64,000 bases of DNA from Pseudoxanthomonas sp. X-1. Lineage in GTDB: Bacteria > Pseudomonadota > Gammaproteobacteria > Xanthomonadales > Xanthomonadaceae. The stretch is taken from assembly GCF_020042665.1 (NCBI RefSeq), contig NZ_CP083376.1, positions 2,640,001 through 2,704,000 of the forward strand, written 5' to 3'. How positions within the stretch are numbered: the stretch's first letter is position 1; every line of letters starts with the position of its first letter. The notes under the pieces were generated by a model. The model saw only the letters and a list, made by a program, of their open reading frames with translations, was not told the DNA's origin and did no database searches. Made by a program: the position numbers and the translations under genes. This document shows, in pieces, positions 1-64,000 of this stretch.

Positions 1-1
1 G

Positions 2-103
2 GCCGAATTGAACGCCCGTGCGCAGATCCGCCGCGCCGAGCGAGAGGCCCGCATGGCGCCGGCCGGCGGTCGTGGGGACTGCGAGGGGTGCGGCCATGGC
101 TGA
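2..103 (+). CDS. 3' end of an upstream ICE gene, possibly the DnaB-type helicase (partial)
   Basis: An open frame enters from the left edge and stops at 101-103. It covers the last 33 residues of a protein and is Arg/Ala/Glu-rich, with GC-rich third codon positions like its neighbours. It overlaps the next start by 8 bases, so the two genes are probably cotranscribed. In this ICE class the gene before the ParB-family gene is usually a DnaB-like replicative helicase. That identity rests on gene order only, because the visible tail has no diagnostic motif. Confidence 0.45.
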   Translation, partial: AELNARAQIRRAEREARMAPAGGRGDCEGCGHG

Positions 104-1775
104 CATGACCTCGCAGGACATGGCAGGCAAGCTGCTCGCGGCCGGCTTCGAGCGCAGCGGCCCAGCGGCTACGGCCTTGAGCGACCCGATCGCGGACACG
201 CCCATGGTCGTGACGCTGGACCAGTTGCGGCCCTACGACCATGACCCGCGCATGAAGCGCAACCCGGCTTACGAGGAAATCAAGGCATCCATCCGCGAGC
301 GCGGCCTGGACGCGGCGCCGGCCATCACGCGCAGGCCCGGCGAGGACCACTACATCATCCGCAACGGCGGCAACACGCGACTGGCGATCCTGCGCGAACT
401 CTGGTCGGAGACCAAGGAAGAACGCTTCTTCCGCATATCGTGCCTGTTCCGACCATGGCCGGAGCGCGGTGAAATCGTCGCGCTGACCGGGCATCTTGCC
501 GAGAACGAACTGCGCGGCGGCCTCACGTTCATCGAGCGCGCGCTCGGCGTCGAGAAAGCACGGGAGTTCTACGAGCAGGAGAGCGGCGCCGCCCTGAGCC
601 AGTCGGAACTGGCCCGCCGCCTGGCGGCCGATGGCTTCCCCGTCCAGCGGTCGCACATCACCCGCATGGCCGACGCGGTGCGCTACCTGCTGCCCGCCAT
701 TCCCACTGTGCTCTATGGCGGCCTGGGGCGCCACCAGGTCGAGCGGCTGTCGGTCATGCGCACGGCCTGCAAACGCACCTGGGAGCACTACGCCAAGGAC
801 CGTTCGCTGCCGCTGGACTTCGACAGTTTCTTTCAGGAGGTGCTGGCGCAGTTCGACACGCAGGGCGACGAGTTCGCGCCGCAGCGCGTGCAAGACGAGC
901 TGATCGGCCAGATGTCCGAGCTGCTGGGCATCGGCTACGACGTGCTGGCGCTGGACCTGACCGAATCGGAAAGCCGCCACCGGGCGCTGGTCAGTGACCC
1001 GACGCCACCTGCGGCGCAGCCGGCGTTGCCTTCGCCCACCGCCGGCACGCCGACTCCGCCGGGCGCAGCATCGTCCATCGCCACGCCTGCAGCGGCGGCC
1101 GGTCCTCCACCCGCCAGCCCTCCGGCGTCCGAGCCCACCTTGCGCCACGACGACACGGCGGTTGGCGAAGCGGCCACGGGAAGCCAGCCGGCCGCACCGG
1201 GCGATCTGCTTCGCGAGCACATCGTCTCGCCAGCACCGACGACAGAACGGCTCCAATCGATCCAGCGCATGGTCGCCGACCAGTTGGGCGATGCGCTGCC
1301 GCCCGACTTCTCGGCGAGCGTGCTGCAGTCCATCCCGGTGCAAGCCGGCGGACTCTATCCGATCTCCGACGTCTGGTACATCGACGCCGGCCTGGACACG
1401 CCCGATCGGCTGCGCATCCACATCGCGCAGTTCGCGCGCGAGATCGCCGGGGAGGCAGGCCTGGACGAGTGCATCGAGGATCGCGCCGATGGCATCGGGT
1501 TTGCGTGCCGCGCCCGCGGCCAAGCCCCGTCGCCGCTCGGCCGCGCGGTGCTGACGCTGCTCACTTCCCTGACGGGTCAGCCCGTCGCCGAAGCGGGCCT
1601 GGACGGCGCGCAGCTCGCCGCCGACCTGCCGACCCTGTTGCACGGCCAGAGCCAAGGCCATGGCAGCGGCGCAAGGCGCTTGAGCGACACGGCGTTGGTC
1701 AAGCTCTTTCGGCTGCTGCGCCTCGCCCGGCGTCTGCTGGACCTGGAAGCCGGCACCACGGCGCCCGGGACGTGA
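96..1775 (+). CDS. ParB-family protein of PFGI-1-class ICE (BisD-like)
   Basis: The protein has 559 residues. The start at 96 follows a GAGGGG ribosome-binding site; an upstream GTG at 18 would add an implausible Arg-rich tail. A ParB/Sulfiredoxin-like nucleotide-binding domain lies at about residues 35-105 (LRPYDHDPR, then GGNTRLAIL), followed by a helical HTH-like section. A Pro/Ala-rich linker (about 305-370) leads to a second globular C-terminal part. It matches the ICE ParB family (TIGR03764). From memory, the ICEclc counterpart BisD forms an activator complex with the DUF2857 protein BisC that switches on conjugation genes. The DUF2857 gene follows 14 bases downstream. A regulatory role here is therefore inference from homology, and partitioning is an alternative. 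Confidence 0.88.
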   Translation: MADMTSQDMAGKLLAAGFERSGPAATALSDPIADTPMVVTLDQLRPYDHDPRMKRNPAYEEIKASIRERGLDAAPAITRRPGEDHYIIRNGGNTRLAILRELWSETKEERFFRISCLFRPWPERGEIVALTGHLAENELRGGLTFIERALGVEKAREFYEQESGAALSQSELARRLAADGFPVQRSHITRMADAVRYLLPAIPTVLYGGLGRHQVERLSVMRTACKRTWEHYAKDRSLPLDFDSFFQEVLAQFDTQGDEFAPQRVQDELIGQMSELLGIGYDVLALDLTESESRHRALVSDPTPPAAQPALPSPTAGTPTPPGAASSIATPAAAAGPPPASPPASEPTLRHDDTAVGEAATGSQPAAPGDLLREHIVSPAPTTERLQSIQRMVADQLGDALPPDFSASVLQSIPVQAGGLYPISDVWYIDAGLDTPDRLRIHIAQFAREIAGEAGLDECIEDRADGIGFACRARGQAPSPLGRAVLTLLTSLTGQPVAEAGLDGAQLAADLPTLLHGQSQGHGSGARRLSDTALVKLFRLLRLARRLLDLEAGTTAPGT

Positions 1776-1789
1776 GCGAGGGAGGCCGC

Positions 1790-2350
1790 ATGTCCACATC
1801 GCATCCGCTCAACCAGGCCGTGATTGCCCAGGCGCTGTATGACCTTCGCAACGGCCAACTGCGCCGCTGCAAGGCCATGGGCTTCGGCGAGGCCGAGCTG
1901 GATGCGCTCAAGCACCCCGCGCTGATCAGCGTGCTGGCCAACGCCAGCGTCTCGTGGTGCTCGGTCACGGTCAACCGCGAAGTGCTGCAGCGCCTGCTCA
2001 ACCAGGCACAGGACGTGGAGAAGGAAATCGCCACGGTCGATCGCATGCTGCGGCTGGGGGCCAGCACGGAGATGGTCAGCCGCTTCTATGGCCTGACCCA
2101 TCAGGAAGTCGCCCTGCGGCGGGAGATCCTCGGCCTGCCCAAGCGCAAGGGGCGCCACCCCGTCCTGGACGAGACCCAGGACACCGAACTGTGGCGGCAA
2201 TGGAAAGCCGTGACCAGCAGCAGGAACGTCGATCTGGAGGACGAGACCTCGATTCTCGATGCGGCCATGGACCTGGCCGAGGGCATGTCGCTGCCGCTCT
2301 CGGTGGTCTGGGCCGCGATCAGGAACTGGGTCGATCAGGGATTGGGCTAG
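1790..2350 (+). CDS. DUF2857 family protein (BisC-like, FlhC-related regulator)
   Basis: The protein has 186 residues. The ATG at 1790 follows GGGAGG. The central part (about 60-125) reads as helices of an HTH-like, FlhC-type region with the run RMLRLGASTEMVSRFYGLT, then a basic KRKGRHP stretch. The family DUF2857 is found beside the ParB-family gene in PFGI-1/ICEclc ICEs. In ICEclc the corresponding BisC is described as a distant FlhC relative that with BisD activates ICE promoters. The gene sits 14 bases after the ParB-family stop and 3 bases before the replication gene, so all belong to one operon. Confidence 0.85.
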   Translation: MSTSHPLNQAVIAQALYDLRNGQLRRCKAMGFGEAELDALKHPALISVLANASVSWCSVTVNREVLQRLLNQAQDVEKEIATVDRMLRLGASTEMVSRFYGLTHQEVALRREILGLPKRKGRHPVLDETQDTELWRQWKAVTSSRNVDLEDETSILDAAMDLAEGMSLPLSVVWAAIRNWVDQGLG

Positions 2351-2353
2351 GCC

Positions 2354-3592
2354 ATGGCCGTGGACGACACCGCCCCACGAGCCCAGCGCCCTGGCCCCAT
2401 CGCACTCGCCGACCTGTTCGACGCTGCGCTGAAGGACCTCGCGCCCAAGTCCAGCTCTGGCGCTCCCGCGTCCCTGCCTGCTCCAACGCCCACGCCTCCT
2501 ACGTCCGGCGACGCCTTCCTGTTCAGTGGCAATCGGCACGAGAGCGTGCCGCGGCGGCTGTTCCTCGACCGCCGCCTGACACCGCTGGAGCGCAACGCCT
2601 GGCAGGTGTTCCGATTGATGCTCAACGACGATGGCGTCACGGCATTTCCCACCTATGAGCAGTTGCGCCCCTGGCTGGCGTCGATGCCCTGCGCAGGCCA
2701 GGCCTCCCATGAGACCGTGGCGCGGGCGCTGACGCTGCTGCGCCTGACGCGCTGGCTGAGCCTCGTGCGACGACGGCGCGACCCCAAGACCGGTCGCATC
2801 CTCGGCAACCTCTACGTCCTGCACGACGAACCGCTGACGCCGTTCGAGGCGATGCAACTCGACGCCGACTACCTGGCCCTGGTCAGCCAGTCGCTGGGGC
2901 ATTCGGCCAAGGCCGTCCAGGTGGTGGGACTCAACACCCTCCAGGAGATCGCGGACGACCCGATGCTGTCCGGACGCACCTTGCCGTCGCGGCTGCAAGT
3001 GCTCGCCGAGCGCCTGGCCGACCAGGGCATCACCGCCTCCGAAAGTTATCCACAGGAGGATGCGGTCCACGATTCCGAAGAAGGGCCCGCGAGCCTTCTT
3101 CGGAATGGCGATCGCCCATCTTCGGAATCCGAAGCAGGGCCGAAACCCGCGCCAGACGGCGCTCTTCGGAATTCGAAGCAGGACCGTACAGTACGTAGTA
3201 GTCGTATTGATGAAGTACGTACTACCGCGCAGGCGCGTGCGCTGGGCGACCTGCAATGGCCCAAGCGCTTCGCGGAACTGAAGGCGGAACAGCAGGCCGG
3301 AGCCAAGATGGCGTTGCAGCAGGTGGACGCTGCCCTGCGGCAGGCCGTGCTGGACGAATGGGCCGCACGGTGCGGCAAGCATGGCATCCGCAACCCCGCC
3401 GGTTATCTGTTCGGCATCATCCAGCGCGCCATGCGCGGCGAGTTCAATGCCTGGGCCAAGCAGACCGGCCCGGCACCGCCAACACCATCGGCGGCGCGAG
3501 CGCCACCAACCGAGCCGCCGCGCAACGTCGTGCCGCCCGAGGTGGCCCGGCAGCACATCGAGCGCCTGCGCGATCTGCTGCGCAAATCCTGA
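2354..3592 (+). CDS. STY4528-family pathogenicity-island/ICE replication protein
   Basis: The protein has 412 residues and starts 3 bases after DUF2857. The N-terminal half (about 55-200) resembles a winged-helix replication initiator domain (RRLFLDRRLTPLERNAW, then HETVARALTLLRLTRWL). The C-terminal end contains the conserved GIRNPAGYLFGIIQRAMRGE segment. Between them lies a low-complexity Ser/Glu/Arg linker (about 230-295). The DNA for this linker holds a DnaA box and repeated CTTCGGAAT sequences. I infer that the protein initiates replication of the excised element at an origin inside its own gene, as lambda O does; this is untested. Confidence 0.85.
   Translation: MAVDDTAPRAQRPGPIALADLFDAALKDLAPKSSSGAPASLPAPTPTPPTSGDAFLFSGNRHESVPRRLFLDRRLTPLERNAWQVFRLMLNDDGVTAFPTYEQLRPWLASMPCAGQASHETVARALTLLRLTRWLSLVRRRRDPKTGRILGNLYVLHDEPLTPFEAMQLDADYLALVSQSLGHSAKAVQVVGLNTLQEIADDPMLSGRTLPSRLQVLAERLADQGITASESYPQEDAVHDSEEGPASLLRNGDRPSSESEAGPKPAPDGALRNSKQDRTVRSSRIDEVRTTAQARALGDLQWPKRFAELKAEQQAGAKMALQQVDAALRQAVLDEWAARCGKHGIRNPAGYLFGIIQRAMRGEFNAWAKQTGPAPPTPSAARAPPTEPPRNVVPPEVARQHIERLRDLLRKS
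3046..3222 (+). repeat. Candidate replication origin: DnaA box plus iteron-like repeats inside the STY4528 gene
   Basis: A perfect DnaA box TTATCCACA lies at 3046-3054. Four copies of CTTCGGAAT follow: inverted at 3072-3080, direct at 3098-3106, 3120-3128 and 3164-3172. The last two extend into near-palindromes (3120-3134 and 3164-3178). Two AGTACGTA repeats follow at 3190-3197 and 3214-3221, flanking a short A/T-richer stretch. All of it falls in the low-complexity linker of the replication protein, so the DNA rather than the protein may be what is conserved. Confidence 0.6.
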
Positions 3593-3800
3593 GCACAGGG
3601 CTTGTCAAAGCCGTGAAGTAGATCTCCATGGCGGTCGGCAGAAACGGTCCCCTGGGGACGGCTGTGCGGTGAAGCGCCGGGCGACGGCGCGACATGCTGC
3701 GCAAAACCTGAGTAGAGCGCATGCAAGACCATGAAGCAGACCTCCATGGCGCTCAACGGAACGGTCCCCTGGGGACGGCTGCGCGGCGAAGGATCGTGTC
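3572..3800. repeat. Imperfect tandem duplication (about 118 bp) of the STY4528 gene end, with CCCC/GGGG palindromes
   Basis: The sequence from 3572 (GATCTGCTGCGCAAATCCTGA) recurs from 3691 (GACATGCTGCGCAAAACCTGA), including a copy of the stop codon, the CTCCATGGCG block (3624 and 3742) and the 13-base near-palindrome GTCCCCTGGGGAC (3647-3659 and 3764-3776). A third palindrome, GTCCCCAGGGGAC, lies at 3887-3899. The remaining intergenic stretch 3800-4021 shows no supported gene. Confidence 0.75.
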
Positions 3801-4021
3801 GAACGGCAGCGCGACGTGCGGTGCAGCACGCATACCGTCAACAACCGAGGACGGGAACGCCGATGTGAGTGCCCATCTGCGGAGCGGTCCCCAGGGGACC
3901 GTTGCGCGCTGCGCCGCCAGCGCGCACAGAACCGGGGGTCGGCTCATTTCGGTTTGTTGACTGACTGCCTTCCGCTGCATGCGGATGCTGGCGGCTCCCT
4001 GTCCACCAGCGAGCGATCACC

Positions 4022-4813
4022 ATGGCAACCAGCAACGAACCATTGCAACTCAACCTCGGCTCCCTGCGCAGCGCGATGTCGCTGACGCTGCACACCCACC
4101 ACGCCTCGCGCATCTGGCATGGCCGCGCCGCCGCCGAGGGGCGACCCGGCATCGTCGGCCTGAACGGCTACATCGCCGTGATGAACAAGATGAAGCGCGG
4201 CTCGGAGCAGGACGACCCGTACAGCGACTGGTGGATGTTGCGCATCGAGGAAAAGCTCGACCAGACCAGGACCACGTTGCAATCGCTGCGCGAGCAGGTT
4301 GACCAGGCACTGGCCGGCGTGCCTGCGGCGTTGAGCCTGGGTGAGAACCTCAACGTGCAGCCGGTGAAGCTCCCCTTGTTCGTGAACGCGCAGCTCGGCT
4401 TTGCCGCCGTCTATCTGCTGGCCGACTACGACGACATCGCCCGCAAGCTGATCCTCGCCCACCACACCGCGCTGATCGATCGCTCGACGTTGGAGCGCTG
4501 GCTCAACGAAGGTGCCCACGCGCTGCGCAGCCTGTTCAGCCTGGCCCAGCAATACCGCTACTCGGGCTGCACCCGCGACGACTTCGCGGCCAAGAACGCC
4601 GCAGCTCGGGCAGCATTGGAGAAGTTCGGCGAACTGCCGCAGGACGTGCTCGAAGGCATGCGCCGCTCGAAGTTTGCGCCGCCCGTCGTGCGCCGTGGTC
4701 TGCAACAGCGTGGTGATAGCGCTGCCGCAGCCGCATCTCCCACCGACGAAGGCGCTGCCGCCGATTCGGCCGAGGCCAAGTCCACAGCCGCCGGCGAGGA
4801 CGAACCGGCATGA
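4022..4813 (+). CDS. PFL_4669-family ICE protein (TIGR03761)
   Basis: The protein has 263 residues and matches the PFL_4669 family by its N-terminal LGSLRSAMSLTLHTHHASRIWHGR, the GIVGLNGYIAVMNKM block, and the central NVQPVKLPLFVNAQLGFAAVYLL segment. The last 40 residues are Ala-rich and low complexity. The family is a fixed member of the PFGI-1 ICE replication module but has no established biochemical activity. Its stop overlaps the start of the DUF3158 gene by four bases (ATGA). A long leader (3593-4021) with repeats precedes it, so it may have its own promoter; a TTCGGTTTG sequence at 3948-3956 is a weak match to the ICE promoter motif. Confidence 0.9.
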   Translation: MATSNEPLQLNLGSLRSAMSLTLHTHHASRIWHGRAAAEGRPGIVGLNGYIAVMNKMKRGSEQDDPYSDWWMLRIEEKLDQTRTTLQSLREQVDQALAGVPAALSLGENLNVQPVKLPLFVNAQLGFAAVYLLADYDDIARKLILAHHTALIDRSTLERWLNEGAHALRSLFSLAQQYRYSGCTRDDFAAKNAAARAALEKFGELPQDVLEGMRRSKFAPPVVRRGLQQRGDSAAAAASPTDEGAAADSAEAKSTAAGEDEPA

Positions 4814-5337
4814 GCGACCCGAACCGCGAACCGCGCTACTTCCGTCGTCTGGAACAGCCAGCCTTCATGCGGCTGGAACACGCGGCCTCTCTAAAAGGCC
4901 TTTTAAAGCCTTTTAAAGGTAAAGGGGACTTCGAGGCCTGGGCCAGCCAGTGCTTCGCCATGCGCGACGAGTTGATTGCCCTGGCGCAGCGACAGGTGCT
5001 GCCACAGGCGTGCGGGCATCCCTTCCACCTGCTTCCCGTCGAGCTGGCCCAGCAGACCACTGGCGCAGGCACGACCTTTCTTCGCTGGCGCAAGCACGAT
5101 CGATCGGCCATGGGCGTGGCGTTGTGGCAGGAGCTGATGGCGAGCCCCAGCACGCCGGTCAACCTGCTGCACGACCTGCACGAGATCGAACTGCAGCGCG
5201 TCATGCTGAACATGCAGATCAGCCTGCTGCACACCCTGGGCAGGCAAGCACAGGAATGCGCCAGCAAGGCCGCGCAGGCGGACAACACCTACCTGCGCCG
5301 GCTCGCGTCCGTTCCTGCCGCAGTGCGCGATCGGTGA
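4810..5337 (+). CDS. DUF3158 family ICE protein
   Basis: The protein has 175 residues and is translationally coupled to the preceding gene through the ATGA overlap. It matches DUF3158 by its YFRRLEQPAFMRLEHAASLKG N-terminus, the FLRWRKHDRSAMGVALW centre and the HEIELQRVMLNMQISLLHTL helix. DUF3158 proteins are confined to this ICE class and are of unknown function. The DNA at 4893-4918 is an unusual A/T-rich run of the repeated word CCTTTTAAAG inside an otherwise GC-rich gene. Confidence 0.87.
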   Translation: MSDPNREPRYFRRLEQPAFMRLEHAASLKGLLKPFKGKGDFEAWASQCFAMRDELIALAQRQVLPQACGHPFHLLPVELAQQTTGAGTTFLRWRKHDRSAMGVALWQELMASPSTPVNLLHDLHEIELQRVMLNMQISLLHTLGRQAQECASKAAQADNTYLRRLASVPAAVRDR

Positions 5338-5410
5338 TTGCGCCTGCCATCCGAGCACGCGCCCGAGCCCAACGAGGCACGGGTATTTCAACCACCACGG
5401 AGATTCCAAC

Positions 5411-5851
5411 ATGAGCACACAATTCATCGGCGAGGGCAACATCGGATCGCCTCCCGAGTACCGCGAATTCCCCAATGGCAACGACGATCCTCGCCGGTTG
5501 CTCCGGCTGAACGTGTACTTCGACAACCCCGTCCCCACCAAGGGCGGCGAGTTCGAGGACCGCGGCGGCTTCTGGGCGCCGGTGGAACTCTGGCACCACG
5601 ACGCCGACCGCTGGCAGCAGCTCTACCAGAAGGGCATGCGGGTGCTGGTCGTCGGCCGCATGGAGCGCGACCCCTGGACGGACAACGAAGATCAGCCGCG
5701 TGAGACTTGGCAGGTCAACGCGCGCAGTGTCGGCATCCTGCCGTACCGCATCGAGTCTGTGGCCCTCAGCCCGAAGCCACAGGAGGCAGAGCCGAAGCCC
5801 CAGGCCACCCAGGAATCGACGGCGCCGAAAGAGACCAAGCGCAGGAAGTGA
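5411..5851 (+). CDS. ssb: ICE single-stranded DNA-binding protein
   Basis: The protein has 146 residues and is an OB-fold SSB of the ICE type. Visible blocks are the N-terminal GEGNIGSPPEYREFP, the strand LLRLNVYFDNPV, the aromatic GGFWAPVELWHHDADRW, and GMRVLVVGRMERDPW. The C-terminal tail is Pro/Lys-rich and ends in KETKRRK, without the acidic tip of chromosomal SSB. ICE SSBs protect single-stranded DNA during replication and after transfer. It sits between DUF3158 and topB as in related elements. CGGAG precedes the ATG. Confidence 0.9.
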   Translation: MSTQFIGEGNIGSPPEYREFPNGNDDPRRLLRLNVYFDNPVPTKGGEFEDRGGFWAPVELWHHDADRWQQLYQKGMRVLVVGRMERDPWTDNEDQPRETWQVNARSVGILPYRIESVALSPKPQEAEPKPQATQESTAPKETKRRK

Positions 5852-6134
5852 TCGGGCATGGAGGGCGGCTGCCGCAGTGCTTCGCCGCCCTCCATGCGCT
5901 GCGAATTATCCCCAGGGGATAGCTCCACCAACGTCCACCGAGTTCCACGCGCGCTCCCGGAAATCGCGGCTCTCGGCCCGCACACTTCCGGCCACGCACC
6001 TTCCCCGCACTCGCCATTTCATCGGCGTGAAAGCGGTCGCTGCCGCATGCGGCTTGTTTGCTGCTGCCAGGGGCTGCGCTCGGCATCCTCGATCCCAGCA
6101 ACTCCATGAACAACAGGAATCGGGATGGACGGAT
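5852..6134 (+). promoter_or_regulatory. Leader of topB with a CCCCAGGGG palindrome and an ICE promoter motif
   Basis: The 283-base gap between ssb and topB holds no gene. At 5907-5921 lies the palindrome TATCCCCAGGGGATA, whose core matches the repeats at 3647, 3764 and 3887. At 6053-6060 CTTGTTTG followed by CTGCTGCC is one of four matches to a motif found 67-82 bases before ICE start codons. I infer a promoter here. Confidence 0.5.
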
Positions 6135-8165
6135 ATGCGGCTGTTCTTGTGCGAGAAGCCCTCCCAGGGCAAAGACATTGGCCGGATTCTCGGCGCCACG
6201 CAGCGCGGTGAAGGCTGCCTCAACGGTTCCGGCGTCACGGTCACCTGGTGCATCGGCCATCTCGTGGAGGCGGCGCCGCCCGAGGCCTACGACGAGCAGC
6301 TCAAACGATGGTCCGTTGAGCAGTTGCCCATCATTCCCCAGCACTGGCGGGTCGAGGTCAAACCGAAGACCGCCACGCAATTCAAGGTCGTCAAGGCGCT
6401 CTTGGCGAAGGCGACTCACCTGGTTATCGCCACCGATGCCGACCGCGAGGGCGAATTGATCGCCCGCGAGATCGTGGAGCTTTGCGGCTACCGCGGCCCC
6501 ATCGAACGCCTGTGGCTGTCGGCGCTCAACGATGCGTCCATTCGGGCGGCACTGGGCAAGCTGCGGCCTTCGGCCGAGACGCTTTCGATGTACCACTCGG
6601 CGCTGGCGCGCTCCCGTGCGGATTGGCTCGTGGGCATGAACCTGAGCCGGCTGTTCACGGTGCTGGGGCGACAGGCGGGTTACGACGGCGTGCTGTCGGT
6701 CGGCCGCGTACAGACCCCGACGCTCAAGCTCGTTGTGGACCGCGACCGCGAGATCGCGCGCTTCGTGTCCGTACCATACTGGGCCATCGCCGTGTCCCTG
6801 TTCGCAGGCGGTTCGACTTTCGCCGCGCAATGGGTTCCACCCGATGCGTGCACCGACGACGCAGGCCGCTGCCTGCGGCAGCCGGTCGCACAGCAGACCA
6901 TGCAGCAGATCCGCGCTGCGGGCAGTGCCCACGTCGTGTCGGTGGAGACTGAGCGTGTCCGCGAAGGCCCGCCGCTGCCGTTCGACCTGGGCACCTTGCA
7001 GGAAGTGTGTTCCAAGCAGCTTGGGCTGGACGTGCAGGAAACCTTGGAGATTGCCCAAGCCCTGTACGAGACGCACAAGGCCACGACGTACCCCCGCTCG
7101 GACTCCGGCTACCTGCCCGAGAGCATGTTTGCCGAAGTGCCCACCGTTCTCGACAGCCTGCTCAAGACCGATCCCTCGCTGCGCTCGATCATGGGCCAGC
7201 TCGACCGCTCGCAGCGCTCGCGCGCCTGGAACGATGGCAAGGTCACGGCGCACCACGGCATCATCCCGACGCTCGAACCGGCGAAGCTCTCCGCCATGAG
7301 CGAGAAGGAACTGGCCGTGTACAGGCTCATCCGGTCGCATTACCTGGCGCAGTTCCTCCCTCACCACGAGTTCGACCGCACTGTGGCCAAGTTTTCGTGC
7401 GGGGGGCAGAACCTGGCGGCCACGGGCAAGCAGGTTGTCATCCCGGGTTGGCGCCAGGTGCTCGCCGAGCCGCAGGCCGAAGACGGTGATGGCGAGGGCG
7501 ATACTGCGGTCCGCGCCCAGGTGCTGCCCGCGCTGCCGAAACTGTATGAGGGCCTGGCATGCCAGGTGGCCGACGTCGATCTCAAGGCACTCAAGACGCT
7601 GCCGCCCAAACCGTACACGCAAGGCGAGTTGGTCAAGTCCATGAAAGGCGTCGCCAAGCTGGTGTCCGATCCCCGCCTGAAGCAGAAGCTCAAGGATACG
7701 GTTGGCATCGGCACCGAAGCGACGCGGGCCAACATCATCGGCGGCCTGATCGCTCGCGGCTACCTCGTGAAGAAGGGGCGCGCCATCCGCGCCTCGGATG
7801 CGGCTTTCACTTTGATCGATGCCGTGCCTGCGGCGATTGCCGACCCTGGCACCACCGCCGTCTGGGAACAGGCGCTCGACATGATCGAGGCCGGACAGCT
7901 CACCCTGGACGTGTTCATCGGCAAGCAGGCCGCGTGGATTTCGCAGTTGATTGCGCAGTACGGCAGCGCCTCCCTGTCCATCAAGGTTCCCCAAGGGCCG
8001 GCATGCCCGCAGTGCGGCGCACCCACGCGCCAGCGCAGCGGCAAGAGCGGCCCGTTCTGGTCGTGCAGCCGCTACCCGGACTGCAAAGGCACGCTGCCAG
8101 TCGAATCCGGCAGCTCCAAGCGCGGCGCCTCGCGCCCGCGCCGTAGCGGCCGCAAAGGCTCCTGA
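6135..8165 (+). CDS. topB: DNA topoisomerase III (ICE type)
   Basis: The protein has 676 residues, close to the usual size of the family. The ATG at 6135 begins the canonical MRLFLCEKPSQGKDI. The Toprim acidic motif DADREGE lies near residue 101. The catalytic tyrosine is in TTYPRSDSGYLPE near 318, and SVGRVQTPTLKLVVDRDREI lies near 190. A four-Cys zinc motif (CPQCG...CSRYPDC) lies near 623-650, before a basic tail. Topoisomerase III resolves single-stranded and catenated intermediates and is a standard part of this ICE replication module. The open frame extends upstream in phase, but that part is low quality and lacks a ribosome-binding site. Confidence 0.95.
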   Translation: MRLFLCEKPSQGKDIGRILGATQRGEGCLNGSGVTVTWCIGHLVEAAPPEAYDEQLKRWSVEQLPIIPQHWRVEVKPKTATQFKVVKALLAKATHLVIATDADREGELIAREIVELCGYRGPIERLWLSALNDASIRAALGKLRPSAETLSMYHSALARSRADWLVGMNLSRLFTVLGRQAGYDGVLSVGRVQTPTLKLVVDRDREIARFVSVPYWAIAVSLFAGGSTFAAQWVPPDACTDDAGRCLRQPVAQQTMQQIRAAGSAHVVSVETERVREGPPLPFDLGTLQEVCSKQLGLDVQETLEIAQALYETHKATTYPRSDSGYLPESMFAEVPTVLDSLLKTDPSLRSIMGQLDRSQRSRAWNDGKVTAHHGIIPTLEPAKLSAMSEKELAVYRLIRSHYLAQFLPHHEFDRTVAKFSCGGQNLAATGKQVVIPGWRQVLAEPQAEDGDGEGDTAVRAQVLPALPKLYEGLACQVADVDLKALKTLPPKPYTQGELVKSMKGVAKLVSDPRLKQKLKDTVGIGTEATRANIIGGLIARGYLVKKGRAIRASDAAFTLIDAVPAAIADPGTTAVWEQALDMIEAGQLTLDVFIGKQAAWISQLIAQYGSASLSIKVPQGPACPQCGAPTRQRSGKSGPFWSCSRYPDCKGTLPVESGSSKRGASRPRRSGRKGS

Positions 8166-8888
8166 CCGCCCCCGTTCCCCGTGAGCCGTGCCCGCCTTCG
8201 GCGGCGTGGCCCCTGTCCCGCACTCCGCCGCATGCCCTGCGGGACGCCCAGCGCGCAACGCCTTCTTGATCCGTGTGCGCGTCCCGCCCAGCCGTCCCCG
8301 GCCGCGGGACCTGAAGGTAGCTTCTCTGCGAGCCGCACCACGCGCGTTCTGTTGATCTGCGTTTCTTCCGCCCTCTGCGAAGGGTCTCCCGGTGGCTTGC
8401 CAGGCTGCACGAGCCACCGGGAGACCCTTCGTGGTCAGCGGTAATCGGTGCCGGTGCCCGCCGGTGCAAAAACGGGCTCCCTTTGTGCGCGGATGTGCGC
8501 CAGACGATGCCGGCCCCAGCCACGACATGGGCCGGGTGTGATTGCTTGATGAGCAGACGGTTCTAGCGACGACCGGGCCTGCCAATCAGCCCACGGGTGG
8601 TTCCTCTTTTCTCCCGAGCCGAAGGCCGTTGGGCCTTCGGCGCCATTCTCCTGCCCATCAACGTCCCGGCCCGGCCATTGGCCTGGGCCACACGAACAGG
8701 AGAGACGACATGCACCCTCAACCTTGCGCACCGCTGCTGTACGGCAGACGGAGGTCGAGAACGGCATGCCCGCCTATCGCGCGGCCATCGCCAATGGTAC
8801 GCTCGGCTGCAGCCGAGGCCGTAGCCCAAAGGCTGGACTACCTCTTTTGCAGAGGTAAACCTCGGGATGAACTGGGCGAAAACATGCC
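8166..8888. other. Intergenic region after topB, left edge of cargo bay 1
   Basis: No gene is supported in these 720 bases. The region holds a 20-bp-arm hairpin (8378-8431) and a second perfect hairpin (CCGAAGGCC at 8620-8628 with GGCCTTCGG at 8633-8641). A good ribosome-binding site ACAGGAG precedes an ATG at 8710. The frames from that ATG are not convincing: one reads antisense through the CDF gene, and a neighbouring frame gives only a short stretch ending at about 8860. A backbone gene start cut off by the metal module is possible. Confidence 0.5.
8378..8431. repeat. Long perfect hairpin (20-bp arms, 14-base loop)
   Basis: Arms at 8378-8397 and 8412-8431 (CGAAGGGTCTCCC... against ...GGGAGACCCTTCG) pair without mismatch around a 14-base loop. 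No T-run follows, so it is not a standard intrinsic terminator. It may act on RNA or be a protein-binding or nicking-associated site. Confidence 0.65.
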
Positions 8889-9524
8889 TTATGTGCCCGC
8901 CTTACGGCGAGCTGTTTCCGATGCTTCGCGCAGGATTTCCCGCCCCCCATTCGCTGCGATTGCGGCCACGATGACGCCCAGCACCAGATCCGGGATGTTC
9001 GACCCGAACCCCATCACCAGCACCCCGGACAGCACAATCGCACCATTGACGATGGAGTCGTTGCTGGTAAAGATCGCTGACGCCTTGAAGTTCACATCTT
9101 CCCCGCGATGGCGGCGCAGTAGTCTGAGGCACACTAGGTTCAAAGCCGCGTTCAGCGCGGCCATGGCCATCATGGCTGGGCCGACAGGCTCTTCCCCTCC
9201 AGCGAAGCGGCGTAGGACTTCCAACAGCAGCAGCGCGGCCAGGCCGATTAGCAAGAAACCCGACAAGCGGGCCGCGCCCACCTTGACCGTTGCCGCACGA
9301 CCGACGGCATACAGGCTAACCGCATAGACCGACGCATCGGCGAGGTTGTCCAACCCGGCGCCCATCAGCGCCGTAGAGCCAGCCCAGATGCCAAGGGCAA
9401 TGCCGGCGGCGGACTGCGTCAGGTTGATCAGCAACACAGTCAGAAGAATCTTTCGGTCCTTCGCATCGCTCGCATCTAGGCGGCCCAACTCGTCGTTTTC
9501 GTGATTTCTGTGGTTTTCAGCCAT
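8889..9524 (-). CDS. Cation diffusion facilitator family metal transporter
   Basis: The protein has 211 residues with about five to six membrane segments, beginning ILLTVLLINLTQSAAGIALG. The segment GAGLDNLADASVYAVS carries the paired Asp residues of the CDF metal site. A second site is likely around FKASAIFTSNDSIVNG. It is short for CDF because the cytoplasmic C-terminal domain is missing, which is usual for the copies found in cad/pbr clusters. It lies beside a broken desaturase and a CadR/cadA module, so Cd/Zn/Pb efflux is likely. The N-terminus has a His/Asn-rich MAENHRNHEN stretch that could sense metal. Confidence 0.82.
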   Translation of the reverse strand: MAENHRNHENDELGRLDASDAKDRKILLTVLLINLTQSAAGIALGIWAGSTALMGAGLDNLADASVYAVSLYAVGRAATVKVGAARLSGFLLIGLAALLLLEVLRRFAGGEEPVGPAMMAMAALNAALNLVCLRLLRRHRGEDVNFKASAIFTSNDSIVNGAIVLSGVLVMGFGSNIPDLVLGVIVAAIAANGGREILREASETARRKAGT

Positions 9525-9623
9525 GCATTGTTCCTTCCAAATCGATGGATGCTGAAGCCTGTAGCGGCTGGAGAGTCAAGGCGCAGATGCAACGAACTTG
9601 CCACAGGGTCTTCCCGGACGCCC

Positions 9624-9655
9624 TTGACTCTACCGTAGCTAGAAGGTTTTCCAAT
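9624..9655 (+). promoter_or_regulatory. MerR-family (CadR/PbrR-like) promoter before the broken desaturase
   Basis: The -35 TTGACT (9624-9629) is followed by a dyad CTCTA...TAGAAG and a -10 near TCCAAT (9650-9655), giving a long 20-base spacer typical of MerR promoters. It closely resembles the cadA promoter at 11019-11049, sharing TTGACTCTA and AGGTTTTC. It points at the pseudogene. Confidence 0.6.
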
Positions 9656-9681
9656 CCAGTCAGAGCTTTAGGACAGAACAG

Positions 9682-10145
9682 ATGAGCACCAATGCGCCCC
9701 CTTCATTGCGACTGTCATCCGGTATGGCTGCTATCCACTGATCCGTGGCGCCACTGCGGTTGTGCTCTTCGGCGAGCTCGCGACCGGCCGGCCGTCTTTT
9801 CCGACGGAGCTACTCACAGTGATCGTCGCGCTCGCTTGTGCCGCCTTGCTAGAGGGCGGGCGGCCTTTCCACTCCCCGTTGAGCCAGTAGCGGCGTTCCA
9901 AGCTGTGGTTGGCCGTCGGCGCATGGCTCGGCTTCTTGGTCGTGCATCTGGCCTTCCAGCACTCCAATCTGGGATACCGGGTCGGGCCGTTGGGATTGTT
10001 GATCGGGGTGGCTGAAGCCCATCGCTGGCATCACAAGCGTGAGCACGAAGACGCCCAAGTCAACTACGGCGATTTCTGGATGCCCGGGGGCCACTTGTTC
10101 AGCGCTTTCCGGTCGCAAAAGCACACGCTGGGCGCCAAAGAGTGA
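9682..10145 (+). pseudogene. Broken sterol desaturase / fatty acid hydroxylase family gene
   Basis: Two frames together encode a degraded membrane hydroxylase. The first runs from about 9702 (FIATVIRYGCYPLIRG...) to a stop near 9890. The second resumes near 9897 with LWLAVGAWLGFLVVHLAFQH and carries the metal-binding motif HRWHHKREHED, ending at 10145. The catalytic His cluster of the central part is missing, and the ATG at 9682 is out of frame with the body. Such genes are common companions of cad/pbr clusters; here the product must be non-functional. Confidence 0.72.
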
Positions 10146-10599
10146 CACTCAAGAAAGATGGACTTTCCAATGGACTACGGCCCGCAGCTTGTCTATCCCT
10201 TCCGGAGCCGGCCAGCAGCGGCAAACGCTTGCGCTGCTGGCTATACGATCTTGCCCACGTCGCATTCTTGCGCGAGTCGGGCCTTGCGGCTTCTTGCGAA
10301 GCGATCGCGAGTTGCGTGGCGTGCCCATGAGTCGGGCCGCGTCGTGGCGCACTGCTACCTTGGCCTGCACCTGCACCTGCGCAGCCACGCCGCGATGCTC
10401 GGTCTGGCCTGGAGAACCCGTAAGGTGGCGGAGATTGCGGCGCGCAGGTCGTCCGGCTCGCGCTGGCTCCTGTGGGCCACGCCCTCGGTCGCACGCCGTC
10501 TCAAAACGTCAGAATCGCGCGCTTTCGCATGATGGAGCGCGGCACGTGGCTCTCAGAACTGGACCCGATCACTTCCAGCACCGATGACACGCTCGAGCT
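10146..10599. other. Non-coding stretch between the desaturase remnant and cadR
   Basis: No gene is supported in these 454 bases. The open frames here have atypical composition, no ribosome-binding site and no recognisable motif. It may be decayed sequence of the metal module. Confidence 0.5.
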
Positions 10600-10998
10600 T
10601 CAGGCGGGCTCGGCCAAGCTGTTGAGAATGCCGCACTCGCGCGAGGTTCGGGCGCTATCGCAGGAGCGTCGCAGATCCATTAACTCGCGCTCCAAGGCGC
10701 GCAATTCCTTCATCTTGGTCCGCACTTGCGCGATATGAGCGTCGACCAGCGCGTTCACCTCGCCGCAGCCCAACTCTGGCCGATCCCGTAAGTTCAGCAG
10801 TTGACGGATCTCATCCAGCGTCATGTCCTTCGCCCGGCAGCGGCGGATGAACAGCAAGCGCTGCAAATGGACTTCGTCATAGAGCCTGAAGTTGCCCTCG
10901 CTACGTGCAGGCTCGGGCAGCAAGCCTTCTGACTCGTAAAAGCGCACGGTCTGCACCAAGCAATCTGCCTTCTTGCCCAGTTCACCGATCCGCATCAT
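10600..10998 (-). CDS. Cd(II)/Pb(II)-responsive MerR-family regulator
   Basis: The protein has 132 residues. The N-terminal MerR HTH reads RIGELGKKADCLVQTVRFYESEGLLPEPAR, followed by the YDEVHLQRLLFIRRCRAKDMTLDEIRQLL helices. Metal-site cysteines fit the CadR/PbrR group: Cys13 in the HTH, ELGCGEV at the dimer helix, and C-terminal RRSC and RECGIL. It is divergent from cadA and its start lies 21 bases from the cadA -35 element. By family it represses cadA without metal and activates it by DNA distortion when Cd or Pb binds. The two adjacent ATG codons leave the exact start open by one residue. Confidence 0.9.
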   Translation of the reverse strand: MMRIGELGKKADCLVQTVRFYESEGLLPEPARSEGNFRLYDEVHLQRLLFIRRCRAKDMTLDEIRQLLNLRDRPELGCGEVNALVDAHIAQVRTKMKELRALERELMDLRRSCDSARTSRECGILNSLAEPA

Positions 10999-11018
10999 GG
11001 TTGCTTCCTATAAAAAAC

Positions 11019-11049
11019 TTGACTCTATATCTACTAGAGGTTTTCTAAT
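11019..11049 (+). promoter_or_regulatory. cadA promoter with CadR/PbrR operator
   Basis: The -35 TTGACT (11019-11024) and -10 TCTAAT (11044-11049) are separated by 19 bases. The spacer holds the dyad CTCTA (11023-11027) / TAGAG (11035-11039). This is the classic MerR-type arrangement. Transcription should begin near 11056, which rules out the ATGs at 11048 and 11051 as starts. Confidence 0.85.
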
Positions 11050-11089
11050 GATGGCATCCGGGGAAAACCTTGTCAATGAAGAGCGATCT

Positions 11090-14002
11090 ATGAACAAAGA
11101 ACCTTCCAGCCCATGCGCCTGCTCCGGCGGCAATGGCCAACAGACGGCGTGCGCCAGTGAGCAGGCCAGCACTGAAACCACCGTTTTCCACGTGAGCAAC
11201 ATGGATTGCCGCAATGAGGAAGCACTGGTGCGGCGAACGCTGGAGGGCATGCCCGGTGTCGAGCGGCTCCTGTTCGATCTTCCGCAGCGTTTGTTGACCA
11301 TTTCGCACCGCGAAGTCTCGGCCGATGCCTTGGAGCAAGCGCTGAATTCGGTGGGCATGAAGGCTCAGGCTGTCCGAGACGCCGCCGTGTCGACCACCTA
11401 CCGCATCGAGAACATGGACTGCCCGAGCGAGGAGAAACTCATCCGCTCGCACCTCGGGGCAGTCGAGGGAATTCAGGACCTCGACTTCGACCTCGCTGAG
11501 CGCACCCTGTCGGTGAAACACCTCGCTCAGGCACGCGCGCAGATGGAGCAGGTCCTGGCCTCGATCGGCATGCGCGCCAAGGAGCAGACCTTCGGCCACA
11601 CGGGGCCGATCGAAGCCGCGGCTGTGATCCCATCCTCGGCCCTGCAGCAGCAACCAACCGCTGCCGTTTCCGCGCCGCCGATCGGCGAGCGGGTGACGTA
11701 CCGGATCGAGAACATGGATTGCCCGACGGAAGAAGCGCTGATCCGCGACCGGCTGGGCAAGCTGCCGGGTGTGACCGCGCTCGACTTCAATCTGATGCAG
11801 CGTGTGCTGGGAGTCCAGCACACGCTGGCGACCTCAGCGCCGATCGAGAAGGCGCTTGCTTCCATTGGAATGCAGGCTGCGCGGCAGGACATGCAGACAG
11901 CCACCACGGTACTTCGCATCGCGAAGATGGACTGTCCGACCGAGGAAAGTCTGATCCGCGGCAAGCTGCAAGGCATGCCGGGCGTGCAGGGAATGGATTT
12001 CAACCTGATGCAGCGCACGCTCACGGTTCGGCACACACCCGACGCGATCAAGCCGGCAGTCGAAGCCATCGAATCGCTGGGCATGGAAGCCGAGGTCCAG
12101 AGGACTGATGAGCCGCGCGATGCCCCGGTGGCCGCGCACAAGACCAATTGGTGGCCGATGGCGGTTTCGGGCGTTGCGGCGGTGGCCGCCGAAGGCGTGT
12201 ACTGGGTCAACGACGGCAATCATTGGGCCGTGATCGTGCTGGCACTGGTTTCGATCTTCACCGGCGGCCTCAGCACCTACAAGAAGGGCTGGATCGCGCT
12301 GAAGAACCTCAACCTGAACATGAACGCCCTGATGGCCATCGCGGTCACCGGCGGCATGGCGATCGGCCACTGGCCGGAGGCCGCCATGGTCATGTTCCTG
12401 TTCGCGTTGGCGGAAGTGATCGAGGCGAAGTCGCTGGACCGCGCCCGCAACGCCATTCGGGGGCTGATGGACTTGGCGCCCGAGACCGCGACCGTGCGGC
12501 AGGCCGATGGCTCATGGACAGAGCTGCCGGCCAAGGAGGTCGCAAAGGGCGCGGTGGTCCGCGTGCGTCCTGGCGAGCGCATCGCACTGGACGGCCTGAT
12601 CACCTCGGGTCGATCGGCCATCAACCAGGCGCCCATCACCGGCGAGAGCCTGCCCGTCGAGAAGGCCGAAGGTGACCAGGTCTTCGCCGGAACCATCAAT
12701 GAGACCGGCTCTTTCGAATACAAGGTGACCGCAGGCGCCAGCGACTCGACGCTCGCGCGCATCATCCATGCCGTGGAGTCCGCGCAGGGCAGCCGTGCGC
12801 CCACGCAGCGCTTCGTCGACCAGTTCGCCCGCGTCTACACGCCGGCGGTGTTCGCGGTGTCCGTGCTGGTTGCCGTCGTGCCGCCGCTCGCCTTCGGCGG
12901 CGCATGGTTTGACTGGGTCTACAAGGCCCTGGTACTGCTGGTGATCGCCTGCCCCTGCGCTCTGGTCATCTCCACGCCGGTCACCATCGTCAGCGGCTTG
13001 GCCGCTGCCGCCCGACGCGGCATCCTGATCAAGGGTGGCGTCTACCTGGAGGGCGGGCGCAAGCTCAAGGCGTTGGCCCTGGACAAGACCGGCACACTCA
13101 CACATGGCAAGCCCGAGCAGACCGACTTCGTGCCGCTGATCGGCGAGGCGCAGGAAGTTGCCGCCTGGGCCGCAAGCCTCGCGGCACGCTCGGACCATCC
13201 TGTGTCTCAGGCCATCGCCCGCAAGGCGAACCGTGACGGCATCGCGCTGCACGAGGTCGACGACTTCGCGGCGCTGCCTGGCCGCGGCGTGCGCGGCCGC
13301 GTCGCCGGGCGCATGTTGCACATGGGCAACCACAGGCTCGCCCAGGAGCTGGGCCTGAGCGAAGCGACGCTCCAGGCTCGGCTGGAGACCCTGGAGCGCC
13401 AAGGCAAGACAGCGATCCTGCTGATGGACGATGCGACCGTGCTCGGCATTTTTGCAGTGGCCGACACCGTGAAGGAAACCAGCCGTGAGGCGGTGGCCGA
13501 CCTGCAGGCGCTGGGTGTGCGCACGCTGATGCTGACGGGGGACAACCAGCACACGGCCGCGGCCATCGCTGCCCAGGTCGGAATCTCTGAAGCCCGTGGT
13601 GACCAACTGCCCGAAGACAAGCTCAAGACCATCGAAAGCCTGGTCGGCGGCGAGGGCCAGGTGGGCATGGTGGGCGACGGCATCAACGATTCGCCCGCGC
13701 TCGCCCGTGCCGACATCGGCTTCGCCATGGGCGCGGCCGGCACCGACACCGCGATCGAAACAGCCGACGTCGCCCTGATGGACGACGACCTGCGCAAGAT
13801 CCCCGCCTTCATCCGGCTGTCGCGTAGCACTGCGGCGATCCTCACGCAGAACATCGTTCTGGCCCTTGGCATCAAGGCGGTGTTCCTTGCGTTGACGTTC
13901 ACAGGGCATGCCACCATGTGGATGGCTGTGTTCGCTGACATGGGGGCAAGTCTTTTGGTTGTCGTCAATGGGCTGCGCCTCCTGAAGTTCAAGGCGGCAT
14001 GA
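11090..14002 (+). CDS. cadA: Cadmium/lead/zinc-translocating P-type ATPase with four N-terminal HMA domains
   Basis: The protein has 970 residues from the ATG at 11090, the first ATG downstream of the expected transcription start. After a Cys-rich N-tail (CACSGG, TACASEQ) come four heavy-metal-associated domains with MDC motifs near residues 37, 108, 208 and 279; all are the acidic MDCxxE type of Zn/Cd/Pb pumps. The ATPase core follows with TGES near 518, the membrane CPC motif near 620, DKTGT near 664, SDHP near 702 and GDGIND near 862. It exports divalent metal from cytoplasm to periplasm. Most family members have one or two HMA domains, so four is notable. LspA follows 3 bases after the stop. 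Confidence 0.95.
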   Translation: MNKEPSSPCACSGGNGQQTACASEQASTETTVFHVSNMDCRNEEALVRRTLEGMPGVERLLFDLPQRLLTISHREVSADALEQALNSVGMKAQAVRDAAVSTTYRIENMDCPSEEKLIRSHLGAVEGIQDLDFDLAERTLSVKHLAQARAQMEQVLASIGMRAKEQTFGHTGPIEAAAVIPSSALQQQPTAAVSAPPIGERVTYRIENMDCPTEEALIRDRLGKLPGVTALDFNLMQRVLGVQHTLATSAPIEKALASIGMQAARQDMQTATTVLRIAKMDCPTEESLIRGKLQGMPGVQGMDFNLMQRTLTVRHTPDAIKPAVEAIESLGMEAEVQRTDEPRDAPVAAHKTNWWPMAVSGVAAVAAEGVYWVNDGNHWAVIVLALVSIFTGGLSTYKKGWIALKNLNLNMNALMAIAVTGGMAIGHWPEAAMVMFLFALAEVIEAKSLDRARNAIRGLMDLAPETATVRQADGSWTELPAKEVAKGAVVRVRPGERIALDGLITSGRSAINQAPITGESLPVEKAEGDQVFAGTINETGSFEYKVTAGASDSTLARIIHAVESAQGSRAPTQRFVDQFARVYTPAVFAVSVLVAVVPPLAFGGAWFDWVYKALVLLVIACPCALVISTPVTIVSGLAAAARRGILIKGGVYLEGGRKLKALALDKTGTLTHGKPEQTDFVPLIGEAQEVAAWAASLAARSDHPVSQAIARKANRDGIALHEVDDFAALPGRGVRGRVAGRMLHMGNHRLAQELGLSEATLQARLETLERQGKTAILLMDDATVLGIFAVADTVKETSREAVADLQALGVRTLMLTGDNQHTAAAIAAQVGISEARGDQLPEDKLKTIESLVGGEGQVGMVGDGINDSPALARADIGFAMGAAGTDTAIETADVALMDDDLRKIPAFIRLSRSTAAILTQNIVLALGIKAVFLALTFTGHATMWMAVFADMGASLLVVVNGLRLLKFKAA

Positions 14003-14005
14003 ACA

Positions 14006-14506
14006 ATGGATGAACCATCTCTTCGCAAGACGCAGTGGTACTCACTCGCGATCGTTATATTCGCCGGCGATCAGGCAGCTAAGAGCTACATTGACGCGAC
14101 AACTCCCTTGGGTTGGTCGCACGAGGTGGCGTCATTCTTCAACCTAGTTCACGCTCTCAATCCCGGCGCGGCGTTCAGCTTCCTTGCTGGCGCGGGCGGC
14201 TGGCAGCGGTGGTTTTTTCTGGCGATCGCGTTCGCAATATCGGCATGGCTCGCATGGCTGCTCTCCCGGCCGCTGCGCAAAACGGAAGGCCTTTCGTACA
14301 GCCTCATTCTGGGCGGCGCATTGGGCAACGCGTTCGACCGCGCCACGCGCGGGCACGTTATCGACTACATCGACTTTCACCTGCACGGCTGGCACTGGCC
14401 CGCCTTCAACATCGCTGACATGGCCATCGTGGGCGGGGCGATCGCGCTGGTGGCCCAGTCGTTCATGAGCGTGGAGAACCCGGCCGCCACAAAGGAGTCC
14501 CAGTGA
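14006..14506 (+). CDS. lspA: Prolipoprotein signal peptidase II of the metal module
   Basis: The protein has 166 residues with four membrane segments. The family motifs are in place: GDQAAKSYI near residue 16, NPGAAFSFL near 51, GNAFDRATRGHVIDYIDF near 110, and FNIADMAI near 132, which give the two catalytic aspartates. It lies 3 bases after cadA and is cotranscribed. Such lspA copies (PbrC type) recur in lead and cadmium operons; a role in processing resistance lipoproteins is assumed from the family. Confidence 0.93.
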   Translation: MDEPSLRKTQWYSLAIVIFAGDQAAKSYIDATTPLGWSHEVASFFNLVHALNPGAAFSFLAGAGGWQRWFFLAIAFAISAWLAWLLSRPLRKTEGLSYSLILGGALGNAFDRATRGHVIDYIDFHLHGWHWPAFNIADMAIVGGAIALVAQSFMSVENPAATKESQ

Positions 14507-14531
14507 CATTGGGACGATCCGGAAATTCGCA

Positions 14532-14690
14532 ATGCACACGGTGCAGGACACCAATCTGAAGAGAACGGCCCCCAGCATGAGCGGCCGCGGCTTGGCCCTC
14601 ATGCTAGCGCCCACCGCCGCTTTTGCTGCAACGCCCTGTTGCGATGGCGGCGATTGCTGCAACGACGTCGCAATGCCTTGCTGTGAATAA
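14532..14690 (+). CDS. Small exported Cys-rich protein, candidate metal binder
   Basis: The frame encodes 52 residues. A basic start (NLKR) precedes a hydrophobic stretch LALMLAPTAAFA with an AFA-A type signal peptidase site near residue 32. The mature part of about 20 residues, ATPCCDGGDCCNDVAMPCCE, holds six cysteines as three CC pairs plus four acidic residues. It is 26 bases after lspA and probably the last gene of the cad operon. A periplasmic Cd/Pb-binding role is inference from composition and position. An internal ATG at 14577 could also serve as start. Confidence 0.62.
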   Translation: MHTVQDTNLKRTAPSMSGRGLALMLAPTAAFAATPCCDGGDCCNDVAMPCCE

Positions 14691-14842
14691 ACAGCACGCA
14701 AGCCAGTTGACCTGGCAATTATGAAAGTCCATCACGGCGATGCTGGCCTTTTTCGTTCCAATGAGCCGTCACGGAGAGGTGATGATGAAGCTATGCCGGG
14801 ATCCTGCAAGCTTTAGGACGGTCTTCTTTACCGCATAGCGAT
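14691..14842. other. Right edge of the metal module, no gene seen
   Basis: These 152 bases hold no supported gene and are somewhat lower in GC. The junction between the cad cargo and the ICE backbone probably lies here. Confidence 0.4.
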
Positions 14843-15154
14843 ATGCTGATGTCACCCGTTCGCCTCGCCTGGCAAGTACAAGTAGTTCGTCGCGGTTTTC
14901 TGGCCGTGTCCGCCCGCTTCGCTGGCCCTTTTGCCCCAAACAAGCGCAATCATGCCTGCGTTACCACCAAAGTTCGCCCCCGCCAGTTGCTGTTCCTAAA
15001 GGGCATCAAGCTCAACGCCATCGCCGACCGGCCAGCGTATTTCGCATCGCTGCGTGCCCGTCGGGGCCAGCCCATCGTCATCCTCGCAGAGCTGGGACCG
15101 GACGAGGCATTCGCCCTGTGGAAGCAGCATGTACTGGGCGACAGGCCTCGCTGA
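14843..15154 (+). CDS. Hypothetical protein, N-terminus uncertain
   Basis: The frame gives 103 residues. The C-terminal half (RPRQLLFLKGIKLNAIADRP..., ILAELGPDEAFALWKQHVL) has normal GC-rich codon use and reads as a real protein. The first 40 residues look untranslated or scrambled, with a run of basic and hydrophobic residues and no ribosome-binding site. An ATG at 14952 in another frame would join the body if one base were changed in the C-run near 14977, so the gene may be truncated or frameshifted. An intrinsic terminator follows 25 bases downstream. Function unknown. Confidence 0.5.
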   Translation: MLMSPVRLAWQVQVVRRGFLAVSARFAGPFAPNKRNHACVTTKVRPRQLLFLKGIKLNAIADRPAYFASLRARRGQPIVILAELGPDEAFALWKQHVLGDRPR

Positions 15155-15179
15155 CCCAGTTTCGCCTCATCCTCCTGAC

Positions 15180-15211
15180 AGCCCCGCACTTATTGCGGGG
15201 CTTTCTTTTTT
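15180..15211 (+). terminator. Rho-independent terminator
   Basis: The 9-bp arms AGCCCCGCA (15180-15188) and TGCGGGGCT (15194-15202) enclose a 5-base loop and are followed by TTCTTTTTT. Confidence 0.9.
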
Positions 15212-15289
15212 CCGCGTTCGCCAATCGGGGCTGTTGCAAATGCCGATTTCCGGCTGACGCGGCTCGCCTCGCGCATGAAGCTGCCCGCA

Positions 15290-15385
15290 TGTGTCGCTGA
15301 TTCGTCAGCACCATGCCAGCAGCCAGAGTTTCCAGGCTGCCGCGGATTCTTTCCGCGCTACCCGCCAGTCCGCCATCGCATCGAG
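15290..15385 (+). ncRNA. Three-stem cis-regulatory RNA-like element, copy 1
   Basis: Stem 1 is GCTGA/TCAGC around a TTCG tetraloop (15296-15309). A linker with CATGCCA leads to stem 2, GCAGCC (15319-15324) with GGCTGC (15335-15340). Stem 3 is CGCGGA (15341-15346) with TCCGCG (15352-15357). A CCGC..CATCG tail follows. Three further copies (18.3, 24.4 and 58.7 kb) keep the same order of stems with different paired bases. It precedes the 70-residue gene at 15492. Confidence 0.7.
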
Positions 15386-15491
15386 TCTGCGGACGCGCGT
15401 CACCCGTGACGCCGATGCTTTTTTCTCAACCGCGTGCGGGAGCTGCCATCCCGTGAGGGACGAGGCCCCGCTTTTTCCAAGGAGCCCGTCC

Positions 15492-15704
15492 ATGTCCCAG
15501 CAAGCCTCTTTCGGCCAGTTGGCCTTGATCCATTGCGGCAAGTTCCTGCCGCTCGAAATCCTGCATAGCGCCGCCGGCCACTACATCGGCACGCGCGATA
15601 CAGAAGGTCCCGTTTCGCGGGAATCCTGCCAGTACTTCCGCAGCTATGCCGCGGCTCAACGTGCCCTCGAAAGAGGCGGCTGGTCCCAGCTCGCCACACC
15701 CTGA
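15492..15704 (+). CDS. Small conserved ICE protein, unknown function
   Basis: The protein has 70 residues. The ATG at 15492 follows CCAAGGAGC. It is not recognised beyond being typical of this ICE region. It shows a compact alpha/beta sequence (QLALIHCGKFLPLEIL, then a YFRSYAAAQRALERGGW helix). It has its own long structured leader containing the three-stem RNA element. The next gene follows after 21 bases and may be cotranscribed. Confidence 0.65.
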   Translation: MSQQASFGQLALIHCGKFLPLEILHSAAGHYIGTRDTEGPVSRESCQYFRSYAAAQRALERGGWSQLATP

Positions 15705-15725
15705 TCCAACTGGAGGAACCACGTC

Positions 15726-16118
15726 ATGAACCAGCTTTTGCCCCAGGAAGTCGTCGATCAGATCATGCGGGAAGAGCAGCATTTCGCCGCCGCGCCCCAA
15801 GCCTTCTTCGAGGTCTGGAAGCGCGGCGTCGAGATCGCAGGCCCGCAATGGTTTGGCGACGGCACGCGCGAAGGCCTGAACCAGGCAAAGAGCAAGTGGG
15901 ATCTGCGTCCCGACATGCTGCGTGCCAACGACGCACTCGGCGTCCTGAGCAGCGGGGAACGCATGTTCCTGTCCGCCATGTTCAGCTTCTACAACGCGCG
16001 CGAGGGCGGTGCCATGCTCAAGCGCTGCCACTTCCAAGGACTGTCGGACTTCGATGGTCTCGATCTGCAACGTCGCCAGGTGATCGCCGACCTGCTGCTG
16101 AACTACAGCGGTTGGTGA
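15726..16118 (+). CDS. Conserved ICE hypothetical protein
   Basis: The protein has 130 residues, mostly helical by sequence, with no signal peptide or membrane segment. CTGGAGGAACC precedes the ATG. No domain is recognised. Conserved-looking blocks are FEVWKRGVEIAGPQWFGDGT and SSGERMFLSAMFSFYNAREGG. It sits in the run of small cytoplasmic proteins between topB and DUF3577 that marks PFGI-1-type elements. Confidence 0.72.
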   Translation: MNQLLPQEVVDQIMREEQHFAAAPQAFFEVWKRGVEIAGPQWFGDGTREGLNQAKSKWDLRPDMLRANDALGVLSSGERMFLSAMFSFYNAREGGAMLKRCHFQGLSDFDGLDLQRRQVIADLLLNYSGW

Positions 16119-16163
16119 GCCGGTCCCTGGCACACCTTCATCACTGCGTTCACGGGACCCCAT

Positions 16164-16198
16164 GAGGGACATGCGCCTCGTTCGAGGCCATGTCCCTC
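16164..16198 (+). terminator. Perfect stem-loop, likely terminator
   Basis: The 10-bp arms GAGGGACATG (16164-16173) and CATGTCCCTC (16189-16198) enclose a further 5-bp stem GCCTC/GAGGC. GCGTTTTCT follows. It lies between two ICE genes. Confidence 0.65.
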
Positions 16199-16300
16199 GC
16201 GTTTTCTCCCCGCCCAGCGCCATCCGGCATCAGGCGGTTTCCCCTGCGGATGCCATCGTCCGCAAGGGCTGGCTCCGTTCATTCATCGAAAGGAGCCTTC

Positions 16301-16987
16301 ATGGCCAACAACTACTACGAAGCCACCGGCGTTCTCGTGCTCGACCGTGTGACGCCCGTCATCCAGGCGCTGTTCGGCGCCTTCGCGCTGGACGAGAGCC
16401 ACCCCGGCAACGGGCAGGCCTACATCGCCCAGATCGCCGAGACCACCAATCCGCAATGGCCGGACGTGCTCGATGGCCTGGAAGACCTGGCCACGCAACT
16501 CGGTATTCCGATGCCGGACGACGAAGGGCTGTCGATCCCGCCGCTGCTCGAACTGCTCGCCGTGCACTTCCGTGCCGATGAGGACGAAGAGCTGGGGAAC
16601 TTGATCGACCGTCATTCGTTCGAGGACACCGCCGATCTCGACGCATTGTTTCTGATCGCCACCCGGTTCGATGACGGGCACCACCTGACCGCCATCCAGT
16701 TCGAGGGCTGCTGGTACTGCAGCAAGCCGCGGCTGTTCGAGTTCGGCGGCAACGGCTGCTACCTGAGCCGCGAGGTCCGCTTCATCAGCTCCTCCTCCCA
16801 GGCCCTCCAGCTCGGCGACCAATTGCGCAAGACCATTGTGGCCGCCGACATCGAAGAGGCTTCGGCCCTGATCGCGCTGGAGACCATCAATCTGCTGGCG
16901 GGCGTCAGCGACGAGCCATTCCGCATGAATTTGCGCCGGCGCGTCGCCGAGCGATTGGCCCAAACGCCAACGATCAGCGTCACCTGA
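16301..16987 (+). CDS. Conserved ICE hypothetical protein
   Basis: The protein has 228 residues. The ATG at 16301 follows GAAAGGAGCC. It is an acidic cytoplasmic protein without recognised domain. Notable blocks are LIDRHSFEDTADLDALFLIATRFDDGHHLTAIQFEGCWYCSKPR and FEFGGNGCYLSREVRF; WYC and GCY give two cysteines that could bind metal. Its leader carries a strong stem-loop. Function unknown. Confidence 0.72.
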   Translation: MANNYYEATGVLVLDRVTPVIQALFGAFALDESHPGNGQAYIAQIAETTNPQWPDVLDGLEDLATQLGIPMPDDEGLSIPPLLELLAVHFRADEDEELGNLIDRHSFEDTADLDALFLIATRFDDGHHLTAIQFEGCWYCSKPRLFEFGGNGCYLSREVRFISSSSQALQLGDQLRKTIVAADIEEASALIALETINLLAGVSDEPFRMNLRRRVAERLAQTPTISVT

Positions 16988-17009
16988 CGCTGTTTCCTTT
17001 CTTTCCACC

Positions 17010-17030
17010 CACCGGGGTCAATTCCCGGTG
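17010..17030 (+). promoter_or_regulatory. Leader stem-loop before the 245-residue gene
   Basis: CACCGGG (17010-17016) pairs with CCCGGTG (17024-17030) about 40 bases before the ATG at 17071; a TTGGAG ribosome-binding site follows. Many genes in this region share this layout. Confidence 0.5.
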
Positions 17031-17070
17031 GCGGGGATTTGCTCCATCATTATTCTGTTGGAGAAATCCC

Positions 17071-17808
17071 ATGTCCCAGAATCCCAATCCCTTTCTACGC
17101 GGCTACTGGAATCTGAAAATCGTCCGCACGCTGTCCATCAGCTACGAGGACGGAAGCCCGCATGTTTGGCGAAACATCCACCCGAGCCAGCAGCACCTCT
17201 GCGACGCGGCGCTGGTTTCTTCTCCTTGCATCATCACCAGCGACTTCGCGGTGGTCAGGACTGGCACCGAACCTGTCGGCGCCGCACTGATCGCCGAATG
17301 CGACGCGGCTGAAGGGGGCAGCGGCGAAGGCATGGTGGGTGCCGTGGTGTACGCGATCCACGGCGACGACTTCGACGGCCGCCCCGTCCACATTGGCGAC
17401 ACCTATTCGGCCGAGGCCGCACGGGAAGTCGTGCAGCGGTTGAGCTTCGAGACCGGCTACTACAGCCGGTGCTGGGAAATCAGCAGCGCGCACATCAGCC
17501 GCGAAACCGGCCAGTACCTGGCCAACCTGGCTGACCTCGCGACGCCGGAGGCCTTTTTGTTCATCGCGTTCCGGATTCCCTACAGCCCGGCGATCGGCGT
17601 CAAGCTGATCTCCACGCCCTGGACGGACCAGCACCTGCAGGACGTCGAGGGGATCGCCGCCGAGCAGCTTCGGCAGGAGCACCGCAGCAAGGGCATGCCG
17701 GACGAGCTGGCACAGATCCTTGAACTGGCCGGCCAGGCCGACGTGCGCATCCTCATCCTCGATGCCGACGCACCCGTGTTGCCGGGCCTATCGCTGGCCG
17801 GCGAATAG
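17071..17808 (+). CDS. Conserved ICE hypothetical protein
   Basis: The protein has 245 residues and follows TTGGAGAAATCCC. It has no signal peptide or membrane helix and no recognised domain. Visible features are the acidic GDDFDGRPVHIGDTYSAEAAREVVQRLSFETGYYS... segment (read in parts) and a C-terminal VRILILDADAPVLPG strand. It is monocistronic in appearance, with its own leader hairpin. Function unknown; the gene's length and codon use make it real. Confidence 0.72.
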   Translation: MSQNPNPFLRGYWNLKIVRTLSISYEDGSPHVWRNIHPSQQHLCDAALVSSPCIITSDFAVVRTGTEPVGAALIAECDAAEGGSGEGMVGAVVYAIHGDDFDGRPVHIGDTYSAEAAREVVQRLSFETGYYSRCWEISSAHISRETGQYLANLADLATPEAFLFIAFRIPYSPAIGVKLISTPWTDQHLQDVEGIAAEQLRQEHRSKGMPDELAQILELAGQADVRILILDADAPVLPGLSLAGE

Positions 17809-17848
17809 CTGCCACACACATCCCCGGCCTTCCTTGTCCTCACCGCAT

Positions 17849-17883
17849 GCCGGCCCGGTCTCCCGCCAGAGAGCCGGGCCGGC
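17849..17883 (+). promoter_or_regulatory. Very strong leader hairpin before the 92-residue gene
   Basis: The arm 17849-17862 (GCCGGCCCGGTCTC) pairs with 17869-17883 (GAGAGCCGGGCCGGC), 14 pairs with a single-base bulge around a six-base loop. It lies 22 bases before the ATG at 17906. Confidence 0.6.
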
Positions 17884-17905
17884 GCACTTTCACAGGAGCG
17901 ATCCC

Positions 17906-18184
17906 ATGTTCCCCGACCTCATCACACCCGCATCCGACTTCGAGCACCAACTCGGAGCCTGCGTCAACGCCATGAGCCAGGAAGATGCCATCGGCCAGAT
18001 CCTGGTATTCGAGCGCATGAGCGGCACGCTGCACATGCGCCATATCGCCAGCGCCGACCTGGTGGACACCGACGTGGACGACTACGAAATGGTCGTCTTC
18101 GACGGTGGCAACACAAGCGGCGACACGTGGAAACACGTGTTCTTTCCGCGTCAGCGCGAGCACTACTTCGTGTACCAAGCCTGA
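17906..18184 (+). CDS. Small conserved ICE protein, unknown function
   Basis: The protein has 92 residues. The ATG at 17906 follows ACAGGAGCG. It is strongly acidic (DLVDTDVDDYEMVVFDGG) and ends in an aromatic KHVFFPRQREHYFVYQA. It has no recognised domain. It is bounded by a very stable leader hairpin and a clear intrinsic terminator, so it forms a single-gene unit. Confidence 0.7.
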   Translation: MFPDLITPASDFEHQLGACVNAMSQEDAIGQILVFERMSGTLHMRHIASADLVDTDVDDYEMVVFDGGNTSGDTWKHVFFPRQREHYFVYQA

Positions 18185-18191
18185 TTCCTCC

Positions 18192-18213
18192 AGCCCCTTT
18201 CGAGGGGCTTTTT
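18192..18213 (+). terminator. Rho-independent terminator
   Basis: AGCCCCT (18192-18198), a TTCG loop and AGGGGCT (18203-18209) are followed by TTTTTC. Confidence 0.9.
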
Positions 18214-18282
18214 CTTGCCCGCAGCACAGGAAAACGGTTGTGGTGCGGTGCCGTTTCCTGCGGGCAGGCAGACCGCCCCAGG

Positions 18283-18400
18283 GCCATGCTTGCCCCATGT
18301 TCGTCGGCGTTGCCGGCACATGCCCAGGCAGTCGAGACCTTCGAGGCTGCAAGCGCGGGAAACCGTGCTGGTCGTTTCTTCCTACGGACCTACCGCGTCC
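18283..18400 (+). ncRNA. Three-stem cis-regulatory RNA-like element, copy 2
   Basis: Stem 1 is GTCGGC (18303-18308) / GCCGGC (18312-18317). The linker ACATGCCCAG leads to stem 2, GCAGTC (18328-18333) / GGCTGC (18345-18350). Stem 3 is GCGCGG (18353-18358) / CCGTGC (18363-18368) with a GAAA loop. Pairing uses different bases from the other copies, including G-U pairs. It precedes the gene at 18473. Confidence 0.72.
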
Positions 18401-18472
18401 ATCCACGCCACCCACAAGGGACCTCTCCCTTGCGGGCGGGGAATCCCTTGTTTTTCCTCAAGGAGTTTCCCC

Positions 18473-19297
18473 ATGGATCGTTCCCTCATCAAATCCATGA
18501 TGCCTTCGCTGGTCGCAGGCCATGTGCCCCGCAACGTGCGGTCGTTCAAGTACCGCGTGTTCGATGATCAGCCGCTGTCCTCAACGCTGGGCTTCGCCAT
18601 CGACCCCCAACCCTTCGACGGCAAGGTGGTCGCCGCGACCGACGATGCCATCGTCGTCAAGCTCAAGCCTTCCGAGTTCGCGGTGCTCGATCCCAGCCTG
18701 GTGACCACGGTTCCTGCCGAAGGCGCCAAGGTGCATGTCCAACCCTATGCCCGTCGTCGCTTCGACGGACTGCGCGCGGACACGCCGGAGGTCATCACCG
18801 AGGAGACTTCGGACGGCACGCCGTACACCATCACGAGGCACATCCTCGGCTCGGCGCCGGCCAAGCTGCCCATTCCCACGCCGCAGTGCATGGAGTTGGG
18901 CCAGCTCATCGAGCAGTTGGAGGAGATGCCGGCCCCCGATCGCTTCCGGCGCATCACCCACATGCTGGTGGATGCCGGTGCCCGCGACTTCACCTGGGTC
19001 GATCCCACGCCCTCCAAGATCATCGAGACCCCGCCGGCGATCAGCTTCACGGTCTCGACCGCGAAGTTCGAGGGCCGGGTGACGATCCTCTACGACCGCG
19101 GCGGAGACACCTACGTGGTGGAACTGCACCGTCAGAACGGTGAATCGGTCGAACTGGTCGATCGGCACGACGAGGTGTATTTCGACATGCTCGGCGAAGT
19201 GCTGGAGAGGCTCATCGACGACGGGCGCTGGCGCCAGATCGACGTGAGCATCCTCGACGCGAAAGCGGCCCGCAAGCGCCAGGCCGTCCCGGCATGA
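18473..19297 (+). CDS. Conserved ICE hypothetical protein downstream of RNA element copy 2
   Basis: The protein has 274 residues. The ATG at 18473 follows CAAGGAGTTTCC. It appears to have two halves. The N-terminal part is rich in beta strands (GFAIDPQPFDGKVVAATDD, VKLKPSEFAVLDPSLV). The C-terminal part reads TILYDRGGDTYVVELHRQNGE and a YFDMLGEVLERLIDDGRW helix. No known domain is recognised. Its leader carries the three-stem RNA element plus a CAAGGGA/TCCCTTG hairpin (18415-18432), so expression is probably regulated in the leader. Confidence 0.72.
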   Translation: MDRSLIKSMMPSLVAGHVPRNVRSFKYRVFDDQPLSSTLGFAIDPQPFDGKVVAATDDAIVVKLKPSEFAVLDPSLVTTVPAEGAKVHVQPYARRRFDGLRADTPEVITEETSDGTPYTITRHILGSAPAKLPIPTPQCMELGQLIEQLEEMPAPDRFRRITHMLVDAGARDFTWVDPTPSKIIETPPAISFTVSTAKFEGRVTILYDRGGDTYVVELHRQNGESVELVDRHDEVYFDMLGEVLERLIDDGRWRQIDVSILDAKAARKRQAVPA

Positions 19298-19381
19298 CGC
19301 CCCGCAGCGAAACCGGGCGGTCCTGCGGCTGACCCGAGGCATCCGCCACGGCGTTCCAGCCGTTCCGGCCGCGTGCACTAC

Positions 19382-19410
19382 AGGCCCTTCATCCCATCGG
19401 ATGGAGGCCT
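19382..19410 (+). promoter_or_regulatory. Leader hairpin of the DUF3085 gene
   Basis: AGGCC (19382-19386) pairs with GGCCT (19406-19410), and inside it CATCC (19390-19394) pairs with GGATG (19399-19403). An ACAGGAG site follows before the ATG at 19442. From memory a DUF3085 RNA motif is described upstream of such genes; whether this is it needs a covariance-model search. Confidence 0.45.
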
Positions 19411-19503
19411 TTCTCATTCTTCCACACAGGAGATTTCATCCATGTCACTGCGATTCAAAGGCGCTGACCTGCGCCCCGTGCTGACCGAAGCCATCGCCAA
19501 TCA

Positions 19504-19542
19504 GGGGTCGTCTCAGAAAACGGAAAAAAATCGTACGCTAAG
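19504..19542 (+). repeat. Left terminal inverted repeat with adjacent target duplication AATCA (19499-19503)
   Basis: The 39 bases begin GGGGTCGTCTCAGAAAACGG and end TACGCTAAG, which is the Tn21/Tn501-type end. Confidence 0.93.
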
Positions 19543-19558
19543 AGCCGAAGTGGGCCCT

Positions 19559-19966
19559 TTAGCAGCAATGCAAAGCTGCGATCAACGGGCAGGAAACATT
19601 GCCATGGTGCGCGTTGCACTCTCTCACTAGCGTCGACAGGGCCTCTTCCATCCGCGTGAGGTCCGCCATGCGTGCGCGCACATCGGCCAGCCGGTGAGCA
19701 GCCAGTTCGGCCGCCTCGCTGCAATGGGTGCCGTCCTCCAGTTTCAGGAGCTGGCCGACTTCATCCAGGCTGAATCCCAGGCGCTGGGCTGACTTCACGA
19801 ACTTCACCCGCGCCACGTCCGCCTGCCCGTAGCGGCGGATGCGACCGTAGGGCCGCTCCGGCTGGGGTAGCAAGCCCTTGAGCTGATAGAAGCGGATCGT
19901 CTCCACGTTGACCCGGGCTGCCTTGGCGAAGGCCCCGATGGTCAGATTCTCTTGAGCGTTCTCCAT
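19559..19966 (-). CDS. merR: Hg(II)-responsive regulator MerR
   Basis: The protein has 135 residues. The N-terminal HTH is [34 protein letters not shown], and the dimer helix follows. The three Hg-binding cysteines are present: [15 protein letters not shown] and VSCPLI. It is transcribed divergently from merTPA. By family it represses the mer promoter without Hg(II), activates it with Hg(II) and represses its own gene. Its start lies next to the operator at 19972-20002. Confidence 0.95.
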
Positions 19967-19971
19967 GGCGC

Positions 19972-20002
19972 TTGACTCCGTAGTTGACTACGGAAGTAAC
20001 GT
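19972..20002 (+). promoter_or_regulatory. mer operon promoter/operator
   Basis: The -35 TTGACT (19972-19977) and -10 TAACGT (19997-20002) have a 19-base spacer that holds the MerR dyad CCGTAG (19978-19983) / CTACGG (19988-19993). Confidence 0.88.
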
Positions 20003-20037
20003 TACAGCATCAAGCGAAGTCCCGGAAGGAGAACCTT

Positions 20038-20388
20038 ATGTCGGAACCCAAGAACGGCTGCGGCGCACTGGCGACCGGCGGCGTCGCGGCCGTCCTCGCC
20101 TCGGCCTGCTGCCTCGGCCCCCTTGTCCTGGTCGCGCTCGGCTTCTCTGGCGCGTGGATCGGCAACCTGACCGTGCTGGAGCCGTATCGGCCGATCTTCA
20201 TCGGCGCAGCGCTCATCGCGCTGTTCTTCGCCTGGCGCAGCATCTTCCGACCAGCCCATGCCTGCAAGCCCGGCGACGTTTGCGCCGTGCCCCAAGTGCG
20301 GACTGCCTACAAGGTGATCTTCTGGATCGTGGCCGCCCTGGTTCTGGTTGCCCTCGCGTTTCCCTACGTCCTGCCGCTGTTCTACTGA
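20038..20388 (+). CDS. merT: Mercuric ion transporter MerT
   Basis: The protein has 116 residues. The ATG at 20038 follows AAGGAGAACC. It has three membrane segments. The first carries the Hg-binding pair in ASACCLGPLVLVALG; a second cysteine pair occurs in HACKPGDVCAVP on the loop. It accepts Hg(II) from MerP and passes it inward to MerA. It is the first gene of the operon, followed after 12 bases by merP. Confidence 0.95.
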   Translation: MSEPKNGCGALATGGVAAVLASACCLGPLVLVALGFSGAWIGNLTVLEPYRPIFIGAALIALFFAWRSIFRPAHACKPGDVCAVPQVRTAYKVIFWIVAALVLVALAFPYVLPLFY

Positions 20389-20400
20389 AAGGAGATCACC

Positions 20401-22387
<1,987 letters not shown>

Positions 22388-22405
22388 GGAAAAGGGAGGT
22401 GTTCG

Positions 22406-23403
22406 ATGAACGCCTACAGCCGCGCCAACCGCCGCATCTACGCGGCCTTGTCCGATCCCCTGTCGGCCACCCACCGGCACCGCCTCGACGATCTGCTCAA
22501 GCGCCACGACAACGGCAAGACGACCTGGCTGGCCTGGCTGCGCCAGTCGCCCGTCAAGCCGAACTCCCGCCACATACTCGAACACATCGAGCGCCTCAAA
22601 GCCTGGCAGGCGCTCGACCTGCCTTCCGGCATCGAGCGGTCGGTGCACCAGAACCGCCTGCTCAAGATCGCCCGCGAAGGCGGCCAGATGACGCCCGCCG
22701 ATCTGGCCAAGTTCGAGGCACAGCGCCGCTACGCGACCCTGGTGCGCTCGCCATCGAGGGCATGGCCACCGTCACCGACGAAATCATCGACCTGCACGAC
22801 CGCATCCTGGGCAAGCTGTTCAACGCTGCCAAGCACAAGCATCAGCAGCAGTTCCAGGCGTCCGGCAAGGCGATCAACGCCAAGGTGCGGCTGGCCACCT
22901 CGATCAAGCAGGGCACGGTGACGGCCTCGCTGATGCTCAGGAAACTCGGCAGCTACCCGCGCCAGAACGGCCTGGCCGTGGCGCTGCGCGAGCTGGGCCG
23001 CATCGAGCGAACGCTGTTCATCCTGGACTGGCTGCAAAGCGTCGAGCTGCGCCGCCGCGTGCATGCCGGACTGAACAAGGGCGAAGCCCGCAACGCGCTA
23101 GCCCGCGCCGTGTTCTTCAACCGGCTGGGCGAAATCCGCGACCGCAGTTTCGAGCAGCAGCGCTACCGGGCCAGCGGCCTCAACCTGGTGACGGCGGCCA
23201 TAGTGTTGTGGAACACGGTCTATCTGGAACGGGCCTCAAACGCCTTACGCGGTCACGGCCAGACTGTCGATGACGCCCTGTTGCAGTACCTGTCGCCGCT
23301 GGGCTGGGAGCACATCAACCTGACCGGCGATTACCTCTGGCGCAGCAGCGCCAAGATCGGCGCGGGCAAGTTCAGGCCGCTACGACCGCTGCAACCGGCT
23401 TAG
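22406..23403 (+). pseudogene. tnpA: Decayed Tn3-family transposase (tnpA remnant)
   Basis: The frame starts at the equivalent of residue 170 or so of a Tn21/Tn501-type TnpA ([21 protein letters not shown]). A single-base loss near 22742 shifts the frame after RRYATLV. The second frame continues [22 protein letters not shown] to KAINAKVRL, then jumps directly to [19 protein letters not shown], so several hundred residues are missing, including the catalytic acidic residues. The C-terminus to [12 protein letters not shown] is intact and its stop overlaps the right inverted repeat. Three lesions make it non-functional. Confidence 0.92.
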
Positions 23404-23436
23404 CGTACGATTTTTTCCGTTTTCTGAGACGTCCCC
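23399..23436 (-). repeat. Right terminal inverted repeat with adjacent target duplication AATCA (23437-23441)
   Basis: The 38 bases match the left end in inverted order, with one base fewer in the A-run and one substitution near the tip (GGGGACG against GGGGTCG). Confidence 0.93.
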
Positions 23437-23751
23437 AATCAGTGCCGCATTGTCCTGGTCAAGGATCAGGGCGTGTACTTCCTCGCCGAGCGTGGGGAGC
23501 GTCGCCCGGATGGGCGCCAGGCACTGCTCGCCTACGCCGTCGGATGCAACCCGGACACCGACCCGTTCGATGACTGGTGGCACCTCGCCGGCCGCGAGCT
23601 GGGCGGCGATGACTTCGCGGAGTATTTCGACCCGAAGGACGGCCTGTTCACGCGCCTCCAGCACTCGGCGGACGATCTCGTGCTTTCCGCCACCGCCACG
23701 CACCTGTCCTTAGCAGTGGTGCCTCCCGCCTGACGCGGCAACCGCCTCGCA

Positions 23752-23776
23752 GCCCCCGCATCGGGGGCCTTCTTTT
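23752..23776 (+). terminator. Rho-independent terminator after the DUF3085 gene
   Basis: GCCCCCG (23752-23758), a CAT loop and CGGGGGC (23762-23768) are followed by CTTCTTTT. Confidence 0.85.
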
Positions 23777-23874
23777 GTTCGCACCGCCGCCATCGCCGCG
23801 CGTGCGCGTTTGTCTCCAGCCGCCGAGGCACGCCCCGCCGGCCACAACGCCGGCATGCCACCGGAGACAACCGC

Positions 23875-24325
23875 ATGAACACGCCATCGACCTCGCCGAG
23901 GCTGCACCTCCTACCGGTGTCGCTGCGCACGGCCAATGCATTCGTTCTGTCGCACCATCGCCACCACCGCCCGGTCCAGGGCGCGAAGTTCGCCCTGGCC
24001 GTCACGCTGAGCGACAGCGACCTGATCCACGGCGTGGCCATTGTCGGCCGCCCGGTCGCGCGGCACCTGGACGCTGGAAGTCACGCGGCTGTGCACCGAC
24101 GGCACACCCAGCGCCTGCAGCAAGCTCTACGGCGCGGCCTGGCAGGCGGCAAGGGCGCTGGGCTACATACGCCTGCTCACCTACACCATGCCCGACGAAG
24201 GTGGCGCCAGCCTGCGCGCCGCCGGCTGGCGGCTGATCGGCGCGCGCGGTGGCGGCGCCTGGAGCCGTCCCGGCCGTCCGCGCGCCGATACCCCCGAGCA
24301 CCTGCGCGGCGCCAAGTGCCTGTGA
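23875..24325 (+). pseudogene. XF1762-type ICE protein, frameshifted
   Basis: From the ATG at 23875 the frame reads MNTPSTSPRLHLLPVSLRTANAFV, then HHRHHRPVQGAKFALAV and GVAIVGRPVARHLD. Near 24065-24080 the homologous sequence changes frame and continues WTLEVTRLCTDGTPSACSKLYGAAW to a stop at 24325 (LRGAKCL). Both halves are well preserved and look like one GNAT-like protein of about 150 residues, the XF1762 family as I recall it. A short deletion at the CTGGACG word is the simplest cause. The product is probably lost. Confidence 0.72.
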
Positions 24326-24403
24326 CAGGCGCCGGGTGGCGCGGACAAAGGGAAGCGCCCGGGTGCCGATTGATTGCTGCCGCGCGCGCGAGGCCCCGCC
24401 ATG

Positions 24404-24515
24404 CTGGCCCCATGCCTGCTGACGTCGTCAGCGACATGCCAGGCAACCATCGGTCTTCGAGGTTGCGGCGCAGTTCCCACTGCGTGACCGAGCCAGCTCG
24501 CACCGCATCCTTCCG
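24404..24515 (+). ncRNA. Three-stem cis-regulatory RNA-like element, copy 3 (likely DUF3577 RNA motif)
   Basis: Stem 1 is GCTGAC (24418-24423) / GTCAGC (24427-24432). The linker GACATGCCAG leads to stem 2, GCAACC (24443-24448) / GGTTGC (24461-24466). Stem 3 is CGCAGT (24469-24474) / ACTGCG (24479-24484). A CACCGCATCC tail follows. All stems are perfect. The next gene is DUF3577, and a DUF3577 RNA motif is known from comparative genomics, so the match by context is strong. Confidence 0.8.
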
Positions 24516-24634
24516 CGAGCGGCCACCAGCCTCTGGTGGCGGATGCTTTCGCCTTATCAACCCACCGCGGGGTCACGCACCTTCCCCGCATGCGTGGGCC
24601 GGTGTGTCTCCGCTTTTCCCAATGGAGATTCACC

Positions 24635-25564
24635 ATGAACACCACGTCCAACGAGAAATCGTATTTCGACCTCCACACATCGGGCATCGGCTACATCCAG
24701 CGTGTCCGTGAAGTGCCCGTCAGGGGCGGCCGCCGTGCGCAGCCCTTCCTGGCATGCACCATCGCCGCATTGGTCGGCCCCGCCAGGGACCCCAGCTACC
24801 GCTACTTCGATGTCAAGGTCTCGGGTGCCGAGGCCAAGAAGCTCGTTCAGCGCTACATCGGCGTTGACGATTCCAAGCAGCGCCCGCTGGTGCGCTTTCG
24901 CCTCGGTGACCTGTGGGGCGATGCGTACATCCGCGACAAGGGCGAAAACCAGGGCAAGGCCGCCGCGTCCCTCAAGGCGCGACTGCTCAAGGCCGAGCCG
25001 ATCGAGCGGGCCGAACTGGCTTCAATCGAGCAGCACGAGCTGATTACCCGTGGCATCGGCTACCTCAACCGTCCGAAGGACGTCACCCCCAAGGATGGCG
25101 ATCCGTTCCTGTCATGCTCCATCGCCGCATTGGCCGGACCTGTCGATGAACCGGAATATCGGTACTTCGACACGATCGTCGCCACCCTCGGGGCCGAGCA
25201 TCTGGTTCGCCGATGCGTGCAGGCCATCGAAGGGGATCGCAAGGTGCTGATCGCCTTCCGTCTCAACGACATGAAGATCGATCCGTACATCCGTACCAAG
25301 GGCGAGCACGCTGGGGCACCGGCCGCAAGCCTGGAGTCGACGCTGATCCACATCGGTCTGATCAAGATCGATGGCACCCAGGTCTATCCGATGAGCCAGG
25401 CGCAAGCCGAGGCGCCAACGGTGGAGGACGCACCCGCGCCCGAAGCCGACAACGCCATCGACACTGCCGCCGACGCCGTTTCCGACCTACCCGTCGAGTC
25501 CGCCGAGCGCGAGCCCGAGGGTGAAGTCGAGGAGCAGGAGCCGGCCTTGGTCGCTTCGTTTTGA
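24635..25564 (+). CDS. DUF3577 / STY4534-family ICE replication-associated protein
   Basis: The protein has 309 residues. The ATG at 24635 follows AATGGAGATTCACC. It is made of two related copies of the DUF3577 unit. Residues about 8-130 hold GIGYIQRVREVPVRGG, ACTIAALVGPARDPSYRYFD and GDAYIRDKGENQGK. Residues about 135-255 hold GIGYLNRPKDVTPKDGD, SCSIAALAGPVDEPEYRYFD and IDPYIRTKGEHAG. An acidic Ala/Pro/Glu tail follows. The family is associated with ICE and pathogenicity-island replication; the activity is not established. The RNA element and further hairpins in the leader suggest leader-based control. Confidence 0.87.
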   Translation: MNTTSNEKSYFDLHTSGIGYIQRVREVPVRGGRRAQPFLACTIAALVGPARDPSYRYFDVKVSGAEAKKLVQRYIGVDDSKQRPLVRFRLGDLWGDAYIRDKGENQGKAAASLKARLLKAEPIERAELASIEQHELITRGIGYLNRPKDVTPKDGDPFLSCSIAALAGPVDEPEYRYFDTIVATLGAEHLVRRCVQAIEGDRKVLIAFRLNDMKIDPYIRTKGEHAGAPAASLESTLIHIGLIKIDGTQVYPMSQAQAEAPTVEDAPAPEADNAIDTAADAVSDLPVESAEREPEGEVEEQEPALVASF

Positions 25565-25716
25565 TCCGGCATGGCCCCTCATGGGGCCTTGTCGCTTCTC
25601 CTCCCTAGCATCCGCCGCGTCCCCAAGACGCCAAAGGTGCTTGCGTCTTTTCATCCCCCGAGTCCCGCGTGGTCACACGACCGCGCGGTTACCGCATTTC
25701 TCAAAGGAGATCAGCC

Positions 25717-26544
25717 ATGTCTCTGGCATCCCGTTTTGCTCCGCAATCCCCGATCCTGCGCTCTGATCGCCCACTCTCGGACGACCGCATTCGTGCCGTC
25801 GTTCCGTCGATCTTCGCCGACGCTCCACATGGGAGCCGGTCCGATCGGTATGCCTACATACCGACCTCGACCGTGCTGACCAAGCTGCGCCAGGAGGGCT
25901 TCGAGCCCTTCATGGTGTGTCAGACGCGCGTGCGCAACGAGGATCGGCGCGAGTACACGAAGCACCTCATCCGACTTCGCCATGCAAGCCAGATCAACGG
26001 CGACGAGGCGAACGAGATCATCCTGCTCAACAGCCATGACGGCACGAGCAGCTATCAGATGCTCGCCGGCATGTTCCGGTTCGTCTGCCACAACGGCCTG
26101 GTTTGCGGTGACACCACCGCAGACATCCGCGTTCCTCACAAGGGCGACGTGGCAAGCCAGGTGATCGAAGGTGCCTACGAGGTTCTCGAAGGCTTCGAGC
26201 GCGTGCAGGACGCGCGCGATGCGATGCGCACCATCACCCTCGATGAGGGCGAAGCGGAAATCTTTGCGAATTCCGCGCTCGCACTCAAGTACGACGACCC
26301 GGCCAAGTCCACCCCTGTCACGGAGAGCCAACTTCTGGCGCCCAGGCGCTGGGACGACCGCAAGAACGACCTGTGGGCCGTCTTCAACCGCGTCCAGGAG
26401 AACCTAGTCAAAGGGGGCCTGAACGGACGCTCGGCCAATGGCCGCAATCAACGCACCCGTCCGGTGCAAGGAATCGACCAGAACCTGCGCCTGAACCGGG
26501 CGTTGTGGCTGCTGGCCGAAGGCATGCGCCAGCTCAAGGCGTGA
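25717..26544 (+). CDS. DUF932 family protein
   Basis: The protein has 275 residues. The ATG at 25717 follows AAAGGAGATCAGCC. DUF932 is recognised from IPTSTVLTKLRQEGFEPFMV, EYTKHLIRLRHASQINGDEANEIILLNSHDGTSSY (read in parts), GMFRFVCHNGLVCGD and the C-terminal WAVFNRVQENLVKGG. DUF932 proteins are widespread on plasmids and ICEs and are often viewed as DNA-metabolism accessories; no activity is established. It is a single gene with its own leader and a hairpin after its stop. Confidence 0.9.
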   Translation: MSLASRFAPQSPILRSDRPLSDDRIRAVVPSIFADAPHGSRSDRYAYIPTSTVLTKLRQEGFEPFMVCQTRVRNEDRREYTKHLIRLRHASQINGDEANEIILLNSHDGTSSYQMLAGMFRFVCHNGLVCGDTTADIRVPHKGDVASQVIEGAYEVLEGFERVQDARDAMRTITLDEGEAEIFANSALALKYDDPAKSTPVTESQLLAPRRWDDRKNDLWAVFNRVQENLVKGGLNGRSANGRNQRTRPVQGIDQNLRLNRALWLLAEGMRQLKA

Positions 26545-26552
26545 TGCCAAGC

Positions 26553-26579
26553 GGACCTCGCCCAGCTCGGGTGAGGTCC
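26553..26579 (+). terminator. Stem-loop after the DUF932 gene
   Basis: GGACCTC (26553-26559) pairs with GAGGTCC (26573-26579), with an inner GCCC/GGGT stem; CATTTCC follows. It is a weak terminator candidate. Confidence 0.55.
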
Positions 26580-26639
26580 ATTTCCTCTCATCCACCGGGC
26601 GCCGTCGGCGGCCCGCTATTCGTCATCAGGAGAACCAAC

Positions 26640-27329
26640 ATGGCAACCACATCGGCGCCCGAGCAATCGGTATCGCCCATCATTGTTCCGGGCCAGCTCA
26701 CGCTGCGCACCATACGCGGCAAGAACGGCCCGTTCACCGTCGGCCGCCTTGTCACCCCCATCGGCAAGTTCGCGGTCAAGGATGCGGAGCTGGAGCAGTA
26801 CCCCGAAGGAAAATACGACGGGGAATTCATCATCCGCTACATCTTCCCGAAGTCCTATCCGGTCGGCGACGGCATGCGGTTCGAGATCCGCGCCAACCTG
26901 GACGGAATGACGCTCAACGGAATCGACAAACTGAGCCGCGACGAAGCCCGAAGCTTCGCCACCCAGGACGTCGATCCACTCGATGAAGAGCTGGGGACGC
27001 AGCCTGCAGCAACGCCGGCCAAGTCTGCCAAGGCCTCCACGCCCGCCAAGCACGCACCCGTGCAGGCGTCGGCGGATCCTCTGGTCGATACCACGCCCTT
27101 CGGTGTGGATGCGCCGACGCCCGCTGCGGCGGCTGCCCCCGGCAGCACCGAAGATGGCGACGCCGCTCTGTTCGGTCTGCTGTGGCCGCTGGGCGAGTCC
27201 GTGAAATTGGATTCGACCATCGACCGCCGCGCCCTGCGCGCGCAGATCGCCCGCCTGGGCGAACTGGGTTTTGCGTTGGACTTCAAGACGCAGGAGTGGA
27301 GCCGTCAGGCCGAACTGCAACCTGCGTGA
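26640..27329 (+). CDS. DUF3275 family ICE protein
   Basis: The protein has 229 residues. The ATG at 26640 follows TCAGGAGAACC. The N-terminal half is the DUF3275 domain (LTLRTIRGKNGPFTVGRL, KDAELEQYPEGKYDGEFII, MTLNGIDKLSRDEARSFA). A long Ala/Pro/Lys linker (about 115-165) leads to a C-terminal Leu-rich helix pair around ALFGLLWPLGESVKLDSTID. The domain is typical of ICEs and has no known activity. The gene has its own leader hairpin. Confidence 0.87.
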   Translation: MATTSAPEQSVSPIIVPGQLTLRTIRGKNGPFTVGRLVTPIGKFAVKDAELEQYPEGKYDGEFIIRYIFPKSYPVGDGMRFEIRANLDGMTLNGIDKLSRDEARSFATQDVDPLDEELGTQPAATPAKSAKASTPAKHAPVQASADPLVDTTPFGVDAPTPAAAAAPGSTEDGDAALFGLLWPLGESVKLDSTIDRRALRAQIARLGELGFALDFKTQEWSRQAELQPA

Positions 27330-27423
27330 TCGCAGACGCCGCATCCGCGGTGTTCTTCATCCACCCGCCGGGGTTCCTTCCCCCTGCGGGGGAGGCCTCG
27401 GCCATTTTCTGGAGGTCTCCATC

Positions 27424-27765
27424 ATGTCCACCATCGCTTTCGATGTACCCCGTTCCGCGCTGGATGAATCCGCATGGCGAGCTGTTTGCAAGACAGCCGC
27501 CGAGCACGCCCAGCGTGGTTGCGGCCTGTCCTGGGATCATTGGGTCACGCTTTTCAGTTCGGAGATCGACGCGCAAGCTAGTCGGTTGCCGGAAAGCCAG
27601 CGAGCTCAGGCCCTGGAAATCGCAGCCCACGAATGGGACTACGCAACACCCGCCGAGCGGCAGGAAGCCCAGGACTGGAATGCGGAGCATGGCTATTGCT
27701 CGCATGGGATCGAGTTCGGCTACTGCCCGGCCGGTTGTGATCGCGACGATGACGACTGGGACTAA
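27424..27765 (+). CDS. Conserved ICE hypothetical protein, Cys/Asp-rich C-terminus
   Basis: The protein has 113 residues. The ATG at 27424 follows CTGGAGGTCTCC. It ends in HGYCSHGIEFGYCPAGCDRD followed by four Asp/Trp residues, so three cysteines and two histidines could form a zinc site. No known domain is recognised. A leader with a CCCCC/GGGGG hairpin precedes it and an intrinsic terminator follows. Confidence 0.7.
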   Translation: MSTIAFDVPRSALDESAWRAVCKTAAEHAQRGCGLSWDHWVTLFSSEIDAQASRLPESQRAQALEIAAHEWDYATPAERQEAQDWNAEHGYCSHGIEFGYCPAGCDRDDDDWD

Positions 27766-27786
27766 GGGCAAAGCATAGGTTCCTTC

Positions 27787-27804
27787 GCCGCACCTGCGGC
27801 TTTT
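27787..27804 (+). terminator. Rho-independent terminator
   Basis: GCCGCA (27787-27792) pairs with TGCGGC (27795-27800) around a two-base gap; TTTTC follows. The loop is very tight, so the stem probably opens by a pair. Confidence 0.6.
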
Positions 27805-27869
27805 CATCACCCGCCGGGAGGCCCTCCCCGTGGGGAGGCCTCCGGCTCTACTTTTCCAGGAGGCCTCTC

Positions 27870-28277
27870 ATGGGCTGGTATTTCTCACCCCAATCGCGGT
27901 CTGAACTGATCGCGGAACTGATCGCACCGCAAGAGACCGAGCGCGCCAGCGTCAAGGTCATCGCCCACGCGCTGCGCGGCAACGTCCTCTGGTCTGTCGC
28001 GGAAGTGACGGCCAAGGTCGAAGGCGTACATCGTGATCTCGCGCCGGGCCAATCCCTGCGCTACATCCGCTGCGATCTGCTTGAACGCAGCGGCGGCCAG
28101 TGGGGTTACAAGCCGCTGGACGAGTCCATGCACCCGTACTACTACTCGTGCCCGCTGTCCTATCTGGACCTTGCACCGGAGCAGTCTGCCGAATGGCGTG
28201 CAGGCGTTCGCGCCTACCACGCTCGGCGACGCACACCCACGGCTGTCACGGCACCCGCCGCAACGCTGATGGTCTGA
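27870..28277 (+). CDS. Conserved ICE protein (DUF6927-like), unknown function
   Basis: The protein has 135 residues. CCAGGAGGCCTCTC precedes the ATG. The N-terminus MGWYFSPQSRSELIAELIAP and the centre CDLLERSGGQWGYKPLDESMHPYYYSCPLSYLDL (read in parts) are highly typical of a small ICE family that I associate, without certainty, with DUF6927. It is cytoplasmic with no membrane segment. The leader contains a large hairpin (about 27811-27843) whose right arm repeats the GGAGGCCTC of the ribosome-binding site. Confidence 0.72.
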   Translation: MGWYFSPQSRSELIAELIAPQETERASVKVIAHALRGNVLWSVAEVTAKVEGVHRDLAPGQSLRYIRCDLLERSGGQWGYKPLDESMHPYYYSCPLSYLDLAPEQSAEWRAGVRAYHARRRTPTAVTAPAATLMV

Positions 28278-28293
28278 GCCAGGAGGAACCGAC

Positions 28294-28554
28294 ATGGACC
28301 TGATCCTCGCTGCGCTCTCCCCCTCGCTGCTGGCGCTCGTTGAAGGGAGTTTGTCCAACGACGAAGTGTCCTCCGACGAGGAGATGCTGGCGTACTTCAT
28401 CGACAACGGCCTCACCGAGAAACAGGCGCGGCAGGCACTGACCTACCGCGACCAGTACCTCAACAACATCTACCTGGACGGCTTCACGCCGATCACCGCG
28501 GTGGACGAGGTGCTTCACTTCAACCCGCACACCCGGCAGTTCGAGCCGGACTGA
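28294..28554 (+). CDS. Small acidic conserved ICE protein
   Basis: The protein has 86 residues, starts 16 bases after the previous stop and follows AGGAGGAACC, so the two genes are cotranscribed. It is acidic and helical (LSNDEVSSDEEMLAYFIDNG, LTEKQARQALTYRDQYLNNIY). No domain is recognised. The strong ribosome-binding site and codon use support it. Confidence 0.72.
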   Translation: MDLILAALSPSLLALVEGSLSNDEVSSDEEMLAYFIDNGLTEKQARQALTYRDQYLNNIYLDGFTPITAVDEVLHFNPHTRQFEPD

Positions 28555-28630
28555 GCGGTTTTCTTCCACCCCCAGGGGCAGCACTTGCCCCAGCGGGCGG
28601 TGCTGTTCCCGTTCATCCGAGGACACCACC

Positions 28631-29281
28631 ATGCCCGCACACACTTCTTCCACCACGCTGTACCGCATCGACGAATGCCCGGATGTGATGGCCGACGCCT
28701 GCGTCGGCGACGACCAGGGCAACCTGATCTTCCTGTCGATCTGGGCGCGGGACACCGCCGTCCAGCAGTTCCTCGCTCGCCTGACCCTTGGGCGCGACGA
28801 GCAGGGACTGGACCAGTTTCACGTCATCACCGACCAGGGCGGCAGCGTCCCGGTGTTCATCGGCAACGTCGATCGCCTGGAAAAGCGCATCACGCGCGCC
28901 TACCGGCGAACGCTGTTCGGTTCGCTGTCCAACGTGTGGCTGTTCGACCGGCGCTGCGTCAAGCCCGACAAGGCCAACGCCAGCGCGCTGGCATTGCTGC
29001 CACGCGACAGCGCCCACAGGCTTGACCGCCTGTGGACGCTGGTGCGGGACACGTGCCCGTTGCCGCTGCTCGACCACTGGCGCGAGACCGTGCTGGAACT
29101 GCTGCAAAGCCGCGAGATGCTGGGCCGCCTTCCGTTCGCCCTCGGGCCGCTGGAAGGCCATCGGCTCGCCATCGACGTGCCGACGCTGACCCTGGCGCTG
29201 GGCTCCCTGATCCGCAGTGACGTGCTCACCGCCTATCCATACCCGGCCAAGATCTGGACGCCGGAAGTGGTAGCGGCCTGA
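28631..29281 (+). CDS. Conserved ICE hypothetical protein
   Basis: The protein has 216 residues. GAGGACACCACC precedes the ATG. It is a soluble protein without recognised domain. Typical blocks are LYRIDECPDVMADACVGDDQ, FIGNVDRLEKRITRAYRRTL and FALGPLEGHRLAIDVPTLTL. The leader carries a GGGGCA/TGCCCC hairpin. Function unknown; the gene is part of the conserved ICE backbone. Confidence 0.72.
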   Translation: MPAHTSSTTLYRIDECPDVMADACVGDDQGNLIFLSIWARDTAVQQFLARLTLGRDEQGLDQFHVITDQGGSVPVFIGNVDRLEKRITRAYRRTLFGSLSNVWLFDRRCVKPDKANASALALLPRDSAHRLDRLWTLVRDTCPLPLLDHWRETVLELLQSREMLGRLPFALGPLEGHRLAIDVPTLTLALGSLIRSDVLTAYPYPAKIWTPEVVAA

Positions 29282-29345
29282 CCCACCCTCGGAGGCACGC
29301 CTTGGTGTGCTTCCGTCTTTCATCCCCGCCAACCAGGAGACTTCC

Positions 29346-30455
29346 ATGGCCCTCATGTTCCCGCGGCTTGCCCGCAATTTCGTGAAGAACGGGTATTTCC
29401 CGACTGATGAACCCACGCTCGAAAGAGCCCTCAACGCACTGATGCCCAGCGACGGGCCGATGTGCATCCTCGATCCCTGCGCCGGCGAAGGCGTAGCGAT
29501 CGCCGAAGCCGCCCACGCCCTCGGGCGCGAGCAGGCCAAGGCGTTCGCCGTTGAGTTCGACGCGGAGCGGGCACGCCATGCCCGCGGCCTGGTCGATCAC
29601 TGCCTGCACGCGGACCTGATGGACACGATGGTCTCCAAGCAGTCGTTCGGACTGCTCTGGCTCAACCCGCCGTATGGCGACCTGTCCAAGGACGTCAACG
29701 GCAACATCGGCTATCAGGGCCAGGGTCGTGCCCGCCTCGAAAAACTGTTCTACCAGCGCAGTTTGTCGTTGCTGCAATACGGCGGCGTGCTGGTCTTCAT
29801 CGTCCCCGGCTACGTGCTCGACGCGGAGCTGGTCGGCTGGCTGACGCGCCACTACACCGACCTGCGCATCTACCGAGCGGTGGAGACGCAGTTCAAGCAA
29901 GTTGTGATCTTCGGCCGGCGGGTGCGCCAGCGCGAGCAGGCCTCGGATGGCGTCAAGGCCGTGCGCAATCTGCTGCTGCAGGTTGGGCAAGGCGAGATCG
30001 AAGCTGACGAACTGCCGAGCGAATGGCCGTTCCTGCCGTACATCGTCCCCGCCAGTCCGGCCGAGCCGGAGCATTTCTTCCGCGTGACGATGGAGCCCGA
30101 GCAGTTCGCCGACGAGGTTGGCAGGCTGCAAGGCCTCTGGCCGTCGCAGGACACGCACCTGGGGGCCGCGCAGCAGTCGCTGCGTCCACCGGCGCGGGCC
30201 TTGTCCCACTGGCATCTCGCCCTGGCTCTGGCCGCAGGCGCGATCTCGGGGGTTGTGCGCTCCAAGACGGGGCGCGTGCTCGTCGTCAAAGGTGACACCC
30301 ACAAGGACAAGACGCTCCAGCGGGAATTCACCGAACGCGAAGACGGCTCCATCGCCGAGACCCGCATCCTCACCGACAAGTTCGTACCTGTCATCCGCGC
30401 GTGGGACATGACGCCTGGCTCCCCGACACGGGGCGACGTCTTGACCATTCGTTAA
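29346..30455 (+). CDS. DUF6094-type SAM-dependent methyltransferase-like protein
   Basis: The protein has 369 residues. The ATG at 29346 follows CAGGAGACTTCC. The Rossmann SAM-binding motif is ILDPCAGEGVAIAEAA (about 38-53) and the acidic end of strand 2 is FAVEFDAERARHA. The catalytic LLWLNPPYGD (about 103-112) is the NPPY signature of N6-adenine or related DNA/RNA amino-methylases. The C-terminal half is unlike known target-recognition domains. I infer a DNA-methylase-like enzyme of the ICE backbone. Two small genes separate it from an SNF2-like helicase. Substrate unknown. Confidence 0.8.
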   Translation: MALMFPRLARNFVKNGYFPTDEPTLERALNALMPSDGPMCILDPCAGEGVAIAEAAHALGREQAKAFAVEFDAERARHARGLVDHCLHADLMDTMVSKQSFGLLWLNPPYGDLSKDVNGNIGYQGQGRARLEKLFYQRSLSLLQYGGVLVFIVPGYVLDAELVGWLTRHYTDLRIYRAVETQFKQVVIFGRRVRQREQASDGVKAVRNLLLQVGQGEIEADELPSEWPFLPYIVPASPAEPEHFFRVTMEPEQFADEVGRLQGLWPSQDTHLGAAQQSLRPPARALSHWHLALALAAGAISGVVRSKTGRVLVVKGDTHKDKTLQREFTEREDGSIAETRILTDKFVPVIRAWDMTPGSPTRGDVLTIR

Positions 30456-30505
30456 TCCACCGGACGCGCTGCTGTCCTGCTGTACCACATCGAAGGAGAA
30501 ACACC

Positions 30506-30826
30506 ATGTTCCCAAATCCGTTCAAGCGGCCCGCGCCGCAGAAGCAACCGTTGTTCGCACCGGGCTCGCTGAAGTTGAGCGAGAAGGTGCATTGGTTGGC
30601 CCGCAAAGGCCTGATCGACCCCTTGACCTATGTCCAGCGCCATGTGCGCGGTGACTGGGGCGAGATCGACAAGGCCACCCGCAAGGCCAACGACGTCGCA
30701 CTCCAACAGGACAACCTGATGATCTCCTACTACCGGATCACGCCGGAGCTGGTTCTGATCGTCAAGACCAGCGAAGACCACCAGACCACGGTTGTCCAGC
30801 TTCCCGAAGAGCGCGACATGATCTGA
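30506..30826 (+). CDS. Small ICE protein, paralogue of the next gene
   Basis: The protein has 106 residues. GAAGGAGAAACACC precedes the ATG. A central block (LSEKVHWLARKGLIDPLTYVQRHVRGDWGEID) is shared with the protein at 30916. Between them the motif RHVRGDWG and a spacing of aromatic residues are identical. It has no recognised domain; it is similar in style to small plasmid proteins with an RHxxGDWG motif. Confidence 0.75.
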   Translation: MFPNPFKRPAPQKQPLFAPGSLKLSEKVHWLARKGLIDPLTYVQRHVRGDWGEIDKATRKANDVALQQDNLMISYYRITPELVLIVKTSEDHQTTVVQLPEERDMI

Positions 30827-30915
30827 AGTCACCCATCGTCATCCCAGTCACCTGACGGAGCCACTTCACTCCGCCAGGGGTGTCGTGGCTCAATGAATCC
30901 ATCAAGGAGGAATCC

Positions 30916-31221
30916 ATGGCATCCCGACACATCGAAACCTACTGCCAGGACCTGCTGTTTCCGGTAGGTGCACTCATCCTCAGCGAAGGTATCGACCGCC
31001 TGGTCCGCGCCGGTCGTCTTGACCCGATTCCGTACTTCCGTCGCCATGTCCGTGGCGACTGGGGGGACGTCAGCGACGGGCAATGGCAAGCCAACGGCAT
31101 CGCACTTCAATCGGGTGCTTTGCTGGAATCGCACTACGTGATTCATCGTGCGCTGCGCATTCGCATCGTCACCGATGCGAAACGCCATCTCACATCCATC
31201 GTGCTGCCGTCCGAAGACTAA
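30916..31221 (+). CDS. Small ICE protein, paralogue of the previous gene
   Basis: The protein has 101 residues. The ATG at 30916 follows CAAGGAGGAATCC. The block LSEGIDRLVRAGRLDPIPYFRRHVRGDWGDVS lines up with the neighbour at 30506, as does the C-terminal TDAKRHLTSIVLPSED with TSEDHQTTVVQLPEE. The pair probably arose by tandem duplication. Function unknown. Confidence 0.75.
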   Translation: MASRHIETYCQDLLFPVGALILSEGIDRLVRAGRLDPIPYFRRHVRGDWGDVSDGQWQANGIALQSGALLESHYVIHRALRIRIVTDAKRHLTSIVLPSED

Positions 31222-31234
31222 GCACATTTCACCA

Positions 31235-31257
31235 GCAGGCCGCCAGCGCCTGCGTTT
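31235..31257 (+). terminator. Stem-loop terminator before the helicase gene
   Basis: GCAGGC (31235-31240) pairs with GCCTGC (31248-31253); GTTTTCC follows. Confidence 0.65.
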
Positions 31258-31358
31258 TCCATCCACCGTCGGCCGTGTGCCGATTGATCTTCCCACCCTG
31301 GGGCAGGCCATTGCCCCTTTGGGGGTGGTGCATGCCCCATTTTCTTTGGAGCATCACC

Positions 31359-33638
31359 ATGTCCCTCGATCTCGAAAACACTACCGCCGAAGCCACGCCC
31401 GTACAGGGCGAACTGCTCGACGCGGAATCCAACCCTCTGACCCTGAGCCTTCAGGATTTTGTCGGCGAGTTCGGCGACGAACTGCTCGACGCCCTCAACA
31501 GCGCCAATCCGCCGGTCTATACCGGCCAGCCGCAGGCGCATCGTCAACTCGTCGTCGCCAGCCTCAAACGCAAGCTATTCCAAGCCCAAGCCGAAGTCGT
31601 CCATGCCGCCGCCGAGCTGCTGATCGACCGTGGCGAACACGCCGCGATCGTCAACGGCGAGATGGGTTGCGGCAAAACGACCGTTGGTATCGCCACAGCC
31701 GCCGTGCTCAACGCCGAAGGCTATCGCCGTACCCTGGTTCTTTCTCCACCGCACCTGGTCTACAAGTGGCGGCGCGAGATCCAGGAGACGGTGGCAGGCG
31801 CCAAGGTCTGGGTGCTCAACGGCCCGGACACGCTGGTCAAGCTCATCAAGCTGCGCGAGCAGTTGGGTGTGCAGCCCACGGGCCAGGAGTTCTTTGTCCT
31901 GGGGCGCGTCAGGATGCGGATGGGATTCCACTGGAAGCCTGTCTTCACCACGCGGCGCACCCGCCATGGCGACGTGGCAGCGTGCCCTGACTGCGGCACG
32001 GTCATCACCGACCTCGACGGCGAGCCGGTCAACCCGGTCGCGCTCGAAGCCGAGGAGTACCGCAGGAAGTGCAGCCATTGCGCCGCGCCCCTGTGGACAT
32101 TGATCCGCCCGCGCAGCCTGTCCGGCAGCGACCAGTCCTCGGCCGTGCTGAAAGCGTTGAAGCGCATCCCGACGATCGGGGAAGTCACCGCGCAGAAGCT
32201 GATGCAGAAGTTCGGCGACGGGTTCCTGGCGTCGATGCTGGGCGACAACATCCATGAGTTCATCAACCTCATGGACGGCAACGGCGAGCTGGTGTTTTCC
32301 GACCGTCAAGCCACGCGCATGGAACGTGCGATGGCCAACATGGAGTTCGGTTTTGGCGAGGGCGGCTATCAACCGTCCGAGTTCATCAAGCGCTACCTGC
32401 CGCAAGGCACGTTCGACCTGCTCATCGCCGACGAGGCCCACGAGTACAAGAACGGCGGCAGCGCCCAGGGCCAGGCCATGGGCGTGCTGGCGGCGAAGGC
32501 TCGCAAGACCTTACTGCTGACCGGCACGTTGATGGGCGGCTACGGCGACGATCTGTTCCACCTGCTGTTCCGAGCCCTTCCCGGGCGGATGATCGAAGAC
32601 GGCTATCGCCCGACCACGAGCGGCAGCATGACCTCGGCCGCGATGGCGTTCATGCGCGATCACGGTGTCCTGAAGGACATTTATTCCGAGAGCACCGGGA
32701 CGGCGCACAAGACCGCGAAAGGCACGAAAGTCAGTGTCAGAACGGTCAAAGCTCCGGGCTTCGGCCCCAAGGGCGTGCTGCGCTGCATCCTGCCGTTCAC
32801 GATCTTCCTCAAACTCAGAGACATCGGCGGCAACGTCCTGCCACCGTATGACGAGGAGTTCCGTGAAGTCGCGATGGACACGGCGCAAGCCGCGGCCTAC
32901 CGCGATCTGGCGGGTCGGCTGACCGCGGAGCTGAAACAGGCTCTGGCGCGACGCGATACAACCTTGCTGGGTGTGGTCCTCAACGTGCTGCTGGCCTGGC
33001 CGGACTGCTGCTTCCGGTCGGAGACCGTGGTGCATCCGCGCACACGCAATACCTTGGCGTTCGTCCCGGCTCAGTTCAACGAGTTCGAGATCAGCCCCAA
33101 GGAGCGTGAGCTGATCGACATCTGCAGGGAAGAGAAAGCACAGGGCCGCAAGGTTCTGGCCTACACGGTCTATACCGGCACGCGCGACACGACTAGCCGG
33201 TTGAAGGTATTGCTGGAGCAGGAAGGCTTCAAAGTGGCGGTACTGCGCGCAAGCGTGGATGCCAGCCGCCGCGAGGACTGGATCGCCGAGCAGTTGGACC
33301 GTGGCATCGACGTGCTCATCACCAATCCCGAGCTTGTCAAGACGGGATTGGACCTGTTGGAGTTTCCGACGATCGTGTTCATGCAGTCGGGCTACAACGT
33401 GTATTCGCTCCAGCAGGCGGCACGCCGCTCTTGGCGTATCGGGCAGAAGCTGTCCGTGCGCGTGATCTACCTGGGCTACGCCGGCTCCTCGCAGATGACC
33501 TGCCTGGAGCTGATGGCCAAGAAGATCATGGTCTCGCAGTCCACTTCGGGCGATGTACCCGAATCGGGGCTCGATGTCCTGAACCAGGATGGTGATTCCG
33601 TCGAGGTCGCATTGGCCCGGCAATTGGTAACTGCGTGA
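31359..33638 (+). CDS. SNF2-like superfamily 2 helicase of the ICE backbone
   Basis: The protein has 759 residues. The ATG at 31359 follows TTTGGAGCATCACC. Walker A is VNGEMGCGKTTVGIA (about 97-111) and Walker B is LLIADEAHEYKNGGSA (about 352). Motif III is LLLTGTLMGGYGDD. The C-terminal helicase lobe carries VLITNPELVKTGLDLL and the motif VI QQAARRSWRIGQKLSVRV. A four-Cys zinc insert (ACPDCG ... CSHCAAP) lies near 205-245. It acts as a DNA translocase or remodeller; the exact role in the ICE is unknown. A strong leader hairpin precedes it and a terminator follows. Confidence 0.88.
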   Translation: MSLDLENTTAEATPVQGELLDAESNPLTLSLQDFVGEFGDELLDALNSANPPVYTGQPQAHRQLVVASLKRKLFQAQAEVVHAAAELLIDRGEHAAIVNGEMGCGKTTVGIATAAVLNAEGYRRTLVLSPPHLVYKWRREIQETVAGAKVWVLNGPDTLVKLIKLREQLGVQPTGQEFFVLGRVRMRMGFHWKPVFTTRRTRHGDVAACPDCGTVITDLDGEPVNPVALEAEEYRRKCSHCAAPLWTLIRPRSLSGSDQSSAVLKALKRIPTIGEVTAQKLMQKFGDGFLASMLGDNIHEFINLMDGNGELVFSDRQATRMERAMANMEFGFGEGGYQPSEFIKRYLPQGTFDLLIADEAHEYKNGGSAQGQAMGVLAAKARKTLLLTGTLMGGYGDDLFHLLFRALPGRMIEDGYRPTTSGSMTSAAMAFMRDHGVLKDIYSESTGTAHKTAKGTKVSVRTVKAPGFGPKGVLRCILPFTIFLKLRDIGGNVLPPYDEEFREVAMDTAQAAAYRDLAGRLTAELKQALARRDTTLLGVVLNVLLAWPDCCFRSETVVHPRTRNTLAFVPAQFNEFEISPKERELIDICREEKAQGRKVLAYTVYTGTRDTTSRLKVLLEQEGFKVAVLRASVDASRREDWIAEQLDRGIDVLITNPELVKTGLDLLEFPTIVFMQSGYNVYSLQQAARRSWRIGQKLSVRVIYLGYAGSSQMTCLELMAKKIMVSQSTSGDVPESGLDVLNQDGDSVEVALARQLVTA

Positions 33639-33647
33639 TCTGCTGTC

Positions 33648-33681
33648 TGCCGGCATCCTTTCGGGGGTGCCGGCATTTTTC
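33648..33681 (+). terminator. Rho-independent terminator, right end of the accessory backbone
   Basis: TGCCGGCATCC (33648-33658) pairs with GGGTGCCGGCA (33665-33675) and TTTTTC follows. Confidence 0.88.
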
Positions 33682-33776
33682 TAGGAAATTGCTGCTCGGA
33701 GGATTCGATCACCGCCCCGGTCCCAGCGCGGGGAAGGCTAAACTGATCAGACAATACCGAGATTCAAGGAGGCACT

Positions 33777-34556
33777 ATGGCTATGGTGATCGAAGCAGCA
33801 TATGCAGATGGTACTGGTGCAGCCAACGCACTGCATATGTCTCAGGCGCAGTGGGAAGAGTTGCAACGGGCGTACTGCGTCGGTGATCTGCTGATGCCTT
33901 GCTGCAACGCTCCAGCGATTCCCAAGGTTAGTGCTAATGGGTACCCCTTCTTCGCGCATCTAGGAGGTGCGTGCAGTACTTCCGAAGAAAGCCAATGGCA
34001 CCTGGCGGCCAAGATACTTGTGCGCAGCGTGCTTGAAGATCTTGGATTCCGTGCCTCGGTTGAAATGCCGGGTTCGGGTGATGCAGGTCGCTGGCAGGCT
34101 GATGTCTGGGGTGAGCGCAATGGGGTTAGGTTGGCTGTCGAGATCCAAAGATCGTATCAGTCGCTCCGTGACTACCGTAAACGCCAAGAGCGGTACCGCG
34201 AGGCGGGCATCAAGTCTCTTTGGTTGCTGCGGCAGGAGCGATATAGCACTCTCACCAAGAGCATGGGAAAGGAGCGTCTGCGCACCGAGTTTGGGGGCAA
34301 GTTCCCTTCGGCCGGCCACTTCGGCCCGTGCCTTTCTGACCTGCCGGTCGCGATGCTTGAGCTAGATCCGGCCCCAACGGTCAAGGGTGCCGGATTCTTC
34401 AACGCAACCCTTCCAAACATACTTGAAGCAGTGCTTAGTGAGCGCTTTCTTTGCATCAACGGTCTATGGTGTATCGATAACCTAGACTCGATGAATAACG
34501 CCGCCAGACTCGCGCGCGAGCGTTTCGCAGCCAATCGCTTGGCTGCAAAGATGTAG
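33777..34556 (+). CDS. CoiA-like nuclease-domain protein next to Gabija
   Basis: The protein has 259 residues. CAAGGAGGCACT precedes the ATG. A Cys pair (MPCCNAP) and GYPFFAHLGGACSTSEESQWHL match the N-terminal zinc-like part of CoiA-type proteins. The nuclease part shows RWQADVWGERNGVRLAVEIQRSYQS, with the PD-(D/E)xK-style ADV...EIQ residues, and ends in YREAGIKSLWLLRQ. CoiA family proteins are known from competence, but related copies occur in mobile elements. It points at gajB (convergent) and shares that block's lower GC. I infer an accessory defence nuclease; a plain restriction-like role is the alternative. Confidence 0.72.
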   Translation: MAMVIEAAYADGTGAANALHMSQAQWEELQRAYCVGDLLMPCCNAPAIPKVSANGYPFFAHLGGACSTSEESQWHLAAKILVRSVLEDLGFRASVEMPGSGDAGRWQADVWGERNGVRLAVEIQRSYQSLRDYRKRQERYREAGIKSLWLLRQERYSTLTKSMGKERLRTEFGGKFPSAGHFGPCLSDLPVAMLELDPAPTVKGAGFFNATLPNILEAVLSERFLCINGLWCIDNLDSMNNAARLARERFAANRLAAKM

Positions 34557-34622
34557 CTCGACTGTGGTGTTGCTCGACATGCGCCGACGCAGCACCGACA
34601 CTCCAGATTCCCGGGTTCACAC

Positions 34623-36437
34623 TCAAATGCCAGCGGCACGCATTCGCGCCTCCAGCTCATCAAGGAATGGCGAGCGCCCAAAGCGCATAGGGCCATAGCG
34701 GCCATCAACGAAGCCCGAATACAGCATGTGGACCTCGTCGCGAGCACGTGTGAGTCCCACATAGAAGAGCCGGCGACTTTCGCGCAACTTCTCTGGAGTT
34801 TCATTGCGCCACGGCAGATTTCCGAGGTCGAGTCCAACCATGATGACGACGTCGTACTCACAGCCCTTTGCGGAATGCAGTGTCAGCAGATTCAGGTGAT
34901 CGGGCGAACCGTCCCGACCGCCCAAACTCGTGATGTCTAGCGAAGCCAGTGCACCGCCTTCAGCGAGCGCTGCCGTCATGCGATCCAGTTGCTCCTTCTG
35001 ATCAGCGAGCGCCAATTCAGCCGCCAGCAGATGATCCACTACACCGTTGCGCAGCGAAGCAACAAATTCTCGCGCAGGTTGCTGGTCAGCACGCAGCTCC
35101 CATAGCAAGGCGGTTAGCTCTTGCTCTTCGCGCTTGGCCTGTGAATCGTCCAAGCTCGCCCGATGAAATGCGCGATAGCGGTCGAGTAGTCCACGCAATT
35201 GTGGGCGTCCAACACGCCAGCCACCCGCGCACCACGCCGCACAATCTTCTACCCAACTTGTTAGGGCAACCTTGCGGTAAGGTGCTGCGGTATCCACACG
35301 GATGTGATCGAGACCACCGGTTGCCACAGCTTCAGCCACGATATCGCCTGCGCGATAGTCTTTGTATAGGATCGCGATATCGCCCAGTGTTCGTCCCGGC
35401 TTGGAGGCTAAGGCCGCCGGAATGATCTGCGCGACGGCGTGCGCAGCCTGGTCCGCCATACCACCCGGGCGCAGGACAAATTCGATGGTCGTTTGTCGCG
35501 CAGGATCGCTCGCTTGATAGCCTCGGGCTTCTCCAAGCGCCATCTCTGACGCAGTCACGATCCCTGCACCAGAACGGTAATTTAATTGAAGCTGGACAGG
35601 CTCAATGTCTCTGCGAGCCGCCAATTCCATGAGCAACGCGCCATCAGCTCCCGTAAATCCATATATCGACTGATCCGCATCCCCGACAGCGAAAAGTCGG
35701 ACACCCCCGTCGAAGGCAAGGCGTTTGACGATGCGATGCAGTGCCACGCCTAAATCCTGGTACTCATCCACCGCGAGCACGGGGAATTTTGCCTGAACCA
35801 GAGGTAGTACCCAGTCGTGCTCGGCGATCAAACGCTGGCCGAAGACAACCATGTCATCGTAGTCAATCAGCCCCTCGTCGCGCAGAGCGGCCTCGTAGGC
35901 CTCGGCCCAGGCAGCGAGTTCCTCCTCGCTACGCCAAGCGACGCTATTTCGATTGAGCACGGAACGGCGATGCCGCCCGAGGTCAATAACTTTGTACGGA
36001 TGGTTCTGGCCGAAAAGCGCATCTCCAGTTTGCTTCAACAACCGATCACTGACTCGTTGAGTGGCTACCGAAAGTGGGAAAGATATGGGCAGGCCGGCCA
36101 GGCGTCCATACGGCATCAAGAGATGACGCAGACAGAACCCATGGACCGTACCAATGAAAAGATTAGGTGCCTGCTGAAGTCCCAAGTTTTCAATTCGGCG
36201 AGCGAGTTCGCGAGCGCACTCCTGGCTATAAGTGATGCACGCAACGCCACGAGGGGCCTCGACGTCTTCGGCCAGGATGCGGGCGAGCTTTAGGACGAGT
36301 GTCTTGGTCTTACCGCTCCCGGGACCAGCGAGTACCACACAATGTCCTTGAGAGTTGTAAGCTGCCAACTGCCCTGGATTTCCAGCCAACTCGGCAGCCT
36401 GCGCCAGGTAGGCTGTACCGACGTTACGCGACGGCAT
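34623..36437 (-). CDS. gajB: Gabija helicase GajB (UvrD-like)
   Basis: The protein has 604 residues. The start at 36437 overlaps the gajA stop by 14 bases; longer versions would run deep into gajA. Superfamily 1 motifs are complete: VVLAGPGSGKTKTLVLK (near 34), TVHGFCLRHL, VDEYQDLG, GDADQSIYGFTGADG, LQLNYRSGAG, LLTLHSAKGCEYDVVI and RRLFYVGLTRARDEVHML. In Gabija, GajB senses nucleic-acid ends and nucleotide levels and works with GajA to cut phage DNA. Order and overlap with gajA support the pair. Its GC is lower than the ICE backbone. Confidence 0.92.
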   Translation of the reverse strand: MPSRNVGTAYLAQAAELAGNPGQLAAYNSQGHCVVLAGPGSGKTKTLVLKLARILAEDVEAPRGVACITYSQECARELARRIENLGLQQAPNLFIGTVHGFCLRHLLMPYGRLAGLPISFPLSVATQRVSDRLLKQTGDALFGQNHPYKVIDLGRHRRSVLNRNSVAWRSEEELAAWAEAYEAALRDEGLIDYDDMVVFGQRLIAEHDWVLPLVQAKFPVLAVDEYQDLGVALHRIVKRLAFDGGVRLFAVGDADQSIYGFTGADGALLMELAARRDIEPVQLQLNYRSGAGIVTASEMALGEARGYQASDPARQTTIEFVLRPGGMADQAAHAVAQIIPAALASKPGRTLGDIAILYKDYRAGDIVAEAVATGGLDHIRVDTAAPYRKVALTSWVEDCAAWCAGGWRVGRPQLRGLLDRYRAFHRASLDDSQAKREEQELTALLWELRADQQPAREFVASLRNGVVDHLLAAELALADQKEQLDRMTAALAEGGALASLDITSLGGRDGSPDHLNLLTLHSAKGCEYDVVIMVGLDLGNLPWRNETPEKLRESRRLFYVGLTRARDEVHMLYSGFVDGRYGPMRFGRSPFLDELEARMRAAGI

Positions 36438-38208
36438 CGCGGATATGCTCCAGCGCAGAGCGAATGTAGGCCGGGCAAACGTCCTCAGACACCGACGGCG
36501 CAAGTGCCTGTGCAAATCTCCCCTTGCCAATCCGTTCAATCAACTTCAGCAGCCGGTCTTCATCGACCTGATCCGGATCATCCACCCACTCTTGCAATGC
36601 GTCCCGGGTGACTTGCCTCAGCGGCAACTCCTGCTCGATTACCGACTTCATCGCCTCGGTCATTCCGGCGGCAAATAGGTCGGATTCCAGCGTGCTCTCG
36701 TTGACGAAGTATCCAAACTCTGCGGCGTATTTGAGCACCTCATCTATATCCAGGTCATCGTAACCATATTCGTCATCGACCTCGTTTAAGAGATTAATTA
36801 ATCGCCTGTGGGCTAGTGGAGGTTTGCCATTGACCGGGTCGCGATCTGTCAAAATTACATGTGGAATATTTAGCCCTTTAGGGCCCAAAAGCTTCACATA
36901 AGGAGTGAAGTTCGTCCCCCCGACCGAGCACACAGTGATTCCAAGTATGTCGAAAGGAATCCCGAGGGCGTCGGCGAACGCGGGAATGATGAAGCGCTCG
37001 GCGTCCCCTTCAACCAGAATCACTCCCCGGGAAAATAATATTTCTCCGCGAGTGACGTCGATGTAGCGCTGGAGGTCGTCTTCATCCCTCTGTGTGAAAG
37101 GTGTGTTCGCGGTCGAAACCGCGACGGTTTTCCCGTCCGTTGCGTTATGACGCAGGAGAACGATGGACCTAATCGGTGTAACGCTTGCGATATGCGGCGA
37201 GTGAGTAGTGAGAATTGTCGTCAGTGGAGGGGCTTCGTCCTCATCTTCCGCTCTTGTGCCGAGAAAGTAGCGATAGACAAGACGCTGGACATGCGGATGC
37301 AGGTGCGCTTCGGGCTCCTCGACGACGAAGAATGTGTGGTCGCGCTCCCCCTCGGAGACGAGACGGTCGAGTTCGAGGCTCTTCAAGGCCAGGAAGATCA
37401 GATTCGCCGTTCCTAGGCTGGCATCGCCGACACCGCGAACACCGTTGTCGATAAGCAGCCGAAGGCTACGCAGCAATGCATCCACTCGTGTAGGTGCAAG
37501 TCCGAGCGATACCGGGACAGCATGTTGCCCCCCGGCGATTGCGATCAGCCGTTCGCTGATCCGTTCTGCTGTCGCTACCACTTCCTCGTGTCCAGCCAGC
37601 TCTCGCTGTGCTTGGTCGACCTGATTCTGAATCTCCTCACGGGCGTCATCATCCAACGACGCGGCAAGATCCTCAATGAGTGGCCTCAATGGCGAATTGC
37701 GCCAGCTCGCAAGGTCCTTCTCAGCGTCACGCAGGGCTACCTGAACATCTATTGGCAACATCCGGCGAAGTGCGCCGCCGATACGCATTTCGGGATCGTT
37801 GCCACCGAAGATCACATACTCATAGTCCTTCAACGATTCCGGGGCGCGCCCCAGGCCCGCCTTAGGCTGGAAGCGGTAGGTGAGTCGGGCCACCATGGGT
37901 GGGCCAGGATCAATCACGCAATCGTTGAGGTGAGCCATCAGCCGGGGATCGTTTGTGAAGTCCGTTAGATCCACAGAGACCTCAATGGTCGCACCAACCT
38001 TGTCTTCGCCAAGTCCGTCCCAGAAATGTTCAAGCCCCAGTTGTCGATCGCGTTCAGACAAGCCCGGATCAAGGATCAACTGCAGGCCGCGAATGAAATT
38101 GCTCTTGCCAACCTTGTTCTCTCCCACGATGACGATACTTTCCCCCGTCTCGACATCAACATCCGAGAAATTGGCGAAATTGATCAACCTGACCCGAGAA
38201 ACCCTCAT
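36424..38208 (-). CDS. gajA: Gabija ATPase-TOPRIM nuclease GajA (OLD family)
   Basis: The protein has 594 residues, the usual length. The N-terminal ABC-type ATPase begins MRVSRVRLINFANF with Walker A VGENKVGKSN (29-36), Walker B FFVVEEPEAHLHP and the H-loop ILTTHSPHI. The C-terminal TOPRIM domain carries VILVEGDAERFIIPAFA near 398 and ILTDRDPVNG near 452, the metal-binding acidic residues. GajA forms oligomers and nicks DNA when nucleotides are depleted. It is the promoter-proximal gene and its stop overlaps the gajB start. Confidence 0.92.
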   Translation of the reverse strand: MRVSRVRLINFANFSDVDVETGESIVIVGENKVGKSNFIRGLQLILDPGLSERDRQLGLEHFWDGLGEDKVGATIEVSVDLTDFTNDPRLMAHLNDCVIDPGPPMVARLTYRFQPKAGLGRAPESLKDYEYVIFGGNDPEMRIGGALRRMLPIDVQVALRDAEKDLASWRNSPLRPLIEDLAASLDDDAREEIQNQVDQAQRELAGHEEVVATAERISERLIAIAGGQHAVPVSLGLAPTRVDALLRSLRLLIDNGVRGVGDASLGTANLIFLALKSLELDRLVSEGERDHTFFVVEEPEAHLHPHVQRLVYRYFLGTRAEDEDEAPPLTTILTTHSPHIASVTPIRSIVLLRHNATDGKTVAVSTANTPFTQRDEDDLQRYIDVTRGEILFSRGVILVEGDAERFIIPAFADALGIPFDILGITVCSVGGTNFTPYVKLLGPKGLNIPHVILTDRDPVNGKPPLAHRRLINLLNEVDDEYGYDDLDIDEVLKYAAEFGYFVNESTLESDLFAAGMTEAMKSVIEQELPLRQVTRDALQEWVDDPDQVDEDRLLKLIERIGKGRFAQALAPSVSEDVCPAYIRSALEHIRDAVA

Positions 38209-38363
38209 TTACGCCCCCGTCCACTGGTGTTTTAACAAATAGTAGCAGTCAAGCGGCCGGCCTCCATCCGCCGACCGCGACTGAGCTTTTCCGTTTCGGC
38301 GCCCTCAAGGCCGCTTTTGTTCGACTAGACCGCTGCCGGCAAATCGGACGCAGCGTGGTTCGC

Positions 38364-38371
38364 ATTGTTTG
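38364..38371 (+). promoter_or_regulatory. ATTGTTTG motif 67 bases before pilL
   Basis: ATTGTTTG followed by CTGCTGCC. The same word lies at 50179 and 59527 and a variant at 6053, each 67-82 bases before an ICE start codon. It probably marks the promoter of the first conjugation block. Confidence 0.55.
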
Positions 38372-38430
38372 CTGCTGCCCCGGGCCTTAGCGGCGATGGT
38401 GAGGGCTCGTTGTTTCAGGACGCCGAGCTT

Positions 38431-39030
38431 ATGTGCCCCTCTCCACCTTGGTTTCACCATCCCGAACGCCGCCTGCTGGCAGGAGTCCTCGGCCTGCTCT
38501 GGTCGGTGCTGGCTGGCGGCTGCGCTACGACGACTGCGCCGCCCGCACCTGATGCCATCGAGGAAGTGTTGGCCACGCCCGAACCCGAGGCGCCCGAGTA
38601 CATCCCCGTCGTGCGCTACGGTCGCTACACGCTGGTCGAGCTGGCACCCAGAGCGGCGCAACGCGACCTGCTGTTGCAGACCATCGACGTGTCCATGCCC
38701 GAAGATGCCCGCGCCACCGTCGGCGATGGGCTGCGGCATGTGCTCAAGCGCAGCGGTTACAGCCTGTGCCAGACGGCGCACGCGGTAATCGAGCTGTACG
38801 CGCTGCCGCTGCCGGCGGCGCACCTGCACCTCGGCCCCATGACCTTGCGCGATGCGCTGCTCACACTGGCTGGCCCGGCCTGGGAACTGCACGCGGATGA
38901 TCGCGCACGGCAGATTTGCTTCGAACGGCCCGCCGACAGCGCGGTCATCGAACCCGCATCCGAGCCACCCGCCGCCGAGGCGGTGCAGACGTTCCCGCTG
39001 GAGCCTTCGGTTTCGGGAGGCCAGCCATGA
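38431..39030 (+). CDS. pilL: PilL N-terminal-domain lipoprotein of PFGI-1-type ICE
   Basis: The protein has 199 residues from the ATG at 38431. A lipobox LLWSVLAGGC leads to an acylated Cys near residue 31. The PilL-type domain follows: IPVVRYGRYTLVELAPRAAQRD, VGDGLRHVLKRSGYSLCQ and LGPMTLRDALLTLAGPAWEL, a secretin-N-like fold that binds cell wall or partners. It is the first gene of the conjugation block; the stop overlaps the next start (ATGA). A TTG start at 38365 is possible but would place the start in the promoter motif. Confidence 0.85.
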   Translation: MCPSPPWFHHPERRLLAGVLGLLWSVLAGGCATTTAPPAPDAIEEVLATPEPEAPEYIPVVRYGRYTLVELAPRAAQRDLLLQTIDVSMPEDARATVGDGLRHVLKRSGYSLCQTAHAVIELYALPLPAAHLHLGPMTLRDALLTLAGPAWELHADDRARQICFERPADSAVIEPASEPPAAEAVQTFPLEPSVSGGQP

Positions 39031-39677
39031 GCGCCCCACAGTCTGCCCGGCGCCCGGCCGCCGTCGTGATGGTGCAGAGCCTTCTGTGGCTCTGGCTGAT
39101 CGGCCTCAGCGTCTTCGTAGCCTTGGGCTACCAGACCATGAACGACCAGGCCGACCAGGAACGGCTGGATTCCCGCCTGCAACGCCTGGAAGCCCGGGCG
39201 GCGGGCCTGGTCGAGTCGATCGAGGCCATCCAGCAGCGTTCGGCCGTCGCAACGGCGGCAGACCTCAAAGACACCCGCCAAGTCTTGGAAGCACGCGCTG
39301 CCCAGGTTGAGAAAACGCTGAGCGGCTATGCCGCTGCCGACGACCTTCAGGCGCTGCGCGCGGAGGTCGAGCAGATCAAGGCGCGCCAGACCGCTGCGCC
39401 CGTTCCGCGCGCCGCAGCACCCGCCCAGCCGCGCGCATCGGGCAAGGCCGCCGCCAAGCCCGAACCGCCGCCGCTGCCGTTCCGCGTCGTCGGCGCCGAA
39501 TTGCGCGCTGGCCAGCGCAGCGTGTCCGTTGCGCCGAGCAGTGCGGACTTCACGCCTGACCAGCTTCAGGTGCTGCTGCCAGGTGATGCGCTCGGCCCGT
39601 GGCACTTACAGGCGATTGAGGGCAACACCGCCGTGTTCCAGGCCGGCAACCAGACCCGTCGCGTGGCGATTCCCTGA
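39027..39677 (+). CDS. Membrane-anchored coiled-coil protein of the conjugation block
   Basis: The protein has 216 residues. A single membrane helix VMVQSLLWLWLIGLSVFVALGY lies near the N-terminus, written here in parts of one segment (residues 14-35). A coiled coil with heptads follows to about 125, then an Ala/Pro-rich linker and a small C-terminal domain (FRVVGAELRAGQRSVSVAPS, LLPGDALGPWHLQAIEGN). It is always found between PilL and TIGR03759 in this ICE class. A periplasmic scaffold role is inferred from topology. Confidence 0.75.
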   Translation: MSAPQSARRPAAVVMVQSLLWLWLIGLSVFVALGYQTMNDQADQERLDSRLQRLEARAAGLVESIEAIQQRSAVATAADLKDTRQVLEARAAQVEKTLSGYAAADDLQALRAEVEQIKARQTAAPVPRAAAPAQPRASGKAAAKPEPPPLPFRVVGAELRAGQRSVSVAPSSADFTPDQLQVLLPGDALGPWHLQAIEGNTAVFQAGNQTRRVAIP

Positions 39678-39691
39678 CCGGAGCACACCAC

Positions 39692-40417
39692 ATGAATCCG
39701 TCGATCATCCTTTCCGCGCTCCTGCTGGCATCCGCCCAATTGCCCGCCTGGGCGCAGCAGCCGGTCACCGCCCCGGCCCGCAATGCGCAGAACCAGGAGC
39801 GTCCGCTGGTCGCCCGAACCCCGGACGACCAGGTAGCAGGCGACTGGGGCCTCCAACCGCAGGAATGGGCGCTATACCGCGAGCTGATGGACGGGCCGCT
39901 GGGCATCTATTCGCCTAACCTGGACCCTCTGTCCGCCCTGGGCATCGAGGCCCGCACCGACGAGGAACGGCGGCGCTACGCAGAACTGCAGGTGCAAATC
40001 GAAGCGCGCCGCGTCGAGAAGCTGCTTGCCTATCAACGTGCCTACGACGAAGCCTGGCAGCGCCTGAACCCCGGCATGCAACGGGTGAACCTGCCTGACG
40101 ACAAACCCAGCGGCGGCGCAGTGCGCGGCGGCGGCCGCACGGCGGTGTTCGTCAAGGACGGCTGCGCGGCCTGCGGACAGCTCGTGCAACGCCTGCAATC
40201 CTCAGGTACCGAGTTCGACCTGTACATGGTCGGCAGCCGCCAGGACGACGCGCGCATCCGCGACTGGGCCAAGCGCGCACAGATCGACCCGACACGGGTG
40301 CGCAGCGGCACCATCACGCTCAACCACGACGGCGGCCGCTGGCTGTCGCTGGGTCTGCCCGGCGATCTGCCCGCGGTCGTGCGCGAGGTGAACGGCCAAT
40401 GGCAGCGCCAGCCCTGA
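39692..40417 (+). CDS. TIGR03759-family ICE protein, periplasmic with thioredoxin-like C-terminus
   Basis: The protein has 241 residues. A signal peptide ends at LPAWA-QQ. The family part shows DWGLQPQEWALYRELMDGPLG. The C-terminal half carries AVFVKDGCAACGQLVQRLQS, a thioredoxin-like CxxC, and DDARIRDWAKRAQIDPTRV. It is exported to the periplasm, where the CxxC might act in disulfide chemistry of pilus parts. The stop overlaps the next gene by 19 bases. Confidence 0.88.
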   Translation: MNPSIILSALLLASAQLPAWAQQPVTAPARNAQNQERPLVARTPDDQVAGDWGLQPQEWALYRELMDGPLGIYSPNLDPLSALGIEARTDEERRRYAELQVQIEARRVEKLLAYQRAYDEAWQRLNPGMQRVNLPDDKPSGGAVRGGGRTAVFVKDGCAACGQLVQRLQSSGTEFDLYMVGSRQDDARIRDWAKRAQIDPTRVRSGTITLNHDGGRWLSLGLPGDLPAVVREVNGQWQRQP

Positions 40418-40989
40418 CGGCGCGGTTTCGCGTACTGGTGATCGCTGCTGGCCTGTACGCCTGCGCCGTCCATGCCCAGGAGGTTCCGCCTCCGGCCTAT
40501 CAGCTTGCCGCCCAACGTGCGGGCATTCCCTCCACGGTGCTCTACGCCGTGGCCTTGCAGGAGAGCGGCATCCGGCGGAACGGACGCATCGTCCCGTGGC
40601 CGTGGTCCCTCAACGTCGCCGGCCAATCGCGCCGCTATGCGACCCGCGCCGACGCCTGCGCCGGTTTGCAGCAGGCGATGCGCTCCACGCCGCACACGCG
40701 CATCGACGCGGGCCTGGGTCAGATCAACCTCGGCTACCACAAGCACCGCTTCACCAGCCCGTGCGACTTGCTCGATCCGTACCGCAACCTCGCCATCGCC
40801 TCCGAGATCCTGAAGGAGCAGCACATCCCGGGGGAGAACTGGCTGCTGGCGATCGGCCGCTACCACCGCCCCGCGGGGGGCGAGCCCGCAGCCCGCTACC
40901 GGCGGAGCGTTTCCCGCCACCTCGCCCGCGTGCAGGGCACGCGCCCAACCGCCGCGGTCCTCGCCGCGCGCCAGGAGACCACCCCATGA
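40399..40989 (+). CDS. Lytic transglycosylase (SLT domain) of the conjugation system
   Basis: The protein has 196 residues. A signal peptide ends near AVHAQE. The SLT/lysozyme-like domain has the catalytic Glu in VLYAVALQESGI (about residue 55), then INLGYHKHRFTSPCDLLDPYRNLAIASEIL (read in parts). It opens the peptidoglycan for the secretion channel, as VirB1-type enzymes do. Its start overlaps the TIGR03759 gene and its end overlaps the next start by 4 bases, so translation is coupled. Confidence 0.92.
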   Translation: MAAPALTARFRVLVIAAGLYACAVHAQEVPPPAYQLAAQRAGIPSTVLYAVALQESGIRRNGRIVPWPWSLNVAGQSRRYATRADACAGLQQAMRSTPHTRIDAGLGQINLGYHKHRFTSPCDLLDPYRNLAIASEILKEQHIPGENWLLAIGRYHRPAGGEPAARYRRSVSRHLARVQGTRPTAAVLAARQETTP

Positions 40990-41534
40990 CGAAATCCCAT
41001 CTGGCCCATCTCGCGGCGAAAGGCCTGCTCGTGCTGCTGGCGGGTCTGCCGCTGGCCTCGCGTGCCGGCGAGCCGCTGATCTTGGTCGAAGACCGTGGCG
41101 GCACGTCGGCGCTGCCGTACTACGAAGCCCTGAGCCTCCAGCCGCGCGCCAACACTCCGGCCCGATCGCCCATCCCTGCGACTCAGATCCCGGCCACGCC
41201 GGCGGATGAGGCCGCGATGTTGCCGGTGCGCAGCGCCAAGCTCACGCCCGGCACCGTCGCGCGGCGGGTGATCGAGGCCCCGGGCCTGCGTCCCTTCGTG
41301 GTCGTGGGCGACGACGAGGCTTCCCAGGCCTGGTTGCGCCGCCATGCAGCCTCATTGCGCGAGCGCGGCGCGGTCGGTCTGGTGGTCAACGTCGAGACCG
41401 TGCAAGGCCTGGCGCGGCTGCGCGCACTGGCGTCCGGCGTGCCGCTTGCGCCCGTGTCCGGCGACGACTTGGCCGAGCGCTTGGGCCTGCGGCACTACCC
41501 GGCGCTAGTCACGGCCACCGGCATCGAGCAATGA
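40986..41534 (+). CDS. TIGR03765-family (PFL_4695) ICE protein
   Basis: The protein has 182 residues. A signal peptide ends at LASRA-GE. Family blocks are LILVEDRGGTSALPYYEAL, VRSAKLTPGTV and RPFVVVGDDEASQAWLRRH, plus the final LGLRHYPALVTATGIEQ. It is a periplasmic part of the GI-type conjugation system of unknown detail. The ATGA overlap at its start shows coupling to the transglycosylase. Confidence 0.9.
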   Translation: MTKSHLAHLAAKGLLVLLAGLPLASRAGEPLILVEDRGGTSALPYYEALSLQPRANTPARSPIPATQIPATPADEAAMLPVRSAKLTPGTVARRVIEAPGLRPFVVVGDDEASQAWLRRHAASLRERGAVGLVVNVETVQGLARLRALASGVPLAPVSGDDLAERLGLRHYPALVTATGIEQ

Positions 41535-41538
41535 AGCC

Positions 41539-43725
41539 ATGTCGGGGAAACAGCCGGTCGAGGTTCTGCTTCGCCCAGCGGTGGAGCTATATACCGTCGC
41601 GGCGTGTGCAGGCGCCGCGTTTCTGTCCCTGGTGGCCCCGTGGTCGCTCGCGCTGAGCCCCGCCATGGGTGTCGGCAGCGCGCTGGCGTTCGGAGCCTAT
41701 GGCGCGATCCGCTACCGCGATGCCCGCGTCATCCTGTGCTACCGGCGCAACATCCGTCGCCTGCCGCGCTACGTGATGACCAGCAAGGACGTGCCGGTCA
41801 GCCAGCAACGTCTGTTTGTGGGACGCGGCTTTCTGTGGGAGCAGAAACACACCCATAGGCTCATGCAGACGTACCGGCCAGAGTTTCGGCGCTACGTCGA
41901 GCCGACGCCGGCCTATCGGCTGGCCCGGCGCCTGGAGGAACGGCTGGAGTTCGCGCCGTTCCCGCTGTCCCGGCTATCGAAACTCACCGGCTGGGACGTG
42001 CCTTTCAATCCGGTGCGGCCGCTGCCGCCAGTGGGCGGCCTGCCGCGCCTGCACGGCATCGAACCCGACGAGGTGGACGTCAGCCTGCCGCTGGGTGAGC
42101 GCGTGGGCCACTCCTTGGTTTTGGGAACGACAAGGGTGGGCAAAACACGTTTGGCCGAACTCTTCGTCACTCAAGACATCCGCCGGAGGAACGCCGCGGG
42201 CGAACACGAGGTCGTGATCGTCATCGACCCCAAAGGAGATGCCGATCTCCTGAAGCGGATGTATGTCGAGGCCAAGCGCGCGGGCCGCGAAGGCGAGTTC
42301 TATGTCTTCCATTTGGGGTGGCCGGACATTTCGGCACGCTACAACGCCGTAGGCCGATTCGGTCGCATCTCGGAAGTCGCCACCCGCATCGCGGGGCAGC
42401 TCTCCGGCGAAGGCAACAGCGCAGCCTTCAGGGAATTCGCGTGGCGCTTCGTCAACATCATTGCCCGCGCCTTGGTGGAACTGGGGCAGCGCCCGGACTA
42501 CATGCTGATCCAGCGGCACGTCATCAACATCGACGCGCTGTTCATCGAGTACGCCCAGCACTACTTCGCCAAGACCGAGCCCAAAGCCTGGGAGGTGATC
42601 GTCCAGATCGAGGCCAAGCTCAACGAGAAGAACATCCCGCGCAACATGATTGGGCGCGAGAAGCGCGTGGTGGCGCTGGAGCAGTACCTATCCCAGGCCC
42701 GTAACTACGACCCGGTGCTCGACGGCCTGCGCTCGGCGGTTCGCTACGACAAGACGTATTTCGACAAGATCGTCGCGTCTTTGCTGCCGCTGCTGGAGAA
42801 GCTCACCAGCGGGAAGATTTCCCAGCTTCTGGCGCCGAACTATTCCGACCTGGCCGACCCCCGCCCGATCTTCGATTGGATGCAGGTCATCCGAAAGCGC
42901 GCAGTCGTCTATGTGGGCCTGGACGCGCTATCCGATGCCGAGGTCGCCGCAGCGGTCGGCAACTCGATGTTCAGCGATCTCGTTTCGGTGGCAGGCCATA
43001 TCTACAAGCACGGGATCGATGACGGCCTGCCGGGCGCATCGGCTGGCACGCGCGTGCCGATCAACGTCCACGCGGATGAATTCAATGAACTGATGGGTGA
43101 CGAGTTCGTGCCGCTGATCAACAAAGGCGGCGGCGCCGGTCTGCAGGTCACCGCGTACACGCAGACGCTTTCGGACATCGAGGCCCGTATCGGGAACCGC
43201 GCCAAAGCGGGTCAAGTGATTGGCAATTTCAACAATCTGTTCATGCTGAGGGTCAGGGAGACGGCCACCGCCGAACTGCTGACCCGGCAATTGCCGAAGG
43301 TCGAGGTCTATACGACCACCATCGTCTCCGGCGCGACCGACAGCTCGGACATCCGCGGCGCGACGGACTTCACCAGCAACACGCAGGACCGCATCAGCAT
43401 GTCCAGCGTGCCGATGATCGAGCCGTCGCACGTCGTCGCCTTACCCAAGGGCCAATGTTTCGCATTGTTGCAGGGCGGCCAGCTTTGGAAGGTTCGCATG
43501 CCGCTGCCGGCACCGGACCCCGATGAGGTCATGCCGCAGGATCTGCAACAACTGGCGGGCTACATGCGCCAGAGCTACAGCGAGGCCACGCAGTGGTGGG
43601 AGTTCACCAGTTCCCCGGCGTTGCAGGACGGGGCCTTGCCCGACGACCTGTTGGATGATGCCGCTGCGGCCGAACCTGGCCCGGTGGCCACCGACGACAG
43701 CGCCGGCAATGAGGCCTCGCCATGA
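41539..43725 (+). CDS. traD: Type IV coupling protein TraD (TIGR03743)
   Basis: The protein has 728 residues. Two membrane helices lie in the first 60 residues. Walker A is LVLGTTRVGKTRLAEL near 195 and Walker B is VIVIDPKGDADLL near 228. The C-terminal ATPase lobe shows INVHADEFNELMGDEFVP and GAGLQVTAYTQTLSDIEARI. It recruits the relaxase-DNA complex to the secretion channel and pumps it with ATP. It overlaps the next gene by 4 bases. Confidence 0.95.
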   Translation: MSGKQPVEVLLRPAVELYTVAACAGAAFLSLVAPWSLALSPAMGVGSALAFGAYGAIRYRDARVILCYRRNIRRLPRYVMTSKDVPVSQQRLFVGRGFLWEQKHTHRLMQTYRPEFRRYVEPTPAYRLARRLEERLEFAPFPLSRLSKLTGWDVPFNPVRPLPPVGGLPRLHGIEPDEVDVSLPLGERVGHSLVLGTTRVGKTRLAELFVTQDIRRRNAAGEHEVVIVIDPKGDADLLKRMYVEAKRAGREGEFYVFHLGWPDISARYNAVGRFGRISEVATRIAGQLSGEGNSAAFREFAWRFVNIIARALVELGQRPDYMLIQRHVINIDALFIEYAQHYFAKTEPKAWEVIVQIEAKLNEKNIPRNMIGREKRVVALEQYLSQARNYDPVLDGLRSAVRYDKTYFDKIVASLLPLLEKLTSGKISQLLAPNYSDLADPRPIFDWMQVIRKRAVVYVGLDALSDAEVAAAVGNSMFSDLVSVAGHIYKHGIDDGLPGASAGTRVPINVHADEFNELMGDEFVPLINKGGGAGLQVTAYTQTLSDIEARIGNRAKAGQVIGNFNNLFMLRVRETATAELLTRQLPKVEVYTTTIVSGATDSSDIRGATDFTSNTQDRISMSSVPMIEPSHVVALPKGQCFALLQGGQLWKVRMPLPAPDPDEVMPQDLQQLAGYMRQSYSEATQWWEFTSSPALQDGALPDDLLDDAAAAEPGPVATDDSAGNEASP

Positions 43726-44471
43726 AGGATGCCGCCTCGACCGCGCAGCGGGAGCAGAACCAGCGCCAAGGCCTGATCGTCGGCACCATCACCTTGCCGT
43801 TCCGGCTGCTGGGGGTGCTGATCGGCTCGCTGCTGTTCTCCATTGTCGTGGAGTGCGTCGGAATGCACCTGTTCTGGAAGGACGAGGGCTGGCGACACTC
43901 CCAGCAGATGTTGCAGTACGAGTTGGGGCACCTGTCCAACCACTTCACGCGCAGCGTGGTCGTGCAGGAACCGGGGCGCACGGCGCACGAGCTGGTGGAT
44001 ACCGGATACGAATGGGTGTTCGTGCGCTCGGGCTTGCTGGAGCGCATGAGCCAGACCGCCGAGCGCGCCCGTGCACCCAGCCACGGGCAGACACGCAACT
44101 TTCGCTACTACATCAGCCAGGCCTATGTCTGGACCGAGAGCTACCTGATCGCCGCAGCCTTCACGACGCTGACCTTCCTTGTGCGCCTGCTGGTCCTGGT
44201 GCTCACGTTGCCGCTGATCCTCACCGCGGCATTCGTCGGCCTGATCGACGGCCTAGTGCGGAGGGACGTGCGCCGGTTCGGCGCGGGCCGCGAATCGGGC
44301 TTCATCTACCACCGCGCGAAAGCAAGCCTGATGCCGCTGGCCGTTCTGCCCTGGGTCACGTACCTGGCCTTGCCGATCTCGGTGCATCCACTGCTGATTC
44401 TGCTGCCGAGCGCCGCCTTGCTGGGGCTGGCCGTGAGCCTGACCGCGGGCAGCTTCAAGAAATACCTTTAG
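43722..44471 (+). CDS. TIGR03747-family ICE membrane protein
   Basis: The protein has 249 residues with about four membrane segments: LPFRLLGVLIGSLLFSIVVE, a helix near 140, VRLLVLVLTLPLILTAAFVG, and LLILLPSAALLGLAVSLTA. The conserved GLIDGLVRRDVRRFGAGRESGF lies between the inner helices. It follows traD with a 4-base overlap and ends the first conjugation block. It is an inner-membrane partner of the coupling protein by gene order. Confidence 0.9.
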   Translation: MKDAASTAQREQNQRQGLIVGTITLPFRLLGVLIGSLLFSIVVECVGMHLFWKDEGWRHSQQMLQYELGHLSNHFTRSVVVQEPGRTAHELVDTGYEWVFVRSGLLERMSQTAERARAPSHGQTRNFRYYISQAYVWTESYLIAAAFTTLTFLVRLLVLVLTLPLILTAAFVGLIDGLVRRDVRRFGAGRESGFIYHRAKASLMPLAVLPWVTYLALPISVHPLLILLPSAALLGLAVSLTAGSFKKYL

Positions 44472-44500
44472 GCGAATGCTGTCCCGCGTGGCTGTAGTGC

Positions 44501-47125
44501 TCATCGGTTCTGCAGAACATCTAACGCAGCGTCCAACGCCGTAATCGATTCGACAATGACTCTCACTAAGGAGCGGTCGAACTCGTGGTCTCGCTGGGAA
44601 TCGTGGACACCGCTGTTGAGACACCCCCATTCAATGCTTCCTGCACCAACACCAAGCAGCCGGGTCAAAGCGACAACGACGTCTGGCGCGCCAGCATGCT
44701 GCGCGGAGATGCGATCGACGGCTGATCTCAACTTTGCGCATTTGTTGTTCAATTCCCAGGGGGAGCGTGGCCCGCCTAGCTTGAGTTCGATGCGCCCATC
44801 TGCTCGCCGGCCCAGCCAAGTCCAGAGACGGTCAGTCAGACTCTCCAGCGCGGGCCGCGCCTGGCGCAGCGCCTCACGCTTCTCATCGGCTGCCAACGCC
44901 TGCTGGGCCAACAGGACGTAGTTCTTCGTCGGTGGATCGCTGTCAACGCGCAGCTCATGCTCGCCCTGGTGCGGGAGGAACTTGTAGCGCTTGATGGACC
45001 CGGCCCGCCGGGCGCCCAATTCCTGCTGGATCCGGTGCAGAAACTCCTCGGCGTGTGAGGTGAGGATGACCTGCTTGCCGACGAGCAAGCCATCCTCGAA
45101 GAAGGTACGCCAGATTCCGTCACGATGGTCATCGTCGATCGCGTTGACGACGTCATCGAAAATGACCACGGGGCACCCCTGCGCGATGTTCTTCGCCAGC
45201 AGAATCGCCAGACCCAGGCACTTGATATGCCCTTCGCTGAAGACCACCAGCGCGTCATAGCGCACGCCAGGCTCACCGGTGAACTCTACTTCGATCTTGC
45301 CGTTTTCGGCGACAGGCAGCCACAACGCGTGCAAGAGGTCGCCAGGCGGATCAGCACGATTGAATGCGTTGTACAGATTGCGTGCCTGTTCTCCGAGGCC
45401 CTGGAGCAGCACGCCCGGCAATGCGGCCAAGTAGGCTTGGATTTCGGGCAAGAAGCCGTCGTAGGCGGCCTTGACCCGCAGGTGGTGCGCGACTACCGGC
45501 ACTTCGGTTGCGACCGACTCGATCAACTCACGGTTCGCCTCGTCAAATTGGGCCACGGTCTGGCGGGCAGCGGCCATTTCTTGGTCGGCTGTCATGCGTA
45601 TGGTCCGCAGCCGTTCGATCTCCAGCCGGTGCTGGTCCAGTGCGTCCCGCTCCCGGGCCAGCGCCCCGCGCAGGGCATGCGCTTCGCGGGCTTGCGCGTC
45701 GGCGCGCTCGATGATTTCCGTGACCTGCAGCAGAGCGTTCCAGGCACGCCGGTCGCCATCGACCCATGCGCCAAGCCAGGCGCCTGTCGAGGTAGGCGGC
45801 AATGGAGGCAGGCCTGCTGCCTGCAACTGTGCAGGACAAGCGTTTGCGCCAACCGCGACTACCCGACGCATCTCGTCCCACAGCGCCCGCACCGCCTCGC
45901 TCAACTGCGTCCGTAGGCCGGCTTCCTGCTGCTGGAGGGTGGCCAACTGCGCGAGCTGCTCCAGGCCCGTGCGGGCCTTGGCGAAAGGATCCTGTGCGAC
46001 AGCAGCCAATCCGGTTCCGCATGCGGGACAGGTGGTCGCCCCGTCAGTCAAGGCCAGCACAGCCTCGTAGAGCTTAGCGTACGACACTTCCCCAGCACGC
46101 GCCGAAAGCTGTCCGGTGGCCGCCTGCCACAGGCCTTGAAGGTGATAAGCCTCATCCAGCAGCGTCTGCAGCCGCGCTTGGCTCACCTCATGAACGGCAG
46201 GTGGGACGGCAACCAGTTGCGCCTGGACGTACGGCAGCCGCCCTTGCTGCTCCGGTGTGCCGAGCAGCCAGTCAACGCAAGCCTGGTACGTCGCGCCGGG
46301 CGACATTCGTTGCGCCAGCGCTTGCTCGGAGTTCTCCACCGCCGCGATCTTTTGCGGATAAGCAGCGATCGTCTGTTCAGAGTTCGCCAACTGCAAGCGC
46401 CGCTGCGCGAGTTGAGTAGCCTGGGCGCCGACGAGCATCAGGTCTTGGTCGAGCGCGGGATTGAAGCCGCGCACGAAGTCGCTGAACTGATCCACGCCAA
46501 ACAAGGTAGCGATGAGCTGCCGCTGATCGCCCGGAGTACGCGCCGCGATGCGGGCGAAGTCATCGAGGCGGTTCTTTTCGATGAAGCAGAAGCGGTACTC
46601 CGCTTCGTTGGGCTGCACAGCCTGGGCCTGGTCTGGTGCTCCGGAAGACAGGACGGGCGCGACATGGCGACGCAACCGGGCATTGTTGCAGTATGTCCGT
46701 TGGTCGACCCGCTTGACTTGGGCCTCGCTGATGGAGCCGAGCATCGCCACTTCCAGCGCCTCGCAGAAGCTGCTCTTGCCGGTACCGTTGGCGCCATAGA
46801 CCAAAGTGATGTCGTGGCTGAGGTCGAATGTCTCTTGCCGCATGAATCCGCGAAACGGTCCCACCTCAAGCTGGCGCAGGCGCCCCAGCGCCGGCCCGAC
46901 TTCGGGTCCGTGGCCATCTCCCTGGTACGCGACCGGCATCTGCGCCAAATGGGCGACGGCCAGTGGCGCCATGCGGGTGGAGCGTCCACGGCGCGCTGCA
47001 CCAACTTCAGCCAGAGGTTGCAGGTGATCAAGCACCAGATGCGCGAGCCGGCACACGTCGTCATGCACCTGGCGTTGCGCCAAGTGCGCCAAGAAGCGGT
47101 GGTACTCCGAATGAATGCTTGCCAT
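44501..47125 (-). CDS. Rad50/RecF-like AAA ATPase with zinc-hook-like CxxC, defence operon
   Basis: The protein has 874 residues. The start at 47125 follows AGAGGGGGCTGC. Walker A is LVYGANGTGKSSF near 107. A long coiled-coil centre holds TTCPACGTG near 365, a Rad50-type hook. An ABC-signature-like SEGHIKCLGLAILL precedes Walker B VVIFDDVVNAIDDDHRDG near 653 and the H-loop VILTSHAEEF. It resembles the ATPases of SMC-like defence systems such as Lamassu and ABC-three-component systems. It is the last gene of a four-gene operon and probably uses the DUF3800 protein as effector. Exact family unknown. Confidence 0.78.
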   Translation of the reverse strand: MASIHSEYHRFLAHLAQRQVHDDVCRLAHLVLDHLQPLAEVGAARRGRSTRMAPLAVAHLAQMPVAYQGDGHGPEVGPALGRLRQLEVGPFRGFMRQETFDLSHDITLVYGANGTGKSSFCEALEVAMLGSISEAQVKRVDQRTYCNNARLRRHVAPVLSSGAPDQAQAVQPNEAEYRFCFIEKNRLDDFARIAARTPGDQRQLIATLFGVDQFSDFVRGFNPALDQDLMLVGAQATQLAQRRLQLANSEQTIAAYPQKIAAVENSEQALAQRMSPGATYQACVDWLLGTPEQQGRLPYVQAQLVAVPPAVHEVSQARLQTLLDEAYHLQGLWQAATGQLSARAGEVSYAKLYEAVLALTDGATTCPACGTGLAAVAQDPFAKARTGLEQLAQLATLQQQEAGLRTQLSEAVRALWDEMRRVVAVGANACPAQLQAAGLPPLPPTSTGAWLGAWVDGDRRAWNALLQVTEIIERADAQAREAHALRGALARERDALDQHRLEIERLRTIRMTADQEMAAARQTVAQFDEANRELIESVATEVPVVAHHLRVKAAYDGFLPEIQAYLAALPGVLLQGLGEQARNLYNAFNRADPPGDLLHALWLPVAENGKIEVEFTGEPGVRYDALVVFSEGHIKCLGLAILLAKNIAQGCPVVIFDDVVNAIDDDHRDGIWRTFFEDGLLVGKQVILTSHAEEFLHRIQQELGARRAGSIKRYKFLPHQGEHELRVDSDPPTKNYVLLAQQALAADEKREALRQARPALESLTDRLWTWLGRRADGRIELKLGGPRSPWELNNKCAKLRSAVDRISAQHAGAPDVVVALTRLLGVGAGSIEWGCLNSGVHDSQRDHEFDRSLVRVIVESITALDAALDVLQNR

Positions 47126-47225
47126 GCAGCCCCCTCTACACAGGAAGACGCTTCGATGGCGTCCTTGATGATGTTGATCGGTCGCCAGCGCAGTAGGCAC
47201 AGGCGGGTCATGCTTCCATTCGCTA

Positions 47226-48278
47226 TTACGGTTTGTGGAAGTTCTCAGCAAAATAGTCGATGACCTGCCCCGCTTGGGATCCCTGACGGAAACGCTTTTG
47301 CTCCTCGAAGTCGATCGAGGGCAGCATATGGATCAGTTGATGATCGGCGTACAGCGCCATGACCTTCTCGGCATCCAGTACCCCGGCGCGTTGTCCGGTA
47401 AGCGTATTCGCCGCTTCGATGGCCGCGCCGATCATCACGTCCGCCACTTGCACTGCAGGACTGTGCTTTGAATCGATCTGAGTCACGGACTGAAGCTTGA
47501 GCGGAAAGGTGATGCTGGCGATCTCCGATTGACGAAACGTGATCGGTTTCTCATGGCGGATGTACCGCTGCAGCAGGTCGTGATAAGTGAGCAGGTTCTT
47601 GGACTGATCGTGCTCGACCCGATACGGGCCGTCAGCCATGATTTCCATCCGACTGACCAGGGACTGCAGCACCACGAAAGCAGCATCGGTGTTGACGCCC
47701 GGCGTGACGATCGCCTTCAGGCATTCAGGGGCAGCGAACTGCGCAAGCGGGCCAAGCGCTTCCGGCAGTTCCCACCAGCGCGATGCGCACGCCGCATCGA
47801 TCAGGTTCCCAAGCGCCTCCGAGCTCTTTTCCTTCACCGCGCGCTGGAAGCTGACCAACAGCCGGTCGAGCGCGCCTTTGCCGAGGAGCGTCGGTCCAAC
47901 CGTATACAGCAGCGACGCAAGCGAGTAGTTCTGCCCGTCTTCGTAGAAGTCCATGCCGCGCTCGTAGTAGAACGGCTCGACCGCGTAGTCCAGGAACATC
48001 AGCAGCAACAGGTAGCGCTTGTCGCAGACGTAGGTCACGCACTTGTGGTCGGTTAGCAAGTCGCGCTGCAGCGCCATCAGACGGGGGTGATTGGCTGGGC
48101 GCCGAGCCAACGCCCGGTACTTGAGTTCGTCCGCCTGAAGCTTGGGAAAGTGCTCCCGGATCAGGCGCCCGGCCTCGTCATCCTCAATGGCGATGGCCGT
48201 CGCTCCTTGGAACCGCTGCTCAGGGTTCATCAGGTCAAAGCCGGTATAACCACTTTCATCGATCCGGAAGCATTCCAT
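47226..48278 (-). CDS. DUF3800 domain protein (RNase H-like fold), candidate effector nuclease
   Basis: The protein has 350 residues. The N-terminal RIDESGYTGF holds the Asp7-Glu8 pair that opens DUF3800. Further conserved parts are CVTYVCDKRYLL near 85 and DSKHSPAVQVADVMIGA near 270, where the final Asp completes the acidic site. DUF3800 is predicted to be an RNase H-fold nuclease and is common in defence islands. The ATG directly follows the TGA of the 52-residue gene (TGAATG), so translation is coupled. A nuclease effector is inference from the fold. Confidence 0.8.
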   Translation of the reverse strand: MECFRIDESGYTGFDLMNPEQRFQGATAIAIEDDEAGRLIREHFPKLQADELKYRALARRPANHPRLMALQRDLLTDHKCVTYVCDKRYLLLLMFLDYAVEPFYYERGMDFYEDGQNYSLASLLYTVGPTLLGKGALDRLLVSFQRAVKEKSSEALGNLIDAACASRWWELPEALGPLAQFAAPECLKAIVTPGVNTDAAFVVLQSLVSRMEIMADGPYRVEHDQSKNLLTYHDLLQRYIRHEKPITFRQSEIASITFPLKLQSVTQIDSKHSPAVQVADVMIGAAIEAANTLTGQRAGVLDAEKVMALYADHQLIHMLPSIDFEEQKRFRQGSQAGQVIDYFAENFHKP

Positions 48279-48437
48279 TCAACTCTTCCCCTGGACAATG
48301 GACACTCCGATCCTGTCGGCCAATTCGAGCACGGCATCGTAGGCACCGACGTCGTTGTGCGAAGGCTCAGACGCGGCCGAGGATGGTTCACTAGGTGGCT
48401 CGCCATCGGCGGGCAGATTGGCGCATCGCTTAGTCAT
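48279..48437 (-). CDS. 52-residue small protein of the defence operon
   Basis: The frame encodes 52 residues, starting MTKRCANLPADGEPPSEPSS and ending in a short amphipathic helix AYDAVLELADRIGVSIVQGK. Its ATG overlaps the stop of the upstream gene (ATGACTAA) and its TGA touches the ATG of the DUF3800 gene, so it links both by translational coupling. No family is recognised. The Ser/Pro/Glu-rich N-terminus is probably disordered. It could be the small middle component seen in ABC-three-component systems. Confidence 0.62.
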   Translation of the reverse strand: MTKRCANLPADGEPPSEPSSAASEPSHNDVGAYDAVLELADRIGVSIVQGKS

Positions 48438-49104
48438 GGGTCATTTCAAGAATTTCATCCACAGCGGCCGCAATGACACGGTCCGGTGCCGAAGCGAGTA
48501 GATCCTGGGGACGATTTCCACCCAGGAAGCTGTTTTCGGAGCGGAACCAATAAGCCATGCCCCAGCCGTCTTTGTGTCCTTCGAAGGTTTCAATCACTTT
48601 GGCCAGCGATTTCAGTGGACGGAAACCAGCGTCACGATCCAGCCCGTAGTCCGGAAAGTAATCGATGCCACCGTGGTTGATAGCGAAGATTTGGCGTTGC
48701 TTCTTCCACTTATTGGGCTGAGCGCTCGGGTTCCGGGTGCTCAGTTCCGCGAGTTGTGCGATGTTCGCGGCGGTCAACCAGTCTCCACTTTCCAACACCG
48801 CCTTACGCGCCTGCACCAGCAGGCTCGCTTCCTTGAGCAGCCGGGGCGACAGCGGATTGCGCGGCACGAGCATTTCTGCCAGCCGTTCGAGCGATTCGCG
48901 GTCCTGACGTTCAAGCAGCACCTCGAACATGGATGAAGCGACGTTGGTGAAGTTTTCCGCCAATGCCGCGAAAACACTGGGCTTGATGTGGTCGAACGCC
49001 ACCACCAGCACGTGGTCAGCCTGCGACCGAGCGAGTTGAGCCTGAATCTCTTTGGGCGTACCCACAAGGGTCGACACGCCGAGACGGTCTGCAACGACGC
49101 TCAT
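48430..49104 (-). CDS. Protein with MbcA/ParS (Xre) antitoxin-like C-terminal domain
   Basis: The protein has 224 residues. The start at 49104 follows a perfect GAGGAG; an upstream ATG would add 21 residues but lacks such a site. The C-terminal 65 residues (RPLKSLAKVIETFEGHK, WGMAYWFRSENSFLGGNRPQDLL, DRVIAAAVDEI) match the toxin-binding domain of MbcA/ParS/Xre antitoxins. The N-terminal 150 residues are helical and unrecognised. No RES-type toxin is nearby. It is the first gene of the operon and may regulate it or hold the ATPase-nuclease system inactive. Confidence 0.7.
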   Translation of the reverse strand: MSVVADRLGVSTLVGTPKEIQAQLARSQADHVLVVAFDHIKPSVFAALAENFTNVASSMFEVLLERQDRESLERLAEMLVPRNPLSPRLLKEASLLVQARKAVLESGDWLTAANIAQLAELSTRNPSAQPNKWKKQRQIFAINHGGIDYFPDYGLDRDAGFRPLKSLAKVIETFEGHKDGWGMAYWFRSENSFLGGNRPQDLLASAPDRVIAAAVDEILEMTHD

Positions 49105-49138
49105 GACTGACTCCTCAAATGGGTTATTTACGCTATTT

Positions 49139-49152
49139 GATATTACTATATC
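49139..49152. promoter_or_regulatory. Palindrome in the divergent promoter of the defence operon and abiH
   Basis: GATAT (49139-49143) and ATATC (49148-49152) form an inverted repeat with a 4-base centre in a notably A/T-rich stretch (49120-49160) between two divergent genes. It is a plausible operator, perhaps for the MbcA-like protein. Confidence 0.45.
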
Positions 49153-49208
49153 GACCATAACCTTCAATGCCCAGACACTTCGGATTCTTGGGACCTAAGG
49201 AGCACACC

Positions 49209-50111
49209 GTGCACCCCACCACGCTTTATGTAGTCGGCAATGGATTCGACCTGTGGCACGGCATTCCATCGGGCCTCGGACAGTTCAAGGAGTATGTCCT
49301 GGCCACAGACCGGGACATTCATCGCGAGGTCGAGGACTACCTTCCAGCCGGAGACGACTGGTGCGACTTGGAATTAGCCCTGGCTGAACTGGATGCCGAT
49401 ATGCTGGTCGACAACTTGGGGCACTTCATGGGGGCCTATGGTGCCGAGGACTGGAGTGATTCAGGGCACCACGACTTTCAGTACGAGGTGGGGAACGTCG
49501 TCGAGCGACTGTCCAAGGGGCTTCGGACGCGCTTTGCCGAATGGATCCGAGACTTGCCCATCCCGACACACGACACCGCCCCGCGACGGCTTGCGACGCT
49601 GGATCCACAGGCGCTGTTCCTGACCTTCAACTACACGAGCACGTTGGACACTCTCTATGGCATCGATCTGGCACGTGTTCTGCACATCCACGGCCGATCC
49701 GATGCGGCAGACGATGAGTTGGTCTTGGGCCACGCCTGGAATCCCCAATCCCGCCCCTCGCTCAACGACCGTCCGGATATCGAGGAGATCGATACCCGGG
49801 TGGCTGAAGCCAACGACATCATCGACGACTACTTCTCAGCCACCTTCAAGCGTTCCGAGGAACTGATCGCCCAGCATAGGACGTTTTTTCAGGCGTTGGG
49901 AGCCATCCAGAAGGTCGTCGTGCTTGGCCACTCTCTGTCCCCCGTGGATGCGATCTACTTCCAGGCGCTCCTTCAGCAGCCCAGCGTTGCCGCGGCGCGA
50001 TGGACAGTCGCATGCCGCAGCAAACAAGAGTGGCCTGATAAGGAACAACGGCTCGTCGCCCTGGGTTTGTGGCCGGGTGCTGGACAGCCATCTTCTTGGG
50101 ACGCACTGTAG
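49209..50111 (+). CDS. abiH: AbiH-family abortive-infection protein
   Basis: The protein has 300 residues. The GTG at 49209 follows TAAGGAG and is preferred over an ATG at 49167 without such a site. The AbiH family is recognised by TLYVVGNGFDLWHGIPSG at the N-terminus, FLTFNYTSTLDTLYG near 138, VLHIHGR near 158 and VVVLGHSLSPVDAIYF. It protects the population against phages by an unknown mechanism. It is divergent from the four-gene operon and shares its promoter region. Confidence 0.85.
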   Translation: MHPTTLYVVGNGFDLWHGIPSGLGQFKEYVLATDRDIHREVEDYLPAGDDWCDLELALAELDADMLVDNLGHFMGAYGAEDWSDSGHHDFQYEVGNVVERLSKGLRTRFAEWIRDLPIPTHDTAPRRLATLDPQALFLTFNYTSTLDTLYGIDLARVLHIHGRSDAADDELVLGHAWNPQSRPSLNDRPDIEEIDTRVAEANDIIDDYFSATFKRSEELIAQHRTFFQALGAIQKVVVLGHSLSPVDAIYFQALLQQPSVAAARWTVACRSKQEWPDKEQRLVALGLWPGAGQPSSWDAL

Positions 50112-50178
50112 AACAAAGCGTCGTTCGCTCCTGTATTTGCGGATCGCTGCGCACCTAATCCGGTCGGCCCCAGTTCCT

Positions 50179-50186
50179 ATTGTTTG
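50179..50186 (+). promoter_or_regulatory. ATTGTTTG motif 69 bases before the RAQPRD gene
   Basis: ATTGTTTG followed by TGGCC, at exactly the same distance (69 bases) from the start codon as the copy at 59527. It probably marks the promoter of the second conjugation block. Confidence 0.55.
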
Positions 50187-50247
50187 TGGCCTAAAGCAGC
50201 CCTGATCTCCACGATCAAGCCATTGCTGATTTCACAGGAATGGCGCG

Positions 50248-50628
50248 ATGTTGGCTCCGATCTGGCTGCGCGCCGCGCATCGCGGCGTGCCCACTTTTCT
50301 CGTGACGGCCCTCCTGCTGGGCCAGTCCCCGATGGCGTTGGCCGAGCCCCCCACGCAGCGCCAGGAACTGGTCGCGGCGCTGCGCCAGCTCGACGCGCTG
50401 GAGCGCACCGTCGCCGACAGCGCCGCGCATGCCCCCATCCAGCCGGGAGAGCGCTACCACTTCGATTACCCGCGGCTGCTGGCTGACCTAGCGCGCGTGC
50501 GCGCCGGTATCCAGGCCCACCTCTCACCTTCGCGTGCCCAGCCGCGCGACCCCTCCGAACTGGCCGGCGACTACCGCACTGAGCGGGCCGTCGAGCCATC
50601 GCCGACGACCGCGGAGGTCAAGCCATGA
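50248..50628 (+). CDS. RAQPRD-family ICE protein (TIGR01690)
   Basis: The protein has 126 residues. A signal peptide ends at PMALA-EP. The mature helix (RQELVAALRQLDALERTVAD) and YHFDYPRLLADLARVRAGI lead to the name-giving SRAQPRDPSELAGDYR. It is a small periplasmic part of the GI-type conjugation system and first gene of this block. The next start overlaps its stop by 4 bases. Confidence 0.9.
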   Translation: MLAPIWLRAAHRGVPTFLVTALLLGQSPMALAEPPTQRQELVAALRQLDALERTVADSAAHAPIQPGERYHFDYPRLLADLARVRAGIQAHLSPSRAQPRDPSELAGDYRTERAVEPSPTTAEVKP

Positions 50629-50858
50629 ACGGCGCCCAGGTCTCGGCATTTCAAGCCAACAGCGGCATCGCGCCTTCCGCGATGGCGACCGTCTTGGTCG
50701 GCGTCGTGTTCGCGGTCCTGCTCGTCTGGGGCGTCTGGGCCATCCGAACGGCCTACGTGGGGTGGTCCGAGAGCCACCTCAACCAGCGCCAGTTCCTCGG
50801 CGTCTGCATCCGCTTCGTCGCGATGTACCTCGTCCTGAGTTTCTTCCTCCTCTCCTGA
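50625..50858 (+). CDS. TIGR03758-family ICE membrane protein
   Basis: The protein has 77 residues and two membrane helices: MATVLVGVVFAVLLVWGVWA and FLGVCIRFVAMYLVLSFFLL. The start overlaps the RAQPRD stop (ATGA). Its small size and position before the pilin-like gene are constant in this ICE class; it belongs to the inner-membrane part of the channel. Confidence 0.9.
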   Translation: MNGAQVSAFQANSGIAPSAMATVLVGVVFAVLLVWGVWAIRTAYVGWSESHLNQRQFLGVCIRFVAMYLVLSFFLLS

Positions 50859-50874
50859 CCTGAAAGGCCTGACC

Positions 50875-51234
50875 ATGCAAAACCGCATCCTCACTTCCCG
50901 TTTTGTCCAGCGCGCCACCGTGGCTCTGGGCGCCGCCGCGCTGCCCGCGCTGTCGTTCGCGCAGGGGTTGCCGCAACTGGAGAACCCGACCCGCGGCACG
51001 GGCAACGGCATCATGGAAACGATCAGGAACTACGGCTACGACATCATCATGCTCGTGGCCCTGCTGGTTGTGGCGTCGATGTTCATTGGCGTGTGCTACC
51101 ACGCCTACGGCACCTACGCGGAAATCCACACTGGTCGCAAAACCTGGGGCCAATTCGGCCTCACGGTCGCCATCGGCGCGGTGCTGCTCGTGATCGGCAT
51201 CTGGCTGCTCACCGAAGCCACCGGCATCCTGTAA
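50875..51234 (+). CDS. TIGR03745-family ICE membrane protein, VirB2-like
   Basis: The protein has 119 residues. A signal peptide ends at ALSFA-QG. Two membrane helices follow (YDIIMLVALLVVASMFIGV and LTVAIGAVLLVIGIWLLTEA), which is the layout of VirB2/TrbC-type pilins. It follows AAAGGCCTGACC. The pilin role is inferred from size, topology and position before the VirB3-like gene. Confidence 0.88.
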   Translation: MQNRILTSRFVQRATVALGAAALPALSFAQGLPQLENPTRGTGNGIMETIRNYGYDIIMLVALLVVASMFIGVCYHAYGTYAEIHTGRKTWGQFGLTVAIGAVLLVIGIWLLTEATGIL

Positions 51235-51246
51235 GGCGAGGCCGGT

Positions 51247-51657
51247 ATGTCCGAGCAGCAGCACGTCCGTGCTGACGGGACGGTCACGTTCCTTCCGCAC
51301 CGGCTCAACCGCCATCCCGTTGTCGTGCGCGGCCTCACCGCCGACGAGCTGTGGATCTGCTGCGGCCTGTCCGGCGCCGCCGGCCTGCTGGTCGGTGCGC
51401 CGCTGTCCTGGGTGTTCCGCACGATCGCGCTCGCGCCCACGTTCGTCGTGCTGGGCGTGGCCTTCGGCGTGTTCATCGGGGGCGGCATCCTGCGTCGCCT
51501 CAAGCGTGGGCGTCCCGACACCTGGCTGTATCGGCAACTCCAGTGGCGCATCGCCACGCGCTATCCGCTGGTGGCGGGCTGGGTGGGCGGCCATGTGCTG
51601 ATCTCACGCTCCGGCTTCTGGACCACCCGAAGGTCTGCTGCAAGGGGGGCACGATGA
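51247..51657 (+). CDS. TIGR03750-family conjugal transfer protein, VirB3-like
   Basis: The protein has 136 residues. Two close membrane helices lie at about 40-85 (ICCGLSGAAGLLVGAPLSWV and LAPTFVVLGVAFGVFIGGG). The conserved RLKRGRPDTWLYRQLQWR segment follows. It is an inner-membrane channel protein. It overlaps the next start by 4 bases. Confidence 0.9.
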   Translation: MSEQQHVRADGTVTFLPHRLNRHPVVVRGLTADELWICCGLSGAAGLLVGAPLSWVFRTIALAPTFVVLGVAFGVFIGGGILRRLKRGRPDTWLYRQLQWRIATRYPLVAGWVGGHVLISRSGFWTTRRSAARGAR

Positions 51658-52343
51658 GCCGCTTCAAGAACGAGATCACCCATCTGCAGGCGCACATCAA
51701 GACGCTTCGCCTGGGTGCTGGCGCGCTGGTCATCGTCGCCCTGGTCATGGGCGGCGGCTGGTGGAGCGCTCCGCGCGACCTGACCATCCACGTCCCGCCT
51801 GATCTGCGCTCCGGCAGTACCCGCAAGTGGTGGGAAGTGCCGCCCGAATCGGTCTATGCGTTCACGTTCTACGTGTTTCAGACCCTCAACCGCTGGCCGA
51901 CGAATGGCGAAGAGGACTATGCGCGTAATCTCCACACGCTCTCGCCGTACCTCACCCCATCCTGCCAGGCCTTCCTGCGGGCGGACTACGACTATCGCCG
52001 CTCCACGGGCGAGCTGCGTCAGCGCGTGCGCGGCATCTACGAAATCCCCGGTCGCGGCTACGGTGACGACCCCACGGCGCGCGTGCGCGTGGTGTCCGAC
52101 CGCGACTGGGTGGTGACGCTGGACATCACCGCAGACGAGTACTACGGGGCGGAACAAGTCAAGCGGGCTTTGGTGCGCTACCCCGTGAAAGTCACGCGGG
52201 TGGACATCGATCCCGCTCGCAATCCGTTTGGCCTGGCGCTCGACTGCTACGAGGGTGCGCCCCAGCGCATCAGCACACCGGAGCCGTCGCGCCCGGCACC
52301 TGGCGGCCTGTCTCCGCAAGCGCCTCAAGGAGAAACCCCATGA
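51654..52343 (+). CDS. PFL_4703-family ICE protein (TIGR03746), VirB8/TraE-like
   Basis: The protein has 229 residues. One membrane helix lies near 20-37 (LGAGALVIVALVMGGGWW). The periplasmic part holds IHVPPDLRSGSTRKWWEVPP, AFTFYVFQTLNRWPTNGEEDY and a NTF2-like body. It has the layout of TraE/VirB8 scaffold proteins. Overlap with both neighbours shows tight coupling. The C-terminal tail is Pro-rich and disordered. Confidence 0.9.
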   Translation: MSRFKNEITHLQAHIKTLRLGAGALVIVALVMGGGWWSAPRDLTIHVPPDLRSGSTRKWWEVPPESVYAFTFYVFQTLNRWPTNGEEDYARNLHTLSPYLTPSCQAFLRADYDYRRSTGELRQRVRGIYEIPGRGYGDDPTARVRVVSDRDWVVTLDITADEYYGAEQVKRALVRYPVKVTRVDIDPARNPFGLALDCYEGAPQRISTPEPSRPAPGGLSPQAPQGETP

Positions 52344-53257
52344 AGCACCTTGTACTCGCACTGCTGGGGCTGCTGGCCGTCGCCTCGGCTCCTTTTGCCC
52401 AGGCCGTGGAGATCCTTCGCTGGGAACGCATGCCCCTGGCCGTGCCCCTGCGTGTCGGGCAGGAGCGCGTCGTGTTTATCAACCGGAACGTCCGCGTGGG
52501 CGTGCCCGCGGGCGTCGGCGAGCGCTTGCGGGTGCAGAGTGCGGGCGGCGCGGTGTACCTGCGCGCGAGCGAGCCGATCGAGCCCACACGGCTGCAATTG
52601 CAGGATGCCGACACGGGCGCGCTGATTCTGCTCGATATCGCGGCCGAGCCGGCCAAGGACGGCGAAGCCGAGTTGGAGCCGGTGCGCATCGTCGAGGGCG
52701 ACAGCGCCCCGACGCGCTATGGCGATCAAGCCGACGGAGCAGACGACGCCCCGGCGCGCGCCCAGGACCAGGCAGGCGCGCGGGCAGCGCGGCGTGAAAC
52801 CCCGGTTCCGGTCGTGCTGACGCGCTTCGCCGCGCAGAACCTCTACGCACCGCTGCGCACCGTGGAGCCGCTGCCGGGCGTCATGCGGGTGAACCTGCGC
52901 CGCGATCTCGACCTCGGCACGCTGGTGCCGACGCTGCCGGTGCGCGCAGTTGCGCTCGCCTCGTGGCGTCTGGAAGACCAGTGGGTCACAGCCGTGCGCC
53001 TCACCAATAGCAGCGGCGGCTGGATCACCCTGGACCCGCGCGTGTTGCAGGGCGATTTCCTCACCGCCACCTTCCAGCACGAAGCACTCGGCCCGCGCGG
53101 GACGCCAGAGGACACGACCGTCCTGTACTTGGTGACGCGGGGGCACGGCCTCGCGCAATCGCTGCTGCCGGCGATCAACCGCTTCGACCCAGCCGTGCAT
53201 CTGCCGCAGCCCGAAGCCGAGGCCACCGACGACAAGGAGGCCCGCCATGCGCAGTAA
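52340..53257 (+). CDS. TIGR03749-family ICE protein, TraK/VirB9-like
   Basis: The protein has 305 residues. A signal peptide ends at APFAQA-VE. Family blocks are ILRWERMPLAVPLRVGQERVV, AGGAVYLRASEPIEPTRLQLQ and LTRFAAQNLYAPLRTVEPLPG. It is a periplasmic, beta-rich protein in the place of TraK/VirB9 of the outer-membrane core complex. An 11-base overlap couples it to the next gene. Confidence 0.9.
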   Translation: MKHLVLALLGLLAVASAPFAQAVEILRWERMPLAVPLRVGQERVVFINRNVRVGVPAGVGERLRVQSAGGAVYLRASEPIEPTRLQLQDADTGALILLDIAAEPAKDGEAELEPVRIVEGDSAPTRYGDQADGADDAPARAQDQAGARAARRETPVPVVLTRFAAQNLYAPLRTVEPLPGVMRVNLRRDLDLGTLVPTLPVRAVALASWRLEDQWVTAVRLTNSSGGWITLDPRVLQGDFLTATFQHEALGPRGTPEDTTVLYLVTRGHGLAQSLLPAINRFDPAVHLPQPEAEATDDKEARHAQ

Positions 53258-54677
53258 CGGACTCCTGAAGTGGTTAATGATCCCCGTGGCCCTGCTGGTG
53301 CTGTTCGTCGCCATCCGGCTGTTTTCGGGTGGAGGCTCGTCGGCGCCGCCCGCTGCGGATGCCGGCGCCAAGCTCACGCCGGAGGAGATGAAGGCGCTGG
53401 GCATCGAGGGCGATACCCCCCGCGATACCGTGGCGACGCTCGTGGCGCAAGTGAAGCAGTTGCGCACCGAACTGCAGACGGCGCTGTCCGACAACAAGTC
53501 CCAGCGCGAAGAGAACCAGCGCCTGCGCCAACGCGAGAACTCGATCGACCAGCGCATCAATTCGGCGCTGGAGACCGAGCGCTCCAACCTGCGCCGCGAC
53601 CAGCAGCAGGCAGCCAGCGAACGCCAGCAGACCGAGGGACTGCTCGCCGACCTGCAGCGGCGCCTGGAAGGCATCGGCGGGCGCGGCGGCGGCCACGCCG
53701 ATCTACCCGTGGGCCTGGGGCTGCGTAACGGCGACGAGGCAGGCATGGAAGGCGGCGTGCGCTGGGTCGAGCCGGACGACGCGAAGCCCGCTGATGGGCG
53801 TAACGGCAGTCGCGGCACGGGTGGCGGCATGAGCTTTCCGACGAGCTTCGGCCCCGCGCAGAGCACGCTGGAAACCACGGCACAAACCGTGGCGAACGCG
53901 GGCGCCCGCGCCGCAGGCGTCAAGAGCGCCAAGCCGGTCTATACGGTGCCGACCAACTCGACGCTGATGGGATCGGTGGCAATGACGGCGCTGATCGGCC
54001 GCGTGCCGATCGACGGTACGGTCAACGATCCGTATCCGTTCAAAGTCCTGGTCGGTCCCGACAATCTCACGGCAAACGGTATCGACATTCCCGACGTGGC
54101 GGGCGCCGTGTTTTCCGGCACGGCCTCGGGCGACTGGACGCTCTCTTGCGTGCGCGGCCAGGTGCGCAGCATCACCTTTGTGTTCCATGACGGGACCATT
54201 CGGACGATTCCCGAAGACCGCGACGGCAACCAGCAGAACAACCAGCAGCAGAACTCTCAAAGTGGGGGCCTGGGCTGGATCAGCGATCCCTATGGCATTC
54301 CCTGCGTCAGCGGAGAGCGGCGCAGCAACGCCCAGCAGTACCTCGGTTCGCAGGCGCTGATCACCGCGGCGGGTGCTGGCGTGGCCTCGCTCATCGACAG
54401 CGACAGCGGTCAGATGTCCTACGTGGGCGCAGACGGTTCCATCGGCAGCGTCGGCATTTCCAGCAACGAGGCCGTAGGTCGCATCCTGGCCGGTGGCGTG
54501 CGCGACATGGCCGATTGGGTGAACAAGTTGTACGGCCAGGCCTTCGCCGCCGTCTATGTCCAACCCGGCGCAAAGGTCGCCGTCCACCTCGAAAAGCCGC
54601 TCGCCATCGATTTCGATCCCGAAGGTCGCAAGGTCGATCACCGTGCAGGAGAAAGCCATGCTCTCGAACTTGAATAA
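53247..54677 (+). CDS. TIGR03752-family ICE protein, TraB/VirB10-like
   Basis: The protein has 476 residues. An N-terminal membrane helix (WLMIPVALLVLFVAIRLF) anchors a long coiled coil (about 60-150, QLRTELQTALSDNKSQREEN). The C-terminal VirB10-like beta-barrel begins at VYTVPTNSTLMGSVAMTAL, with DPYPFKVLVGPDNLTANG and a final VQPGAKVAVHLEKPLAIDFD. It spans the envelope and energises the core complex. It overlaps the lipoprotein gene by 20 bases. Confidence 0.93.
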   Translation: MRSNGLLKWLMIPVALLVLFVAIRLFSGGGSSAPPAADAGAKLTPEEMKALGIEGDTPRDTVATLVAQVKQLRTELQTALSDNKSQREENQRLRQRENSIDQRINSALETERSNLRRDQQQAASERQQTEGLLADLQRRLEGIGGRGGGHADLPVGLGLRNGDEAGMEGGVRWVEPDDAKPADGRNGSRGTGGGMSFPTSFGPAQSTLETTAQTVANAGARAAGVKSAKPVYTVPTNSTLMGSVAMTALIGRVPIDGTVNDPYPFKVLVGPDNLTANGIDIPDVAGAVFSGTASGDWTLSCVRGQVRSITFVFHDGTIRTIPEDRDGNQQNNQQQNSQSGGLGWISDPYGIPCVSGERRSNAQQYLGSQALITAAGAGVASLIDSDSGQMSYVGADGSIGSVGISSNEAVGRILAGGVRDMADWVNKLYGQAFAAVYVQPGAKVAVHLEKPLAIDFDPEGRKVDHRAGESHALELE

Positions 54678-55098
54678 GGGCCTGGCGCTGGCCCTTGCCG
54701 TCGCGGTGCTCGGCGGCTGCGCCACCAGCAAGGAAAAGCTGCTGCCCCACGGCGACAGCACGATGATGGACATCTGGCAGCAGAACGCCGGTGACGGCGG
54801 CGGTGGCGCCGGCCAGGTGGCACGCAGGCAATTGCTCGACGCGCGCCAGAGCCTGCGCCGGCCGCTGACCGAGATGGATGTACAGGCCGCGCCCGCCGAG
54901 CAGATGCGCTACACGCGCACAGCGCGCAACGAGGTCTATCGCCAGTTCCAGCGCCTGCCGAATCCCGACCTGGTGATGTACGTGTACCCGCACCTGGCAG
55001 GCACGGACCCGGTGCCCGTGCCGGGCTATACGACGGTTTTTCCCTTGTACCAGCGCGTGCAGTACGCCATGCCGGGCGAGCGCGTGGAGGACTACTGA
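54658..55098 (+). CDS. TIGR03751-family conjugal transfer lipoprotein, TraV/VirB7-like
   Basis: The protein has 146 residues. The ATG at 54658 follows AGGAGAAAGCC. The lipobox AVAVLGGC puts the acylated Cys near residue 21. Family blocks are MMDIWQQNAGDGGG, NEVYRQFQRLPNPDLVMYVYPHL and VPGYTTVFPLYQRV. It belongs to the outer-membrane core. Its TGA shares a base with the next ATG. Confidence 0.92.
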   Translation: MLSNLNKGLALALAVAVLGGCATSKEKLLPHGDSTMMDIWQQNAGDGGGGAGQVARRQLLDARQSLRRPLTEMDVQAAPAEQMRYTRTARNEVYRQFQRLPNPDLVMYVYPHLAGTDPVPVPGYTTVFPLYQRVQYAMPGERVEDY

Positions 55099-57980
55099 TG
55101 CGCTGGAAACTCCCCTGGCACAAGTCGGCCGCGCCGAAGCTGGCCGCATCCGGCGCAGGCGATGACGAGCGGCCGGAGGGCTGGCAACGCCACGTCGAGG
55201 CCTTGCGCCAGGCCGGCATCCCAGAACCCGGCACGGCGGTCCATGGCCGCAGGCCGGCGACCGTGGCCGACGAGCAGGCGCTGTACGACGTCGCGCCGTC
55301 GTTCGCGGAATTCCTGCCCTGGGTGGAGTTCCTGCCCGATTCGAAGTCCATGCTGCTGGAAGACGGGCAATCGGTCGCGGCATTCTACGAGCTGGTGCCG
55401 CTGGGCACCGAGGGCCGGGAACCCGGCTGGCTCGCGCATGCCCGCGACGCCTTGGAGAACGCGCTCCAGGACTCGTTCGATGAACTGGACGAGAACCCCT
55501 GGGTACTCCAGCTCTACGCCCAGGACGAACCCAGCTTCGACCAGTACATGCAGACCCTGCGCGACTACGTGCAGCCGCGCGCCCGCAATACGGCTTTCAC
55601 CGAGTTCTACCTTCGCTTCTTCGGACACCACCTGCGCGCGGTAGCGAAGCCGGGCGGGCTGTTCGAGGACACGGTGGTCACGCGGCTGCGTTGGCGCGGC
55701 CAGACGCGGCGCGTGCGCATGGTCGTCTATCGCCGGGCCACCGGGCAGGCGAGCCGCCGCGGCCAGACGCCCGAGCAGATGCTGAACATCGTCTGTGATC
55801 GCCTGTGTGGCGGGCTGGCGAACGCCGGCATCCAGGCCCGGCGCATGGTCGCGGCCGACGTCCATGACTGGCTACTGCGGTGGTTTAACCCGCGTCCCAC
55901 GCTGCTCGGCCCTGGGGTCGAGGACCGCGAACGCTTCTATGCGCTGGCACGCTACCCCGACGAGACAGAAGACGGTGAGATCGAGCTGGCGAGCGGACGG
56001 GATTTCAGCCAGCGGCTTTTCTTCAGCCAGCCACGTTCGGACGCGGAGCACGGCACCTGGCACTTCGACGGCATGCCGCATCGTGTGCTGGTCACTGACC
56101 GGCTGCGCATGCCGCCCGGCACGGGGCATTTGACTGGCGAAACTCGCAAAGGCGATGCGATCAATACGCTGTTCGATCAGATGCCCGAGGACACGACGAT
56201 GTGTCTGACCATGGTGGCGACCCCCCAGGACATCCTCGAATCGCACCTGAACCACCTGGCGAAGAAGGCAGTCGGCGAAACACTGGCATCGGAACAGACG
56301 CTCAAGGATGTGCAGGAGGCCCGCTCGCTGATCGGCAGCGCGCACAAGCTGTACCGGGGAACACTGGCGTTCTATTTGCGCGGCCGGGATGAAGCCGAAC
56401 TGGACCGGCGCGGCCTTGATCTGGCGAACGTGATGCTTAACGCCGGTTTGCAGCCCGTGCGCGAGGACGATGAAGTCGCGCCTTTGAACAGTTATCTGCG
56501 CTGGCTGCCGTGCTGCTACAACCCGAGCCAGGATCGACGGAACTGGTTCACCCAACTGATGTTCGCCCAGCACGTGGCGAACCTCTCACCGGCCTGGGGC
56601 CGCAGCCAGGGCACGGGCCATCCGGGTAATACGTTCTTCAATCGAGGCGGCGGGCCGATCACCTTTGACCCGCTCAACCGCCTGGATCGGCAGATGAACG
56701 CGCACCTGTTCCTGTTCGGCCCCACCGGCTCCGGCAAAAGCGCAACGCTCAACAACCTCTTGAACCAGGTCACGGCCATCTACCGGCCGCGCCTCTTCAT
56801 CGTGGAAGCCGGCAACAGCTTCGGCTTGTTCAGCGATTTCGCCAAGCGCCTGGGCCTGACTGTGAACCGGGTCAAGCTGGCCCCTGGCTCGGGCATCAGC
56901 CTGGCGCCGTTCGCCGACGCGCGTCGGCTGATCGAAACGCCGAGCGACGTGCAGACGCTGGATGCCGATGTGCTGGACGAGGACATGCCACCCGATGCAT
57001 CGGCCATGGAAGCGGACGAGCAGCGCGACGTACTCGGCGAGTTGGAAATCACCGCACGGCTGATGATCACCGGCGGCGAGGATAAAGAAGAGGCCCGGAT
57101 GACGCGGGCCGATCGCTCGCTCATCCGCCAGTGCATCCTCGACGCCGCCGAGCATTGCGTGGCCGAGAAGCGCACGGTGCTCACGCGCGACGTGCGCAAC
57201 GCGCTGCGCGAGCGCGGCCAGGACCCAACGCTGCCAGAGATGCGGCGCGTGCGGCTGCTGGAGATGGCAGATGCCATGGACATGTTCTGTCAAGGCACCG
57301 ATGGCGAAATGTTCGACCGCGACGGCACGCCGTGGCCCGAGGCCGACATCACCCTGGTCGATCTGGCGACCTATGCCCGCGAAGGCTACAACGCGCAGCT
57401 TTCCATCGCCTACATCAGCCTGATCAGCACGGTGAACAACATCGCCGAGCGCGACCAGTACCTGGGCCGCCCGATCATCAACGTGACCGATGAAGGGCAC
57501 ATCATCACCAAGAACCCGCTGCTCGCGCCCTACGTCGTGAAGATCACGAAGATGTGGCGCAAGTTGGGTGCCTGGTTTTGGCTCGCGACGCAGAATATCG
57601 ACGATCTGCCGCGCGCCGCGGAACCCATGCTCAACATGATCGAGTGGTGGATCTGCCTGTCGATGCCGCCGGACGAGGTAGAGAAGATCGCCCGGTTCCG
57701 CGAACTCTCGCCCGCGCAGAAAGCGCTGATGCTTTCGGCGCGCAAAGAGGCGGGGAAATTCACCGAGGGCGTCATCCTCTCCAAGAGCATGGAAGTGCTG
57801 TTCCGCGCCGTGCCGCCGAGCCTGTACCTCGCGCTCGCGCAAACCGAACCCGAAGAGAAGGCAGAGCGCTACCAGCTCATGCAGCAATACGGCTGCACCG
57901 AGCTGGAAGCAGCTTTCAAGGTCGCCGAGAAGATCGACCAGGCACGCGGCATCGAGTCGCCGGCCTTGGAACTGTCGTAA
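55098..57980 (+). CDS. traC: Conjugative transfer ATPase, TraC/VirB4-like (TIGR03744)
   Basis: The protein has 960 residues. The ATPase domain carries Walker A LFLFGPTGSGKSATLNNLL near 540 and Walker B IINVTDEGHIITKNPLL near 793, followed by WFWLATQNIDDLPRAAEPML, typical of VirB4. The N-terminal half is the VirB4-specific part. It powers assembly of the pilus and channel at the inner membrane. It starts on the last base of the lipoprotein stop (TGATG). Confidence 0.95.
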   Translation: MRWKLPWHKSAAPKLAASGAGDDERPEGWQRHVEALRQAGIPEPGTAVHGRRPATVADEQALYDVAPSFAEFLPWVEFLPDSKSMLLEDGQSVAAFYELVPLGTEGREPGWLAHARDALENALQDSFDELDENPWVLQLYAQDEPSFDQYMQTLRDYVQPRARNTAFTEFYLRFFGHHLRAVAKPGGLFEDTVVTRLRWRGQTRRVRMVVYRRATGQASRRGQTPEQMLNIVCDRLCGGLANAGIQARRMVAADVHDWLLRWFNPRPTLLGPGVEDRERFYALARYPDETEDGEIELASGRDFSQRLFFSQPRSDAEHGTWHFDGMPHRVLVTDRLRMPPGTGHLTGETRKGDAINTLFDQMPEDTTMCLTMVATPQDILESHLNHLAKKAVGETLASEQTLKDVQEARSLIGSAHKLYRGTLAFYLRGRDEAELDRRGLDLANVMLNAGLQPVREDDEVAPLNSYLRWLPCCYNPSQDRRNWFTQLMFAQHVANLSPAWGRSQGTGHPGNTFFNRGGGPITFDPLNRLDRQMNAHLFLFGPTGSGKSATLNNLLNQVTAIYRPRLFIVEAGNSFGLFSDFAKRLGLTVNRVKLAPGSGISLAPFADARRLIETPSDVQTLDADVLDEDMPPDASAMEADEQRDVLGELEITARLMITGGEDKEEARMTRADRSLIRQCILDAAEHCVAEKRTVLTRDVRNALRERGQDPTLPEMRRVRLLEMADAMDMFCQGTDGEMFDRDGTPWPEADITLVDLATYAREGYNAQLSIAYISLISTVNNIAERDQYLGRPIINVTDEGHIITKNPLLAPYVVKITKMWRKLGAWFWLATQNIDDLPRAAEPMLNMIEWWICLSMPPDEVEKIARFRELSPAQKALMLSARKEAGKFTEGVILSKSMEVLFRAVPPSLYLALAQTEPEEKAERYQLMQQYGCTELEAAFKVAEKIDQARGIESPALELS

Positions 57981-57993
57981 GCCGGAGAACACC

Positions 57994-58758
57994 ATGGAGC
58001 AGAAGCGTCCTTCCATTCCGATACAAGTCCAGGCGTTCCGCCGTCGCCACAGGCGGCCCCGCTGGCCTTGGGCCTTGACTGCTGCGCTGGTCGCGCTGCT
58101 GCTGATCTGGCTCGTGTCCCGGTCGCCCGGCGAATCCTCATCGCAGTCGCCCACGCCGGCTAGCACGGCGCAGATGGCCGGGCCGCCCTGGAAAATGGGC
58201 AACCCCGAGGGCCGTTTCACACTGACGCTCTATGCCGATCTGGAATGTCCGTTCTGCCGGGAGTACTTCCCGCAGCTCAAGCGCTGGGTCGGCAGCAACG
58301 CCGACGTGACCCTGCAATGGCATCACCAGCCGCTGGCTGCGCACGAGCCGGCCGCGTTGGCCGAGGCGCGTCTGGTCGAGTGCGTCGCCGAAGCCGGCGG
58401 GCATGCTGCCTTCTGGCGAGCCGTCGAGTGGGTCTATGCCCACACGCGCAGCGACGGCCTGGGACTGCCCGATGGCCTGCGCTACCCCGAATCGACGCCG
58501 GCCGTCGAGCAGTGCATGGCAAGCGAGCGGGTCGACGCGGCCATCCGCGCCCAGGCCGCGGAAGCCACGAAAAGCGGCGTGACGGCCACGCCGTCGCTGC
58601 GCCTGCTCGATCGCCAGACGGGTCAGTCCATCCTGCTGCAGGGACCGATCGAAGGCGATGCCTTGCTGTCGGCCATGGACATGCTGTCCGCTGATGAACC
58701 ACCCGCCACACCCGCCACCGAAATGCCTGCCGACGTTGTCGGCGACATGCCCAGGTAG
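57994..58758 (+). CDS. DsbA/thioredoxin-like membrane-anchored oxidoreductase
   Basis: The protein has 254 residues. One membrane helix lies near 27-45 (WPWALTAALVALLLIWLV). The periplasmic domain has the redox motif ADLECPFCREYF near 85 and the cis-Pro-like SGVTATPSLRLLD. It probably oxidises or isomerises cysteines of pilus or core proteins. The last codons (EMPADVVGDMPR) are written by the first hairpin of RNA element copy 4, and its stop codon lies in the second stem. Confidence 0.87.
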   Translation: MEQKRPSIPIQVQAFRRRHRRPRWPWALTAALVALLLIWLVSRSPGESSSQSPTPASTAQMAGPPWKMGNPEGRFTLTLYADLECPFCREYFPQLKRWVGSNADVTLQWHHQPLAAHEPAALAEARLVECVAEAGGHAAFWRAVEWVYAHTRSDGLGLPDGLRYPESTPAVEQCMASERVDAAIRAQAAEATKSGVTATPSLRLLDRQTGQSILLQGPIEGDALLSAMDMLSADEPPATPATEMPADVVGDMPR

Positions 58759-58825
58759 CCCGCGGTCCTTGAGGCTACGGCGCAGTCTTCTGCGCTGACC
58801 GCTCCCCGTTCGCTCCGCATCCTGG
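58721..58825 (+). ncRNA. Three-stem cis-regulatory RNA-like element, copy 4
   Basis: Stem 1 is GCCGAC (58729-58734) / GTCGGC (58738-58743). The linker GACATGCCCAG leads to stem 2, GTAGCC (58755-58760) / GGCTAC (58773-58778). Stem 3 is GCGCAG (58780-58785) / CTGCGC (58790-58795) with a TCTT loop. A CTCCGCATCC tail follows. All stems are perfect. It overlaps the end of the DsbA-like gene and precedes the RadC-like gene by about 120 bases. Confidence 0.78.
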
Positions 58826-58942
58826 CCGCGAACAATCACCTCTGCGTGGTGGTGGATGCACCTTGTTCCGTTGTTCTCATCCCCAGGAGGGCTTGCCCTC
58901 CCAGGGCGTGCGCCCTCTGATCTCATCATCCGGAGGTTCGCC

Positions 58943-59437
58943 ATGTCTCTCGTCGTCAATGACTCCTGCGTGGAGTCGCTTTCCGCTGTCGCAGCCCAGC
59001 GTGAGGACTGGATCATCCAGCAGGCTATCGCGCTGCTGGAGAGACGGATCTTCAAAGTCGGACCGTGCCTCAGCCGACCGGCCGCCGTGCGGGACTACCT
59101 GCGTCTAAAACTGGTCGCTGAGCCCAACGAGGTATTCGCAATCGTTTTCCTGGACAGCATGCACCAAGTGTTGGCCTACGAGCCGATGTTCAGGGGCACG
59201 ATCAATTCGACTGCGGTCTATCCCCGTGTCGTCGTGCAGCGTGTATTGGAGCTGAAAGCCGCCGCAGTGGTCTTCGCGCACCAGCACCCCTCGGGTGTCA
59301 CTGAGCCGTCGAGCGCCGATCGTGCGCTGACCCAGCAACTGCAGGCAGCGCTGGCGCTGATCGATGTTCGGGTACTGGATCACATCATCGTTGGCCAGGG
59401 GATTCCGTACTCCTTCGCGGAGCACAGCTTGCTGTAG
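58943..59437 (+). CDS. RadC-like JAB domain protein of the ICE
   Basis: The protein has 164 residues. The ATG at 58943 follows CCGGAGGTTCGCC. The JAB/MPN zinc motif is VVFAHQHPSGVTEPSSAD near 112, and FAIVFLDSMHQVLAYEPMFRG precedes it. RadC-like proteins of mobile elements are common; a role in DNA metabolism or anti-defence has been suggested but not settled. It is cut off from the conjugation operon by a long leader with an RNA element and by a terminator behind it. Confidence 0.92.
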   Translation: MSLVVNDSCVESLSAVAAQREDWIIQQAIALLERRIFKVGPCLSRPAAVRDYLRLKLVAEPNEVFAIVFLDSMHQVLAYEPMFRGTINSTAVYPRVVVQRVLELKAAAVVFAHQHPSGVTEPSSADRALTQQLQAALALIDVRVLDHIIVGQGIPYSFAEHSLL

Positions 59438-59457
59438 CGCATCGTTCATTGATCACA

Positions 59458-59481
59458 ACGGGGGCTTCGGCCTCCGTTTCT
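59458..59481 (+). terminator. Rho-independent terminator after the RadC-like gene
   Basis: ACGGGGGC (59458-59465), a TTCG loop and GCCTCCGT (59470-59477) are followed by TTCTTCC; one G-U pair lies in the stem. Confidence 0.75.
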
Positions 59482-59526
59482 TCCTTGCCCCGAAGCAAGC
59501 AGGTATGCGGGGTGTCCGCGATGCGC

Positions 59527-59534
59527 ATTGTTTG
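59527..59534 (+). promoter_or_regulatory. ATTGTTTG motif 69 bases before the TIGR03757 gene
   Basis: ATTGTTTG followed by TGGGGGC. It is preceded by a terminator, so a new transcript must start here; this supports a promoter role for the motif. Confidence 0.6.
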
Positions 59535-59595
59535 TGGGGGCTGCACCGGATTCGGCGTTTGACTATGGCCCTGATCAACTTCCGGGGCACGTGTC

Positions 59596-60042
59596 ATGCC
59601 AGCATCTTTTCCCAGGTTCGCGCCAAGCTGGCGAGCCCTTGGCCTGGCCGTTGCACTGCCGGTGTCCTTGGGTGTCTTTAGTCCGGCCACATTCGCTGCC
59701 GATGTGCTGGTCATCACCGACAGCCGCCATCCGGTCAAGACCATGGGCGGCGAGCGGCTGATCGAGCTGGACGAAGCGCACCGGATCGAAGCGGAGCTTT
59801 CTGCGGAACTGCCCGCCGAACCCGAGCAGGCGACCGCCATCGTCAAGCGCCGACTGAACAGCGGCGGCACCGATCTCCAACGCCGCATCGCTTCCGCCTA
59901 CCAGGGCGTCACCGACGCGTGGAGCCTGGGCATCACCAGCATCCCGGCCGTCGTGGTGGATCAACGCTACGTCGTCTATGGCGAACCGGATGTGGCCCGC
60001 GCAGTCGCTCGCATCGAGCAGCACTGGAGGGCCCAGCCGTGA
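59596..60042 (+). CDS. TIGR03757-family ICE protein (TrbC/thioredoxin-like)
   Basis: The protein has 148 residues. A signal peptide ends at PATFA-AD. Family blocks are VLVITDSRHPVKTMGGERLIELD and AWSLGITSIPAVVVDQRYVVYGE, which is a TrbC-like, thioredoxin-derived fold without the CxxC. It is a periplasmic part of conjugative pilus assembly. Its TGA overlaps the GTG of the next gene. Confidence 0.9.
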   Translation: MPASFPRFAPSWRALGLAVALPVSLGVFSPATFAADVLVITDSRHPVKTMGGERLIELDEAHRIEAELSAELPAEPEQATAIVKRRLNSGGTDLQRRIASAYQGVTDAWSLGITSIPAVVVDQRYVVYGEPDVARAVARIEQHWRAQP

Positions 60043-60986
60043 CCCGCCCATTCGACCTGATGCGCCGCCTGCGTGCTGGCGTGGCGTCCGTTCTGCTGCT
60101 CAGCGCCACGGGCAGCTACGCGCTCAACACCGCAACCATCGTCGGCTCGGTGGCATCGCCAGACTGCCTCGAATACCGCGTCGTCGGGATCTGCTACTGG
60201 CTCTACTGCACCTGGACGGGCTGTACGGTACGCACGTCCATCAAGGTCCGCCACTACATCCCCGATGCGATCGTCTCCAGCTACAGCAACACCGGCGAAA
60301 ACCCCTGGATCGAAGTCCGGCCGATGAGCACGCCCAACCCATCCGCCCAAACCGGCGGGGACGGAACGACGAACGAGGACCACGAAAACAACCTCGCCAA
60401 GTTCAAGAACGCGGACGTCATCGGGCACCCGGGCGTCGAGGTGTTCAACCAGTTCGTGTCGTCCTCGGGCTACTTCTGCGAGGGTGCGGGCACGGCGTTC
60501 ATGCCGTACTTGCTCGGCACCCTGGACACGCTGGCCTGGCGCTACAACGTGCCCGAGATGGCCTACCCGGAGGCGCTAATTCCCGGCATGCGTGAGGTCG
60601 GTGCACGCACCACGATGAACCTCTGGGGCAACGTGTATCCCCGCGGGGGTTTCCTGCACCAGACCGACGACCACAAGGCCAGTGCAGTGGTGGCCCAGCG
60701 CGCAGGCGATGTCGTCACGCGCCGGGGACAGATCCACGTTTATCAGCCGCTGCTCGCCAACTCCCGCGATGGCTACTGGCCGGCTGGCGCGCTCATGGAG
60801 AGCGATGCCTCGACGGGCAAGTGGCAGGAACTCACGCCAGTCCTGTCCTCGTCCTGCTCGGTCTTCCCGCGCAGCGGCGCCCTGACACAGGCCCGGCAAG
60901 GCGATTACGCCTGGGCGCTGTGGCGGCCCTATGCGTGCTGCGAACGCCGGGGCCAGGTGTTTCTCGGCAGCGTCGATTTCCTCTGA
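60039..60986 (+). CDS. TIGR03756-family ICE protein (TraU-like)
   Basis: The protein has 315 residues from a GTG at 60039 that overlaps the previous stop (GTGA). A signal peptide ends near GSYA-LN. The Cys-rich mature part (CLEYRVVGICYWLYCTWTGC) and the end PYACCERRGQVFLGSVDFL match TraU-type periplasmic conjugation proteins. The many cysteines explain the DsbA-like gene nearby. Confidence 0.9.
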   Translation: MTRPFDLMRRLRAGVASVLLLSATGSYALNTATIVGSVASPDCLEYRVVGICYWLYCTWTGCTVRTSIKVRHYIPDAIVSSYSNTGENPWIEVRPMSTPNPSAQTGGDGTTNEDHENNLAKFKNADVIGHPGVEVFNQFVSSSGYFCEGAGTAFMPYLLGTLDTLAWRYNVPEMAYPEALIPGMREVGARTTMNLWGNVYPRGGFLHQTDDHKASAVVAQRAGDVVTRRGQIHVYQPLLANSRDGYWPAGALMESDASTGKWQELTPVLSSSCSVFPRSGALTQARQGDYAWALWRPYACCERRGQVFLGSVDFL

Positions 60987-60995
60987 GGTGGTGCC

Positions 60996-62393
60996 ATGAA
61001 GTTCCGTCCTGCATTCAATCCGTTCTCCCGCCGGGTACGTCGCACGAGGATCGTCATGGCGGTGGCCGGTGCGCTCGCGCTGACGAGCGGTGTGGCCTGG
61101 AGCCAACTGGGCTACCAGACCGGCGGCAGTGTCATCGGCGATGACGTCATGTACTCGATCGGCGGCGGAAACGCCGTGTCGATGGGACGTGCGGCTGGCA
61201 TGCGCTCTCTCGGGGTCGGCGTGGGCTGGAACAGCAACTTGATCTGCGGTGACATGAGCATCCAGACCACGTTGAAGAATCAGCTCAACGGCGTCACCAA
61301 CGGCTTCCAGCAAATCATGTCATCGGTGATCCAAAGCGCCACCAGCGCGGTGGCGTCGTTGCCGGCACTGATCATTCAGCGGGCCGATCCCGGCCTCTAC
61401 AACCTGCTCACCAATGGCGTGTTGCAGGCACGGCTCGATTTCGACCGCTCCAAGCTGACGTGCCGTGCCATGGCGGAGAGGATGGCCGAGACGGCGGGCG
61501 GGCAGCTCGGCTGGAGCCAGATGGCAGAAGGCTTGGCGCTGCGCGATGCGGTGTCGAGCACGGATGCGGTCTCGGCCGTCGAGCAGGCCGAGACGCGCCG
61601 CGGCAATGACGGTGTGCCGTGGGTCGGGGGCAGCAACGCGGGAGGCTCCGGCCAGCCCGCGATCAAGGTCGTCGGCGATGTCACCCGCGCCGGCTACAAC
61701 CTGGTCAACGGCCGCGGCGTGACCGATACATCGTCCATCGCACCGACCAGTTGCAGCAGTCTCTCGTGCCAGACCTGGACCTCGCCGCAGGCCGCCGTCG
61801 AGTGGGCCACGCGCGTACTCGGCGAGAAGGAACAGCGCACTTGCGATGCCTGCACCAAGACCGAGACGACGCCCGGCGTAGGGCTGACGCCGTTGATCCA
61901 AGAAGAATACGACGCCAAGCTGCAGGCGCTCCAGGATCTGGTGTCCAAGGCGAAGAACACGACGCCCGAGAACCTGCGCGAGGCTGGCAGTGCATCGCTG
62001 CCCATCACCCGCGGCGTGATCGAGGCGCTGCGTGACGAGCCGGACCAGCACCTGCTGTCGCAGCGCCTGGCGTCCGAGGTCGCGCTGTCCTCCGTGCTGG
62101 AGAAGGCGCTGTTGCTACAGCGCACGCTGCTCACGGGCAAGAAAGAGCCCAACGTCGCGGCCAACGAGCTTGCGGTGGAGGCCGTGAACAAGGAGAGCGA
62201 TACGCTCGACCGCGAGATCCAGAACCTCAAAACGGAACTGGAACTGCGCCGCGAGCTGGCCAACAACTCGCCGATGGCCATCATTCAGCGCCATAGCACG
62301 CGCGCTTCGGGTTCGCGCGGCATCTACGAGGGCGATCCGGTGCCCGACCGTCTCGACCAACTCCAGAAGGGCAATCCGGGAGGTCGGCCATGA
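60996..62393 (+). CDS. PFL_4711-family ICE protein (TIGR03755, TraH-like)
   Basis: The protein has 465 residues. The N-terminal hydrophobic segment (IVMAVAGALALTSGVAWS) is a signal peptide. Family blocks are QTGGSVIGDDVMYSIGGGNAV, GVGWNSNLICGDMSIQTTLK and the Gln/Glu-rich C-terminal coiled coil. It is a periplasmic protein of pilus assembly. It overlaps the next gene by 4 bases. Confidence 0.92.
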   Translation: MKFRPAFNPFSRRVRRTRIVMAVAGALALTSGVAWSQLGYQTGGSVIGDDVMYSIGGGNAVSMGRAAGMRSLGVGVGWNSNLICGDMSIQTTLKNQLNGVTNGFQQIMSSVIQSATSAVASLPALIIQRADPGLYNLLTNGVLQARLDFDRSKLTCRAMAERMAETAGGQLGWSQMAEGLALRDAVSSTDAVSAVEQAETRRGNDGVPWVGGSNAGGSGQPAIKVVGDVTRAGYNLVNGRGVTDTSSIAPTSCSSLSCQTWTSPQAAVEWATRVLGEKEQRTCDACTKTETTPGVGLTPLIQEEYDAKLQALQDLVSKAKNTTPENLREAGSASLPITRGVIEALRDEPDQHLLSQRLASEVALSSVLEKALLLQRTLLTGKKEPNVAANELAVEAVNKESDTLDREIQNLKTELELRRELANNSPMAIIQRHSTRASGSRGIYEGDPVPDRLDQLQKGNPGGRP

Positions 62394-62749
62394 GCGAGGC
62401 TCGCATGACTTGGCGTCCACTACGCTGGCTGTTCAGCCGGCACGCGGCGAAAACCCTGCTATGGCTTGTGCTGGTCGTGGCCGCCGCCGTAGGGGCCAAC
62501 GTCGCGGGCATCTACCTGGTCGGCAGTGTCGCGGCCTGGGAGCGGTGGCTGGCGGCGTCCGCAGGGTATTTCTTCATCTGGCGACTGTGCCTGTACGGCG
62601 GTACGGCCTATGGATGGGTCTGGATGCGCCGTCGGCTGCTGGCCCGCGAAGACAGCACGCAGGCGCGACGTCGGCTGATCCGCGCAGAGGTCGCCGGCGT
62701 CCTTGCCATTGTGGCGCTCGAAGCCAGCCTGTTGATGCAGGCCGCTTGA
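62390..62749 (+). CDS. Conserved ICE membrane protein
   Basis: The protein has 119 residues and about three membrane helices (LLWLVLVVAAAVGANVAGIY, WLAASAGYFFIWRLCLYGG, AGVLAIVALEASLLMQAA). A basic loop (RRRLLAREDSTQARRRL) faces the cytoplasm. It lies between the PFL_4711 and TraG genes in all related ICEs as far as I recall. Function unknown. Confidence 0.82.
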   Translation: MSEARMTWRPLRWLFSRHAAKTLLWLVLVVAAAVGANVAGIYLVGSVAAWERWLAASAGYFFIWRLCLYGGTAYGWVWMRRRLLAREDSTQARRRLIRAEVAGVLAIVALEASLLMQAA

Positions 62750-62764
62750 GGGGAGATCGAGGCA

Positions 62765-64000
62765 ATGACGCTTTTCACGACCGACTACCTGGAGTACTAC
62801 CTCACCCTCGTGTCCTGGATCGTCAACAACGGCATCTGGGCCGTGCTGGTGTCCAGCGGGGTGTTTGCGCTGCCCTTTGTGGCGATCGTCATCCAGGAAT
62901 GGCTCAAGGCCAGAGCGGAGGGCGCCGACGAAGGCAACAAGGGCGTGCTCTCGGCGGCGCGCATCGAGAACCGAGTATTTGTGGCCATCGTGGTCGTGAT
63001 GTTCGCCGGCATTCCGTTCATCGACGTCGACCTCAGCACTATCCAGTACGACAGCTCGCGCTCGGCGCAGTGCCAGGTCAGCGTGCCGCAGCCCGCGCAA
63101 ACTGGCTGGTCGCAGTCCTTCAGCACCATCAACAACCAGTCGGCGAAGGTTCCGGTCTGGTGGGCTTTCATGCACGCGCTTTCGCGCGCCGTCACGAGCG
63201 CCTCGGTGGCTGCGATCCCGTGCGGCACGGATCTGCGGCAGATGCGGATGGAGATCGATGCCACACGCATCGACGACCCGGTGCTGGCCCAAGAAGTGGC
63301 GGATTTCACGCACGATTGCTATGGACCGGCTCGCGCCAAATTGTTCATGGCGCGGCCGGAGCTGGACGAAACGCAGATGAACGATGTGACCTGGATCGGT
63401 TCGAGGTTTTTCACGGACACGGGCGGTTACTACGACAGCTACCGCTCTAGCACGGCGCGCGAGGCATGGCCCTATGACGACACCCGCGACGCTGGGCTTG
63501 CGCAGGTTGCCAATGGTGGCGGCTACCCGACCTGCAGGCAGTGGTGGTCCGACGGCAGTAACGGACTGCGCGCGCGGCTGCTGGGGCAAGTGGACCCAAG
63601 CCTGCTGAATCGCCTGGCGGGCTGGGCTGGATTCCTGAGCCGGGCCGAGGTGGACGACTCCGTGATCCGCGCCATCGCGTCACCGCGGCAGCAGAAATTG
63701 AACCAAGGCAGCGTCTATACGGACTACGGCGGTCAGATCGACAAGACATTGCCCAATGTCGTCAACCGTGCCACCAGCGATGTTGGCTTGGCGGTTGGGG
63801 CTCTCGCCGCCTTCCCGGCAATGGACGTAGTGCGCCAAGCACTGCCCATGGTGCTCGCGCTGCTCAAGATGGCGCTCGTGATCTGCATTCCGCTAGTGCT
63901 GGTCGTGGGCACCTATGACCTGAAGATGGTCGTCACCGTCAGCACCGTCCAGTTCGCGCTGTTCTTCACGGACTTCTGGTTTCAGCTCGCACGCTGGATC
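62765..64000 (+). CDS. traG: TraG N-terminal-domain conjugal transfer protein (partial, runs off the window)
   Basis: The first 412 residues are visible with no stop before the window end. The ATG at 62765 follows GGGGAGATCGAGGCA. The N-terminus MTLFTTDYLEYYLTLVSWIVNNGIW, the FVAIVVVMFAGIPFIDVDLSTI helix and the C-terminal helices (LPMVLALLKMALVICIPLVL) match TraG-N. It takes part in pilus assembly and mating-pair stabilisation at the inner membrane. Confidence 0.92.
   Translation, partial: MTLFTTDYLEYYLTLVSWIVNNGIWAVLVSSGVFALPFVAIVIQEWLKARAEGADEGNKGVLSAARIENRVFVAIVVVMFAGIPFIDVDLSTIQYDSSRSAQCQVSVPQPAQTGWSQSFSTINNQSAKVPVWWAFMHALSRAVTSASVAAIPCGTDLRQMRMEIDATRIDDPVLAQEVADFTHDCYGPARAKLFMARPELDETQMNDVTWIGSRFFTDTGGYYDSYRSSTAREAWPYDDTRDAGLAQVANGGGYPTCRQWWSDGSNGLRARLLGQVDPSLLNRLAGWAGFLSRAEVDDSVIRAIASPRQQKLNQGSVYTDYGGQIDKTLPNVVNRATSDVGLAVGALAAFPAMDVVRQALPMVLALLKMALVICIPLVLVVGTYDLKMVVTVSTVQFALFFTDFWFQLARWI

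What the first reader, a model, noticed from the sequence alone, without database searches (positions are those of the whole stretch)
24404..24515. A three-stem RNA-like element is repeated four times across the ICE
The elements at 15290-15385, 18283-18400, 24404-24515 and 58721-58825 share the order stem 1, linker with CATGCC, stem 2 (6 bp), stem 3 (6 bp) and a C-rich CATC tail. Stem 2 is GCAGCC:GGCTGC, GCAGTC:GGCTGC, GCAACC:GGTTGC and GTAGCC:GGCTAC, so base changes are compensated. Stems 1 and 3 show the same. The copy here precedes DUF3577 and should be the known DUF3577 RNA motif. The other three precede unrelated genes, which suggests one regulator or signal acting on several ICE transcripts.
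Basis: partly seen in the sequence, partly recalled or inferred. Interest (0 to 1): 0.82.

Follow-up and report, generated by a model that had tools for sequence, protein, structure and literature searches.

The report
Shared RNA leader of ICE operons
Four copies of a known but unexplained RNA fold (Rfam radC RNA) sit at the front of four gene groups of a mobile DNA element, and at least one of them looks like a switch that hides or exposes the ribosome-binding site of an ssDNA-binding-like protein.

Summary
The repeat is real. All four elements are Rfam radC RNA (RF01754; 85.9-123.7 bits, cut-off 40); a genome search found no others. No other Rfam family matches there, so the label 'DUF3577 RNA' is unsupported. 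Relatives show compensatory changes in every helix, including a loop pseudoknot and an interleaved helix that the printed Rfam model lacks. G-U far outnumbers A-C in stems (150 vs 34): the fold is kept on the mRNA strand. By gene order, the four copies lead four transcripts mapped in the model element ICEclc; its authors suspected post-transcriptional control at one.

Both types share one ribosome-site module, in which one strand can pair with a hairpin loop or with the Shine-Dalgarno/start region; these pairings co-vary. DUF3577 protein models as a double-OB ssDNA-binding protein. Best reading: a cis-acting translational leader. A T4 gp32-like autogenous loop is attractive but untested.

The parts
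15278..15418 (+). radC RNA copy 1, leader of the 70-aa gene at 15492 (ORF88400 of ICEclc by gene order)
   Evidence: RF01754 85.9 bits; gene-order map
15180..15202 (+). terminator-like hairpin with T tail after the upstream gene, 75 nt before copy 1
15492..15704 (+). 70-aa protein of unknown function downstream of copy 1; 113 homologues found
18192..18209 (+). terminator-like hairpin with T tail, 76 nt before copy 2
18286..18437 (+). radC RNA copy 2; its 3' domain departs from the canonical P4-P6
   Evidence: RF01754 104.9 bits
18415..18465 (+). repeat/anti-repeat set before the copy-2 gene: CAAGGGA 18415-18421, TCCCTTG 18426-18432 and 18444-18450, Shine-Dalgarno CAAGGAG 18459-18465
   Evidence: pattern kept in 32 of 36 unique leaders of this class
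18473..19297 (+). 274-aa conserved ICE protein (ORF84835 by gene order), named 'GTPase' in some databases without family support
24401..24546 (+). radC RNA copy 3, leader of DUF3577 (ORF81655 by gene order)
   Evidence: RF01754 123.3 bits
24443..24490 (+). P2 24443-24448:24461-24466, P3 24469-24473:24480-24484, and PK1 between the P2 loop (24451-24455) and the strand after P3 (24486-24490)
   Evidence: coordinates; covariation; swap control
24497..24546 (+). 3' domain: P4 24497-24501:24515-24519 interleaved with P5 24505-24510:24541-24546, which encloses hairpin P6 24523-24528:24534-24539
24567..24634 (+). ribosome-site module: P7 hairpin 24567-24572:24584-24589, loop CGCACC 24576-24581, switching strand S 24601-24611, Shine-Dalgarno/spacer R 24624-24634
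24635..25564 (+). DUF3577 (PF12101 / NF040584 STY4534 family), two DUF3577 stretches; model resembles double-OB SSB
58712..58859 (+). radC RNA copy 4; its 5' 47 nt overlap the 3' end of the thioredoxin/DSBA-like gene 57994-58758
   Evidence: RF01754 123.7 bits
58886..58942 (+). candidate ribosome-site module of copy 4: hairpin 58886-58891:58896-58901, strand 58904-58917, Shine-Dalgarno/spacer 58932-58942
   Evidence: less tested than copy 3
58943..59437 (+). RadC-like JAB-domain protein downstream of copy 4 (ORF58432 by gene order)

Best explanation
The four elements are radC RNAs acting in cis in the leaders of four operons of an ICEclc/PFGI-1-type ICE. In the DUF3577 leader a pseudoknotted upstream domain (radC RNA here, STAXI RNA in other ICEs) is followed by a ribosome-site module. 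In that module one strand, S, pairs either with the loop of hairpin P7 (ribosome site free) or with the Shine-Dalgarno and spacer just before AUG (ribosome site closed). Sensing by the upstream domain would shift this choice, so that transcription by the ICE activators and translation are gated separately. Shown by sequence comparison: the fold, its kept strand, the two interleaved pairings, the competing S pairings before DUF3577, and the exchange of radC for STAXI. Inferred: that the module controls translation, that the upstream domain drives it, and that all four operons obey one signal.
For: RF01754 matches, found only in this ICE. Compensatory changes in 38 of 43 pairs (91 distinct rows) and 31 of 43 (106 rows), none of 500 shuffles reaching the observed values. 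G-U 150 vs A-C 34 with registers chosen on Watson-Crick pairs only; 22 pair positions favour G-U, 4 favour A-C, of 32. Gene order places the copies at the head of ICEclc transcripts 85934-88400, 83350-84835, 68241-81655 and 53587-58432. ICEclc primer extension gave a weak product about 250 bp upstream of the ORF81655 start codon; the motif starts 234 nt upstream here. [quoted passage not shown] Of 40 DUF3577 genes, 14 follow radC RNA and 19 STAXI RNA at or over cut-off; no locus has both. Module co-variation in 38 leaders: P7 loop:S mean helix 4.74 vs at most 4.13 in 5000 permutations, and 0 of 5000 within type; S:spacer 4.50 vs at most 4.24, and 9 of 5000 within type.
Against: No expression or binding datum exists for this ICE; ICEclc data are transferred by gene order through the LB400 element, because the ICEclc sequence was not at hand. 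Burial of the Shine-Dalgarno beyond shuffles is clear only for DUF3577 leaders (unpaired 0.06 vs 0.29, 24 leaders; 17 at rank 0.1 or lower), partial for RadC (0.02 vs 0.11; 3 of 6) and weak or absent for the copy-1 and copy-2 classes (4 of 20 and 1 of 20). The loop:S pairing is weak when all gene classes are pooled, and by duplex energy it is no better than crossed partners for the four divergent Pseudomonas-type leaders and for one cross of radC loops with STAXI strands. Other ICE genes in this G+C-rich window can also bury their Shine-Dalgarno. In ICEclc the region before ORF58432 shows no read depletion, the cloned fragment before ORF84835 had no promoter activity, and deleting ORF88400-84388 or ORF81655-75419 did not change transfer to an isogenic strain. 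The promoter predicted by software for the 53587-58432 transcript (58,771) would lie downstream of the RNA, inside ORF58432, on my map. Permutation counts ignore relatedness.
Confidence: 0.6

Rival explanations
1. Autogenous ssDNA-sensing loop, as in T4 gene 32: the SSB-like DUF3577 protein binds the pseudoknotted leader and represses translation, and is drawn off by ICE single-stranded DNA during replication and transfer. It answers which effector drives the switch.
Against: No binding data. A shared fold shows no function. The RadC-like target is no SSB and two targets are unknown. 7 of 12 STAXI loci examined have no DUF3577 match. 4 of 40 DUF3577 genes have neither RNA.
Confidence: 0.22
2. 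mRNA processing or stability element that marks operon boundaries: cleavage at, or protection by, the fold sets transcript abundance.
For: ICEclc authors named transcript processing as one option at ORF84835 and saw the highest coverage before ORF81655. By their reads ORF58432 lies in a continuous transcript, and copy 4 overlaps the upstream gene.
Against: Does not explain the co-varying competition at the ribosome site. Terminator-like hairpins before copies 1 and 2 suggest separate initiation.
Confidence: 0.2
3. Small-molecule riboswitch.
For: Multi-helix fold with two interleaved pairings and some invariant unpaired bases; several copies ahead of different genes.
Against: The targets share no metabolic theme that I can see; in this genome confined to one ICE; no ligand known to me.
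Confidence: 0.13
4. Transcription attenuation or antitermination element.
For: Copy 1 has hairpin P6 followed by CGATGC and a T run.
Against: No terminator-like site inside the leaders of copies 3 and 4; in copy 2 the only one inside the leader is P3 with a loose T tail.
Confidence: 0.1
5. Structure of transferred single-stranded DNA (a single-strand promoter such as Frpo) rather than RNA.
For: Targets include DNA-handling genes; Weinberg 2010 raised ssDNA for STAXI, though it favoured RNA.
Against: For a template-strand structure A-C should outnumber G-U on the mRNA strand; the reverse is seen (150 vs 34). Sense-strand ssDNA is not excluded by this test.
Confidence: 0.04

Closest known systems
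Rfam radC RNA, RF01754 (Weinberg 2010, PMC2864571, passages seen)
   Same: All four copies score over the gathering cut-off and cover the whole model
   Different: PK1, P4 and P5 are absent from the consensus structure printed by cmscan, and the ribosome-site module lies beyond the model. A 2020 covariation study reports extra positive pairs for radC without telling which in the passages seen (PMC7657543)
Rfam STAXI RNA, RF01728
   Same: Occupies the same place before DUF3577 and the same downstream module in other ICEs
   Different: No match in this genome; repeated-pseudoknot design
T4 gene 32 translational operator
   Same: Pseudoknot upstream of the ribosome site of an ssDNA-binding protein gene
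   Different: Autogenous repression is shown there and untested here; this leader is larger and repeated before several operons
DUF3577 RNA motif (recalled, paper not held)
   Same: Possibly the P7/S module next to DUF3577
   Different: Could not be compared; no Rfam family other than radC matched at these places

Membership tests
radC RNA (RF01754) | Covariance-model score at or above 40 bits over the full model | tested here: met
   85.9, 104.9, 123.3, 123.7 bits, positions 1-149
radC RNA (RF01754) | Helices of the model supported by compensatory changes | tested here: met
radC RNA (RF01754) | Leader position before genes of DNA-related proteins (family trait recalled) | tested here: met
   RadC-like and SSB-like targets; two targets unknown
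STAXI RNA (RF01728) | Score of 40.5 bits or more | tested here: not met
   No match in the window at E<=1 nor in genome G000
DUF3577 RNA motif | Match to its published model | not testable with these tools
   Paper not held; no family of that name among the printed Rfam matches
Riboswitch | Direct ligand binding that changes expression | not testable with these tools
   needs probing
T4 gp32-type autogenous operator | Pseudoknot 5' of the ribosome site of an SSB gene | tested here: met
   Covariation and predicted SSB-like fold; the fold is a prediction
T4 gp32-type autogenous operator | Product binds its own leader and represses translation | not testable with these tools
   needs binding and reporter assays
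Single-strand DNA promoter (Frpo type) | Structure kept on the template strand | tested here: not met
   G-U 150 vs A-C 34 on the mRNA strand
Intrinsic attenuator | Hairpin followed by a T run inside the leader | tested here: inconclusive
   Copy 1 yes, copies 3 and 4 no, copy 2 only a loose match

The most novel reading that the evidence does not exclude
radC RNA and STAXI RNA are interchangeable sensor domains of one control circuit of conjugative elements. They report free ICE-encoded SSB-like protein (hence single-stranded ICE DNA) and set translation of DUF3577, RadC and companion operons through a shared Shine-Dalgarno switch, a T4 gp32-like loop spread over a whole regulon.
Probability: 0.2. 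Interest if true: 0.85.

Novelty: new variant of a known kind. Interest (0 to 1): 0.6.

Why it matters
radC and STAXI are RNA families from one 2010 screen; I found no assigned function for either in the held library. Finding both at the same place, before the same gene and on the same ribosome-site module, suggests a common job and a concrete target. Gene order ties radC RNA to the transfer-competence regulon of ICEclc, whose authors asked how expression is kept faithful to the few transfer-competent cells and suspected post-transcriptional control. If correct, a post-transcriptional layer can be tested in an existing laboratory system.

Tried and rejected
The single-strand-promoter idea was tested by G-U versus A-C counts and rejected. 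An RNAalifold consensus of the first loose alignment failed, which I put down to misaligned classes; I used a covariance model instead. On covariance-model columns the two unmodelled helices give G-U about equal to A-C (A4: 35 vs 45, A3: 37 vs 45), which I put down to slipped registers; the Watson-Crick register version, where they give 17 vs 4, is quoted. Pooling all gene classes for the P7-loop pairing gave weak support: own helix of 5 or more in 23 of 67, swapped about 17%. Shine-Dalgarno burial is not general. In the duplex-energy comparison I dropped six of 53 leaders where the hairpin finder took another stem.

Samples: alignment A3 holds the best 150 of 182 matches. The 38-leader alignment uses 19 radC-type, 17 STAXI-type and 2 other leaders, out of 32, 18 and 3 unique ones; L235 (no module) and near copies were left out, L210, L229 and L240 had no parsed start, and the L209 window was moved by 3 nt by hand to an earlier ATG. 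The family set was chosen after STAXI had been seen there, so 14 and 19 of 40 are not frequencies.

Literature: 'radC RNA' is in 0 held papers; the accession RF01754 is in 2. The listings of searches show no paper linking radC RNA to ICEclc or a function.

Full report
WHAT IS THERE. [quoted passage not shown] Four + strand elements match Rfam radC RNA over the full model: 15278-15418 (85.9 bits), 18286-18437 (104.9), 24401-24546 (123.3) and 58712-58859 (123.7), gathering score 40. A permissive scan of all 4227 Rfam families gave four further matches, all far below their gathering scores and elsewhere. The genome search returned these four only. Copies 1 and 2 follow terminator-like hairpins by 75-76 nt. 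Copy 4 begins inside the end of the thioredoxin/DSBA-like gene. The genes that follow start at 15492 (70 aa), 18473 (274 aa), 24635 (DUF3577) and 58943 (RadC-like).

HOW WIDESPREAD. Matches over the cut-off were in 9 of 199 relatives, 2 of 369 genomes of the class sample and 6 of 398 of the phylum sample, the window's own genome counted each time. In 199 distinct motif-plus-gene contexts the largest groups downstream were DUF3577 (64), the 274-aa protein (56), the 70-aa protein (39), a group of 10 where the ORF picker took wrong frames and at least four show a DUF3577-type leader, and RadC (9); the other 21 fall in groups of 1-3. The pattern used is biased against the RadC class.

THE FOLD. 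A covariance model built from 23 sequences, with P1, P2, P3, P4 and P6, gave 182 and 112 matches in the fetched loci, some loci overlapping. On the resulting alignments 38 of 43 pairs (91 distinct rows) and 31 of 43 (106 rows) show changes on both sides, and none of 500 shuffles reached the observed values. PK1 (P2 loop with the strand after P3) and P5 (GCATCC-type with GGATGC-type, interleaved with P4) were not in the fitted model, so their support is not produced by the fit; their cells pair in 86-90% and 71-72%. Watson-Crick helices of 4 or more for PK1 occur in 89 of 111 thinned sequences against about a third when partners are swapped; for P5, 5 or more in 84 of 97 against about 55%. Copy 2 and its class have a different 3' domain; 14 of the 111 lack the canonical one. 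A 2020 study already reported extra covariation for radC without saying which pairs in the passages I saw, so part of this may be known.

RNA OR DNA. With registers chosen only by Watson-Crick pairs, G-U cells number 150 and A-C cells 34 in 111 thinned sequences; 22 of 32 pair positions favour G-U and 4 favour A-C. The structure is therefore kept on the mRNA strand, which speaks against a template-strand ssDNA promoter. Cells are not independent events.

LINK TO MAPPED TRANSCRIPTS. In the LB400 element (L178-L180), gene stops counted from the topoisomerase stop set at 91884 give the ICEclc ORF numbers 96323, 95213, 88400, 85934 and 84835 to within 1; a single fitted shift of 1853 then gives 81655, 75419, 73029, 68987, 68241, 67231, 66625, 63176, 59110 and 58432 (numbers as printed). 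On this map the four copies precede ORF88400, ORF84835, ORF81655 and ORF58432, the first genes of four of the transcripts in Gaillard 2010 (PMC2892462; section 4 part 1 with Table 1, and section 8). The same paper reports a weak primer-extension product about 250 bp upstream of the ORF81655 start codon and no 5'-RACE product; here the motif starts 234 nt upstream of that codon. LB400 has a fifth copy near ORF89247. Sulser 2022 (PMC9286271; abstract, passages and the first part of the discussion) found bimodal promoters, dependent on BisDC and InrR, before ORF88400 and ORF81655, and weak activity before ORF58432. Upstream coverage was highest for ORF81655 without a matching reporter level, from which the authors infer additional post-transcriptional mechanisms. 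Against a simple picture: no promoter activity for the ORF84835 fragment, no read depletion before ORF58432, no transfer defect in the isogenic mating when ORF88400-84388 or ORF81655-75419 were deleted, and a software-predicted promoter for the ORF58432 transcript (58,771) that on my map lies downstream of the RNA. I did not have the ICEclc sequence, so radC RNA in ICEclc itself is inferred.

RADC AND STAXI EXCHANGE PLACES. I examined 40 DUF3577 genes from three searches, each scanned with Rfam about 1.5 kb to either side. 14 are led by radC RNA over the cut-off (nine of ten in the relatives set; four in the phylum set, one of these with a short ORF between; one in the family set). 19 are led by STAXI RNA at or over the cut-off, one of them exactly at it. 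Three have sub-threshold matches (two STAXI, one radC) and four have neither (one is a partial gene, one has an internal stop). No locus had both. The family set was chosen after STAXI had appeared there, so these are not frequencies. In five STAXI-DUF3577 loci looked at more closely, a Pfam SSB gene follows DUF3577 in three and a topoisomerase gene lies upstream in two; one holds a homologue of the 70-aa protein. Seven other STAXI loci in the same three genomes have no DUF3577 match.

THE SHARED MODULE. Between the upstream RNA and the DUF3577 start codon both types carry hairpin P7, a strand S with the anti-Shine-Dalgarno, and the Shine-Dalgarno with spacer (alignment of 38 leaders). S can pair with the P7 loop or with the Shine-Dalgarno/spacer, for example CGCACC / GGTGTGTCTCC / GGAGATTCACC here and AAATACA / TGTATTTTTC / GAGAAATACA in L202. 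Own helices exceed permuted ones: loop:S 4.74 vs mean 3.60, maximum 4.13 of 5000, and 0 of 5000 when permuted within type; S:spacer 4.50 vs 3.57, maximum 4.24, and 9 of 5000 within type. Duplex energies agree for S:R (own -16.5 and -15.5 kcal/mol against -12.7 and -11.2 across types) and only partly for the loop (radC own -14.4; STAXI own -7.0 against -4.8 within-type swaps, but radC loops on STAXI strands also reach -7.0, and four divergent Pseudomonas-type leaders do no better than crossed ones). Other genes of the window reach similar S:R energies by chance, so the co-variation, not the strength, is the evidence. In the copy-2 class a similar competition is written differently (CAAGGGA, two TCCCTTG, CAAGGAG) and kept in 32 of 36 unique leaders. 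For the copy-1 class I found no convincing burial of the Shine-Dalgarno.

READING. The simplest account is a cis-acting translational leader with an upstream sensing domain. That the sensor reads the SSB-like product or ssDNA, as T4 gp32 does on its own pseudoknot leader (PMC535899, abstract and passages), is a proposal.

Noticed in passing
20699-23403: Pyridine-nucleotide reductase with an HMA domain (mercuric-reductase-like, my reading) and the end of a Tn3-type transposase lie between the 274-aa gene and the DUF3577 leader; the leader is intact downstream.
   Followed up: no
8889-14506: Metal-resistance cargo (cation efflux, MerR-type regulator, P-type ATPase with four HMA stretches, lipoprotein signal peptidase) sits between topoisomerase and copy 1.
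   Followed up: no
36424-38208 and 49167-50111: OLD-like AAA/TOPRIM protein and AbiH protein, kinds often met as phage-defence cargo.
   Followed up: no
24635-25564: DUF3577 occurs as a double-domain protein (about 300 aa) here and as a single-domain one (about 183-193 aa) in other ICEs with the same leader.
   Followed up: partly
L061, L093, L166, L169, L173, L175: Stenotrophomonas maltophilia D457 carries four copies, three with the same bit scores as copies 1-3 of the window, so a closely related ICE is there.
   Followed up: partly
plasmid record NC_017958.1: A Tistrella mobilis plasmid record matches the copy-3 leader at 99.2% over 246 bases, a sign of recent wide transfer.
   Followed up: no
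L054, L110: Motif matches in metagenome-assembled contigs labelled Planctomycetia and Phycisphaerae may be binning errors or distant transfer; not resolved.
   Followed up: no
18473-19297: Some databases call this protein GTPase, but no Pfam or NCBIfam family supports the name.
   Followed up: partly
L204: A DUF3577 gene with the ribosome-site module but no Rfam match upstream; a third upstream RNA type may exist.
   Followed up: no
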